DNA of 42,010 nt, taken from positions 1 to 42,010 of IMG/VR virus record IMGVR_UViG_3300037882_003587, one strand, 5' to 3'. The notes under the pieces were generated by a model. It was given only the letters and a program-made list of their open reading frames with translations, was not told the DNA's origin and did no database searches. How positions within the stretch are numbered: position 1 is the stretch's first letter; every line of letters begins with the position of its first letter. This stretch comes from a virus. Made by a program: the position numbers and the translations under genes. Below are positions 1 through 42,010 of the stretch, piece after piece.

Positions 1-264
1 AGGATCTGTTTGTGGCGCCGTCCCGTCTGCAGATGGTTGCGCCGCACTTTGATCGGATTGCGGTTTAGCATCAGCGGCGGTACCGTCAAGCGAGGAAACC
101 ACTCTGGCCAACGCATCATCATCGTCGGTTGAGCCCTCAAAAGCGGCCAATTCCGCTGGTGTCATCATCGCTTTAACATCATCTGACAAACCAAAGTTGT
201 CGCCATCATCAACACCTTCGATGTCAGTGTTGTCGTTTTCGTTGTTTGCTTGATCATTTCCCAT
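1..264 (-). CDS. Partial acidic protein, probable scaffold (C-terminus outside window)
   Basis: Only the N-terminal 88 codons are present; the frame is open to the window edge. The visible part is very acidic and rich in Asp, Asn, Gln and Ala, with a run of four Asp near residue 49, and has no membrane segment. In P22-like genomes the gene after the portal is the scaffold, and the composition fits (inference from position and composition, no motif). Two ATGs are adjacent (267 and 264). I chose 264 because an AAGGA Shine-Dalgarno stands 7 nt upstream of it but only 4 nt from the other. It follows the 72-residue gene by 15 bp in the same late operon. Confidence 0.6.
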   Translation of the reverse strand, partial: MGNDQANNENDNTDIEGVDDGDNFGLSDDVKAMMTPAELAAFEGSTDDDDALARVVSSLDGTAADAKPQSDQSAAQPSADGTAPQTDP

Positions 265-279
265 CATTGTTCCTTCAAG

Positions 280-498
280 TTAGTCGGCTAGTTTAGCCAT
301 GGTTTTTATGCCGAGTTTTTGCTCGTCTAGTTGCTTCTTGGCAATGGTTGAAATCGCCTGCATTAAATCGGGGTCGTTGCGAATTTTGTCCGCTTCAACA
401 AGTGTTCGTAAGGCCTCAAGAACACGCCAGTGATCAAAGCTAGTTTTCCCCCCTTTAATTTTTTTGTCAGAGGGCCCTGCTGCTGTTTGGTAAACCAT
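280..498 (-). CDS. Small late-operon protein, unknown function
   Basis: A 72-residue basic protein with a Lys-rich N-terminal part followed by a probable helix-rich stretch (residues 20-70). No family recognised. It sits 1 bp after the portal stop and before the scaffold-like gene, so it is cotranscribed with head genes. Position suggests a head assembly or minor virion role, but nothing in the sequence proves it. No cysteine, signal peptide or membrane segment. Confidence 0.6.
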   Translation of the reverse strand: MVYQTAAGPSDKKIKGGKTSFDHWRVLEALRTLVEADKIRNDPDLMQAISTIAKKQLDEQKLGIKTMAKLAD

Positions 499-499
499 T

Positions 500-2746
500 T
501 TATGTAGCTCCTTGCGATGGGTTCATTCCGGCGTTTTGCCCGACGCCAGGTGTAGCGGGCTGCGATTCAATAACTTGCGGCTCTAACACGGCTGGATCAT
601 TCAGGGTTGCCGGATCTACGGCTTGACTAGGATCGGCCGGTTGTTGCTGCATTGGTGCAACCGCCTGAGCAGGCACCTGCGCGGAATCAATGCCTGGCTG
701 ACCTGCCTTTGATGCAAGCATCGAATCGGCAATCGGCGCGATAGACGGGTTGGCAAGTAACTGAATACTGGCCTGCATTGCCGAGAAGTAGCCTTCCATT
801 TTCTTATCAAGCGTTTCGGCGTTGATTTTCTCAAGTTGGGCGCCAAACGTTTGAATCTTGGCTTCAAGCTCATCATTTATGAGCTTTAGATTGCGCAAGG
901 TTTCGGCCGCTTGTTCAGCCTGCATTGCGGACGCTTCCTGCTGCTGCTGCTTCTGTTCTTCTTCTTCTTCCTTGGTAGCGGGCTTGGTAGGGTCGCGCAT
1001 TCCCATGGACATTCTCATATCCGACATGATTTGATCTCGGAATGGTAGATCTGACACGCTCATAGCTGCCATGACCAAGCGCTGACCAAGTTCCGCATTA
1101 GTTTGGCCGACCTGTGAAGCAATTTCGAGCAAGAGCTCCAAGTAATGCATCCGCGCGGTGGCGGTTTGGTCCATCGGCGCCAATACGAAATCGCTTTGAC
1201 GTCCAACAATCGTATTGGACGGGTCGGGCTGACCGTCTTGTAAAACACCGTTGACCTTCAAAAACTTGGCCGCACCGCTTTCACCAGTAATACGAATCGT
1301 TTTTTCTTGATCAATGAATTGCTCGATCAGCGACAACATAAGAAGCCCTTCAAGCTGCTCACCGTGCCATGCGTTTTCCATTAATGAAGCATTGACCGTT
1401 TTACCCTGGGTTTGGCGACCTAGAATCGCTTTGCCGCTGACCGCATTGGATTGTCGCCCCATTTGTTCATCGGTGACGCCCATGCCGTCTTCAATCTCGC
1501 GCGCACTGATCTCCATTAAACGAATGTGACCTTCGGCGATTTGATTGTCTACAGTCATTTCAAATCTACGGTCGCCTTCTTCGAGCTCAATGATTGAATC
1601 GCTTCGAGCGGCTTCCTCGCGCAATGTCTCCATGTCTTCGACTGCGCCCTTTTCCATAACGATTCGGCGTGTCGAAAGAATGTGAATGGCTTTGTTGCGG
1701 CGCTTGTTGTGTTCTTGTTGGGTGTCCCGACGGTCGCGAATAATGCCGTAGGGTAGGTTGTCGGATTTGCCTCGCTCGCAGTAACGAGGCACAAAGCCAA
1801 AATGACCGTGTTCGTACGGGTTTTCAATGTCGTAGATGATCCCGTCTTCAATCTCGACCATCAACGCAAAACGAATCAGTGTTTTGCCCGTTTTATTCGG
1901 GTCAGGAATCCGGTACCGAACTTCAATCAGTTGAACCTGTTCTTCGCGCCCACCATCAAAGTGATGGTTTGATAAAAAGCCATCTCGCTCGGTGTACGAT
2001 AAATAATCCTCGTCCTGCTTGGTTAGATCTTCGCCGTAGAAGTAGTTGCTATTCGAACTGTTCTCGCTATCATCGGCCGCGCGGCGTAACAAAGCCTCTT
2101 TTTCTGGAAATGAGCTGATTGCCATGTCCAGATCCACCCATTTAGGCCGAATGATGTACCGTGCCGAGCTTAGGTCAAACGATCGATCGCGCGAATCGTG
2201 GTAAATCTCTCGCCACCATTGGTAGCGCTTAACAACGCCATGCTCGGAACCTGCATCATACAAGACCTCGGTCCAGCCGATTCCAGCGATAACCGCGTCT
2301 TCAAATGCTTTGCCGCTATGAAAGCCACTCATATTGACGTCGTTCAGCCACTTCATGACCTCAAACTTGATTTGGGCGGCTGCGCTGTCGTTTTCTTCAC
2401 GCGGTAGAACCTTGAATTCGCGCCGAGTCTGTTTCTCGTTGCCAAGAATCCATTTGATCGGTGTTTTCAGGCGATTGAATACAAGGGTTGGTTGACCACG
2501 ATCTTGCATGATCTGAATATCTTCGGCTGATAGCTGTCTTGAGTCGTAAAAGTCTTCGTCCGTGGCCATTTGCTGACGGTTTGGACCTTGCCGGCGCCGC
2601 TCGTCTTGCCAATAGCCCATAAGCTTTTTGTGCAACGCTGCTTGATACTCGACACTATGCTTATCCGCTGTCTTTTGCGGTTCAATCGTGACCGGCTTTG
2701 ACAAGACCTCGATGTCTTGCGCTCGAGCTTGAAAATAACTACTCAT
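500..2746 (-). CDS. Portal protein, P22 type
   Basis: 748 residues, the usual length of P22-family portals (the dodecameric ring through which DNA is packaged and ejected). The N-terminal third has the family signature: a 'YWQDERR' segment, then 'DEDFYDSRQ', 'GQPTLVFNRL', 'WILGNEKQTRREFKVLPRE' and 'GKAFEDAVIAGIGWTEV'. The C-terminal quarter is a Glu/Gln-rich helical region (about 600-690) that could form the barrel or be disordered, ending in a Pro/Gln-rich tail. The start overlaps the stop of the upstream gene as ATGA, implying translational coupling. Terminase large subunit is two genes upstream, the classic packaging order. Confidence 0.93.
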   Translation of the reverse strand: MSSYFQARAQDIEVLSKPVTIEPQKTADKHSVEYQAALHKKLMGYWQDERRRQGPNRQQMATDEDFYDSRQLSAEDIQIMQDRGQPTLVFNRLKTPIKWILGNEKQTRREFKVLPREENDSAAAQIKFEVMKWLNDVNMSGFHSGKAFEDAVIAGIGWTEVLYDAGSEHGVVKRYQWWREIYHDSRDRSFDLSSARYIIRPKWVDLDMAISSFPEKEALLRRAADDSENSSNSNYFYGEDLTKQDEDYLSYTERDGFLSNHHFDGGREEQVQLIEVRYRIPDPNKTGKTLIRFALMVEIEDGIIYDIENPYEHGHFGFVPRYCERGKSDNLPYGIIRDRRDTQQEHNKRRNKAIHILSTRRIVMEKGAVEDMETLREEAARSDSIIELEEGDRRFEMTVDNQIAEGHIRLMEISAREIEDGMGVTDEQMGRQSNAVSGKAILGRQTQGKTVNASLMENAWHGEQLEGLLMLSLIEQFIDQEKTIRITGESGAAKFLKVNGVLQDGQPDPSNTIVGRQSDFVLAPMDQTATARMHYLELLLEIASQVGQTNAELGQRLVMAAMSVSDLPFRDQIMSDMRMSMGMRDPTKPATKEEEEEQKQQQQEASAMQAEQAAETLRNLKLINDELEAKIQTFGAQLEKINAETLDKKMEGYFSAMQASIQLLANPSIAPIADSMLASKAGQPGIDSAQVPAQAVAPMQQQPADPSQAVDPATLNDPAVLEPQVIESQPATPGVGQNAGMNPSQGAT

Positions 2747-3234
2747 ACACCGGCCTCATGCACGACGCTACCATTCAATTTGACTTGCAGATCAAGTCCA
2801 ACTTTGCCTTTTGCAAATAGTTTTTTGTCTAGTTCGGCACTTACATCAGGCATCCGAATCAGATCTGGCAACGCATCAACAATGGCGTCGGCAATCCTAA
2901 AGCAAGTGTTTTTGTCAGGGAAAAATCCCAAGTGTTGAGCAATCGCAAGCGTATCTTGAACCAAATAAGGGGTTGGAGCGCCCGATTTGCTATCGGCATA
3001 AAGATACGCCGTGTTTTGGGGAATCACATACACGCCACTGTTCGATGCTGCCATCAAGCGAGAAGCGTGCGAGCGATACACGCACATACACGGTTGCGCC
3101 TCGTCGTTTTCGTCGACTTTTACCCATTGCAGACTAATCGTGACGTCGCCCTTAAAGAAAGTCTTAAAGGAATTGGCGCCGCCAAAAGCCACCATGGGGC
3201 GACCTGCTGCACTTAAAATGCCCGCACTACTCAT
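2743..3234 (-). CDS. Unknown protein between terminase and portal
   Basis: 163 residues, no recognised family. Soluble-looking, mixed alpha/beta, no signal peptide. The frame extends upstream to a TTG at 3246, but the ATG at 3234 is the better start: it overlaps the TerL stop as ATGA and has a GGAG Shine-Dalgarno 6 nt upstream. It also overlaps the portal start by ATGA at its own end, so TerL, this gene and the portal form a tightly coupled block. Position between terminase and portal suggests a packaging or head-morphogenesis accessory role (inference only). Confidence 0.7.
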   Translation of the reverse strand: MSSAGILSAAGRPMVAFGGANSFKTFFKGDVTISLQWVKVDENDEAQPCMCVYRSHASRLMAASNSGVYVIPQNTAYLYADSKSGAPTPYLVQDTLAIAQHLGFFPDKNTCFRIADAIVDALPDLIRMPDVSAELDKKLFAKGKVGLDLQVKLNGSVVHEAGV

Positions 3235-4781
3235 ATTGTTCTCCAACTATCTCTTTGTGTTCTTGCGCCGCGCCCGCTCGGTGGTCGAGGCGTTGAGAAT
3301 GTAAAACCTTCGGCCCAAACTCGAAGCGCATCGGCGCCGTGCGAGGCCCAATTGTGCAAAGGCTTATCCATCCACGTACCGCGATGTTTATCCCACTCCC
3401 AACAGTAGGAATCAAGGCAAGAAATGCCGTCGACCGTATTTGTTTTATCAAACGAGGCCATTGGTAACCGCTGCCGTACAAGTTCAATACCGGTCTTTAT
3501 ATCAGCCACCCGAGTAACAACGGTTATATTGCGCACACCAAGCTTTTCTAAAATCTTGCGTTTGGTAACAATCTGATCGGTTTGCTGCCGTGCATCGGCA
3601 TCGTGCGGTAAGTAATGAGTTCCCCAGGTGTAGCCAAACTCATTCATTTTTTTCCAGTAGTGGTCAAGACCTTGACCGCTGTCTTCAAAGTACCGAATGA
3701 ATACATGCTTCATGCCATGCAGTTGATGGAACCAAATGCTAGTCTTATCAGCAACGCCAAAGTCCCAAAACGTATTGACTGGACGCGATGCATCCCATGG
3801 GTATTCGTCGATCTGCCCGTTTTGCCGAATTTTTGTAAGCTGTCGCTCGTAGATAGCGCCCTCAACTGCCACTTCGAAGGCTTCTTCGGGGTAGCTTGGA
3901 TGCTCGCGGCGCATCGCGCTTTGCAATGATTCTTCAGTGAGGTGATACCAAACCTTTTGATTGTCGTCCACTTGAATGCCATGCTCGGCTTCCAGTTTTT
4001 CGAAGTATTTCATTGTGTTCGCTGACAGAGGAACGTCTTTGACTTCCTGATCAGTAACGCGATAGCTTTTCTTGAGGTACCAGGGATAAAAATGCAACCT
4101 GAATTGCAGGTGTGCCAGTCGAGCGCCTTCGTCCTGTAACTTTTTTGCAGTCATCGTAGTGTTATAAAACGGACCAGCACTACCGTCGGCCGTTGACTCA
4201 ATGAATACAAAACCGTTCTGGTGAACCGAGCCTAAACCGCCGCTCATGAGTTCGTCACCTTTCGCGGGGAATTTTTTGCAGATTCGACCAAACTCACTGA
4301 TGTGCAAAAATTGGTTGGTGCCACCGCGCGGAGACAATCCAGCGTAGATTGAGCTACCGTTTTTAAGCGTTAACTCTGACTTGGTTTTAGTCACAATTTG
4401 AGACTTGAAGTACTCATACAAAGGGCCAGGCAAATGCTCAAACGGATAGATAACCTTTTTCTCAAAGATTTTTATAGCATTGGGGCCGGTGTCGGCAATG
4501 ATCGTCGCGGTAAAGTTAGAACTAAAGAGCGTGCCATCACAACCAATCAGATCAATAAACGTTGTGAAGCCCAATTGTCGGGCTTTCAAAATGACGTTGC
4601 GGTACCAAAGGTTTGACAATAAATTGCGCTGCTCATCATTCATCCGAAAATCAAACTCAACGCCGTCTTCGGAAATACCTTTGTACAAGTTATCAAGTCG
4701 CCAAGCAGCGCTATCCCATTGCCCTACCGCAAGCAGAGCTTCTAATTCATCGGTGCGAGGGATGTTATTTAGCAACTTCAA
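3231..4781 (-). CDS. terL: Terminase large subunit (packaging ATPase/nuclease)
   Basis: 516 residues. The DNA packaging motor drives genome translocation into the prohead through the portal and cuts the concatemer. Visible motifs: adenine/Walker A-like 'KARQLGFTT' (66-74), Walker B-like 'LHISEFG' (159-165), then the RNase-H-fold nuclease with Asp340 in 'TFWDFGVADKTS', Asp394 in 'LPHDADAR' and Asp484 in 'HGADALRVW'. This is the Terminase_6 layout. The start is TTG at 4781: it has an AAGGAG Shine-Dalgarno 6 nt upstream and overlaps the TerS 3' end by 17 nt. A non-ATG start may tune TerL below TerS. The stop overlaps the next gene as ATGA. Confidence 0.95.
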   Translation of the reverse strand: MKLLNNIPRTDELEALLAVGQWDSAAWRLDNLYKGISEDGVEFDFRMNDEQRNLLSNLWYRNVILKARQLGFTTFIDLIGCDGTLFSSNFTATIIADTGPNAIKIFEKKVIYPFEHLPGPLYEYFKSQIVTKTKSELTLKNGSSIYAGLSPRGGTNQFLHISEFGRICKKFPAKGDELMSGGLGSVHQNGFVFIESTADGSAGPFYNTTMTAKKLQDEGARLAHLQFRLHFYPWYLKKSYRVTDQEVKDVPLSANTMKYFEKLEAEHGIQVDDNQKVWYHLTEESLQSAMRREHPSYPEEAFEVAVEGAIYERQLTKIRQNGQIDEYPWDASRPVNTFWDFGVADKTSIWFHQLHGMKHVFIRYFEDSGQGLDHYWKKMNEFGYTWGTHYLPHDADARQQTDQIVTKRKILEKLGVRNITVVTRVADIKTGIELVRQRLPMASFDKTNTVDGISCLDSYCWEWDKHRGTWMDKPLHNWASHGADALRVWAEGFTFSTPRPPSGRGARTQRDSWRTI

Positions 4782-5388
4782 GCCCTGCTCCTTGCTTATT
4801 TTGCAGCAGCCGAATCAAGTCGCTAACGGCGTTAGATTTTTGCTCGTTGTCCTTCTCGTAGAAGCCTTTGTGTTTGTTGAGCATGTCGATAGCGGTTAAG
4901 CGGTCGTAGAACTCTACTTTTTTAACAAAAATAAGTGGTTTTTTATCTTCGTCGAGCTCTGCATCAAACTCGACCTTCTTAATGCATCGGCGAATTTCTT
5001 CGGGTATGTCATCAAGACTACGCATTTTTCCAGATGCTAAATCGCTAAAGAAATCACTAAGGTCAAACATCGCGATTGCTGATAGCTCTCGCAGCGAGTC
5101 TTTGGCTTCCCATTTGATTTCGCTGACCACTTCATCGCGCATTCTGGCTAGAGCGAGTCTAATGCCAGGTCGCGCAAGCATTTTATGGGCCCAGCCGGTT
5201 GCACCTGACTCGGCTATACCTGCTTTTATGGCCGCTTGCTTGCCGTTGCCGTTGCGAAAGTATTCAGCGACAAACAGTTGCCACTGGATCGGGATGTCAG
5301 AGTCGTCGGTTTGCGCTCGTTTGCGCGAACGCCGCTGATTGTTGGGCGTTTTGCTTTTTTCGATTGGCTTTGCTGTTTTAGACGTCAT
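4765..5388 (-). CDS. terS: Terminase small subunit
   Basis: 207 residues, immediately upstream of and overlapping terL. It recognises the packaging site and regulates TerL. After a basic, disordered N-terminus (1-35) comes the Terminase_2-type helix-turn-helix region: 'FVAEYFRNGNGKQAAIKAG' followed by 'GWAHKMLARPGIRLAL' (about 40-85), and the typical 'LRELSAIAMFDLSDFF' stretch (about 100-115). The C-terminal part has 'KVEFYDRLTAIDMLNKHKGFYEK', characteristic of this family. No strong Shine-Dalgarno is visible before the ATG. Confidence 0.92.
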   Translation of the reverse strand: MTSKTAKPIEKSKTPNNQRRSRKRAQTDDSDIPIQWQLFVAEYFRNGNGKQAAIKAGIAESGATGWAHKMLARPGIRLALARMRDEVVSEIKWEAKDSLRELSAIAMFDLSDFFSDLASGKMRSLDDIPEEIRRCIKKVEFDAELDEDKKPLIFVKKVEFYDRLTAIDMLNKHKGFYEKDNEQKSNAVSDLIRLLQNKQGAGLEVAK

Positions 5389-5406
5389 GTCTCGTAATTC
5401 TTAAAT

Positions 5407-5937
5407 CTATTTGGGGTTGGTTAGTTCGTAACAGGCTTGACCGTAGGCTTGGAGTCCGGCGACTTGCAATGCAAGTTCATCAGCTCGCACAGCGAGTTTT
5501 CCAGCATGAGCAGCAGTTCTTGTGAATAACTCAAGTGCAGGTTCACAGGTGCCAGTAACTCCGGTTTGATCGGCGGCATCTTTGGTCCCTGAACTACGAC
5601 TGGCGTCGTTGGCGGGGTTTGGCAAGCTTGCAAGCAGATTGCGCAAAGCGTCAGCGCTACGGTTTTGATTAATTTTTGCATTGAATAACTCGCGTTCTTT
5701 TTGGGCGATTCTTTCGCTGGCGTTTCGTTGATCGATTTCGTTCTTGCGTAATTGCTCGGTTTCGGCTTTTTGTCGTATCTGCTCCAGCTTTGCGGCGATG
5801 GCCTCATACCGGTCGGCTGTGCGACTAGATCCGTAGTAGTAACCGGTCCCAGCGATGGCAATGACCACTAGCAAGTACGCGATTACGCGCAATACAAGCG
5901 CCGACAAACCAGTTGTATTGATTAGGCTACTCAGCAT
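5407..5937 (-). CDS. Rz: Rz-like i-spanin (inner-membrane spanin subunit)
   Basis: 176 residues. An N-terminal transmembrane segment (about 12-36, Leu/Val/Ile/Ala-rich ending in 'GTGYYYGSS') is followed by a long charged coiled coil (about 40-100) and a periplasmic C-terminal domain with two Cys. This is the topology of Rz proteins, which link inner and outer membranes with Rz1 and disrupt the outer membrane at lysis. It overlaps the endolysin end by 11 nt, and the Rz1 gene is nested inside it in another frame, as in lambda. Confidence 0.88.
   Translation of the reverse strand: MLSSLINTTGLSALVLRVIAYLLVVIAIAGTGYYYGSSRTADRYEAIAAKLEQIRQKAETEQLRKNEIDQRNASERIAQKERELFNAKINQNRSADALRNLLASLPNPANDASRSSGTKDAADQTGVTGTCEPALELFTRTAAHAGKLAVRADELALQVAGLQAYGQACYELTNPK
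5421..5681 (-). CDS. Rz1: Rz1-like o-spanin lipoprotein, nested within Rz
   Basis: 86 residues, embedded in a different frame entirely inside the Rz coding region. The ATG at 5681 opens a clear lipoprotein signal: Lys at 3 and 6, hydrophobic core, and lipobox 'LQAC' with Cys20 as the lipidation site. The mature part begins with a Pro-rich segment ('QTPPTTPVV', 'PKMPPIKPELL'), the hallmark of Rz1 o-spanins. The frame continues upstream without a stop, but that part is just Rz antiphase. The partner is the Rz-like protein. Confidence 0.88.
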   Translation of the reverse strand: MQKLIKTVALTLCAICLQACQTPPTTPVVVQGPKMPPIKPELLAPVNLHLSYSQELLLMLENSLCELMNLHCKSPDSKPTVKPVTN

Positions 5938-6394
5938 GGCTCATACAGAGCTTGCGCTCTGCCTCTCGTCGCTTTGTGAGTCCAGGTAATTCAACTAATC
6001 GCCCCGCTACCCTTGCCTTGTTCCATTTCGGGAGTTCATTGCAGGCCCTCACCCATTCACCCTTAGCCAAATAGCGCGCGGCAGTGCTTTGCGCTTGATC
6101 GCAGGCAATCCGAGGCCCAATGTTGTAGACAGCATCAGTAAAAGCCGCAAGAACCGCAACTGGCGCTTTGGGTACGCATCGATCGACATGAGTTACAGCA
6201 ATTGAAACATCCCGTTCAAGCCTTGTTTTGCATTCCTCGATTGGGTAATAACGCCCTTTGATCACATTGGATGTGCTACCAAAACAAACAGTCAAAATTC
6301 CAGGTGGATCGTAGTACGGGTAATGCCGCAACCCTTCAAAGGGCACGGCAAAAACCGCCACAATAGCCACCGCTGCTTTGACCTTTGGGCTCAT
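5927..6394 (-). CDS. SAR endolysin, T4/P21-type lysozyme (GH24)
   Basis: 155 residues. It cleaves peptidoglycan glycan strands. The catalytic triad has T4-lysozyme spacing: Glu20 ('PFEGLRHYPYYDPPG'), Asp29 and Thr35. Residues 7-17 form a weakly hydrophobic Ala/Val stretch right before the catalytic Glu, typical of a signal-anchor-release domain as in P21 lysozyme, so export would be by Sec and activation by membrane release. I chose the ATG at 6394 because it overlaps the holin stop (TAATG); the longer open frame upstream is the holin in another frame. A SAR endolysin matches a pinholin-type holin. Confidence 0.9.
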   Translation of the reverse strand: MSPKVKAAVAIVAVFAVPFEGLRHYPYYDPPGILTVCFGSTSNVIKGRYYPIEECKTRLERDVSIAVTHVDRCVPKAPVAVLAAFTDAVYNIGPRIACDQAQSTAARYLAKGEWVRACNELPKWNKARVAGRLVELPGLTKRREAERKLCMSHAE

Positions 6395-6636
6395 TACCGA
6401 AAGTCCTTCACTGGATTTTTTGCGTGCTGAGCTTCCAGGAGCCGATATTCTTTGCGCCGGTAATAAACATTGACGGCCAAGCCGCCCAGGGCTGTCGCAA
6501 TACCGACAATAACGCCCCATTCGTTCAGCGTTAAGCCAAAGGCTACCGTAACACCGCTACTGATCATTGTGACTTTGCTTGACATTTCTGCCATAGCAGT
6601 CGCCGTGGCTGCTGCAGCCGTATCTTTATCGCTCAT
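6394..6636 (-). CDS. Holin / pinholin, two predicted membrane segments
   Basis: 80 residues. The Ala/Thr-rich N-terminus is followed by two hydrophobic stretches (about 24-38 and 41-57), with the common phage holin signature 'LTLNEWGVIVGIATAL' and then 'VNVYYRRKEYR', ending in a charged cytoplasmic tail. This matches small two-TM holins of the P21/HP1 kind that set lysis timing and depolarise the membrane, which would release the SAR endolysin encoded next. It starts 2 bp after the fibre gene stop, and its stop overlaps the endolysin start. Confidence 0.88.
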   Translation of the reverse strand: MSDKDTAAAATATAMAEMSSKVTMISSGVTVAFGLTLNEWGVIVGIATALGGLAVNVYYRRKEYRLLEAQHAKNPVKDFR

Positions 6637-6638
6637 TG

Positions 6639-8681
6639 CTAAGTGCGCCTTCCTGTAGTTGAAAATAGTCTTAATCGTATTTCGCTCGTTGCCCTTGATC
6701 GCGTGGCTTGCACATTCACTCGGACAATGTAGGTGGCATTGGGCCGACCTTTGTCGATGAATTGCACTACGCGCTTGCCAAAGATTTGTGGTGTCCCTAA
6801 AAGCATTGCCGCGCTGTTTGGATCGTAGGAAACGGGTGACGATTGGCAGGTCACAGACAAGATCGACATGATTGCTTCGTCCTCGGCTAAAATTCCCGCG
6901 AAGTCGAACACGTAAGGAAACATTTCTTCGGTGTATTTGGGGTTTTGATCGTTTTCTGCCGCTTGAATCGCATCAACAGCCCCACCACTCACAACGGGCT
7001 GAATGAAAAAACTAAAAGCGGGTGATGCAATCACACCTGATTGGGCTCTGAAGCTAAAGCTTCCGACCGTAGCGCCGGTAGTCAGTGTTACTTGCCCTTG
7101 CGAATTGGTTACGCCACTAAATGTTCCACCGTTGGCACCGAGCCAGGACAAAGCAGCCGTTTCAACCGGCCTATTGCTTTGATCAACCACGGTATAAACC
7201 GATGACTGATTAGGGTTCAGCGTCGTTGCACCGGATAGCGCGAGTGCCGTAATGATTTTGGCTACTGTGACCACAACAGCAAGTGGCGAACTAACGTTCA
7301 GCTGAGAATCGGTTGCAGTGACCGACACGTTGTACGTGTTACTGCCGCCCACCGAGTAAGAAGCAGGCGCAATGAATGACAATTGTCGCTGCATCGGTTG
7401 GCCAGGTACCGCAGTCAGAGCAAACAAACTTGCATTGACTCCTGAGAGCACAACGCTATGGCCTGATTGCTGATCAACGTCTTGAATCGTGATCACGCCG
7501 CAAGAGGTTTGTCCTTCCAGTGCCACGAATGGCCCACCGCTTAAGGTAGGTGTTGTCGCTGACTCATTGACATCGGTTACCGTTACGACAACAGCAAGCG
7601 GCGCACTCACATTGCCGAGAGAATCCGTCGCTGTGATCGTTATGTTGTAGACATTATTTGCGCCGACATCGAGCGGCATTTCAAAGTTTGGCGCGCTTAA
7701 AAACACTAACTGACGCTGCATTGCCTGCCCAGGCACTGCCACCAAAGCAAATAAAGCCGCATCAAGACCAGCAATGACCGTTGTATGGCCACTGGGTTGA
7801 TCAAAGTCGGTAATCGTTACGATCCCGCAAACCGTCTGGCCCTCGGCAATCGTGAACGGACCACCGGTTAAAAGAACTGCACCACTCGGGCCAGATCCGC
7901 CACCGGTCCAAACGTTGAGCGGAGCAAATTGATACGCAACAGCCGCGCCTGCACCAATAGCATTCGTCCCTCGGGTTTCGCCGTCGTAAATATCTTGGGC
8001 CAAGCCAGTAAATACATAAAATGCAGGGACGTGCGCGGTCCAAGCGGACCAAGTCGATCCGGACGCTAGTTTGAACCGGCTTTCAAAACCTGTTGCGGCC
8101 GTGCCCGTTGCTGGTGGCGTTACATCGACTTCCGCACTCGTGGCGGTCCAATTTGATACGACCGGATCGGTCGGTGCGTTTGGCACTGTGCCTGCATCAA
8201 AGCGGGACCACTCTCCATTTGTGCCAGTGTTGCCGTTGTTGCTAAAAAATCCAGCGAATCGGCCTGACCTCGGGGGCGCGGTCGTGGTGACAAATTCATA
8301 TGTCGTGCCTGCGTTCGTCATGCTTGCAGTTATGTTTCCAAGCCCATCGCTCTCGATTACAAAATCGGTTGGGGTTGCGTTTGCCGGTAAAACCGGAACT
8401 GTTGGCGCCCATGCGCCAGGAACGCCAAGCTGATTGCCGCCATCAGAAAAAGAAATGAGTGAGGATGTGCCCGCGCCTCGGACCACTTGCCAAAAGTAAC
8501 CATCTTGCCCAGCAACACTGCTAAACGGATTGGCTGTATCGCTGCTAGTGTTGAAATACAGAAGTACGGAGCCATTCGTAAGATCGACGCTCTGCACTCG
8601 GAACCTTTGGCGAACAGTTGCCACTTCGCGCCGGTCGTTTGCGGCCAATGTTGCATCAGTAAATTCGACGACGAAAGGCAT
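6639..8681 (-). CDS. Tail fibre/adaptor protein with tandem Ig/cadherin-like repeats
   Basis: 680 residues, no signal peptide. Regions by eye: an N-terminal beta-rich, lectin-like domain (1-160); an FN3-like module (about 166-258); two tandem about 100-residue cadherin-like repeats (270-372 and 379-475) that share 'GGPF..EGQT.CG', 'FAL.AVPGQ.MQRQL' and 'ITATDS/VTATDS'; a bacterial Ig-like domain (about 477-562); and a C-terminal about 95-residue domain resembling phage fibre-tail adaptors. Such Ig-type modules in virions help surface binding. It starts with GAGGTGG 4 nt before the ATG, which overlaps the stop of the giant tailspike (TGATG), so the two are coupled and probably form one receptor-binding apparatus. 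Confidence 0.72.
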   Translation of the reverse strand: MPFVVEFTDATLAANDRREVATVRQRFRVQSVDLTNGSVLLYFNTSSDTANPFSSVAGQDGYFWQVVRGAGTSSLISFSDGGNQLGVPGAWAPTVPVLPANATPTDFVIESDGLGNITASMTNAGTTYEFVTTTAPPRSGRFAGFFSNNGNTGTNGEWSRFDAGTVPNAPTDPVVSNWTATSAEVDVTPPATGTAATGFESRFKLASGSTWSAWTAHVPAFYVFTGLAQDIYDGETRGTNAIGAGAAVAYQFAPLNVWTGGGSGPSGAVLLTGGPFTIAEGQTVCGIVTITDFDQPSGHTTVIAGLDAALFALVAVPGQAMQRQLVFLSAPNFEMPLDVGANNVYNITITATDSLGNVSAPLAVVVTVTDVNESATTPTLSGGPFVALEGQTSCGVITIQDVDQQSGHSVVLSGVNASLFALTAVPGQPMQRQLSFIAPASYSVGGSNTYNVSVTATDSQLNVSSPLAVVVTVAKIITALALSGATTLNPNQSSVYTVVDQSNRPVETAALSWLGANGGTFSGVTNSQGQVTLTTGATVGSFSFRAQSGVIASPAFSFFIQPVVSGGAVDAIQAAENDQNPKYTEEMFPYVFDFAGILAEDEAIMSILSVTCQSSPVSYDPNSAAMLLGTPQIFGKRVVQFIDKGRPNATYIVRVNVQATRSRATSEIRLRLFSTTGRRT

Positions 8682-11600
8682 CAGGCCACCTCATAAACGC
8701 GAACTATTGCATCGCCGAAAGTGCCGTTTAGTTGGTCGGTGCCGCCATACAGCTCATAAAGTCGATTTGGTGTAACACTTGTATCCAAAGCTGTTCCTAC
8801 AACTGTGTATCCAGCGTGTTCAATACCAGCAGGCAGCGCTTGATTGCCTTGTCGCGATTTATCTAGGACAAGATTGTGAGCGGGCATATCAAAAACTGCC
8901 GACGGCACAACATCGGTGGGTGCTTTTGTGTTTGCCAAAACCGCTTGATACTCTGAGTACGGCACAACAATGCAACGACGTTTGTACGGGTATCCACGAG
9001 GCTTGTTGCCCACTACGTTTGCCGGATCATCAACAATAACCGGAGCCGCAGCGGTAGCGCCACCAAGTGACCAGATCATTGCGGGATCGGTGACAGTACC
9101 GTCACCTCGATAGCTGTTGCGGCCTGTTCCTACCATCCCAAAAAACGCAACTACTTGCTTAGACTCAAAAAACACCGGCCCACCGCGAATGTGGGACGTC
9201 CAATCCCAATAGTCGTTTTTACGAGAGTGAATGATGCCGGGGGCTGGCGAGTAGTTGCCGATTGAGTCGTAAACAGAGCCGACCGCCTCGCTTAGTGTTT
9301 TTCTTAAGCTTGGATCAGACGTAAAGTAATAATTCGCAAGCACATTAGTGCTGATCGTAGCTCCGGCAGTCGTAATATCGGCGGGGTTAAAACAATGTAG
9401 ATTCGGTCCTTGTGCGCAAGTATCAGCAACACTCAAACCAGCGGAGCCGCCACTTGCCCACGGACGAACGCCCCACGCCGTCGCTGTTGCTGTTGGTATC
9501 TTTACTAGTGGCCCAGGAGTGCGGCGCGGGTGCTCGGAACCCAATTTAACCGGCCCCAAAGTAGTTCCGGTTTGAGTAAGATTTGCCGAACGAGTGAATA
9601 CAGTTCCAGCATAATCACCGGCAGGTGCTTCGCCGTAGAATGGCGCCATTGAAATAATAAGCTTTTCGCTTGCTTGGTCGTAGCCAATACCTAACATATT
9701 AATGCCGTTACCAGCGTGACCTAGGCCGTTTACACTAAACATTTTGGTAGCCACGTTGCCGTCTAAGGCGTCGGCGGTTGCTTGCAAAGTTGTTGCTGCC
9801 GGTATTGAACTGACTGTTGCTACCGTTGGCGCTGCAAGCGTTGCGGGTGCTTTGATTAAAGCGCACCTTACTATGTAGCCCTCTGTTGATTGAGCGCGAT
9901 TTCCCAGCACGTAAAACTCAGGCTCTGCACCACCAGTCTTGAGCGCTAGGCCCCCGTTTGCATACGTCATATTCACGCCAGAAGCAATAGCAGGTACCTT
10001 AAACCGGCCAACTTCGGTAAAGCTTGATGCATTTAGTGGCGCAGTATCGTTTTGCGTCCAAACTTTTGGATTGCTTGGGCCAGTTGGCTCTAAAGACATA
10101 ATCATTTGGCCTGGGCTCAAGTAGTAAGCACCTTGCGTCTGATTCACGGTCGGATTAGCCGTTGCCAAATCAGTTCTGCCAGTGAGTAAAAAGTGACTTT
10201 GACCTGGCGTATAAACAGCTTCGCAAGCGGTCAATGCTTCTTTGACTAATTGATGTTGGCGACGATACCAAGCTAATCCAGTATCAAATCGAGCTGAAAA
10301 CTCAGGCTCGGCTGCAATAAATGGGAACTCGCGCGCGATGGTTTCCATAACTTGCCACCAAAGATGAACTGTAAACGTCCGACTTGCATTCATTTGAATG
10401 TTGCCGGACGCAGAATCATCGGGCTCACCGCGCTTATTGCGAATCGTGACAAAACTATCGAGCTCAACACCACCCCAAGCAGGAGTGTTATTTGCAGCGG
10501 TCGAGGCCCACGGATTAGCAGAGTTGTTGCTGCTATCCCATGCAGCGCTTGGCAAAGGAATGTTAGTTTCAGAGCCCAAGTACCTCGGCGACATAATAAA
10601 TGGGTGCCGCTGCACTGACTGAGGACAATCCAAAGCACCAAACAAAGCGTAGCGCAGCAATTTGCGCATGAAACGATAGCAAGCAGTAGTTCCTCGACCA
10701 AACTTTTTACGCATTAAGAACAACGGCATTGCATAAGCCGCATCCCAAGCGTGATTTACCCATCCCCAAGCGCGGGTATTTTCCGTTTGCGCAGGGAAAT
10801 TGTTTTGATTAGTGCCTAGTGCCGTTGGTCTTACATCCTCGCTAAAGTTTGTTGTTTGGAGCACTGCCGCTGTAAACGGACGCATACCCAAACGCCAAGC
10901 AGGTCTAATTCGTGGATCTGTTGAGGCTTCTTCGGTTGCAAAATACGCATCAATGTTCGCCCAGCTTGTATCGACAACGGACTGCAACTGACTTTGATCG
11001 ATCCACATTCCATCGGCATAGGCCGGAGCAACGCGAGCAGACTTTTCTAGCTCCATCAAAGGCCGAACGGTCGAGCGATAAAAAGGCTCAAGCCCATTGG
11101 TTAATCCACCGAAGGTAGTCAAGACTAAGTTTTCCCGAAGCATCGGATTAGTCATGAGTTGCGCGGCTACCGGAATAAACTGACTACCAAAAAAGTAACG
11201 AACCGAGCCGGTTAGAGCGTAAGCGCCAGTGCAAGCGGTATAAAGATGCGCTTGATCGATCTGGAAACCGTTGTGCTTTGTGTTGGCATAGTCCAGATCC
11301 ACAACACCAAGAGTCGGAAACGGGCTGATTCCGCCCGTATCGCCGCTATGCAAGTAGTTAAGTGCACCAAAGCCGCTTGAGCGAGCCAAATAAATGCGGC
11401 GCTGATCTGTCGGGTACCGCGAAGTGTCCAAAGGGCCACCAAAAGGGTGAGTTTTGAATACTGCTGGCACGCCATTGACCGCACAATCAGCCACGTCGCG
11501 CATGATCTGACCGTAAGTCTCTGCGCCTTGCGACGTGAAGCGACGAACCGCGTTAGGGCCACGATCCAAAACCATTTGTTCGGCATGGTGCCAAGGTTCA

Positions 11601-13084
11601 CGATCTTGAGATTGCCCGCCCGCGCTAGTTGTTTTGGTTAAAGCACCGGCATCACCTGGACCCATATAGCCAAAGTGATCCCCGCTAAACAGCCCGTTGA
11701 CTGGAAACCGAGGTGATAAATAGATGTTTCCACCGCCGTTAGGGTTTTGATAGCTGCCCAATGCATCCATTGTCGGCGTGATGCGATGCGCGTAAAGCAC
11801 ATTCGGGTTGTTTTCAACACCTGTAATCGCAGCTTCTTTATTCCACCACCAAGCATAAGCGCCCGCACTCAATCGAACGCGAGTCTCGTTGCTACCGGTT
11901 GTTGTACCTCGCAAACGCCCTGCTTTTTCGCCCGACGCCGTGTAAACCGCGTCGTTGCCATCAAGGTAATCAATCTCAACGAAGTCAAGCGAGCGAGCGT
12001 TTGGATCAGTTGTTAAAGCATCCGATCCGGTCCGCAAGGGCCACTTGCCAGTAGCGCTAGGCCAGGTATCGGCCGCAATCTCGACACAACCGTTACTCGG
12101 CGTGTACCACTTTTGAAAATGCACGTTGAAACCGTTTTTGGCGACCGGAGCCGTGACAGCAATCGATCCAGTTGCGCAGTATTGATAGCCTACGCCAGCG
12201 ATTGCACTCGGCAAAGGTCCGCGCTTGAGTCGATTGAGTGGATCTGATGGGCAGTCATGTAAGTTCGCCAAGCCTTCGAATTCTTGCGTGCCAGCGGTCG
12301 CAGCGCTGAAAATGCGCAATCGGGCTTTTGTCGGGCCAAACATCGTTGACCAAACGACTTTATTGATCGAGCAGCGCTTGACCACCGCGTTGACTGTGTA
12401 CTCAACACCACCGGCTTGGCCTGCAGAAGCCCCGTTTTCCGGTCGATAAAACAAAGTCTTGAATTGCGCTGGTGTAAGCGTTGCGCCAACTGTAAGTAGC
12501 GTTTCGATCGTGTTATTGAGCCAAAAGACTTGGCCGGATGTTGGAACGACTTGAAACGTCGCATTGGCAGTAATAACCGGCTGTCTTAGCTCGTAATCGC
12601 CGACTGTTGGCACCAGTAAAGCAGTAAAGTCGCTCGACTGGCCTTGCGGGAATGATCCGCCGCCACCACCGCTGCCATCAAAAGGCAAAGCGCTCGGCGC
12701 TGTAAACAAAGCCCCCGAGAACCCTTCGCCGTCAATTGTTTCAATCAATCCGCGCGCGAAAACACCGGCAAACACGATCAAATCATTGTTTTGCGAGTCG
12801 CGTAAAGTCAGTGTTGTGGCTGAAGCAGGCAAGTTGGCTTGCGTAACCGTGACTGCTAAATAACTATCAGCGAATGCAAGCCGACGCGGATTGTCATTGC
12901 TAACCGTCGGCGGCGCAATGGTCCACACTTTGAGTTGCGCGCCAGAACTCGCTTTAGCAACAAAAGTAGGAGCCGAACCGCACGCTGCAACAACGATCTG
13001 CAAGTAAGCGAGTTGAGTCGCTCCATTTGCGGCCGAAGCAAGCAATGCATCTCTAAGCGTTGTATTGACGACTGTTGCTGACAT
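8681..13084 (-). CDS. Giant tailspike / receptor-binding protein, probable glycan-active
   Basis: 1467 residues, first gene of the late operon. N-terminal beta-rich region (1-135) followed by a Gly-rich linker (about 137-142). The middle (about 480-960) is helix-rich with many Trp, His and Asp: 'EPWHHAEQMVLD', 'DQAHLYTACTGAYALTG', 'WGWVNHAWDAAY', 'HLWWQVMETIAREFPF'. That pattern resembles alpha/alpha-toroid glycan-active folds such as polysaccharide lyases, but I cannot assign a family. The C-terminal part (about 1000-1467) is beta-rich, propeller-like. I infer a capsule or exopolysaccharide depolymerase spike. No strong Shine-Dalgarno precedes the ATG, and the upstream gap holds the presumed late promoter. 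Confidence 0.65.
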   Translation of the reverse strand: MSATVVNTTLRDALLASAANGATQLAYLQIVVAACGSAPTFVAKASSGAQLKVWTIAPPTVSNDNPRRLAFADSYLAVTVTQANLPASATTLTLRDSQNNDLIVFAGVFARGLIETIDGEGFSGALFTAPSALPFDGSGGGGGSFPQGQSSDFTALLVPTVGDYELRQPVITANATFQVVPTSGQVFWLNNTIETLLTVGATLTPAQFKTLFYRPENGASAGQAGGVEYTVNAVVKRCSINKVVWSTMFGPTKARLRIFSAATAGTQEFEGLANLHDCPSDPLNRLKRGPLPSAIAGVGYQYCATGSIAVTAPVAKNGFNVHFQKWYTPSNGCVEIAADTWPSATGKWPLRTGSDALTTDPNARSLDFVEIDYLDGNDAVYTASGEKAGRLRGTTTGSNETRVRLSAGAYAWWWNKEAAITGVENNPNVLYAHRITPTMDALGSYQNPNGGGNIYLSPRFPVNGLFSGDHFGYMGPGDAGALTKTTSAGGQSQDREPWHHAEQMVLDRGPNAVRRFTSQGAETYGQIMRDVADCAVNGVPAVFKTHPFGGPLDTSRYPTDQRRIYLARSSGFGALNYLHSGDTGGISPFPTLGVVDLDYANTKHNGFQIDQAHLYTACTGAYALTGSVRYFFGSQFIPVAAQLMTNPMLRENLVLTTFGGLTNGLEPFYRSTVRPLMELEKSARVAPAYADGMWIDQSQLQSVVDTSWANIDAYFATEEASTDPRIRPAWRLGMRPFTAAVLQTTNFSEDVRPTALGTNQNNFPAQTENTRAWGWVNHAWDAAYAMPLFLMRKKFGRGTTACYRFMRKLLRYALFGALDCPQSVQRHPFIMSPRYLGSETNIPLPSAAWDSSNNSANPWASTAANNTPAWGGVELDSFVTIRNKRGEPDDSASGNIQMNASRTFTVHLWWQVMETIAREFPFIAAEPEFSARFDTGLAWYRRQHQLVKEALTACEAVYTPGQSHFLLTGRTDLATANPTVNQTQGAYYLSPGQMIMSLEPTGPSNPKVWTQNDTAPLNASSFTEVGRFKVPAIASGVNMTYANGGLALKTGGAEPEFYVLGNRAQSTEGYIVRCALIKAPATLAAPTVATVSSIPAATTLQATADALDGNVATKMFSVNGLGHAGNGINMLGIGYDQASEKLIISMAPFYGEAPAGDYAGTVFTRSANLTQTGTTLGPVKLGSEHPRRTPGPLVKIPTATATAWGVRPWASGGSAGLSVADTCAQGPNLHCFNPADITTAGATISTNVLANYYFTSDPSLRKTLSEAVGSVYDSIGNYSPAPGIIHSRKNDYWDWTSHIRGGPVFFESKQVVAFFGMVGTGRNSYRGDGTVTDPAMIWSLGGATAAAPVIVDDPANVVGNKPRGYPYKRRCIVVPYSEYQAVLANTKAPTDVVPSAVFDMPAHNLVLDKSRQGNQALPAGIEHAGYTVVGTALDTSVTPNRLYELYGGTDQLNGTFGDAIVRVYEVA

Positions 13085-13138
13085 ATTTGCGCCGGATCAA
13101 AGGATTGCGCGAACAATGCAACAGCTAAAAACTTAAAT

Positions 13139-13159
13139 CGACACTTGGAACGGGTGTCG
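13139..13159. promoter_or_regulatory. Inverted repeat in the late-operon leader
   Basis: CGACAC and GTGTCG form 6-bp arms around a 9-nt spacer, 55-75 bp upstream of the late operon start and between it and the divergent strong promoter. Could be an operator or leader hairpin for the late genes. On the minus strand I see no convincing sigma70 promoter in 13085-13227, so late transcription may need an activator or antiterminator. Confidence 0.4.
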
Positions 13160-13227
13160 TGCGATTAATTGATAGTTTTATGCAATCAGAGCGCAACAAA
13201 CGATTAAAAAATATATCAATAAGGCGC

Positions 13228-13256
13228 TTGACACTTGATTGTTACGACCGTATAAT
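13228..13256 (+). promoter_or_regulatory. Perfect consensus sigma70 promoter
   Basis: TTGACA (13228-13233), a 17-bp spacer, and TATAAT (13251-13256): an exact match to the housekeeping consensus at optimal spacing. It drives the three small plus-strand genes 13301-13965. Expected start of transcription is about 13263. Confidence 0.9.
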
Positions 13257-13266
13257 TCTAATCATC

Positions 13267-13282
13267 GAATCAATCCTGATTC
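13267..13282. promoter_or_regulatory. Operator-like palindrome just downstream of the promoter
   Basis: GAATCA-ATCC-TGATTC is a perfect 6-bp inverted repeat lying from about +4 to +20 of the expected transcript. A repressor bound here would block a promoter that otherwise should be very strong. The small ribbon-helix-helix-like protein at the end of the cassette is an obvious candidate ligand (inference). Confidence 0.6.
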
Positions 13283-13300
13283 AACAGCCGGAGATCCAAA

Positions 13301-13549
13301 ATGCAAACACTAAATTCAGAAACCGCAAAATTTCTAACGCGCGGCTACGCTTTAAAATTGATTAAGCAAGGCAAAGCAGAGTGCGTAAGCACAGCCGCAG
13401 TGCCGACAGGAGCAACGACTCAAATGTATTGGGTTGTTAATCGGTTTGACACACAAACAACGGTACACGTAAAAGTAAACGTGATGGGTAAGTTACACCT
13501 GCCCCTGCTCGGCAAAAACGGCTACACAGGCAAAGATGTAGCGCTGTAG
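13301..13549 (+). CDS. Small protein, first gene of the strong-promoter cassette
   Basis: 82 residues, basic (many Lys), no recognised family. The C-terminal half looks beta-rich ('MYWVVNRFDTQTTVHVKVNVMGKLHL'). Shine-Dalgarno GGAG is 7 nt before the ATG. It lies on the plus strand between two minus-strand operons, under its own promoter, so it may be expressed in the lysogen or very early after infection. Function unknown; candidates are a host-takeover, counter-defence or lysogenic conversion protein, on context alone. Confidence 0.75.
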   Translation: MQTLNSETAKFLTRGYALKLIKQGKAECVSTAAVPTGATTQMYWVVNRFDTQTTVHVKVNVMGKLHLPLLGKNGYTGKDVAL

Positions 13550-13600
13550 CCACGTTAAGTTAGTTCGACAAACACACCCACAGTTAAAAAGGAAATAAAA

Positions 13601-13780
13601 ATGAGCGAACAATTAACAGCATGGGTTGTAAGTGCAAACGGCCATGAATTTGGCATCTATCACGCTGATACTGCGCAGCAGGCACGCGATTTGTGCGCAC
13701 AAGACGCTGGCTATAAAAGCGAGTCAGAAATGGTTGAAGGATTAGAGCAACCAAGTGAGTTGGAAGCTAGGCCAGCATGA
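13601..13780 (+). CDS. 59-residue protein, second gene of the cassette
   Basis: Very short gene with a good AAAGGA Shine-Dalgarno before the ATG at 13601. The product is acidic: 'LTAWVVSANGHEFGIYHADTAQQARDLCAQDAGY'. A short beta strand followed by 'TAQQARDLCA' looks like a compact alpha/beta fold of small phage proteins. Its TGA overlaps the ATG of the next gene (ATGA). Function unknown. Confidence 0.7.
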   Translation: MSEQLTAWVVSANGHEFGIYHADTAQQARDLCAQDAGYKSESEMVEGLEQPSELEARPA

Positions 13781-13965
13781 CTCCACCGAAACCAATGGGG
13801 GGTGCTCGAAAGGGCGCTGGCCGACCAATCGAACCAAACCCTGTGGTTGAAATGAAGCTTACATTCAAGCCCGAAATCAAAGCCAAGTTGCAAAAACTGG
13901 CGTCTGACTCATCAATGAGCGCGAGCGAATGGGTTGCCCAACGAGTCGAACGGGCTAGGAATTAA
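13777..13965 (+). CDS. Small DNA-binding protein, AT-hook-like N-terminus and RHH-like C-terminus
   Basis: 62 residues. The N-terminal 'GGARKGAGRP' is a basic Gly/Arg/Pro motif common at the start of small phage DNA-binding proteins. The rest ('VEMKLTFKPEIKAKLQKLASDSSMSASEWVAQRVERA') has the strand-helix-helix pattern of ribbon-helix-helix (CopG/Arc-like) regulators. Translationally coupled to the previous gene through ATGA. Likely autorepressor of this cassette, by position. Its last 11 bp overlap the convergent gene on the other strand. Confidence 0.72.
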   Translation: MTPPKPMGGARKGAGRPIEPNPVVEMKLTFKPEIKAKLQKLASDSSMSASEWVAQRVERARN

Positions 13966-14245
13966 CGAGCTTTGGTACCGATTTTGGGTCCAAAAAGTAC
14001 ACTGTAGTATTCTTAGGGCCGAGCCTGCGAGGGTTCGGCACTTGTTTGACTGTAATGCGTCCTCGGCTCACTAGATGACCGCAGGCTGTCCGAATCGTGT
14101 CGTAGCTCAGACTTACGCACTGATCTGCAATATCAGCCTTTGATGCGCCCTTAAACTCGCCGGTTGCGGCTTGCTTTTGCAGATTGTAGATCACGAACTC
14201 AACAACGTCCGTCGCTGGATGTTCTTCTTCGAGTATCCAATTCAT
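13955..14245 (-). CDS. Winged-helix protein, last gene of the early-left operon
   Basis: 96 residues. 'VVEFVIYNLQKQAATGEFKGASKADIADQCVSLSYDTIRTACGHLVSRGRITVKQV' has the helix-turn-helix plus wing pattern of replication or regulatory wHTH domains. ATG at 14245 overlaps the upstream stop (ATGA) and follows a GGGA Shine-Dalgarno; a GTG 15 bp earlier is less likely. End of the operon next to late-gene control: a late regulator is possible but unproven. Confidence 0.68.
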   Translation of the reverse strand: MNWILEEEHPATDVVEFVIYNLQKQAATGEFKGASKADIADQCVSLSYDTIRTACGHLVSRGRITVKQVPNPRRLGPKNTTVYFLDPKSVPKLVNS

Positions 14246-14748
14246 TTGATTAGTTCCCACTCATATCGCGTGTCGCGCTTAACAAGCCGCACATAAGCAG
14301 GTCTAAAGTTTGTTGCTTGAGCTAAGACTTGCAAGCGTTTGGTTACGATGTGTCCAGGCACGCCGAGTTTGTCGGCTATTTCTCGCATTTCCGCCGGACC
14401 GTCTTGCAAGATCTGCAACACAACGACTTGCTTTGCGTTCAGTTGCTTGATCGAATGATTGTTTGTTGGCTTCAAAACCTGTTGAATTAAGTCTGTTTGG
14501 CCAGGCAAGCAATAAAGGTAAAGACGCCGTTGTTCTGTGTGCGCCGTGTACTCGATCAGCTTTTTGGCTTCGATAAGCGCAGGAATACGCGACCGGACAA
14601 CGTCGGTCAACACGCCTAGGTGCTGCACAATCTGTTGCTCAGTTTTGGGGTGACAGTTGATGAAAGCAAAAATATCATCGTCGTAATTTTTTGGCTTTGT
14701 CGTGACTGCTTTGACGATTGCAGCGAAAACTTGCTTACTAGCGCGCAT
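14242..14748 (-). CDS. Protein with two winged-helix-like domains
   Basis: 168 residues from the ATG at 14748, which has an ideal GGAGGT Shine-Dalgarno 6 nt upstream; the longer frame to 14820 overlaps the nuclease gene and is not needed. Two HTH-like halves: residues 17-65 ('DDDIFAFINCHPKTEQQIVQHLGV') and about 100-150 ('LNAKQVVVLQILQDGPAEMREIADKLGVPGHIVTKRLQVL'). Probably binds DNA; role unknown. It could regulate late genes or assist replication. Confidence 0.7.
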   Translation of the reverse strand: MRASKQVFAAIVKAVTTKPKNYDDDIFAFINCHPKTEQQIVQHLGVLTDVVRSRIPALIEAKKLIEYTAHTEQRRLYLYCLPGQTDLIQQVLKPTNNHSIKQLNAKQVVVLQILQDGPAEMREIADKLGVPGHIVTKRLQVLAQATNFRPAYVRLVKRDTRYEWELIK

Positions 14749-14752
14749 GTTT

Positions 14753-15205
14753 TTACCTCCCGAGCGGATCTTGAATTTGCAAGTAGTCACAGATTGCGCG
14801 CCATGCTTCTTTGTACCCATGGCAAACGACAGCTACAAAGCCTTGCGACTCGGCGTGCTCAAGGTATAGCGCTTGCTCGCGCGTTGGCTTTGCGCCGCGC
14901 CAACAAGCCTTTAGCTCGACTCGCAAGCCTGATTTGTCGCCCATGCGCCAATCGAGCATAAGGTCTGACACGCCGCGTAGGACTCCTTCGGCTTTGAGCT
15001 TGGCTGCGACTAAGACATGGCGTTGCCCGCCATTCGGGACCGAGTGCAACCACTTCAAAGCTTCATGGCCAGGTAGTTTGTGGGCAACAACGAAGTCTCG
15101 ATACCTGATCACTTGCACCTGATGTTGGTGCTCTGACCAAGATTCTGTTGGGTCAATTGGCTTTTCGAGCCCATTCTTTGGGCAACCTTTGGGCAGACCG
15201 GTCAT
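14753..15205 (-). CDS. VRR-NUC family nuclease
   Basis: 150 residues. The VRR-NUC core is clear: 'EALKWLHSVPNGGQR' then 'GVLRGVSDLMLDWR' (the Asp of the PD-(D/E)XK fold), 'GLRVELKACWRGAKPTREQALYL' (Glu-x-Lys), and the C-terminal 'GFVAVVCHGYKEAWRAICDYL'. Phage members are structure-specific DNA nucleases, suited to resolving replication or recombination junctions before packaging. The start overlaps the upstream stop as ATGA. Confidence 0.88.
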   Translation of the reverse strand: MTGLPKGCPKNGLEKPIDPTESWSEHQHQVQVIRYRDFVVAHKLPGHEALKWLHSVPNGGQRHVLVAAKLKAEGVLRGVSDLMLDWRMGDKSGLRVELKACWRGAKPTREQALYLEHAESQGFVAVVCHGYKEAWRAICDYLQIQDPLGR

Positions 15206-15936
15206 TGCGCTTGCTCTGGATCGTCTGTCCAGCCGTCAGCAACAGCAATAATTCGATAGCCGATAATGTCGGTTGGCTCAGTCTCGTGCGACCAGCGCAG
15301 GCCGCTTGGCTTTAGACATCCAAAGCTAGCCCCACCCCTCGTTTTGACCTCAAAGCGCAACCCGTCTGGCACCGGACATTCACCACCCTGCCAAAATGTA
15401 AACTCGGTTTGTTCTGTTATGCGTATTTTTTGCGCTTTCGGATGTGATAAATTCAAATCACCCACAAAGTAACAACTGATAGCGCCAAACTTGTTGTGCA
15501 CCACTTCGCCGTGATCCGTCATCGTGCCTTTGGGCAGTTTTGACATATCGACTAGCTTTAGTTTTGGCTTTGCGATGCGGAATGAAACGTCATCACCACA
15601 AAAAGCGTCTAAGACATTGTTTCCCTGCAAATCTACCCAAATGTAGACAGAGTCAATTCGATACTCAACCTGCTTTCCCTCAAGCAACCACCTCAAAGCC
15701 TGCCTGCCCTGTTCTGTTAGTTTCATTGTCATTTGCTTTTCCTTTGCCACATCAGGCTTTAAGTTGTCGGGGTGCTTGTCGGATTTGTCTAGGCGGTAGT
15801 CCCAATCGTCCCACCACGATGGGGATTTGGTCACGCTCCAACGCAATTCGGACCACCTGTTGATGCACATCACCACCCACCAATCGGGGTTTTCGTCGTA
15901 CTGCTTTTTCAAGTCGGCGTGTCTGCTACTGGCCAT
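15202..15936 (-). CDS. Conserved phage protein, C-terminal 'CPVP...DIIGYRI' domain
   Basis: 244 residues from the ATG at 15936, which has a GAGGTG Shine-Dalgarno; the frame is open further upstream but overlaps the previous gene. The N-terminal half is Trp-rich and charged. The C-terminal about 50 residues have 'GGECPVPDGLRFEVKTRGG' and 'RWSHETEPTDIIGYRI', a small beta domain repeatedly seen at the end of phage replication-region proteins of unknown function. Coupled to the nuclease by ATGA. Confidence 0.72.
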   Translation of the reverse strand: MASSRHADLKKQYDENPDWWVVMCINRWSELRWSVTKSPSWWDDWDYRLDKSDKHPDNLKPDVAKEKQMTMKLTEQGRQALRWLLEGKQVEYRIDSVYIWVDLQGNNVLDAFCGDDVSFRIAKPKLKLVDMSKLPKGTMTDHGEVVHNKFGAISCYFVGDLNLSHPKAQKIRITEQTEFTFWQGGECPVPDGLRFEVKTRGGASFGCLKPSGLRWSHETEPTDIIGYRIIAVADGWTDDPEQAQ

Positions 15937-16258
15937 GCTGCACCTCACAAAGAGCGTAGATCGAACCGCCTTGGGTGCCATGGCCTTTGCTACGTGCGCA
16001 GTAGCCAACACGCCTGATCTGGTGGTTTCTCAAAAGCGAATTGACTGGCGCACCAAAAGCACGGTCGTCGTGGGGAACGATCCCAGCAAGTTTGCATTCG
16101 TTGATCAAAAATTCGCCACTACACTGCACAAACTTGGCCAAAGTTTTCAACATGCAGTCTTTGGCTCGCTCGCTGAAAGTGGGGTCTGATTGCTGTGCTT
16201 TGCGTAGCGGTCGTTCAATCGCTCGGTCACGCGCATTAAAGTCGATGGCTAACTGCAT
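15926..16258 (-). CDS. Small helical phage protein, unknown function
   Basis: 110 residues from the ATG at 16258 (AAGGAG Shine-Dalgarno 5 nt upstream). Helical N-terminal half, then 'GAPVNSLLRNHQIRRVGYCARSKGHGTQGGSIYALCE', which resembles a wing region with a Gly/His-rich loop and is typical of small phage proteins next to the replication genes. Possibly nucleic-acid binding. Overlaps the next gene by 11 nt. Confidence 0.68.
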   Translation of the reverse strand: MQLAIDFNARDRAIERPLRKAQQSDPTFSERAKDCMLKTLAKFVQCSGEFLINECKLAGIVPHDDRAFGAPVNSLLRNHQIRRVGYCARSKGHGTQGGSIYALCEVQHGQ

Positions 16259-16305
16259 GGACGCTCCTTGTAAAGTTTTTGTTTGGTTTTGGTCTTGGCG
16301 CAATT

Positions 16306-17277
16306 TCATGCTGGAACGCCCGCGTGGTCGTTGACTCGTCGTTGCCAGTCCGGCCAGTTTTCCCCGATTTTTACAACCAGTTCGGGTGCTCGCTTCTCGC
16401 CAGTTCGGAAAACGCGAGCCTTGAACGCTGGAAAAGTTTCGGCGTCACCTTGCTTGATCCCAAGCTTTGCCCCTGCTCGCTCAATTCCGGATGACGTCAT
16501 GTACCAAGGCACGGTTTCTTTGGGCGCATCCTCGGGAGGCATCCCGTCGTCGTATCGGCCGTTTAGCCATGTTTGCGGCAACGGTTGAAAGTCGCCTAAC
16601 CAACTTTCTGTTTTGGACCAAGCGAGCACCAACGTGCACATTTCCTCGGCCCTAGATTCGAGTCCTTTGGTTTTCCAAATCCCGAAGCATTTGAACTTTC
16701 CGACTTTGCGTTTGTTGGTTGGCCAACAATCCCAAAACTTTTCAAACCCGACAGAATATTGAATAGTGCGTTTCGCAGAACGCACAATATTATTGGTCTG
16801 TTCATTGTCTGTTAATGTGGTCTGTTCTTTGCGTGTCGTGTAATCCGCTACGTCGCGTATAGCGGAATCCGCTACGGTTAGAATAGTGGAATCCGCTACG
16901 GTAGTTGATTCCACTACGGTAGTTATTTCCGCTACGGTTGTGGATAGTTTTTCAGTAGTGGAATCCGCTACGGTAGTTGTCGAAAAACTGGGTACCAAAA
17001 TCTTGTAACGACTGGATTTTGAAAACCCACCTTCACCAATTTTTTCAAGCCACCCGAGCTCTACTAATTCGCTTGTTGTTTTTGAAATATTCGACGGATG
17101 TATCCCAATTCGCTCCGACAAAGCTTCTCGGCTTGGGAATATCATGTCGGTGTTTTTGTTGCGAAAAGACAGAAGGCCAATCAGAACTTTGATGTGCCAT
17201 AAACCTAGTCGCCGGTCGGCCAAAATCTCAATCGGAACTATTGCAAATGGGTTGACCGCGAGCTGATCTTTTTTCAC
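16306..17277 (-). CDS. O-like replication initiator with internal iterons
   Basis: 323 residues. N-terminal winged helix (about 15-90: 'FAIVPIEILADRRLGLWHIKVLIGL', 'FPSREALSERIGIHPSNISKTTSELVELGWL'), then a Thr/Val/Ala/Asp/Ser-rich linker (about 100-150) with repeated 'TVADST', and a C-terminal domain ('FEKFWDCWP', 'WKTKGLESRAEEM', 'FQPLPQTWLNGRYDD') of the kind found in phage O-like initiators that recruit a host helicase or loader. As in lambda O, the linker-coding DNA carries the iterons. I chose GTG at 17277: it overlaps the methyltransferase stop (GTGA) and has GGAG 8 nt upstream. No phage helicase or P-like loader is visible downstream, so host DnaB may be used by a different route. Confidence 0.8.
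   Translation of the reverse strand: MKKDQLAVNPFAIVPIEILADRRLGLWHIKVLIGLLSFRNKNTDMIFPSREALSERIGIHPSNISKTTSELVELGWLEKIGEGGFSKSSRYKILVPSFSTTTVADSTTEKLSTTVAEITTVVESTTVADSTILTVADSAIRDVADYTTRKEQTTLTDNEQTNNIVRSAKRTIQYSVGFEKFWDCWPTNKRKVGKFKCFGIWKTKGLESRAEEMCTLVLAWSKTESWLGDFQPLPQTWLNGRYDDGMPPEDAPKETVPWYMTSSGIERAGAKLGIKQGDAETFPAFKARVFRTGEKRAPELVVKIGENWPDWQRRVNDHAGVPA
16845..16974. repeat. Iteron array, probable replication origin
   Basis: Six copies of CC(G/A)CTACG(GT), at 16845, 16869, 16893, 16911, 16929 and 16965. Spacings are 24, 24, 18, 18 and 36 bp, about two or more helical turns. Several copies sit in wider units such as AGTGGAATCCGCTACGGTAG, and AGCGGAATCCGCT is itself a palindrome. They lie inside the O-like gene, encoding its low-complexity linker, exactly as in the lambda origin. 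Confidence 0.75.
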
Positions 17278-18758
17278 GCAATGCACTCCACGGCTTGAGC
17301 AATCCGCTCACCGATCCACCGAACAACCGGCACGGCCCATGAATTCCCAAGCGCTTTGTACCGGCTTGTATCGCTTGATGTTTTCGTTACGGTGTATTCG
17401 TCGGGGAAACCTTGTAGCCGCTCAAACTCAATCGGCAGTAGTCGGCGAACGTGCATCTCTAACTTTGCGCTTTTCCCTAAAGCAAAAAGCGTTGCCCCTG
17501 AATTGATATGCTGATTCTCCAACCCCAATTTTGTCGCATACGCGGTATCAAGGGTTCCGGCAATTTCGGCAGGCCATTGCCTATTGGCTTTGGGTTCCAG
17601 CACAGCCTGATAGCCCTGCCCTGCTTTGCCACCGCCCAAACCCAATGCTGGTGACGTTTTCGAAGTTCTGACCTCACCCCGTTGATTTTCCGAAATAAAA
17701 ACAATATTTTCTTGGCCTCTGTTCGTGCCGCAACAATGCGCCAATTCGGTCGATACATTGGGGTCTTGGGCGCCTTGAACAGAAACGACGGCATGCTTAT
17801 CATCCGAAGTTAAGCACGGTGATTTGTTTTCCCAAAACAACTTCGAATTGCCGCCATGTTCCGGCGAACACCCAATATGAGTCGCAGGAATGCAATAAAC
17901 CATAGGCACCAGAACAGCACCGTCACCGTCACCGTCACCGTCACCGTCACTACTCGGGCCCTTATGATCACGCGCTTTAAGCGTTGAACATGTTTCGGTG
18001 TGCAAATAGGGCTGTAGACCACCGCTTAACGCAAAATCTAATCTTGCTCTGCCACTTCCGTCAGTGCGCGTTGTAACCGTTCCGATAACGTCTTTCCGCG
18101 TTTTGCTGCGCGGTTCAATATTCCCTGAGCCATTCGCTTGCTCAAAAAGTATTTTTGCGGGATCGAGCCCGTCCATAGCACTTGCGATAACGTAGACTCG
18201 ACGACGTCGTTGGGGCACTCCGAAAAATTCAGCATTGAGCGTGCGCCAGGCGATAGCGCGTTTGGGTCCAAACACACAACCAGCGTTTTTCCACTTGCCC
18301 CTTGGTGCTTCCAATGCGCGGTCTTCACCGGCAAGCTTGCCCAAAAAGCAACCGAACGCGTTTCCTTTTGCGCTAAAAACTCCGTGCACGTTTTCCCAAA
18401 AAACGATTGTTGGCTTTCGGCCGGCGTTGATTCGAACATCGTCAATTGCATCAGCAATCTCGCAAAAAGTTAGTGTTAAATTCCCTCGCTCGTCGTCAAG
18501 CGAATCGCGTTTACCGGCCACGCTGAACGACTGACAGGGCGTACCACCGCAAAAGAGCTCAGGTGCTTCAATGGCTTCAGTTCGAATTAGGTCTTCCAGC
18601 AGCCGCATGTCGCCATGGTTTTTAACTGTGGGATATTTCTCGGCAAGCAGTGCGCTTGGGAATTTTTCAATCTCTGAAAGCCATGCCGGCTCCCAACCAA
18701 GCGGGGCCCAAGCCACTGTAGCCGCCTCAATGCCCGAGCAAACAGAACCAAAGCGCAT
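17274..18758 (-). CDS. DNA (cytosine-5)-methyltransferase
   Basis: 494 residues. C5-methyltransferase motifs in order: I 'FGSVCSGIEAATVAW' (3-17), IV 'GGTPCQSFSVAGKR' with catalytic Cys75, VI 'FWENVHGV' (ENV, 122-124), VIII 'GVPQRRRRVYVI' (180-191), IX 'RRLLPIEFERLQGFPDEYT' (about 434) and X 'RYKALGNSWAVPVV' (about 467). A long region (about 195-430) between VIII and IX holds the target-recognition domain and contains five Asp-Gly repeats. No cognate restriction enzyme is nearby, so it is an orphan, probably protecting the phage DNA or changing host expression. Between DUF4406 and the replication initiator in the early-left operon. Confidence 0.95.
   Translation of the reverse strand: MRFGSVCSGIEAATVAWAPLGWEPAWLSEIEKFPSALLAEKYPTVKNHGDMRLLEDLIRTEAIEAPELFCGGTPCQSFSVAGKRDSLDDERGNLTLTFCEIADAIDDVRINAGRKPTIVFWENVHGVFSAKGNAFGCFLGKLAGEDRALEAPRGKWKNAGCVFGPKRAIAWRTLNAEFFGVPQRRRRVYVIASAMDGLDPAKILFEQANGSGNIEPRSKTRKDVIGTVTTRTDGSGRARLDFALSGGLQPYLHTETCSTLKARDHKGPSSDGDGDGDGDGAVLVPMVYCIPATHIGCSPEHGGNSKLFWENKSPCLTSDDKHAVVSVQGAQDPNVSTELAHCCGTNRGQENIVFISENQRGEVRTSKTSPALGLGGGKAGQGYQAVLEPKANRQWPAEIAGTLDTAYATKLGLENQHINSGATLFALGKSAKLEMHVRRLLPIEFERLQGFPDEYTVTKTSSDTSRYKALGNSWAVPVVRWIGERIAQAVECIA
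17918..17950 (-). repeat. Hexanucleotide tandem repeat in the methyltransferase gene
   Basis: Five and a half copies of CACCGT (plus strand), encoding Asp-Gly x5 in the recognition region of the methyltransferase. Because the unit is 6 bp, slippage keeps the frame and would only change linker length, not switch the gene off. Confidence 0.9.
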
Positions 18759-18762
18759 GTTC

Positions 18763-19098
18763 TTATGCCACCAACGATGTGTTTCGTGATTCGAACAGAA
18801 CCTTTATTCCAACCCGATGCGCCACATGCATTTCTAAGTGCGCGCCCTTCGAGTTTTCCCAGCCTTCCAGCATGTAAATCTCGTCGCAATCGAGCATGGC
18901 TTTTAGGTCTTTTTTAAGAAAGTATTGCCAAATTTCTTCCTCTGAACTTTCCGAAAAAACCACCAATTCCTCTTGTTTTTCAGCCGGATTAACCACCTCA
19001 AAACCCATCGCTCGCAATCGCGCTGCGGCTTGAATAAATGCTGGAAAGTTCAGTTCTGGTAAGCCAGTCATCGGGCCTGATATGTAGATTTTTTTCAT
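18763..19098 (-). CDS. DUF4406 protein (deoxyribosyltransferase-like)
   Basis: 111 residues. Classic family features: 'KKIYISGPMTGLPELNFPAF' at the N-terminus, 'FEVVNPAE' (about 34-41), 'YFLKKDLKAMLDCDEIYML' and 'SKGAHLEMHVAHRVG' with the conserved Glu near the end. Members have the nucleoside 2-deoxyribosyltransferase fold and are common in phages, perhaps for nucleotide salvage or small-molecule signalling; the substrate is unknown. No clear Shine-Dalgarno precedes the ATG. It ends 4 bp before the methyltransferase start. Confidence 0.88.
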   Translation of the reverse strand: MKKIYISGPMTGLPELNFPAFIQAAARLRAMGFEVVNPAEKQEELVVFSESSEEEIWQYFLKKDLKAMLDCDEIYMLEGWENSKGAHLEMHVAHRVGIKVLFESRNTSLVA

Positions 19099-19148
19099 GC
19101 GCTTAATTGAATTTTGTTGAAATAGGTGTCCGGCCTAGACGCCAACAA

Positions 19149-19304
19149 TTACCGGACCGGCACAGCCGGTTTTGCACGTCGCATTTGACAACCGATGGCG
19201 TCGGCTCTCTGGTATTCGGGGTGCCGGAATGTGCAGATCTCGTCCGGCGCGAGTTCGGAGGAGACCGGCGCCATCACACGCCACGCTCTGCACAACGCCC
19301 ACAT
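19149..19304 (-). CDS. Possible 51-residue Cys/His protein (doubtful)
   Basis: An open frame in the otherwise empty gap between two operon genes. It encodes 'DEICTFRHPEYQRADAIGC', which has a Cys/His spacing like a small zinc-binding motif. There is no good Shine-Dalgarno, and the base composition is more GC-rich than the neighbours. The other strand also has an open frame. It may be a real small gene or just a GC-rich untranslated spacer: ACCGGC-ACA-GCCGGT at 19156-19170 can form a hairpin. Confidence 0.3.
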   Translation of the reverse strand: MWALCRAWRVMAPVSSELAPDEICTFRHPEYQRADAIGCQMRRAKPAVPVR

Positions 19305-19319
19305 TTAACAATTTGGCCC

Positions 19320-19586
19320 TCAATTGGCCCTCTTTTCACCGAGCGCTTCAAGGCGTTCGTCAAGTAAACTCTTTAAGAATTCAGGCCCACGGAGGTTCAC
19401 AATGACTAAATCAGCAAGCAAAGCGCTCGGAGTTGTACCTAGCATCGAAGCTTTCATCGCCCATTCGAGTTTGATTTCCTCGGGGACGTGCGTTTTAAGT
19501 TCGTGCGTTGCTTTGCCAAGCTTGGAAAATCTAAGCTTTCGATCTTCAAGTGTTTCGTTGCGCCCGCTAGAAAACCTATTAGCCAT
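19320..19586 (-). CDS. Ribbon-helix-helix-like small protein
   Basis: 88 residues from the ATG at 19586, overlapping the Cro-like gene by 8 nt with AAGGCGG upstream. Basic N-terminus, then 'THELKTHVPEEIKLEWAMKASMLGTTPSALLADLVIVNLRG' (about 36-75), a strand-helix-helix pattern like CopG/MobC-type regulators. Second gene from PL, so probably an early regulator. Function not established. Confidence 0.65.
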   Translation of the reverse strand: MANRFSSGRNETLEDRKLRFSKLGKATHELKTHVPEEIKLEWAMKASMLGTTPSALLADLVIVNLRGPEFLKSLLDERLEALGEKRAN

Positions 19587-19845
19587 GCTCAGCCGCCTTC
19601 GCCAGTTCTGGTTTTGGTTCTGTGCGCTCACCCCATATATCCACAGCGTCCAATCTCAAGTCATACCGCGAAACCAACCTATCGGACTCAGTTTCGATCC
19701 GCACCGCAAGCCCCGCGCTGAACCTTGGCCCATCGTTGCGATAGCACTCTTTTCTCATCCGGCCAATCGTCGTGCCACACCGTTTGGCAAATTGGCTGCG
19801 GTCAGCCTCTGTTGGGAGTTGATTGATGTAGGCAATTAATTTCAT
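19579..19845 (-). CDS. Cro/YdaS-like regulator, first gene of early-left operon
   Basis: 88 residues. N-terminal HTH: 'LIAYINQLPTEADRSQFAKRCGTTIGRMRKECY', like YdaS/Cro proteins that oppose CI. The frame continues to TTG at 19851, but ATG at 19845 is the natural start. It is transcribed from PL, divergently from the repressor, over a shared 81-bp control region containing the operator. Likely role: repress the CI promoter and favour lytic growth (inference from position and fold). Confidence 0.75.
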   Translation of the reverse strand: MKLIAYINQLPTEADRSQFAKRCGTTIGRMRKECYRNDGPRFSAGLAVRIETESDRLVSRYDLRLDAVDIWGERTEPKPELAKAAEHG

Positions 19846-19851
19846 GCACAA

Positions 19852-19880
19852 ATAGTACCTGAAAGGTATTTTTAATGCAA
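19852..19880 (-). promoter_or_regulatory. PL, early-left promoter
   Basis: On the minus strand: -35 TTGCAT (19880-19875), 17-bp spacer, -10 TACTAT (19857-19852). The operator TACC-N5-GGTA spans the end of the spacer and the -10, so a bound repressor would block RNA polymerase. The spacer begins TAAAAATACC, nearly the same as in PR (TAAACATACC). Confidence 0.75.
19856..19868. promoter_or_regulatory. Operator OL (TACC-N5-GGTA)
   Basis: TACCTGAAAGGTA is a 13-bp inverted repeat with 4-bp arms, the same arms as in two sites near PR (20932 and 20957). Probable binding site of the CI-type and/or Cro-like protein. Confidence 0.78.
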
Positions 19881-19926
19881 CTTTTAGCCTTTTTATTGTT
19901 TTGCAATCATTTTGGTTTGACGCAAG

Positions 19927-20637
19927 ATGCGCGGTATGGACATTGAAGAAAAACGCCGTTTAAATTTACTTCGCCTGATTGGAGACCGGTTCTTGGGCAA
20001 GCGCGTCACGTTTGCAAACACGGTCGGGCTAGATCAATCTTATGTCGGTCGAATGCTCTACCCCGCTGACAAAAAGGGGCGCAAAGCTATTTCCACGGCT
20101 ATGGCCAAATCAATCGAATCAAAGCTTGGCCTTCCAAAAAACTTTTTAGATGAAGATCCGGCAAGCAAAAATGAAGCGAATCTGAGCCAACACAGCAATT
20201 TCGGCGACACTGTTTTGATTGGCGAAAGCACGATCCAATTTGCCGCCGGAATCGGTTACGAACCAATCATTGAACCCGACACACAAGGCACGCAAGCCTC
20301 CTACCGGCTTGAATGGTTTCGTTCGGAGCGAATTGATCCAAGCAAGTGTCGTCGATTCAAAGTTCGCGGAGACTCTATGGAACGGACCCTGTTTGACGGA
20401 GATACAATCCTTGTCAACATGGCCGAAACCACAGTAATTGATGGCAAAGTTTACGCCGTGCGAATGGGCAACGAGCTAAGAGTCAAGCGCCTACGGCTGC
20501 GTGTAGACGGATCAATGTTAATCGAAAGCGACAATAGTGCGACGTACCCCACAGAAATTTTGACTGCCGATAAAATTCCAGAAACGCTTGTCATCATTGG
20601 ACGAGTTCGCGATAAGTCCGGCAAAGGTGGGCTATGA
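19927..20637 (+). CDS. CI-type prophage repressor (HTH + S24 peptidase)
   Basis: 236 residues. N-terminal HTH ('VTFANTVGLDQSYVGRMLYP', about 27-46) and C-terminal LexA/S24 self-cleavage domain with Ser150 in 'VRGDSMERTLFDGDTILVN' and Lys187 in 'NELRVKRL'. Ala107-Gly108 in 'FAAGIG' is a good candidate cleavage site, so induction by RecA after DNA damage is expected. It represses PL and PR through the TACC-N5-GGTA operators on both sides. Start may be ATG 19927 or ATG 19936; no strong Shine-Dalgarno precedes either, so a leaderless message is possible, as for lambda cI from PRM. Confidence 0.92.
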   Translation: MRGMDIEEKRRLNLLRLIGDRFLGKRVTFANTVGLDQSYVGRMLYPADKKGRKAISTAMAKSIESKLGLPKNFLDEDPASKNEANLSQHSNFGDTVLIGESTIQFAAGIGYEPIIEPDTQGTQASYRLEWFRSERIDPSKCRRFKVRGDSMERTLFDGDTILVNMAETTVIDGKVYAVRMGNELRVKRLRLRVDGSMLIESDNSATYPTEILTADKIPETLVIIGRVRDKSGKGGL

Positions 20638-20870
20638 AGGTAATTGTAGCAATCGCATTACTAATGATTACTTCTAACGCATGGGCGGATCGGTTTGGCA
20701 TTTTAGAAAGCACCTCTTACTTTAACGGGGAGGGTCTGAATTTAGGTTCTTTAATTGGTCTTTTTCTTGGCCTTTTAGTAGCGCGAGCTCATGAAGGTGA
20801 TGGTCAACTTTATATCGTTTATGGCTTCATAGGGCTTGGCGCAGGCAGCTTAGTCGGAAACATTTTTTGA
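20634..20870 (+). CDS. Small envelope protein in the rexAB position
   Basis: 78 residues. N-terminal signal or TM helix ('IVAIALLMITSNAWA', with Ala-Trp-Ala as a possible cleavage site) and two further hydrophobic Gly/Leu stretches (about 36-50 and 60-78). It overlaps the repressor stop by ATGA and is followed by a terminator, so it is made in the lysogen with CI. That is where phages keep superinfection-exclusion and phage-defence genes, so that role is plausible but unproven. Confidence 0.7.
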   Translation: MKVIVAIALLMITSNAWADRFGILESTSYFNGEGLNLGSLIGLFLGLLVARAHEGDGQLYIVYGFIGLGAGSLVGNIF

Positions 20871-20892
20871 GACAATCAAATTCATAAAACGC

Positions 20893-20913
20893 ACCGCTTC
20901 GGCGGTTTTTTTT
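20893..20913 (+). terminator. Rho-independent terminator after the lysogeny genes
   Basis: Stem ACCGC-TTCG-GCGGT with a stable tetraloop followed by eight T. It ends the repressor transcript and insulates PR immediately downstream. Confidence 0.9.
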
Positions 20914-20931
20914 CGCCCATTTAAAATAAAG

Positions 20932-20944
20932 TACCGTTTTGGTA
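20932..20944. promoter_or_regulatory. Operator upstream of PR (TACC-N5-GGTA)
   Basis: TACCGTTTTGGTA lies next to the -35 of PR; its centre is 25 bp from the centre of the second operator, close to 2.4 helical turns. Probably a cooperative repressor site. Confidence 0.72.
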
Positions 20945-20973
20945 TTGCATTAAACATACCCATGAGGTATAGT
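20945..20973 (+). promoter_or_regulatory. PR, early-right promoter with overlapping operator
   Basis: -35 TTGCAT (20945-20950), 17-bp spacer, -10 TATAGT (20968-20973). TACCCATGAGGTA (20957-20969) overlaps the spacer and the -10. It drives the plus-strand early genes starting at 21014. Confidence 0.8.
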
Positions 20974-21013
20974 GTAGTTAATGCATAACAACATGCAAAA
21001 AGAAAGGGCAACA

Positions 21014-21148
21014 ATGAACAACAGTGGAAAACATCGGGAAGAAAAAAAGATCAAAGCGAGCGATTTGCTGCAAGTCGCACTTTCTATTCTTGTCGTAGCT
21101 ATCTTGATGGTGTTCGCAACTTCGCCTTATGTTTGGGGGCCGTTATGA
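21014..21148 (+). CDS. 44-residue membrane peptide, first gene of early-right operon
   Basis: Charged N-terminus (Lys/Glu/His-rich) and one hydrophobic helix ('LQVALSILVVAILMVFA'), ending 'SPYVWGPL'. AAAGG Shine-Dalgarno is in place, and the TGA overlaps the next ATG (ATGA). A single-pass inner-membrane peptide made immediately after infection; role unknown. Superinfection exclusion or host membrane modulation are possibilities. Confidence 0.68.
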   Translation: MNNSGKHREEKKIKASDLLQVALSILVVAILMVFATSPYVWGPL

Positions 21149-21486
21149 ACTGCCCTATCGAGCGTGATTTGTACCGGCACTTAGACCAAGTGGACGCCGA
21201 CCAGCGCAGAGCCGAGCAAGCAGCGGCGCTTGCGATGGACCCCGAGTTCGTCAAAAGAAAGTTTGCCGACCGTGAGTTCTGGAATGTGCTTTCGGGCACT
21301 GGCAAAGAATTGCCAAATTTAACGTGCGAACAACAGATAGCAAACGCCGAGGTAGCGCAAGACTCGCTCGGCTTGTACATGGCAGGTCTTTTGCCGATTG
21401 CCGATCTAGTCAAAGCTTTAGAGGCTTGCAAGCCAGCGTTTGCCGCATGGCTTGATTCCGAGGCAGAGGACGAGGTGGGCGAATGA
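21145..21486 (+). CDS. Unknown early protein
   Basis: 113 residues from the ATG coupled to the previous stop. Acidic, mainly helical ('LYRHLDQVDADQRRAEQAAALAMD'). No recognised family. Its end overlaps the next gene as ATGA. Part of the PR operon upstream of the recombination genes. Confidence 0.65.
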   Translation: MNCPIERDLYRHLDQVDADQRRAEQAAALAMDPEFVKRKFADREFWNVLSGTGKELPNLTCEQQIANAEVAQDSLGLYMAGLLPIADLVKALEACKPAFAAWLDSEAEDEVGE

Positions 21487-21728
21487 AAATTCTAGCTCGA
21501 GTCTTTGACTGGTTTGGCGACGTGCACATGCTTGCGTGGTGCTTGGCCATGTATTTGTGGTGCAAAGCGCTTAGCGACCGGTCCGGAATGTCTACCGACC
21601 TTTTGGGCACTCGGGATGTTCTTAAAACGGACGAGTACCGCAATCAATCTTTAATTTTTGCCCGATCAACAGGGCTTTATCAATTCGCCCAAGCTTTTGG
21701 GTTTTTTAAGGAAGAAAGTCATGAGTAA
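21483..21728 (+). CDS. Unknown small early protein
   Basis: 81 residues. Hydrophobic, aromatic N-terminal part ('RVFDWFGDVHMLAWCLAMYLW') that may associate with membrane, then a polar helical half. Coupled to the previous gene (ATGA) and overlapping the RecT-like gene start by 8 nt. No family recognised. Confidence 0.65.
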   Translation: MKILARVFDWFGDVHMLAWCLAMYLWCKALSDRSGMSTDLLGTRDVLKTDEYRNQSLIFARSTGLYQFAQAFGFFKEESHE

Positions 21729-22881
21729 CACCCTATTACCAAAACCCGCTCAAACACTAAGCGACGTCAAGGTTGATATGTTTAGCACGCAAGGATTCGC
21801 CCTTGCAAACCGGGTCGCAACCGCTTTCAGCACAAGCGATGCAGTGCCCGCTGCGTTTCGCGCGTTCACAGTAAAAAAAGCGGGGAGCCGCGAAAACATC
21901 ATCGAAAACCCTGCAGCAATCGGCAATTGTTTGGTAGCAATTGAGGTTGCTCAAACCGTAGGTATGTCGGTCACCGCAGTTATGCAAAACGCCGATGTGA
22001 TTGAGGGCAAGCTTCGTTGGTCCGACAAGTTTGTTGTGGCCGGTGTTAATGCTTCGCGCCGATTCACGCCCCTTCGATTCGAAGTGACTGATACGGGAGA
22101 ATTCACAGCCGCATACAAAGAAAAAGTAGGTTGGGACGAAGCAAAAAACAGGCCGATATTTGAAGACCGCTCCGTTACGTTGCAAAACTATCAATCAGTG
22201 GCTTGGGCGCTTCCGCATGGCTTTGTCATGCCAGCAGGTATCTACACACTAGCCCAAGCCAAGGCAGCTAATTTGCCGGTCATCGAAGGCCCGCCCGTCT
22301 CAATGAAGCTTGCCGTTGAGGAAGGTTGGTACGCCAAATCTGGTAGCAAGTGGCAGACCGAACTCAAACACAAAATGCTCATGATGCGGGCGGGTCGTTA
22401 CTTTGGAGACATTTACGCGCCTGACGTTTCAATGGGTATTGGCCGCACGAGCGACGAAGAACTTGATGATTTCATCGATATGGAACCAATCGCAAGAGCG
22501 GAATCCGGCTCGGTTGAGCGGTATGTTATGTCACCGATCCAGCAGAGCGCGGCGCCAACCCCTGAGTCCGAGCAAAAACCAATAGTTCAACCAGAGCAAG
22601 GCAAGGTTCAGGAACAAAAACCAGCGGTCCAACCCGAGCAGGCCATGGCAATTGCGGATGAACCAAAAAAGCAAGAGACCCAACAAACCCCTGCAATAAC
22701 CCAATCGGACGCACCGCGAGTCTCCGACGGCCAAATTAAATGGTTAGAAACGAAAGCGGCAGCGCGGGGTGTTTCGTTGGCCACGCTGTTTGAGTCAGCT
22801 AAATGCACGTACACAAGCAATGACGCGATAACAATTGATCAGTTCGATGCTGTCAAGTTGTGGGTGGTTGAAAACGCATGA
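21721..22881 (+). CDS. RecT-like single-strand annealing recombinase
   Basis: 386 residues from the ATG at 21721 (AAGGAAG upstream). The N-terminal about 250 residues match RecT-type annealing proteins of phages: 'NCLVAIEVAQTVGMSVTAVMQNADVIEGKLRWSDKFVVAGVNASRRFTPLRFEV', then 'PPVSMKLAVEEGWYAKSGSKWQTE' and 'MMRAGRYFGDIYAPDVSMG'. A Gln/Pro/Glu-rich linker (about 275-325) leads to a small C-terminal domain ('VSDGQIKWLETKAAARGVSLATLF'). It anneals single strands exposed by the exonuclease encoded next; the two genes overlap by ATGA. Confidence 0.82.
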   Translation: MSNTLLPKPAQTLSDVKVDMFSTQGFALANRVATAFSTSDAVPAAFRAFTVKKAGSRENIIENPAAIGNCLVAIEVAQTVGMSVTAVMQNADVIEGKLRWSDKFVVAGVNASRRFTPLRFEVTDTGEFTAAYKEKVGWDEAKNRPIFEDRSVTLQNYQSVAWALPHGFVMPAGIYTLAQAKAANLPVIEGPPVSMKLAVEEGWYAKSGSKWQTELKHKMLMMRAGRYFGDIYAPDVSMGIGRTSDEELDDFIDMEPIARAESGSVERYVMSPIQQSAAPTPESEQKPIVQPEQGKVQEQKPAVQPEQAMAIADEPKKQETQQTPAITQSDAPRVSDGQIKWLETKAAARGVSLATLFESAKCTYTSNDAITIDQFDAVKLWVVENA

Positions 22882-23495
22882 GCGCTTTGCAATTCGACCC
22901 AATTGCACACAAGTATTCTCTAAACGGGAAAGTGCTGCCGTCAGTGACCCAAATCACCGGTTCGCTGGTGGACTACAGCATGGTTCCATCGCAGATACTT
23001 GAGCGCAAAAAGCAGATCGGTGTGGCGACACACTTGGCTTGCGAGTATCACGACAAAGACGGCGTAGATGAAGGCTCAATACAAGAAACAATCTACGGAT
23101 TTTTTTCTGCTTATAAGCGCTTTGGCGAGGAAAACCCTTATGAGGTTTTGCTCAACGAAGGCCAGTTCGCCAGCGAGCGTTACGGCTTTGCGGGAACACC
23201 TGACCGTGTGCTACGGATGCTTGAAAGTAGAAAAAACTCGTGGGCTGCAGGCGACGTCATCAATTGGGATCTAAAAACGGTCGCCCAATTGCATCCAGCG
23301 ACAGCATTGCAAACCGCTGGTTACAAACTACTGTTGCCGGATTTAGGTGTCCCGCGTTCGCAAATTAAGCGCGGCGCAATACAACTAAAGCCCGACGGCA
23401 GTTATCACTTAGAACTTTATTCAAAAGCAAGCGATGAACCAACGTTCCTCGCTTGCCTCATTCGCCACAATTGGAAGGTAGAAAACAATGTCTGA
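22878..23495 (+). CDS. PD-(D/E)XK exonuclease, partner of RecT
   Basis: 205 residues. The nuclease core is visible: 'FAGTPDRVL' (about 97-105; Asp of the PD motif), 'INWDLKTVAQLHPATALQTAGYKLLL' (Asp-x-Lys and the Gln motif). This is the compact RecB/Cas4-like phage exonuclease family that acts as a RecE or lambda Exo equivalent. Translational coupling to RecT supports a two-component recombinase. Confidence 0.82.
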   Translation: MSALQFDPIAHKYSLNGKVLPSVTQITGSLVDYSMVPSQILERKKQIGVATHLACEYHDKDGVDEGSIQETIYGFFSAYKRFGEENPYEVLLNEGQFASERYGFAGTPDRVLRMLESRKNSWAAGDVINWDLKTVAQLHPATALQTAGYKLLLPDLGVPRSQIKRGAIQLKPDGSYHLELYSKASDEPTFLACLIRHNWKVENNV

Positions 23496-24303
23496 AACTT
23501 TACAAATCCAGCGCATCAACCCAGCCCAAGAATTAGGCCCGCTACAACGCGCGCAGAACTTCGCAAAAACATTTGCGATTACAACCAAAGAAGATGCTGA
23601 TTTAGTCAAAGACGAGCTGTCTCGCTACGCCACGATTCGCAGCCAACTTGAGGCTAAACGAGTTCAGTATACGGGGCCGCTGAACAAAGTAGTAGATGCA
23701 ATAAACGACGACTTTCGACCGCTCATAAAGGGTTGGGATGCTTTAATCCTTTCCGAAAAAAACAAGGTCATTGCGTACCAACAACAGCAAGACGCGCTTG
23801 CAGAAGAACAAGCGCGGATAGCACGCGAAGAATCCGCTCGACAAGCGGCCGCTCAAGCTGCTATTGCTGCAAAGGCCGAGCAAGCCGCAAAATGCGCCGA
23901 GGCCAGCGCGGCAACTGCCACAACCCAAGCCGAAGCCGAAGGATTTGAGATTGAATCCAACATTCAACGCGAAACAGCAGCATCGGCGATGACGGCCGCT
24001 CACATGGCTGTTGCTGCGCCCGCTCCTAATTTTAAAACAGGCAAAGTTAAAGGCGTTGGTCAAAGTTGGGACGCCGAATGCTTCGATTTAAAAGCCTTGG
24101 TTTTGCACATTGCAAAGAGCCCAAATATTGATCAGCTTTTGTCGCTGCTTACCATTGACAACGCGAGGTTGCGCGCTAAAGCAAAGCTCGAAACAACAGC
24201 GTTTGCATTGCCAGGCTGCAAGGCTTTCGATAAAGGGCGAATGGTCATCAGAAAATCCAACCCGACCACCACCGAATCAACCGCCGACGGCGAACACAAA
24301 TAA
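23488..24303 (+). CDS. Coiled-coil protein of the recombination cluster
   Basis: 271 residues. N-terminal helical part (1-90), a long Ala/Glu/Gln-rich coiled coil (about 93-150), and a C-terminal domain (about 185-250) with 'LVLHIAKSPNIDQLLSLLTIDNARLRAKAK' and 'LPGCKAF'. Proteins with this layout are common beside RecT/exonuclease pairs in phages of Proteobacteria; the function is not known. Overlaps the exonuclease gene by 8 nt. Confidence 0.72.
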   Translation: MSETLQIQRINPAQELGPLQRAQNFAKTFAITTKEDADLVKDELSRYATIRSQLEAKRVQYTGPLNKVVDAINDDFRPLIKGWDALILSEKNKVIAYQQQQDALAEEQARIAREESARQAAAQAAIAAKAEQAAKCAEASAATATTQAEAEGFEIESNIQRETAASAMTAAHMAVAAPAPNFKTGKVKGVGQSWDAECFDLKALVLHIAKSPNIDQLLSLLTIDNARLRAKAKLETTAFALPGCKAFDKGRMVIRKSNPTTTESTADGEHK

Positions 24304-24329
24304 CAATTCATTAACTCAAAGGAAAAACT

Positions 24330-24703
24330 ATGGATACGAGTCAAGAATCAACCATCAGCACTACCGACGTTCAATCGTTCGTCGGCGACCTAGATGGGGG
24401 CGTGTTTGAAAAGTATTAAGCGCCGCTTTAAGCCAAACCGCCGCCGCAACCGTGGATTACGGCAAAAAGGGCAAGGTCACTCTTGTTTTTGATTTTGAAC
24501 GAGTGGCCGACAGCAGCGCAGTGATTGTAGCAAGCACGATCAAATTCGAGAAGCCAACTCTCAACGGTACTTCGTCGGAAAAGAGCTCGCGATCAACACC
24601 GATGTACGTGGGCAAAGGCGGAAAGCTAACCCTAGCACCCGAGCGCCAACTGGCGATGTTTGACCGCGCAGGCAACATTTCACAACCAATCACAAAGGAA
24701 TAG
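24330..24703 (+). pseudogene. Conserved recombination-region gene with a -1 frameshift (disrupted or programmed)
   Basis: Two frames together encode one about 124-residue protein. The first (24330-24419, good AAAGGA Shine-Dalgarno) encodes 29 residues ending '..DLDGGVFEKY'. Reading one base back at the A-run GAAAAG (about 24409-24414) continues as '..FEKVLSAALSQTAAATVDYGKKGKV' through the 24452-24703 frame to the stop. The join matches how such phage proteins normally read ('DLDGGVF' then 'DxGKKGxVTL' and 'TPMYVGKGGKL'). Either one A is missing (mutation or assembly error in a homopolymer) or the site is a programmed -1 shift. Usual neighbour of the DUF2303 gene. Confidence 0.75.
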
Positions 24704-24705
24704 CA

Positions 24706-25524
24706 ATGACTCAAACCATCACCGTCAGCGGACAACAATCGGCTGAATCAATAATGAAAGCCGCCCAAGTTTTGGAAACCGCAATTGATGAAAAGCAACC
24801 GGCCGTAGCGCTACCAGACAATTTTTCAGTTTGCCGACTTGAGCATTTTTACAGTGAACGCCTAATTCCTCGGGGTGCGCTGAAGCTTAGTTTTATTAAT
24901 GAATTTGTGCGCCAAGTGCAAGAAGGGCACACCGTATTTGTTGATCGCGATTCAATGAGCGCAACGACCTATCTTGACGAAGATCCAATGAATCCCGGGC
25001 TTGGCCATTATCAAAACAGTGTCGTCTTGGCGCTAAAGCCAACCCCTGAAAAGCTTTTGTTGGATCGATTCAAAAAACCGGTTCGCATCAGCCAGCAAGA
25101 AGCGGCCGAATTGTTTGAGGATTACTACCAACTGTTTTTTGCCGAAGGCAAAGATGGGATCGCAATCGGCCGTGCGTTGCGCCATACAAAACTGCAGGCG
25201 ACTCAGTCAAGTGATCACACTGTAGGCAATTTGAGCGCAACAAAATCAACGCTTGAAACTATCGAAGCCAAAGCGGGTAGCGGTAATGAATTGCCAAGCA
25301 AAATTACATGCACCGCTCAGCTTTTTGAAAATCTGCCTGAATTCGTTTTTGAGATGCGTTTGGGCGTGGTTCGCCAAACATCGCAAGTTGAGTTTGTTCT
25401 ATCAGTCATTTGCTGGAACGAATTGATCACGAAAGCCGCAACCGAGTTTGTCGAAGTCTTAAAGACTTCTGGTGTTGGCTCCAGTACCGTGTTGGTCGGC
25501 ACCTTCAACAGCGAGGGCAAGTAA
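24706..25524 (+). CDS. DUF2303 (YfdQ-like) family protein
   Basis: 272 residues. Family features: 'ALPDNFSVCRLEHFYSERLIPRG' near the N-terminus, 'FVDRDSMSATTYLDED' and 'PGLGHYQNSVVLAL' (about 85-110), then helical 'ISQQEAAELFEDYY'. DUF2303 is a widespread phage and prophage family beside recombination or DNA-metabolism genes, function unknown. It starts 2 bp after the preceding frame's stop. Confidence 0.82.
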   Translation: MTQTITVSGQQSAESIMKAAQVLETAIDEKQPAVALPDNFSVCRLEHFYSERLIPRGALKLSFINEFVRQVQEGHTVFVDRDSMSATTYLDEDPMNPGLGHYQNSVVLALKPTPEKLLLDRFKKPVRISQQEAAELFEDYYQLFFAEGKDGIAIGRALRHTKLQATQSSDHTVGNLSATKSTLETIEAKAGSGNELPSKITCTAQLFENLPEFVFEMRLGVVRQTSQVEFVLSVICWNELITKAATEFVEVLKTSGVGSSTVLVGTFNSEGK

Positions 25525-25526
25525 TA

Positions 25527-26171
25527 ATGGAAGCCCGCGAACTACTTTTTGCATACGACACCGAAACAACCGGTATCCCAAACCACAACGAACCAAGGGG
25601 CGACCCTAATCAGCCACACATTGTTCAGTTGGCTTGCGCGGTTTTTGATCCACTGACTCGTTTAACAAAAGAGTCGTTCTGCGCCATCATTAAACCCGAT
25701 GGCTGGACGATCCCCGATGACGTCGCTGCGGTTCATGGGATTACAACCGAGCGCGCGCTCGATGAAGGACGCCCTGCACGCGAAGTTCTTGATCGGTTTT
25801 TGGAACTCTGGAAGAAAGACAACCAGATCCTTCGCCGACTGGCTCACAATCAAAACTTCGACGCCCGCATGGTGCGTATAGCAATGCATCGTCATGGTTA
25901 TAACGACATGGACCATGTGCTTTGGAAAGGTGGTCCAGCGCTATGCACAGCGACGATGAGCAAGCCGATCCTGAAAATGGAAGCAACGGCAAAGATGAAG
26001 GCGGCCGGTTTCAATACTTCAAAGACGCCAAAGCTCAGTGAAGCTTATGAATACTTCACACAAAAAACTCTCGAAGGTGCTCACGACGCAATGAACGACG
26101 TGAATGCTTGTATTGCTGTTTATTTCGGCGTGCAAGATTACCTCGAAGCAAACAAAAAAGAGGTTGCCTGA
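25527..26171 (+). CDS. DnaQ-like 3'-5' exonuclease (DEDDh)
   Basis: 214 residues from the ATG at 25527. Exo motifs: I 'AYDTETTG' (Asp11, Glu13), II 'AHNQNFDARM', and III 'HDAMNDVNACI' (His and Asp). 'VAAVHGIT' is the usual DEDDh linker. Probably processes DNA or RNA ends during recombination. Its TGA overlaps the next ATG (TGATG). Confidence 0.9.
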   Translation: MEARELLFAYDTETTGIPNHNEPRGDPNQPHIVQLACAVFDPLTRLTKESFCAIIKPDGWTIPDDVAAVHGITTERALDEGRPAREVLDRFLELWKKDNQILRRLAHNQNFDARMVRIAMHRHGYNDMDHVLWKGGPALCTATMSKPILKMEATAKMKAAGFNTSKTPKLSEAYEYFTQKTLEGAHDAMNDVNACIAVYFGVQDYLEANKKEVA

Positions 26172-26500
26172 TGCGCTGCATTAAAACCGGCTTTGATTTC
26201 GTTCTTAGTGGGGAGCATGACGCACGCATTCTATGTGCTGATTTATACGTAGATGATCAAAGTCGCTATCACATCAAAGGCATGACGGCTTCGGTCTACG
26301 AATCGAAGCACACACAAAGCGCAGCAATTGATCGCTCGCAATTTAGCAAGGTCTTGGGCGACTTTGCACAGCGCGCTTGCTCGAATTACTACGATTCGGT
26401 CAACAACGTCGTTATTGATTTTAGCGCACCGATGCGGGCCCACCTGAAAAAGTGGGAGCCGACTATTTATCGTGATCTTGCTGTGGGGGTGATGCAATGA
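26171..26500 (+). CDS. Unknown protein
   Basis: 109 residues. Mixed alpha/beta with a basic C-terminal part. No family recognised. Start overlaps the exonuclease stop, and its own end overlaps the next gene as ATGA, so it is embedded in the early-right operon. Confidence 0.62.
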   Translation: MRCIKTGFDFVLSGEHDARILCADLYVDDQSRYHIKGMTASVYESKHTQSAAIDRSQFSKVLGDFAQRACSNYYDSVNNVVIDFSAPMRAHLKKWEPTIYRDLAVGVMQ

Positions 26501-26688
26501 GCGACGCCAACATTGAACTGTTAGACGACTTTGCAGCGGCGGCAATGGTTGGTCTGTTATCTGGCCCTCACAATACTAGGCCGCTCGGCGCACGGTATAT
26601 AGCTTTGGAGGCTTACCAAATGGCCCTAGAAATGCTCAAAGCGCGCGAAGAAATTATTAAAAGCATTAAGGAGCAAGCAGATGGGTGA
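26497..26688 (+). CDS. Small helical protein
   Basis: 63 residues, almost certainly two helices ('IELLDDFAAAAMVGLLSG' and 'YIALEAYQMALEMLKAREEIIKSI'). Similar small acidic helical proteins are common in phage early regions. Overlaps its neighbours on both sides (ATGA before, 8 nt after). Function unknown. Confidence 0.6.
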   Translation: MSDANIELLDDFAAAAMVGLLSGPHNTRPLGARYIALEAYQMALEMLKAREEIIKSIKEQADG

Positions 26689-26884
26689 GGCAATCGAAAA
26701 CTATCAAGCGATGGGACAACATCGCAAAGATCTGAGAAAGAAGTTTGGTGTTTATTGTCCGCAGTGCGCTATCGCAAGACCAAAGGCTCACCCATCAATA
26801 TTGATGCCACAACAAAAATGTAGGGTTGACGGGTATCGCGATCCACGCCCGCAGCTTACTGATGATGAATGGATGTCCGTATGA
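26681..26884 (+). CDS. Small Cys-containing protein
   Basis: 67 residues. One 'CPQC' pair (26-29) and a lone Cys about 18 residues later, in a His/Arg/Lys-rich context: an incomplete zinc-ribbon pattern. The gene contains the 14-bp palindrome CATCAATATTGATG (26793-26806), which resembles the intergenic repeat at 31419 and 31819. Confidence 0.58.
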   Translation: MGEAIENYQAMGQHRKDLRKKFGVYCPQCAIARPKAHPSILMPQQKCRVDGYRDPRPQLTDDEWMSV

Positions 26885-26923
26885 ACTTGAATATAAAAGC
26901 ACGACTAGCAAAGGAATAGGCAA

Positions 26924-27364
26924 ATGCCACTACCCTACGAAACAGCCACATCAGGTATGAAGGCGCTTGACGATCTGAGCCAAATTTTAACCAAGTTCGG
27001 CTGCACTACGTTCGGGACCATGACCAACACTGAGCTTGGCGAAGTCATGGTCCAGTTCACTTACCGAAAGCGCAATGTTTCTGTTGTTGCCAGCTATCAC
27101 GGCTACGCAGCGGCATGGTTAAAGCAACATCCGTATTCAAGCCGCATACGTTGCACGCAAGTCGAACACGAGCGCAAAGCTATGGCGCAAGCCAAGATTA
27201 GTGTGTGCTCCATTTTGCGCGACTGGATCAAAGGGCAAGTGACCGCTATCGAGGTTGGTATGTTGACTTTCGAGGGCGCGTTCCTCGGTCAAATACTTTT
27301 GCCGTCCGGCAAAACAGTCTTGCAAGAGTGTGAATCCAGTGGATTTCTACGGTTGACGAACTAA
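26924..27364 (+). CDS. Conserved phage protein, unknown function
   Basis: 146 residues. Recognisable as a conserved family of phages of Alpha- and Betaproteobacteria by 'LPYETATSGMKALDDL', 'FGCTTFGTMT', 'YAAAWLKQHPYS', 'ILRDWIKGQVTAIEVG' and 'FEGAFLGQILLPSGKTV'. It looks like a compact alpha/beta domain. No catalytic motif that I can name. Preceded by its own AAAGGA Shine-Dalgarno after a 39-bp gap. Confidence 0.75.
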   Translation: MPLPYETATSGMKALDDLSQILTKFGCTTFGTMTNTELGEVMVQFTYRKRNVSVVASYHGYAAAWLKQHPYSSRIRCTQVEHERKAMAQAKISVCSILRDWIKGQVTAIEVGMLTFEGAFLGQILLPSGKTVLQECESSGFLRLTN

Positions 27365-27381
27365 CCAGAAAGCAACATCAA

Positions 27382-27579
27382 ATGAACAAAAAAACATTCT
27401 TTTTGCAAGCCGATGACATTGCGAAAATCGTCGGCATGACTGAGCGCCAAGTTCGCGATTCACTCGCAAAGCAAGAGAACTTTCCAAAGCCGTTGCCTGG
27501 GTGCAAGCCGTTACGTTGGCCTAAACAAGCGGTGCTCAAGTTTTTAGAAATCGAACAAGTGGATGTACAAAATGGGTGA
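27382..27579 (+). CDS. Small HTH protein, AlpA/excisionase-like
   Basis: 65 residues. 'LQADDIAKIVGMTERQVRDSLAKQENFPKPLP' followed by 'LRWPKQAVLKFL' is the MerR-like winged HTH of AlpA and phage excisionases. It could be the recombination directionality factor for the integrase 5 kb away, or a regulator. It overlaps the DUF5131 gene start by 8 nt. Confidence 0.68.
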   Translation: MNKKTFFLQADDIAKIVGMTERQVRDSLAKQENFPKPLPGCKPLRWPKQAVLKFLEIEQVDVQNG

Positions 27580-28495
27580 AAACACAAAAATCGAATGGGC
27601 TGACCACACCTTTAACCCATGGGTCGGATGCACTAAAGTTTCGCCAGCGTGCGACCACTGTTACGCAGAGTCTTGGGCTAAGCGCAGCGGTCAGGTGCAA
27701 TGGGGTCAAGGTGCTCAGCGAAGCCGAACCACGGCGGCAAACTGGCAAAATCCGATTAAGTGGAACCGTGAGGCCGAGCGCCTTGGCGTCAGGCAGCGCG
27801 TATTTTGTGCAAGTCTTGCAGACGTATTTGACAATGAGGTGCCCGAGCAATGGCGGCGCGATCTGTTTAACCTCATTTTATCGACGCCTCATTTGGATTG
27901 GTTATTGCTAACAAAGCGCATCGGCAACGCCGCAAAGATGATCGACGCGGCAGCGCATCCAATCGCATGGCCATGGCCGAACGTCTGGATTGGGGCCACG
28001 ATCTGCAACCAAGAAGAAGCCGACAGAGATATTCCTAAACTGTTGAAAGTTCCAGCAGCCAAGCGATTTTTGTCGATAGAGCCCATGCTTGGCGCAATTG
28101 ATCTTCGCATGACTAATGGCATTGTCCACGGCCAAGACGCAGCGGACTACAAGCTTGATTGGGTGATTGTTGGGGGCGAATCTGGGCCACAAGCAAGGCC
28201 AATGCACCCCGATTGGGCTCGGTCGATTCGTGACCAATGCGCAGATGAGGGTGTCGCGTTTTTATTTAAGCAATGGGGCGAATGGGAAATTGCCAGCACC
28301 GCGAATGGTCACCACGACAGCAACATGAACACCAACAAAGCCCACTGGGTTTTTGTTGATGGCCACACACAAAAACCATCTTGGATTCGAAGCGGATTAT
28401 TTCGCGAAGTCAATGTCTACGCAATGACCAAAGTCGGCAAAAATAAAGCAGGCCGATTGTTAGATGGTCGCGAATGGAACGGGGTTCCTGAGTGA
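27572..28495 (+). CDS. DUF5131 / Gp37-Gp68 family protein (radical-SAM-like)
   Basis: 307 residues. N-terminal 'KIEWADHTFNPWVGCTKVSPACDHCYAE' with Cys20, Cys27 and Cys30, then 'RVFCASLADVFD', 'HLDWLLLTKRIGN', 'PNVWIGATI' and 'DWVIVGGESGPQARPMHPDW'. These identify the phage Gp37/Gp68 family (PF07505), related to the photolyase-like radical-SAM group; the reaction is unknown. ATG at 27572 matches how family members begin ('GENTKIEW'); an in-frame ATG 9 bp upstream is less likely. The broken tRNA follows 17 bp after the stop. Confidence 0.9.
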   Translation: MGENTKIEWADHTFNPWVGCTKVSPACDHCYAESWAKRSGQVQWGQGAQRSRTTAANWQNPIKWNREAERLGVRQRVFCASLADVFDNEVPEQWRRDLFNLILSTPHLDWLLLTKRIGNAAKMIDAAAHPIAWPWPNVWIGATICNQEEADRDIPKLLKVPAAKRFLSIEPMLGAIDLRMTNGIVHGQDAADYKLDWVIVGGESGPQARPMHPDWARSIRDQCADEGVAFLFKQWGEWEIASTANGHHDSNMNTNKAHWVFVDGHTQKPSWIRSGLFREVNVYAMTKVGKNKAGRLLDGREWNGVPE

Positions 28496-28512
28496 AGCGT
28501 TTCGGGCTTGCT

Positions 28513-28545
28513 AGGGGGCTGCTCTATCCACTGAGCTACGGAGGC
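28513..28545 (-). pseudogene. Truncated tRNA (5' half)
   Basis: On the minus strand: GCCTCCG acceptor 5' strand, TA, then a perfect D arm GCTC-AGTGGATA-GAGC, then AGCCCCCTAGC where the anticodon arm should be. No matching 3' strand, T arm or CGGAGGC acceptor follows. It looks like the first about 33 nt of a tRNA (Arg-type D arm by eye) joined to unrelated sequence. A relic of an old recombination, or an attachment-site remnant. Confidence 0.8.
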
Positions 28546-28634
28546 GAAGCAATGCAACACGTTGATTTTACACCATATTTTTTTAGCAGTTTTAACAGTG
28601 TTTCCACGGTGGAAACAGAACGAGAGGGGAACGC

Positions 28635-28952
28635 ATGAACAACGAAAATACAGTTTTAAAAACTCAGTTTCTATCGCCCGCTGATTTCGATGCTCTATTC
28701 GAGTTTGAGCAACAAACAAGCGACTCCGAAGGCTACTCACTACCGAAAGAGGAAGTTAAAAGACTTTGCGAGCTTGGCGTATTGCAAAACCACGGATTCG
28801 GCAGATATTCGGTAACGTCTTTTGGTAGCTGGATTATTGAAACAGAGTTTAATCAATCCCCTTCTCTCCCGCTTAAAACAGCGCGCGAGTACAACGATTT
28901 GCAAAAAGCAGAACTAGAAAAGTTAGTACAACAACACGGTTTAGCGCTTTAA
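28635..28952 (+). CDS. Unknown protein of the accessory region
   Basis: 105 residues. Acidic and helical at the N-terminus ('FLSPADFDALFEFEQQTSDSEGY'), with an HTH-like stretch 'EEVKRLCELGVLQNHGFGRYSVTSFG' that ends like a wing. It may bind nucleic acid; unassigned. AGAGGGG Shine-Dalgarno. First gene after the tRNA relic; a run of small unknown genes begins here. Confidence 0.6.
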   Translation: MNNENTVLKTQFLSPADFDALFEFEQQTSDSEGYSLPKEEVKRLCELGVLQNHGFGRYSVTSFGSWIIETEFNQSPSLPLKTAREYNDLQKAELEKLVQQHGLAL

Positions 28953-28988
28953 GCGTGAAAGTTTTTTAACAGATTTGGAGCAAGAAAA

Positions 28989-29267
28989 ATGCAAGACATC
29001 AGAGAGATTAACTTACCAGAAAGCGCTTACGAAAAAGGGGCTTGCATTTGGAACCAATTGGTAATGCCGATCACTGGGAAGTTTTTAGACAAATTGTCAG
29101 AAGATGAAAAAACCCAGTTTTACGCAAGCGTTATTGCTTCGTTGTTTGGGGCGATGCTTGCGGACTTTGGGGCGAAGCGCGCGACAAAAGTGATCCAACT
29201 CATGGCGCAGAGCTGCGCACTAAACGCCGAATCTGTGATTGCCGAAGCAAACAAAAGCACGCATTAA
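28989..29267 (+). CDS. Unknown helical protein
   Basis: 92 residues, helical, with a semi-hydrophobic middle ('FYASVIASLFGAMLADFG'). Its last codons and stop lie inside the 44-bp linker repeat shared with the gene ending at 29707; both proteins therefore end in 'STH'. No family recognised. Confidence 0.6.
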   Translation: MQDIREINLPESAYEKGACIWNQLVMPITGKFLDKLSEDEKTQFYASVIASLFGAMLADFGAKRATKVIQLMAQSCALNAESVIAEANKSTH

Positions 29268-29299
29268 ACAATAGTTTTGCCAGCAATGGCGTGAAAGGA
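29256..29299 (+). repeat. Duplicated linker, copy 1
   Basis: Contains AGCACGCATTAAACAA and CCAGCAATGGCGTGAAAGGA; the same blocks recur at 29696-29737. The unit spans the last codons of one gene, its stop, and the Shine-Dalgarno of the next, suggesting a duplicated gene-boundary cassette. Confidence 0.85.
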
Positions 29300-29305
29300 A
29301 ATTAA

Positions 29306-29707
29306 ATGTGCTCTATAGGTGATGGCGACGAAATGGTAACGGTTTTGCGCGAGAGCAAACCGATTGCTCGAAAGCCGCACAAATGCTGTGAGTGCCGGAG
29401 GCAAATCAACATTGGTGAGCGATACGTGGTGCACGTCACAAAATTTGATGGAACCATTCGTCGATACAAAAGATGCGTGCAGTGCGATGAGGTTTGCCAC
29501 TGGCTTTCCATGGAGTGTGGCGGCTATCTTTACCGAGGCGTCGAAGAAGATTTGCTTGAGCACGCTAGGGATAAGTTTTACGGATGGCCGGTTAAACGCG
29601 CATCAATAGGGATGAAATGGCATTGGCGAACGCCGAGCGGAAAGCTAATGCCACCACCAGACTTTTACCCCGAAATAAGCAAGCTCAATAGCATAAGCAC
29701 GCATTAA
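29306..29707 (+). CDS. Zinc-ribbon-like protein
   Basis: 133 residues. Two Cys pairs, 'CCECRRQINIGERY' and 'RCVQCDEVCHWL', around 'HVTKFDGTIRRYK': a zinc-ribbon pattern (about 35-65). A Trp/Pro-rich C-terminus follows. Possibly a DNA- or RNA-binding accessory protein. Starts after linker copy 1 and ends inside linker copy 2. Confidence 0.65.
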   Translation: MCSIGDGDEMVTVLRESKPIARKPHKCCECRRQINIGERYVVHVTKFDGTIRRYKRCVQCDEVCHWLSMECGGYLYRGVEEDLLEHARDKFYGWPVKRASIGMKWHWRTPSGKLMPPPDFYPEISKLNSISTH

Positions 29708-29737
29708 ACAACAGCAGCCAGCAATGGCGTGAAAGGA
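29696..29737 (+). repeat. Duplicated linker, copy 2
   Basis: Shares AGCACGCATTAAACAA and CCAGCAATGGCGTGAAAGGA with 29256-29299, 440 bp away. It again covers the gene end and the next ribosome binding site. Confidence 0.85.
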
Positions 29738-29746
29738 TTTTAAGCA

Positions 29747-30013
29747 ATGCAAGATTACAAGAACATAAAAACAAGCTTAGAAGTAATTCAAGCCTTGCGC
29801 TTGGCTCATGGCAATGAACTTGTTCTGTTCGGCAGTTACACCAAACTGGGCGAAAGCGAAGGCGACTCAAACGAGGCTTACACAAAGATGGGTTTTAACG
29901 ATTCGCCTGTGCCTCTTTATGAAATTCGGCAGTATTGGACAACGGGTAATCCATCACACAACCGCGTCGATGAGCTAACAGATTGCTTTCTTTGTTACCC
30001 GACCAACGATTAG
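29747..30013 (+). CDS. Unknown small protein
   Basis: 88 residues, slightly acidic, mixed alpha/beta. 'ALRLAHGNELVLFGSYTKLGES' is a helix-strand start; two Cys near the C-terminus. No family recognised. Its ribosome binding site belongs to linker copy 2, and the stop is followed by a 7-nt tandem repeat. Confidence 0.55.
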   Translation: MQDYKNIKTSLEVIQALRLAHGNELVLFGSYTKLGESEGDSNEAYTKMGFNDSPVPLYEIRQYWTTGNPSHNRVDELTDCFLCYPTND

Positions 30014-30032
30014 CGCATAGCGCATAGCGCAT
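30012..30032 (+). repeat. AGCGCAT x3 tandem repeat
   Basis: Three exact head-to-tail copies of AGCGCAT directly between the preceding stop codon and the Shine-Dalgarno of the next gene. Copy-number variation would move the ribosome binding site away from the upstream stop. Confidence 0.9.
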
Positions 30033-30045
30033 GAAAGGAAATTAA

Positions 30046-30228
30046 ATGGCAACAGTTGTCGGCAAAGATCAATCAGCATTGAAGCGAGTGACGTGCGATC
30101 ACTGCGCAAGCATTGTGGAATATGCAAAAAAAGAAGTCAGAGAAAAAACAATATCTGACTACGGTGGTGGGCGCGATTTGGTTGAATATATTAAATGCCC
30201 TTCTTGCAATGCTGATATTTTTGTTTAA
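30046..30228 (+). CDS. Small zinc-ribbon protein
   Basis: 60 residues with two Cys-x-x-Cys pairs ('VTCDHCAS' at 16-21 and 'IKCPSCNA' at 49-54), a complete four-Cys zinc ribbon around a charged helix. AAAGGA Shine-Dalgarno. Probably nucleic-acid binding; target unknown. Confidence 0.68.
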   Translation: MATVVGKDQSALKRVTCDHCASIVEYAKKEVREKTISDYGGGRDLVEYIKCPSCNADIFV

Positions 30229-30261
30229 CCGCCCGCTTGGGCATAACTAGGAGTAGTAAAG

Positions 30262-30585
30262 ATGGACAACGAACAAAACTTAGAACAGCGCATCAACGAA
30301 TTAAATCTTAATGCGCCACGACTTCGGCCAGCCGATATTGATGCGGTCATTGTTAGTGCAACTTATACCGTCATGCCGTCCGGCAAAACGATGGTGTGTG
30401 AACTTACCCTGCGCAACGGGTTTACTGTGCGCGGCGAAGGTTCGGCAGTGAGCAAAGAAAACTTCAACGAGGAAATTGGCCGCAAAGTAAGCGAAGAAAA
30501 AGCCCGCGAAAAAATTTGGGAGTTAGAAGGCTACTTGTTAGCCCAAAGACTTTACGAGCAACGTGCTTGCGTAGCGAACAAATAA
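30262..30585 (+). CDS. N4 gp49 / Sf6 gp66 family protein
   Basis: 107 residues. Conserved features of the family (PF13876): 'YTVMPSGKTMVCELTLRNGFTVRGE', 'FNEEIGRKVSEEKAREKIWELEGYLLAQRL'. A small phage-only family of unknown function, found in many temperate and lytic phages. Confidence 0.88.
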   Translation: MDNEQNLEQRINELNLNAPRLRPADIDAVIVSATYTVMPSGKTMVCELTLRNGFTVRGEGSAVSKENFNEEIGRKVSEEKAREKIWELEGYLLAQRLYEQRACVANK

Positions 30586-30586
30586 C

Positions 30587-30769
30587 ATGCGCCAAGTATC
30601 TCAAAAAGAAAAGCTTACTCAGGTAAGTGGGATGCTTGGCACTCCTGACCTAAGCGATTGGGAGGCAAGCTTTATCGAGAGCCTGCAACGGTTTGCAAAA
30701 GACACGACGGGCATGTCAGACAAACAAGCCGAGAAGCTTGACCAGATTTGGTCTAAGCACTTTGCCTAG
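30587..30769 (+). CDS. Unknown small protein
   Basis: 60 residues, helical; starts 1 bp after the gp49-like gene stop. 'LSDWEASFIESLQRFAKDTTGMSDKQAEKLDQIW' is similar in style to small phage helical proteins that bind host enzymes, but no family is recognised. Confidence 0.58.
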   Translation: MRQVSQKEKLTQVSGMLGTPDLSDWEASFIESLQRFAKDTTGMSDKQAEKLDQIWSKHFA

Positions 30770-30801
30770 CCGGTCGCGCCAATTAGAAAGGTAAGCGAAG
30801 A

Positions 30802-31032
30802 ATGAGTGAAACCACACCCAACGCCGCGCAATGCAAGTCATATCGCAATGGCGAATTATCTTGCTCGGACGGGTTTATTCAAAAGCCAATTTGCAGCGGG
30901 GCCGGTTTGTGCGAGTGCGGAAACATCAAGCAATATGCCGTGCCTTATTGCTTGCGCGATGGATTGCCAGCGCATTTCATCCACGACGATGGATCACCTT
31001 TGTTTTACCAACAGAAAGCGAGCGGAGAATGA
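30802..31032 (+). CDS. Unknown Cys-rich protein
   Basis: 76 residues with six Cys ('CKSYRNGELSC', 'CSGAGLCECG', 'YCLR'), suggesting metal or disulfide binding. AAAGG Shine-Dalgarno before the ATG; it overlaps the next gene as ATGA, supporting a real gene although other frames here are also open. Confidence 0.58.
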   Translation: MSETTPNAAQCKSYRNGELSCSDGFIQKPICSGAGLCECGNIKQYAVPYCLRDGLPAHFIHDDGSPLFYQQKASGE

Positions 31033-31415
31033 CCGGAAAGCTAAAACCCGAAACTGCGCTACGTCTTGTTTATGCGTACTCGGAATGGAACAGAGAGATA
31101 AAGCGCGCAACCGCACTTATTAGGGATCACTTGGGCAAATGCTTGGACGCAAGGATTGAGCGCGTCGAAACTATTGGATCGTTAAAAAACGGCAACCCTG
31201 ACAGTCACTTGTCGAAGTGGTACACGCCGATTGAAGGCTCGCGCGAGGCACCCGACGACCTGCTATACGAGAAAATAACGCACGGAATACACGGCAAAGA
31301 GTGCGAGCACTGCTATCAAGCACACCTTGCTGTGCAGTCGCGCAAAAAGGCAAAAAAGGAACTCGGTCACGTCAAAGGGGTTATGTCTAAATCACTAAAC
31401 CGACCAAACGATTAA
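31029..31415 (+). CDS. Unknown protein with CxxC
   Basis: 128 residues from the ATG at 31029, coupled to the previous stop; the longer open frame upstream is antiphase sequence. Basic N-terminal helix, then 'KWYTPIEGSREAPDDLLYEKITHG' and 'GKECEHCYQAHLAVQSRKKAKKELGHVKG', a single Cys-x-x-Cys before a helix. Unassigned. Confidence 0.62.
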   Translation: MTGKLKPETALRLVYAYSEWNREIKRATALIRDHLGKCLDARIERVETIGSLKNGNPDSHLSKWYTPIEGSREAPDDLLYEKITHGIHGKECEHCYQAHLAVQSRKKAKKELGHVKGVMSKSLNRPND

Positions 31416-31418
31416 CGC

Positions 31419-31437
31419 CTCACCAATATTGATGATT
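31419..31437 (+). repeat. 19-bp intergenic repeat, copy 1
   Basis: CTCACCAATATTGATGATT recurs exactly at 31819-31837, 400 bp away; the copies flank the gene 31464-31808. Confidence 0.9.
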
Positions 31438-31463
31438 CACCAACAACCACAGAAAGGTATTAA

Positions 31464-31808
31464 ATGAACAAAGTATTCACCGGCATACCAGCCGAAAATT
31501 ACAACCCCCAATTGGGCAGCATTGGGTTTGGCGACAACCCACAGCGAGAGGAATGTATACAGCAGGCCGGAATCCCTCTCTTTGTTCGCAAAGTTGACCA
31601 AGAGTTAGACTCGCTTGAAAAGACATGCTCAACCCTAGAGCAAAAACTCGCTATCGTCATGTGCGCTATCCAACCAGAAAACCCGCTCCCAGCCAACTTT
31701 GGGGGAAACCCTCGGTGCGCTCTCGAAAACGACTTGTACGGCATTGCCAATCGCATTAGATTGTTGAATGACGCGCTCAACACAGTAATAGACCGGACTC
31801 AGTTGTAA
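31464..31808 (+). CDS. Unknown coiled-coil protein
   Basis: 114 residues. A heptad-like helix 'VDQELDSLEKTCSTLEQKLAIVM' (about 43-65) and a second helix near the C-terminus. Flanked on both sides by the same 19-bp repeat, so it may move or duplicate as a cassette. No family recognised. Confidence 0.6.
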   Translation: MNKVFTGIPAENYNPQLGSIGFGDNPQREECIQQAGIPLFVRKVDQELDSLEKTCSTLEQKLAIVMCAIQPENPLPANFGGNPRCALENDLYGIANRIRLLNDALNTVIDRTQL

Positions 31809-31818
31809 ACAAATTCGA

Positions 31819-31837
31819 CTCACCAATATTGATGATT
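31819..31837 (+). repeat. 19-bp intergenic repeat, copy 2
   Basis: Exact copy of 31419-31437, here between the coiled-coil gene and the PEP-CTERM-like gene. Its core AATATT with flanking ATC/GAT-like bases resembles the palindrome at 26793. Confidence 0.9.
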
Positions 31838-31847
31838 ACAAACCCGA

Positions 31848-31866
31848 CGTAGAGCGGTACTCTACG
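31848..31866. promoter_or_regulatory. Palindrome before the PEP-CTERM-like gene
   Basis: CGTAGAG-CGGTA-CTCTACG: perfect 7-bp arms, 23 bp before the ATG. Could be an operator or a leader hairpin. No clear sigma70 promoter is seen close by. Confidence 0.6.
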
Positions 31867-31888
31867 AACTCAACCAAATGGAGCAACA

Positions 31889-32434
31889 ATGAAAAAGCTT
31901 TTAATCGCATCAATCGCAGCAATGGTTTCAATGGGGGCAAGCGCCGGAACCGTAACTTGGACATGGGACATCGCCATTCCATCAACAAACTTAGGAAGCG
32001 CAGCAAGCCCACTGCCGGCAGCGTACCCTTGCGCTCAAGTCACAGGGTTTGCGCAGTACATCGAAGGTAGGACTCCGTTTTCAATAGGGACATTGCTCGA
32101 TGCAGAGCTCAACGTGTGCGGGCAAGTATTCACCGAAGCCAATCTATTCACGCAGAACAATGACTATTTCATGAGCACACGTAACCCACCAAGGTTATTT
32201 GATTCCCAAAACTTCACGGCCGCAATACAGTTCTTCGAAAACAACCCAGCAGTTGAATTTTGGGGCACCATAGATGGTGGTGCAAACTTGTGGCAGCAAT
32301 ACGATACATCTGCAGTTTTCACGCGCGTTGGGCCGATTCCGCTTGGCACTCAAGTACCAGTACCAGCAAGCGCAACACTCTTAGGGCTTGGCTTATTAGG
32401 ACTGAGTGCGTTTCGGCGTAACAAAAACTCTTGA
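31889..32434 (+). CDS. Secreted protein with PEP-CTERM-like sorting tail
   Basis: 181 residues. Sec signal peptide 'KKLLIASIAAMVSMGASAG' (cleavage after Ala-Ser-Ala, about 19), a Trp/Asn/Pro-rich mature part, and a C-terminal sorting tail 'VPVPASATLLGLGLLGLSAFRRNK' split as motif 'VPVPA', hydrophobic helix, and Arg/Lys end. This is the VPxPA variant of PEP-CTERM, recognised by exosortase in Gram-negative hosts. Good GGAG Shine-Dalgarno. It ends with a strong terminator and has a palindrome upstream, so it behaves as a self-contained unit next to the integrase: a candidate lysogenic conversion gene that changes the host surface. Confidence 0.82.
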   Translation: MKKLLIASIAAMVSMGASAGTVTWTWDIAIPSTNLGSAASPLPAAYPCAQVTGFAQYIEGRTPFSIGTLLDAELNVCGQVFTEANLFTQNNDYFMSTRNPPRLFDSQNFTAAIQFFENNPAVEFWGTIDGGANLWQQYDTSAVFTRVGPIPLGTQVPVPASATLLGLGLLGLSAFRRNKNS

Positions 32435-32503
32435 TTTTTTTGGAGACGCATCGCATCATCAAGCCCTCACTCGGGCAAGATAGCTTTAGCTGTCGAGTTC
32501 ACT

Positions 32504-32531
32504 AAAGGCAAGCTTTCTGGCTTGCCTTTTT
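32504..32531 (+). terminator. Rho-independent terminator
   Basis: 10-bp stem (AAAGGCAAGC / GCTTGCCTTT) with a TTTCTG loop and a T-rich tail. It closes the plus-strand accessory region ahead of the convergent integrase/tRNA unit. Confidence 0.9.
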
Positions 32532-32614
32532 CTTTGCCGTTTTCACGCAGAAAATAGAATAAGAGAAAAGCAAATGCTAGAAACAGTCGTCGCCTAGCCA
32601 AATAAAAAAGGTGA

Positions 32615-32691
32615 TGGTTGCGGAGGCTGGATTCGCACCAGCGACCTTCGGCTTATGAGGCCGACGCGCTCCTAGACTGCGCTACTCCACA
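32615..32691 (-). tRNA. tRNA with CAT anticodon (elongator Met-like)
   Basis: Complete cloverleaf on the minus strand: acceptor TGTGGAG/CTCCGCA with one T-G wobble, D arm GCGC/GCGC, anticodon arm TCGGC-CTCATAA-GCCGA, T arm GCTGG/CCAGC, discriminator A, and an encoded CCA. It lacks the initiator hallmarks (the three consecutive G-C pairs of the GGG/CCC anticodon stem and the mismatched first pair), so elongator Met or a lysidine Ile tRNA. Its 5' end is 8 bp from the integrase stop, and a T-run follows its 3' end. Confidence 0.92.
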
Positions 32692-32699
32692 AAATCATT

Positions 32700-33710
32700 T
32701 TACAATAATTTATCCGCCAGTTCCGTCACCGACGGGTTGTAGTAAATCATTAGCGTCTTTGGATCTCGAACGCCGAGCACTTTTGCTAGCTCGAGTACGT
32801 TGAGTTTTTTGGCAAGGCGCCAGGTTGCTTCATGCCGCGAATCGTGGAAAGTGAGGTTGACGATTCCCGCTCTCTTAACCGCACGCCTAAACAACTGGTC
32901 TCTCGATCCGGCCGATAGCGCCTGGAAATATGTCGGGTGAATCATTTTAAGAAGGCTAATTGCGCGCATCGACAAAGGGATGCTACGAGCGTCACCATTT
33001 TTGGAAACAGGGCGATAGACAGCCCTTGCCGCATAATCGACCCAAGCATGACTATTGCTGGGCGCCACCCCCCAGATCGACAAAACATCACCGGCGCGCA
33101 TCGCGGTTTCGAGCGCCAGCAAAAACGCGATAGCCGTCAACTGTGAGGGTGTGGCTAGTTGTTCGCCAAACTCCAAGCCTTCACGGTAGTTTAAGAGCTC
33201 AACAATCACTTGTATTTCTTGCTCGGCAATTCGTCGATCGCGGTGCTTTGGTGCCGTAGGCCGCTCTAATCCCACAAATGGATTCGTCGGGATCCATCGC
33301 CATTCCTCGCGGGCTTTGGCAATCACCGAGCGGATCAATGTCAATTCGCGAATCACCGAACCTGGACCAACTTCAGTCAACCGACGATCACGCCACTTAG
33401 CTAGGACGGTCGTGGTCAGGTCATTCATTAAGGTATTCGATAAAAACTCATCTCGGCCCAATTTCGCAAGCCGAATTTGCTCCCATCGAGCGCCTTTTTT
33501 CTTTGGGCTCACCTCTTGGGCGTATTTGGCAAACGCTTGACCTAATGTTTTATGCAAAGGCTGTCCGCGCTTACCGGCTAAATATTCTGCCTCAGTGCGA
33601 GCCCACCAATCTTCTGCAAGCTTCTTTCGTTCAAAGGTTTGGGATCGATAAAAGCCGCGGTGTCGGACTTCGGCTTTGTATTTTCCGGAAGGAAGCTTTT
33701 GCACATTCAT
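32700..33710 (-). CDS. int: Tyrosine-type site-specific integrase
   Basis: 336 residues from the ATG at 33710 (the TTG at 33719 is less likely). N-terminal arm-binding part (1-60), SAM-like core-binding domain (about 65-150), catalytic domain with Arg205 ('ALETAMRAGDVLSI'), Lys237 ('SKNGDARSIPLS'), His289-x-x-Arg292 ('TFHDSRHEATW') and nucleophile Tyr323 ('TLMIYYNP'). The usual His of 'LGH' is Val314 ('LGVRDPKT'), a tolerated variation. It integrates and, with a directionality factor, excises the prophage. Adjacent tRNA suggests a tRNA attachment site. No strong Shine-Dalgarno. Confidence 0.95.
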   Translation of the reverse strand: MNVQKLPSGKYKAEVRHRGFYRSQTFERKKLAEDWWARTEAEYLAGKRGQPLHKTLGQAFAKYAQEVSPKKKGARWEQIRLAKLGRDEFLSNTLMNDLTTTVLAKWRDRRLTEVGPGSVIRELTLIRSVIAKAREEWRWIPTNPFVGLERPTAPKHRDRRIAEQEIQVIVELLNYREGLEFGEQLATPSQLTAIAFLLALETAMRAGDVLSIWGVAPSNSHAWVDYAARAVYRPVSKNGDARSIPLSMRAISLLKMIHPTYFQALSAGSRDQLFRRAVKRAGIVNLTFHDSRHEATWRLAKKLNVLELAKVLGVRDPKTLMIYYNPSVTELADKLL

Positions 33711-33989
33711 GGTTCGCAAGCGTAAATTTAGCGTAGCGAATCATGTAATATGTTGTAGCAAGTACGCAAGTGTTTATTAAAAACACTCGGACAATACAAG
33801 GATTGCCCCTATGAAAACCCGATTACCGTGCAAAACCAGCAACAAGTGCGAAGACCTCGAAATATGCTGTAAAACAATAAACGAGTCCTCTTCTGGGCAC
33901 CACGCTGCACTATGAGAAACAATAGCAAAAGCGTAATTTCAGCGTACAGACTTGAGCGGCTTTCTCCTACAAGCCGTAGTCTACAACGA
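33711..33989. other. Intergenic gap between integrase and late genes
   Basis: No convincing gene. It holds an AT-rich hairpin AGTGTTT-ATTAA-AAACACT (33769-33787), which may be an integrase arm site, operator or weak terminator, and a 34-codon plus-strand frame (33811-33915) with four Cys that I do not trust. Possible location of attP arms or the int promoter. Confidence 0.5.
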
Positions 33990-34178
33990 TTACACCTTTT
34001 CGCACCTTTCAGCCTCTTGGGGCTCGCGCTTTTTCTTGGGTGCTCGCTGTTCGCGCAAGTAACGCTGCAGCCTAGCTACGACTTTCTGCACTACAAACGC
34101 ATCCCTAGTCGCACCTTTCCCTTTCAGGTCTTGATAATACTTTTTTGCTTCATTAATAAGGGCGTCTTCGATCATCAT
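33990..34178 (-). CDS. Small last gene of the late operon
   Basis: 62 residues, basic and helical ('INEAKKYYQDLKGKG', 'VVARLQRYLREQRAPKKKREPQ'). Start ATG overlaps the stop of the polyvalent protein gene (ATG-ATG repeated, first used here). Unknown function; a DNA- or protein-binding partner of the giant virion protein is possible by position. Confidence 0.65.
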   Translation of the reverse strand: MMIEDALINEAKKYYQDLKGKGATRDAFVVQKVVARLQRYLREQRAPKKKREPQEAERCEKV

Positions 34179-37100
34179 TGCAGTACAGCCTCGCGCGTCT
34201 GGTTGCGCAATTCCTTTGGCGCTGCCTTAATAATGCGCTCAGCCCGACCGAGCTTTATTTCTTTGATGCGTCGCGCAATTTGCTCCGGCGTAATCCGTAT
34301 CTTGGACTCTGGATTGTTGCTGTTCCAGTCTTGCAATTTCTTACGAGCCCTATTGAACTTATCGTCACTACCTTCAATGCGCGCTTGAGCCATATCGTCA
34401 GCAATGTCAGCCTCAACATTCTTGACCAAAGCGATGTTTTGTTGGGCGGTCGACACAGACCGACTTTCACGCGCTACAGCAGCCGGCTGAAAGCCGATTC
34501 CCTTGGCGATTGACTCAAGCCCCGTCACTGGCAATACGTTGCGGCCTTTTCCGTCTTTGTAGTAGCCCGTGAAAGCCATTTCCACGCCTTTTGCGGCGTT
34601 TCGAAAGGCAATCGGCAAAAACTCTCCCTTGATTGCATCGCGAACGACGCCACCGGCGGGACCAAGCACATCCAGCAAGTCGCCGGTCTTGTCGGTTTTG
34701 CTCTTTAGCAAAATGCCTGTGCCTGGCAATAGGTTGGACATTCCCATACGGCCAGCAACGTCAATCGGGAATCCTGGCATAGCAGATCCACCGCGCAAGA
34801 CGAATTCAGCAGCGTCGCGCCCGACAATCTGACTAACAAACTTGGTTTTCTGCTCTTTACTGTTCCACGCATAACCCATGGCTTGCGCGATCGTATCGAT
34901 CAAATCGTCAAGATCGTCGGCAAATGGCAAGCCTTGCACACCTGATGCAACAACTAAAATTGCCAATGCCAGTGCGCGTTCCTTGGGCGGCAAGCGCTTT
35001 AAGAATTCCAAATAGCTGATGCTGAACTGCTTAAACGTGAACAGCGTCGAACCGAGTGCGCCCCGAGCCCAATTGGGTTTATTCGCTTTTGTGTACACGC
35101 CTTGCGTTTCGGCAATGGCATTGACCGCAAATTGATATGGGTCGGCCTGCTTTGTCTCAACAGCCGCACGGTAGGCCGCGATGAAGGTTACGCGCCGGTT
35201 AAATTGCTCAGCCAGCCCAAATAGCGAACCCCATATGAACAACCCACGCCTAACCCACATTTTGTTACCAAACTGCCGTGATGCTTCACCCTGCAACTGG
35301 TGAATCTCTTGCGGGCTAACAATACCGTCCTTCTCAGCACGCTCAACCGCGTTTTGTAAAGTTTTGTCATTCAAGTTCTTTGAAAGCGCGTCTTTCATGG
35401 CTGAAGCCAACTGGCTACCCGCCGAGCGAGTGCCTATGAATTGAGCTAGGTAAGGCACAGTCATCGTCAAAGGTTGAGTAAGGTTGACCATGGCCGACGC
35501 GATAGAGCCACCGATGTACTGAAAGAACAGCAAGCCACGTATCTTTGCGGCTTCTTCAATCGGGTTTTGAACGTAGTCCATCAACTTAATGGCCTCGTCT
35601 TTGACGTCACCCAACTGTTTGTCAATGTTGGATGCGGCCTCACGCATCAAGTTCATGTGCAAGTTACCCGAGGCACCGCGAGCGTTTGACGTGATAAATG
35701 AAGCCAATACGCGAGTCGCATCAGTGCTAAAACCGGCCACGCCCTTACGCTCAAGCAAGCGTTTCATGGCCGACCGATTGTTTTTCGACAACTTGATAAA
35801 GTCAGCAAAAGCTTCGGTTCGATCCGCGCCAGTTAGCTCGGCAAAAAGCTCAAGAGTATCGGGTGTCATGCCGTTCATGATCTTAAAGCTTTGCTCCGAC
35901 AATATGCCTTGCTGGACCGTGGCCCCTTCTTCTTGTTGTTTGAGCTCGCGCGCCATTTTGTTGGCGTCGGCCTCAGACTCAAACAGACCAAAGTAAACTT
36001 GCTCCTCGCCCCGAGTCGCATAAACCGAATACTTACCAAAACGCATCAAAGGTGCATAACCCCGATCAATCAGGCTTTGTGCCTTTTCACCAAGCGTCAT
36101 CATTTGATTGCCAAGATCGTTCCAGCGGTCCGCGTTTTCAGGATCGCGGTTTGCTCGGTCAAAGTAATAATCACGTAACTCAAGTGCTGCGCTGTCAGCA
36201 TTGCGACTACTCAAAGCGCTAGACTTTTCGGAATTGGGCAAATCATCAGCCCTATTAAGCATTTCCGTGATAGCCAAGTCGTTGATGCTTTTATCGGTAG
36301 CTGCGCGAAATTCCTTATATAAAGCAATTTGACCGTCTGTCATGCCGAAAATAGAGCGCAATTCTTTAGGCGTGAAAACAATGCCAGGCTTGGGTAAGAT
36401 GTGCTTTTCAAACGATCCATTGATCAGCTTTTCAAACTCATCAATTTGCTTGCCCTGCCACATCTTCATAATGCCGTGATCAACATGCCGACCGCGAATC
36501 AATTCCCGCGCCTTCTGGTCCACGGTCATGCCGTCATACCGTTTTTTCAGATCTGACGCTAAAACGGGTTGGCCAGATGCATCGCGCGTCCAAAGCAACG
36601 TGCCATCGAACACCGATTTTTGAAGCTTTTCATTGTCCTCTTTACTGATTGGCTTACGCTTGAGATCACTAAACTTGTCAAAGCGTGGCAAAACCGTTGG
36701 CGCCAGATCTGCAGCATCATTGGCGAATCGGCTAACACCAGCAATAAAGCCTTGAGCCAAGTCATAAACCTTTTTGAATTCAGGTGACCTTTGGGCTTTG
36801 TGATATTGAGTTCCAACTGTTTTATGCCACCACGAGTTAAAGGTTTGGCGCGTCTTGAAAAAATCGTTCAACCGTTCTTTGACCGCCGTTTCGTTGGGCA
36901 TGTACTCCATGACGCGGCTATGCAAAATGTCCGCATCGCCAGATTCAGATAGAGAAAACGCCGGAGCACCCTCATTTTTCTTAACCTTCCCGCCCCCCTC
37001 AACAAACCGACGAGCAGGCAAAATAAATTGATTAATTAAATCTTGGTCGTTGAACTCAAGTTCGAATCCAAGGTCACGCAATAATTGGCGAATCGAACCA

Positions 37101-40100
37101 ATCAAACGCTTTACAAATGAATTATTAGGTTCTGTTTCTGCAAGTTCGGCTAACACCTCTTCTGCCGCTATCAGGACGTCACCATCACTTTTTGGATTGA
37201 GTCGATATTTTTGTAGTTTTTCCCGAACTTGAACTGGCTTTTGTCGCGCGACCGATTTGAGTATTGTGTTGACATCACTTCCAAATGCGCCGCGCAAGCC
37301 ATAATGCCCAACAACTTCATGCAGCAAAACCCTAACAACATCGCTTGGAGTCTTGAGTTTATTGGCGACCAAGTACACTTGCCCGTCAAAGAAAAACCCC
37401 TCAACGGCCGACCCAAGTGAATCGGCCTGATCTTTGACCGACTGAGGCGCTTCTTCAAACGATGGCAATACGACAACATTTGGAGCGCTTGGTAGTTTTT
37501 TGAGCGCCTGCGCAACTGACTCTTCGATTGAAGCTACGGTTTTTTCCGAAGCTTTATCATCTGTGTTTCTAAGTAGGCTATAGAACAATCCGGCAGTGGA
37601 CTCGTTACGTTGGGGCACCCCCATGAATATTCCAGCCAAAACTCCGGATTCCGCAAAGCTTTCTGTGCGTAAAAGGGTATCGATGACAACTGCTCTTTTA
37701 AGAGTCGAGACGCCAAGAGAATTTTGACGACCAGCAGCAGACTCACTCCAGCGCTTAAACTCGTCATTAGAGACGGCGTTTTCTGTATCTCGATTGACAA
37801 AGCTTCCAGATCCAAAGTCGTACCGTATTTGGCTGATTTCGGGGATAGCTGATATTGAATTATCACGAGCGGTTTTTAGTAAAGATTCAAGGTTAAATGC
37901 ATCGTCGCCATCCCTCCATTTTAACCCAACCACCCCTATTTTGTCATCACCTTTCTTTTGCATTTTACCTGGCGCAAGATGCTTTGTTGAACCCATTTTT
38001 AAGGCGCTGGACAGCATCATTTCCGTACGACGACGCATTGCAAAAGGGGATAGCCCTGCGGGATCTTCAACAAACACTAAATTGTCGTTGAACGCCCAAT
38101 TAGCGATGCCAGCGTAAATTGCGCTACCTTGCGAACCAAGGTCTAATCGGCTTAGGTCAACCCAAACCTCTGATCCGTTTCGATAAACATAAAAATTTTT
38201 GCCGTTGCCATCTTTGTATAACAACTTTGATTCAGCACCAGACTCGCTTTCCTCATCCGGAGCGGTTACGTCACCAACAAATTCAATACGTGGATCAATA
38301 TCTTCAAACACACGATTCAGGTTTTTTGATTTTGATTTTGGATACCGAAAAACTTCTGGATCAGACACAAATTCAATTAAAGAATCGCGAGCAAATTCAG
38401 TGTTGGTCACTGAAAAAAGAGCGACTTTATCGCCCTCTTCTTTACTTTGAATGGTCGCAAAAAAGGTATCAAACGATTCCTTTATTGCTGGAATTTCCTC
38501 GGGCAAAGCATAAGGGTAGGGCTTGACCGATTTACCAGTAAAAGACGCCTGCATTTGCTGCTCGGCGTCCCACATTTCTGCAGTAACAATGTTTGCTAAG
38601 TAATCATTGGTATTGTCGACTGATCGGGCGGCTTCGATAACATATTGCTCAAACGCACGCGCCGTCTTTTCAGGAACCAACGAAAAATAGTCTTTGCTTC
38701 TAAAGGAATCCAATTCTTTCGAACGGACCTCGAAGTTGTTATTGGAAACAACATCAATCACTTTTTGATATGCCAGTTGCATTTCCGCGCGAATGGTACT
38801 CGGCCAGCGTCCACGTTGCGTTTCTGTGGCCATGCCGCTCGGTTTACCGCCTATGCGCGCAAAATAGTTATCAAGGCCATGCCACCACTCGTGCGCTAAA
38901 CTGCCTGCGCCCCGTGATTTGGTAAGATTAATAACAATTTTATCGGGCTCATAATGTGCTGACGGAGCATTTTTACCGCCGCCACCCCGAGCCCCAAACG
39001 CTAAAGCAAGTTCACCGTTCAATGACAAAGCTTTCGCCGGAATTCCGAGTACCAACGCCAAGTCTTGCAGAGCGTCAAACGCTTGATTCAAGTCTTCTTG
39101 TCGGCGCTTCTGTTCAACGTATTCGCCAAACTGCACACCTCGAAAACCAAATGCGGACTGAAATTGCTCCGGCGTTACGTTTTTCCCTTTGCGATGATCA
39201 GAACCTATACGATCTTGATTGCTTTCGCGGCGTTCGCTTGGTATAAATTTCGCCTGATCAAGCAATCGATCGAGCTCGTCAATGTTTTCATCGGTTTTAA
39301 GATAGTCACGCGCGTCCTGGGTTGCACTAAATTCCTTTAAATCAACAAATCGCTTACCGACCTTTTTGCCAATAAAGTACACATTTCGCCGACTTTTGTA
39401 GCTATATATTTCGTAGGCGTGTTCCTTGCGAGGCGATTGATCAACGCTATTGATAGTCTGCTTCCCAGCCACAAATGCGATAGCTGCAGCAATCGCTTCG
39501 GCTCGATTCTCTCCGCGCCCGATCACTCGTGGCATTTGATTTGACGTAGTCCCCAATGACTTATAGATTGTGTAGGGCGCATTTGGGTCACCGCGGGTTT
39601 TGTACAGTTCGGCCGGCGAACTAGGCTCAACCCGAAGTCGTCTTTGTGCAACCGCTTTGTAACCTTCAAGGCTAATCGCTTGCCCAGCTTTTGCATAAAG
39701 TTCCGCGCGCACCAAAATGCTGTCTGACCCAAGTTCCGTTTGGGAAAGGACGTCAATTAATGCTGTAACGGTATTGGAGTTATTTAGAGCGGTGGACGTG
39801 ATCCTGTAAAGACTTTCCGCTGTAGCTGCCCATTGCGCTACGCGATACGGTTGTCGTGGCTTCGTGGGAATTTCCTCGCGAATCGCGCGCATAAGCCCAA
39901 CCGCCATTGGATCTAAACCTTCTTGCAGCAATTTGGCGTAATCAGGAAGCGGCCAAAGCTTGGCAAACGGCTCTGAAACAAATTGCCCAACGGATACATT
40001 CTTTGCGAACGCATCTTTGAATCGACCAATTGCATCCTTTTTAGCACCTTCAATTTTCTCGCCAAAGTCTTCAATTTTGGTCGCTGGCGATGCTTGCTCA

Positions 40101-40540
40101 ATTGACTTCTGAGTTGATTCCCCAGACGGTTCAATCGGAATCTTAGTTTCAGTCGCTGCCTCTTTCTTAACCTCAGTTATCGGAGGTTCTTCTGTGAGCA
40201 ATGACTCTTGTGATGATTGAGAAAACAAATCCCCATTCGGCTGACTCTCAGCGCGTCGTGCTTGATCAACTAAATCTTCTTTATACCCCTCCCCGAAAAG
40301 GTCCATGGTCAGATAGTCTTTGATCTTTGCCGATAATGATTCAGGCACCGACTCAGAGATGCTACTCAACAGGCTTTTGCGCTCGCTCGCAATCTCCGCA
40401 ATAAGATCAGTTGCAGCGGCCTGGCTACTTTCCGTTTCGTCCATGCCATTTTGCTTGTAAATGCTTTTTAATTCTAAAAACCGATCTGTGTCGTCGGTCG
40501 ATAGATTAATAGCAGCATCAAGGCATTTTCTAGTGCTCAT
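34175..40540 (-). CDS. Giant polyvalent virion protein: LPD1, DdrB-like, two zincins, PLxRFG
   Basis: 2121 residues from the ATG at 40540 (GAGAG upstream; overlap of 11 nt with the previous gene). Regions: acidic N-terminus (1-150); LPD1 polyvalent domain (about 440-560; 'TPEQFQSAFGFRGVQFGEYV', 'SLNGELALAFGARG', 'GSLAHEWWHGLDNYF') with zincin HEWWH at 550-554; a DdrB/ParB-like stretch ('GSAIYAGIANWAFNDNLVFVEDPAGLSPFAMRRR'); a second zincin HEVVGHYG at 1074; and 'APLMRFG' (1497), the PLxRFG domain, with later hydrophobic helices. Such proteins are packaged with phage DNA and injected to protect it. Two metallopeptidase sites in one protein is notable. Last large gene of the late operon. Confidence 0.88.
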   Translation of the reverse strand: MSTRKCLDAAINLSTDDTDRFLELKSIYKQNGMDETESSQAAATDLIAEIASERKSLLSSISESVPESLSAKIKDYLTMDLFGEGYKEDLVDQARRAESQPNGDLFSQSSQESLLTEEPPITEVKKEAATETKIPIEPSGESTQKSIEQASPATKIEDFGEKIEGAKKDAIGRFKDAFAKNVSVGQFVSEPFAKLWPLPDYAKLLQEGLDPMAVGLMRAIREEIPTKPRQPYRVAQWAATAESLYRITSTALNNSNTVTALIDVLSQTELGSDSILVRAELYAKAGQAISLEGYKAVAQRRLRVEPSSPAELYKTRGDPNAPYTIYKSLGTTSNQMPRVIGRGENRAEAIAAAIAFVAGKQTINSVDQSPRKEHAYEIYSYKSRRNVYFIGKKVGKRFVDLKEFSATQDARDYLKTDENIDELDRLLDQAKFIPSERRESNQDRIGSDHRKGKNVTPEQFQSAFGFRGVQFGEYVEQKRRQEDLNQAFDALQDLALVLGIPAKALSLNGELALAFGARGGGGKNAPSAHYEPDKIVINLTKSRGAGSLAHEWWHGLDNYFARIGGKPSGMATETQRGRWPSTIRAEMQLAYQKVIDVVSNNNFEVRSKELDSFRSKDYFSLVPEKTARAFEQYVIEAARSVDNTNDYLANIVTAEMWDAEQQMQASFTGKSVKPYPYALPEEIPAIKESFDTFFATIQSKEEGDKVALFSVTNTEFARDSLIEFVSDPEVFRYPKSKSKNLNRVFEDIDPRIEFVGDVTAPDEESESGAESKLLYKDGNGKNFYVYRNGSEVWVDLSRLDLGSQGSAIYAGIANWAFNDNLVFVEDPAGLSPFAMRRRTEMMLSSALKMGSTKHLAPGKMQKKGDDKIGVVGLKWRDGDDAFNLESLLKTARDNSISAIPEISQIRYDFGSGSFVNRDTENAVSNDEFKRWSESAAGRQNSLGVSTLKRAVVIDTLLRTESFAESGVLAGIFMGVPQRNESTAGLFYSLLRNTDDKASEKTVASIEESVAQALKKLPSAPNVVVLPSFEEAPQSVKDQADSLGSAVEGFFFDGQVYLVANKLKTPSDVVRVLLHEVVGHYGLRGAFGSDVNTILKSVARQKPVQVREKLQKYRLNPKSDGDVLIAAEEVLAELAETEPNNSFVKRLIGSIRQLLRDLGFELEFNDQDLINQFILPARRFVEGGGKVKKNEGAPAFSLSESGDADILHSRVMEYMPNETAVKERLNDFFKTRQTFNSWWHKTVGTQYHKAQRSPEFKKVYDLAQGFIAGVSRFANDAADLAPTVLPRFDKFSDLKRKPISKEDNEKLQKSVFDGTLLWTRDASGQPVLASDLKKRYDGMTVDQKARELIRGRHVDHGIMKMWQGKQIDEFEKLINGSFEKHILPKPGIVFTPKELRSIFGMTDGQIALYKEFRAATDKSINDLAITEMLNRADDLPNSEKSSALSSRNADSAALELRDYYFDRANRDPENADRWNDLGNQMMTLGEKAQSLIDRGYAPLMRFGKYSVYATRGEEQVYFGLFESEADANKMARELKQQEEGATVQQGILSEQSFKIMNGMTPDTLELFAELTGADRTEAFADFIKLSKNNRSAMKRLLERKGVAGFSTDATRVLASFITSNARGASGNLHMNLMREAASNIDKQLGDVKDEAIKLMDYVQNPIEEAAKIRGLLFFQYIGGSIASAMVNLTQPLTMTVPYLAQFIGTRSAGSQLASAMKDALSKNLNDKTLQNAVERAEKDGIVSPQEIHQLQGEASRQFGNKMWVRRGLFIWGSLFGLAEQFNRRVTFIAAYRAAVETKQADPYQFAVNAIAETQGVYTKANKPNWARGALGSTLFTFKQFSISYLEFLKRLPPKERALALAILVVASGVQGLPFADDLDDLIDTIAQAMGYAWNSKEQKTKFVSQIVGRDAAEFVLRGGSAMPGFPIDVAGRMGMSNLLPGTGILLKSKTDKTGDLLDVLGPAGGVVRDAIKGEFLPIAFRNAAKGVEMAFTGYYKDGKGRNVLPVTGLESIAKGIGFQPAAVARESRSVSTAQQNIALVKNVEADIADDMAQARIEGSDDKFNRARKKLQDWNSNNPESKIRITPEQIARRIKEIKLGRAERIIKAAPKELRNQTREAVLQ

Positions 40541-41375
40541 TGGTAAACTCTCTTGTCGCAAACTCTTTGGCAAACGCCAGCAAAACCGCATTGTTCTGAT
40601 TAATCAGACCTTGTTCTTGCCGCTTTTTAATGTTGATCTGATTTAACCTTTCGGCGTTTGCACCGCCGCCGTAATAGGTCGATCCGGTACCCGTCCCTGC
40701 TGCTTCCAATTGAGCTTGCAATATGACGATTTGCGCCTGAAGTGCCGCGATTTCGGATGCATAGTCAAATACTTCATACGTTGCGCTACCGCTTAAACCG
40801 ACTACCGAATTCACGCCATAGGCGCTTGCTTGTTCATTGCCAACAGACGAAAAAATAGCGTACTGCGTTGCGCCATCCGAACTTACGTTACTCAATATTT
40901 TGTAGCCCGCCGACAAATCAACGCCGACCGTGGACGGAATTAAATAGCTTGCCCCCAGCGAAGTGCCTACAGAACTGGCTATTGAATACGATCCAGAGCT
41001 GTTTGAAACCACAACTTCAAAAATCAAGTAGCCTGCCGTGACACCTGAACCAACCGGTTGACCAACTACATACGATGTAGGGCCATTGGCTCCAACAGCT
41101 TGATGAACAACGTAACTTCCAGTTGCGGCGTTGCCGATGGCGCTCGATATAGCATAAGCGCCCGTTTGAGTAACTCCACTCGCTTGCCGAATGTTAAAAC
41201 TACCCGAACCATTGGCTCCAACAGTTTGGCCGATTATGTAACTAGCGCTCGAGCTAGATCCAACTTGGCTAAGCCCGCTGCTAAGTAGGTCATTGTCGAA
41301 CCAGCCTTCGGGTTTGGCCGTTTCATCGAACCAACCTTCTGGAACAGCATCCGAACTGAAAAACCCTTTGGCCAT
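40530..41375 (-). CDS. Structural protein with eleven 14-residue repeats
   Basis: 281 residues. N-terminus has a double 'PEGWFD' (12-17 and 22-27). Residues 45-198 are eleven 14-residue repeats of the form 'xYxIxxxVGxxxxx' (for example 'SYIIGQTVGANGSG', 'SYVVHQAVGANGPT', 'SYSIASSVGTSLGA'), a pattern expected for a stacked beta structure. A coiled coil (about 208-230, 'EIAALQAQIVILQAQLEA') and a Gln/Asn/Lys-rich C-terminus follow. Probably a fibre-like or decoration protein of the virion. It starts 3 bp after the upstream stop, in the late operon. Confidence 0.72.
   Translation of the reverse strand: MAKGFFSSDAVPEGWFDETAKPEGWFDNDLLSSGLSQVGSSSSASYIIGQTVGANGSGSFNIRQASGVTQTGAYAISSAIGNAATGSYVVHQAVGANGPTSYVVGQPVGSGVTAGYLIFEVVVSNSSGSYSIASSVGTSLGASYLIPSTVGVDLSAGYKILSNVSSDGATQYAIFSSVGNEQASAYGVNSVVGLSGSATYEVFDYASEIAALQAQIVILQAQLEAAGTGTGSTYYGGGANAERLNQINIKKRQEQGLINQNNAVLLAFAKEFATREFTNEH
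40782..41243 (-). repeat. 42-bp-period coding repeat (11 units)
   Basis: 462 bp encoding the eleven 14-residue units of the structural protein. The units are diverged at DNA level, so the repeat is old and held by selection on the protein rather than recent slippage. Confidence 0.85.
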
Positions 41376-41378
41376 GGC

Positions 41379-42010
41379 TTATTTTTCCTGAATGACCAAC
41401 TCACCGCTGTACAGCGTTGCGGTAGTGTTACTGGCGAGATTGCAATGCAAAATGCAACTATCGTTGTATAAGCGAATGCCAGGGCTTTGGATGTTTTTTG
41501 ACGCGCTGACGTTGGGGATCGGATTGCCGATCGTGGCAATGTCGCGCGTGATCATCATGCTAATTGATCCGGCCCCCAGCGACGTACCGAGCGTGACAGA
41601 TTGAATGCTTTGAACGCCTTTGTCACCCGCTGCCAAGTTAAACCAGACAAGCGTACCGATCACTGGCGTTGCTGGAATTTGGCTTCCAGCCAATGCAGCT
41701 AAAGTCGCTGTACGACCGGCAACCCCAGCCGAATTTGTGTAACTAACCGTGCATCCGGAATTAGCAGCCGCGTTGGTCGCAGCCGCCGTGAACAACATGG
41801 CAATCATGCATCCTTCGCCATTGGTCGTACCATTGATGTCTCTGGGCGGCAAAGCAGCCATTGCAATAGCTTGCTCGGTCGTTGTCGTAACGCCCAAACC
41901 GGAGTTAACCCACAGCACATCAAAAAACTGGTGGGTGTGAGCAACGCTCGCGGCCATTTCCAAAGCAGTCAAGTAGTTTGCACCAACTGACGGGTTGCGA
42001 ATCGGGAAAC
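41379..42010 (-). CDS. Partial structural protein (N-terminus outside window)
   Basis: At least 209 residues; the frame is open to the window edge. The visible part reads as beta-rich with Gly/Ala/Thr-rich stretches ('AATNAAANSGCTVSYTNSAGVAG', 'WFNLAAGDKGVQSIQSVTLGTSLGAGSISMM'). No family named with certainty; position (just before the repeat protein and the polyvalent protein) says virion component, perhaps a head decoration or tail-associated protein. Confidence 0.6.
   Translation of the reverse strand, partial: FPIRNPSVGANYLTALEMAASVAHTHQFFDVLWVNSGLGVTTTTEQAIAMAALPPRDINGTTNGEGCMIAMLFTAAATNAAANSGCTVSYTNSAGVAGRTATLAALAGSQIPATPVIGTLVWFNLAAGDKGVQSIQSVTLGTSLGAGSISMMITRDIATIGNPIPNVSASKNIQSPGIRLYNDSCILHCNLASNTTATLYSGELVIQEK

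Follow-up and report, generated by a model that had tools for sequence, protein, structure and literature searches.

Organization of the cassette and its promoter

The window, a whole IMG/VR virus record of 42,010 bases, encodes an integrase and a CI-like S24 repressor and thus probably represents a temperate phage, whose terminase is nearest, among annotated phages, to those of Pseudomonas phage Itty13 and Burkholderia phages DC1 and BcepIL02 (38–40% identity). The cassette under study lies on the plus strand, flanked on one side by a minus-strand gene encoding 1467 amino acids (8681–13084) and on the other by a minus-strand operon starting with HTH-like genes, which agrees with the placement between two oppositely oriented neighbours described in an earlier note on this DNA. 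The following elements were located.

13228 to 13256, plus strand: promoter, TTGACA-17-TATAAT, matching the consensus at 12 of 12 positions
13236 to 13282, plus strand: putative operator, four TGATT/AATCA half-sites at 13236, 13260, 13268 and 13277
13301 to 13549, plus strand: gene 1, 82 amino acids, basic (pI 9.8), an orphan
13601 to 13780, plus strand: gene 2, 59 amino acids, acidic (pI 4.3), candidate inhibitor
13777 to 13965, plus strand: gene 3, 62 amino acids, GGARKGAGRP N-terminus and RHH-like pattern, putative autorepressor
14018 to 14039, plus strand: possible terminator, 9-pair hairpin with a T-rich tail, inside a convergent gene

All three tiny genes proposed earlier were recovered as open reading frames, and the codon use of each is coding-like and in line with that of the phage (z of 3.1, 3.8 and 3.3 for genes 1, 2 and 3, respectively). 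Shine-Dalgarno-like sequences precede genes 1 and 2, while an ATGA stop/start overlap joins genes 2 and 3, a tight coupling that argues for an operon of the acr-aca type. Terminator-like hairpins occur at near chance number in the region around the candidate site. Gene 1 displays no homologue in the curated libraries, in PADLOC or in single-sequence searches of IMG/VR and the phage collection, and PADLOC gave no match anywhere in the cassette.

The promoter is, as the earlier note had it, a perfect consensus, and it is the sole 12/12 site within the 42 kb window, where a first-order Markov simulation expects 0.017. Together with an inverted repeat located within the core promoter or next to it, this site reproduces the control region of acr-aca operons, the palindrome alone being within chance. 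This palindrome, GAATCA (13267–13272)-ATCC-TGATTC (13277–13282), is present at about +5 to +20 as had been claimed, but a 6+6 inverted repeat equally good arises in ~26% of shuffled promoter cores; alone it is therefore not evidence, and as stand-alone support it was dropped. Four copies of some 5-mer are similarly ordinary when taken alone (394 of 3000 shuffles). The TGATT/AATCA half-site also brackets the −10 element of the cassette of a relative, L008, as TGATTG-N10-CAATCA, where N10 is GTATACTATT, and its joint recurrence in both promoters was reproduced by 38 of 3000 shuffled pairs. This recurrence, a post hoc comparison, lends moderate support to the putative operator.

Several other genes of the window were noted. 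The minus-strand gene at 14242–14820 encodes a protein with MarR-like matches in two places and a weak Ren-like exclusion match (E = 0.0026). A C5-cytosine DNA methylase (PF00145, E = 2.5e-38) with a GD-rich insert (SDGDGDGDGDGA) is encoded at 17274–18758 on the minus strand and could provide a second, anti-restriction function of the phage. Adjoining the integrase, the plus-strand gene at 31889–32434 encodes a protein that looks secreted and carries a PEP-CTERM sorting motif at its C terminus (PF07589, E = 4e-4, a value at the cut-off); it may be either phage cargo or host flank. A polyvalent protein of 2138 amino acids with domains LPD37, LPD5 and LPD1 is encoded on the minus strand at 34175–40591.

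The gene 2 family and its links to AcrIC5 and Aca10

Gene 2 is absent from the curated libraries searched, Pfam, NCBIfam and PHROGs among these, and a single-sequence search of the phage collection gave one weak match. The search for relatives in IMG/VR and in plasmid and phage collections places it in an unnamed family carried by about a dozen phage and plasmid lineages, mostly metagenomic contigs: L002, L003, L004, L008 with the near-identical L009 and L010 (one lineage), L011, the close pair L012/L013, L014/L015, L024, L028, the Hydrogenophaga plasmid L017 and Myoviridae sp. ctsHD2 (L018). The family is rare in bacteria, being found in 1 of 398 genomes of the phylum, the same one accounting for 1 of 399 of its order. 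The sole match in genome contigs (L016) falls within a large unrelated protein and was discounted as fortuitous. The predicted fold of gene 2 is beta-beta-alpha-alpha-beta (mean pLDDT 87); structure comparison of the model with the PDB gave no match, and the matches in BFVD are mostly uncharacterised phage proteins. Acidity is common to the family, with a pI of 4.3 in the window and of 4.05–4.29 in the four relatives for which it was calculated; acidity is also frequent in type I-C Acrs, which favours an acr-aca reading.

In two lineages (L008–L010 and L011) the gene 2 domain constitutes the N-terminal and AcrIC5 the C-terminal part of one protein. The AcrIC5 part of the fusions matches PDB 7yhr with E = 8e-11 and 2e-9, and Pfam PF22147 is found in two fusion members (best E = 4.6e-17). 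AcrIC5 blocked CRISPR interference in plaque assays, at the DNA-binding step (PMC7913775). The PF22147 domain is absent by Pfam search from gene 2 of the window, a point against the acr-aca reading, and the identification of gene 2 with AcrIC5 itself was accordingly rejected. In addition, an Aca10-family HTH gene directly follows the gene 2 homologue in L003, L012 and L013, the L003 regulator matching PDB 7xi5, a structure from the Aca10 paper (PMC9410881), with E = 1.5e-22 and 67% identity. Aca10-like proteins occur in 3 of 398 genomes and PF22147 in 0 of 398, a zero that serves only as a rough base rate since the control genomes also gave none. Chance would not be expected to place two rare anti-CRISPR markers next to a single rare family. 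The link to a known Acr and a known Aca thus runs through the relatives of gene 2, outside the window itself.

Other members of the family occupy different surroundings. The homologues in L014, L015 and L028 belong to ordinary small-gene early operons lacking an adjacent regulator of the cassette kind, which counts against the acr-aca reading. In L024 (167–1305) another kind of N-terminal domain precedes the gene 2 domain in one fused protein, which is followed by an unknown protein of 97 amino acids and then by a protein of 127 amino acids with an RHH-like end. The Hydrogenophaga homologue (L017, 3992–4192) resides on a conjugative plasmid and immediately follows a RES/Xre toxin-antitoxin pair.

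Gene 3 and the exchange of regulators

The profile matches of gene 3 are weak, comprising the phrog_876 repressor (E = 0.02), the Arc-like phrog_228 (E = 0.12) and a NikA-like profile (E = 0.12); Pfam yielded no significant RHH match, and Pfam, NCBIfam and PHROGs yielded no HTH match. The low-confidence model contains two C-terminal helices and gave no structural match. From its sequence pattern, the weak profiles and this model, gene 3 looks RHH-like; the weakness of these matches is a point against the acr-aca reading. The earlier description of a final small DNA-binding protein thus stands as a prediction, from the repressor-like and Arc-like matches, with a class that looks RHH-like, not the HTH of published Aca families 1–12. 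The arrangement is that of small cargo on a mobile element followed, in the same operon, by a small protein predicted to bind DNA.

A search for relatives through the regulator, also suggested earlier, retrieved little: the single-sequence search of IMG/VR and the phage collection with gene 3 gave no match, while the GGARPGAGRK protein encoded after the fusion in L008–L010 displays a weak similarity to it (phmmer, 14.5 bits), probably derived in part from the shared N-terminal motif. The presence of a GGARxGAGR regulator beside this fusion, like gene 3 in the window, favours the acr-aca reading. Regulator and operator type change together among the relatives. Thus, the window and L008 combine a GGARxGAGR-type regulator with the TGATT half-site, and L002, L003, L012 and L013 combine an HTH regulator with a promoter-region palindrome of 1-bp centre, of the same type as the published Aca10 operator, AATACGCTCA-T-TGAGCGTATT (PMC9410881). 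The run of small genes in L011 and L024 closes with one for an RHH-like protein. These pairings indicate that regulator and operator switch together while the cargo remains constant.

Nineteen acrIC5-like loci from IMG/VR, four of them the already known fusions, served as control. The stand-alone acrIC5 homologues display the promoter-cargo-regulator layout of the cassette. Three of these loci (L034, L038 and L044) carry, after or near the acrIC5 homologue, an HTH regulator that we take from its sequence to be Aca1-type, the backing here being their joint assignment to phrog_3865, and three others (L040, L041 and L051) carry a different HTH protein. RHH-like regulators occupy this place in L036, L039 and L042. 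The L042 regulator is an unambiguous RHH protein (RHH_5, E = 2.9e-10), and its promoter contains an 11-bp tandem repeat, GCGTACAATAG. RHH proteins, most clearly that of L042, therefore occupy the Aca position at acrIC5 loci. The accepted Aca families are HTH proteins, and the openly available journal literature searched contains no report of RHH-type Aca proteins. Aca-like proteins have also been found without known acr genes, which counts against the acr-aca reading.

Proposed function and comparison with known systems

The cassette is probably an acr-aca-type operon by which the phage counters host defence, held in check by its own RHH-like repressor, with gene 2 as a member of a new candidate inhibitor family. 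The resemblance to anti-CRISPR operons had been proposed from layout, and it gains support from the fusion of the gene 2 family to AcrIC5, its position before Aca10-family regulators at three loci and the similar layout of acrIC5 loci. Parts of the original argument were not supported or needed correction: the palindrome alone is within chance, the regulator looks RHH-like whereas accepted Aca families are HTH, and the evidence concerns gene 2, not gene 1.

It is rather unlikely, although the strongest of the alternatives, that gene 2 blocks a restriction-modification or other non-CRISPR system from within an equally autoregulated anti-defence cassette, the Aca-like regulators being shared early switches. 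A domain fused to AcrIC5 could have a different target, and an archaeal virus study suggests that other anti-defence genes, too, may be under Aca control (PMC11065993), but AcrIC5 and Aca10, two independent markers beside the gene 2 family, both stem from CRISPR inhibition. The same two markers, as AcrIC5 fusions and repeated Aca10 neighbours, would be left unexplained by an ordinary accessory (moron) or host-takeover operon with its own repressor, in which gene 2 would be a general partner domain without a role in defence. This explanation appears improbable, even though three members of the family match Icd-like host division inhibitors weakly (best E = 0.022), some give weak profile matches to YciI-like proteins, and some homologues reside in early operons beside a cro-like gene or amid many small genes. 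Finally, a type II toxin-antitoxin operon with gene 1 or 2 as toxin and gene 3 as RHH antitoxin is very unlikely: small overlapping genes with an RHH-like autoregulator and the plasmid copy behind a RES/Xre pair recall such systems, but neither gene 1 nor gene 2 matches a toxin family in the libraries searched or PADLOC, so gene 3 has no recognisable toxin partner there, and gene 2 has no constant partner and is accompanied by regulators of unrelated folds, a variety at odds with an antitoxin dedicated to one toxin.

As an autorepressed anti-defence operon, the cassette would act at phage entry, when the unrepressed near-perfect promoter would drive a burst of genes 1, 2 and 3. The target of the small acidic gene 2 protein would be a host defence complex that it binds and blocks, in the likeliest case the effector of a type I CRISPR-Cas system; a further inhibitor, specific to this lineage, may be encoded by gene 1. 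With its translation coupled to that of gene 2, the gene 3 protein would build up, bind the TGATT/AATCA half-sites that lie around the −10 element and below it, and thereby switch the operon off. More tentatively, one may propose both that gene 2 represents a new anti-CRISPR family, acting alone or, when fused to AcrIC5, as part of a two-target inhibitor, and that RHH proteins are an Aca-like repressor class overlooked because Aca searches look for helix-turn-helix domains. If true, a candidate anti-CRISPR family would be added with independent support from a natural AcrIC5 fusion, and RHH repressors would be able to run acr operons. As the AcaFinder search rests on HTH models, an RHH bait would then open anti-defence genes beyond the reach of such guilt-by-association searches.

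The repeated half-sites and the position of the putative autoregulator recall Arc/CopG RHH repressors. Gene 3 displays the pattern VEMKLTF-KPEIKAKLQKLAS-SASEWVAQRV, expected to form a short strand-like segment and two helices, and differs from these repressors in its extra GGARKGAGRP N-terminus and in having no significant Pfam match. The acrIC7-acrIC6-aca10 operon of Pseudomonas citronellolis (PMC9410881) shares with the cassette a strong promoter, a core-promoter palindrome, small cargo genes and a last gene for a small DNA-binding protein, predicted as such in the window. In contrast to that operon, the window has an RHH-like regulator in place of Aca10, half-sites mostly below the −10 element and cargo that is not AcrIC6 or AcrIC7 by the tests applied. 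The AcrIC5 systems (PF22147, PDB 7yhr) are related through the gene 2 family, which forms the N-terminal half of the fusions in L008–L010 and L011, and through the acrIC5 homologues of L036, L039 and L042 followed by RHH-like regulators, whereas the window protein lacks the AcrIC5 domain. The natural fusion AcrIE4-F7 (PMC8887544) likewise combines two inhibitor domains within one protein and provides a precedent for the gene 2-AcrIC5 fusion as a dual inhibitor, although its domains are others and the gene 2 domain is a candidate inhibitor. Lastly, one acr pairs with different aca genes in acr-aca operons (PMC9410906, PMC9765179), and the relatives of gene 2 display a similar swap of switches.
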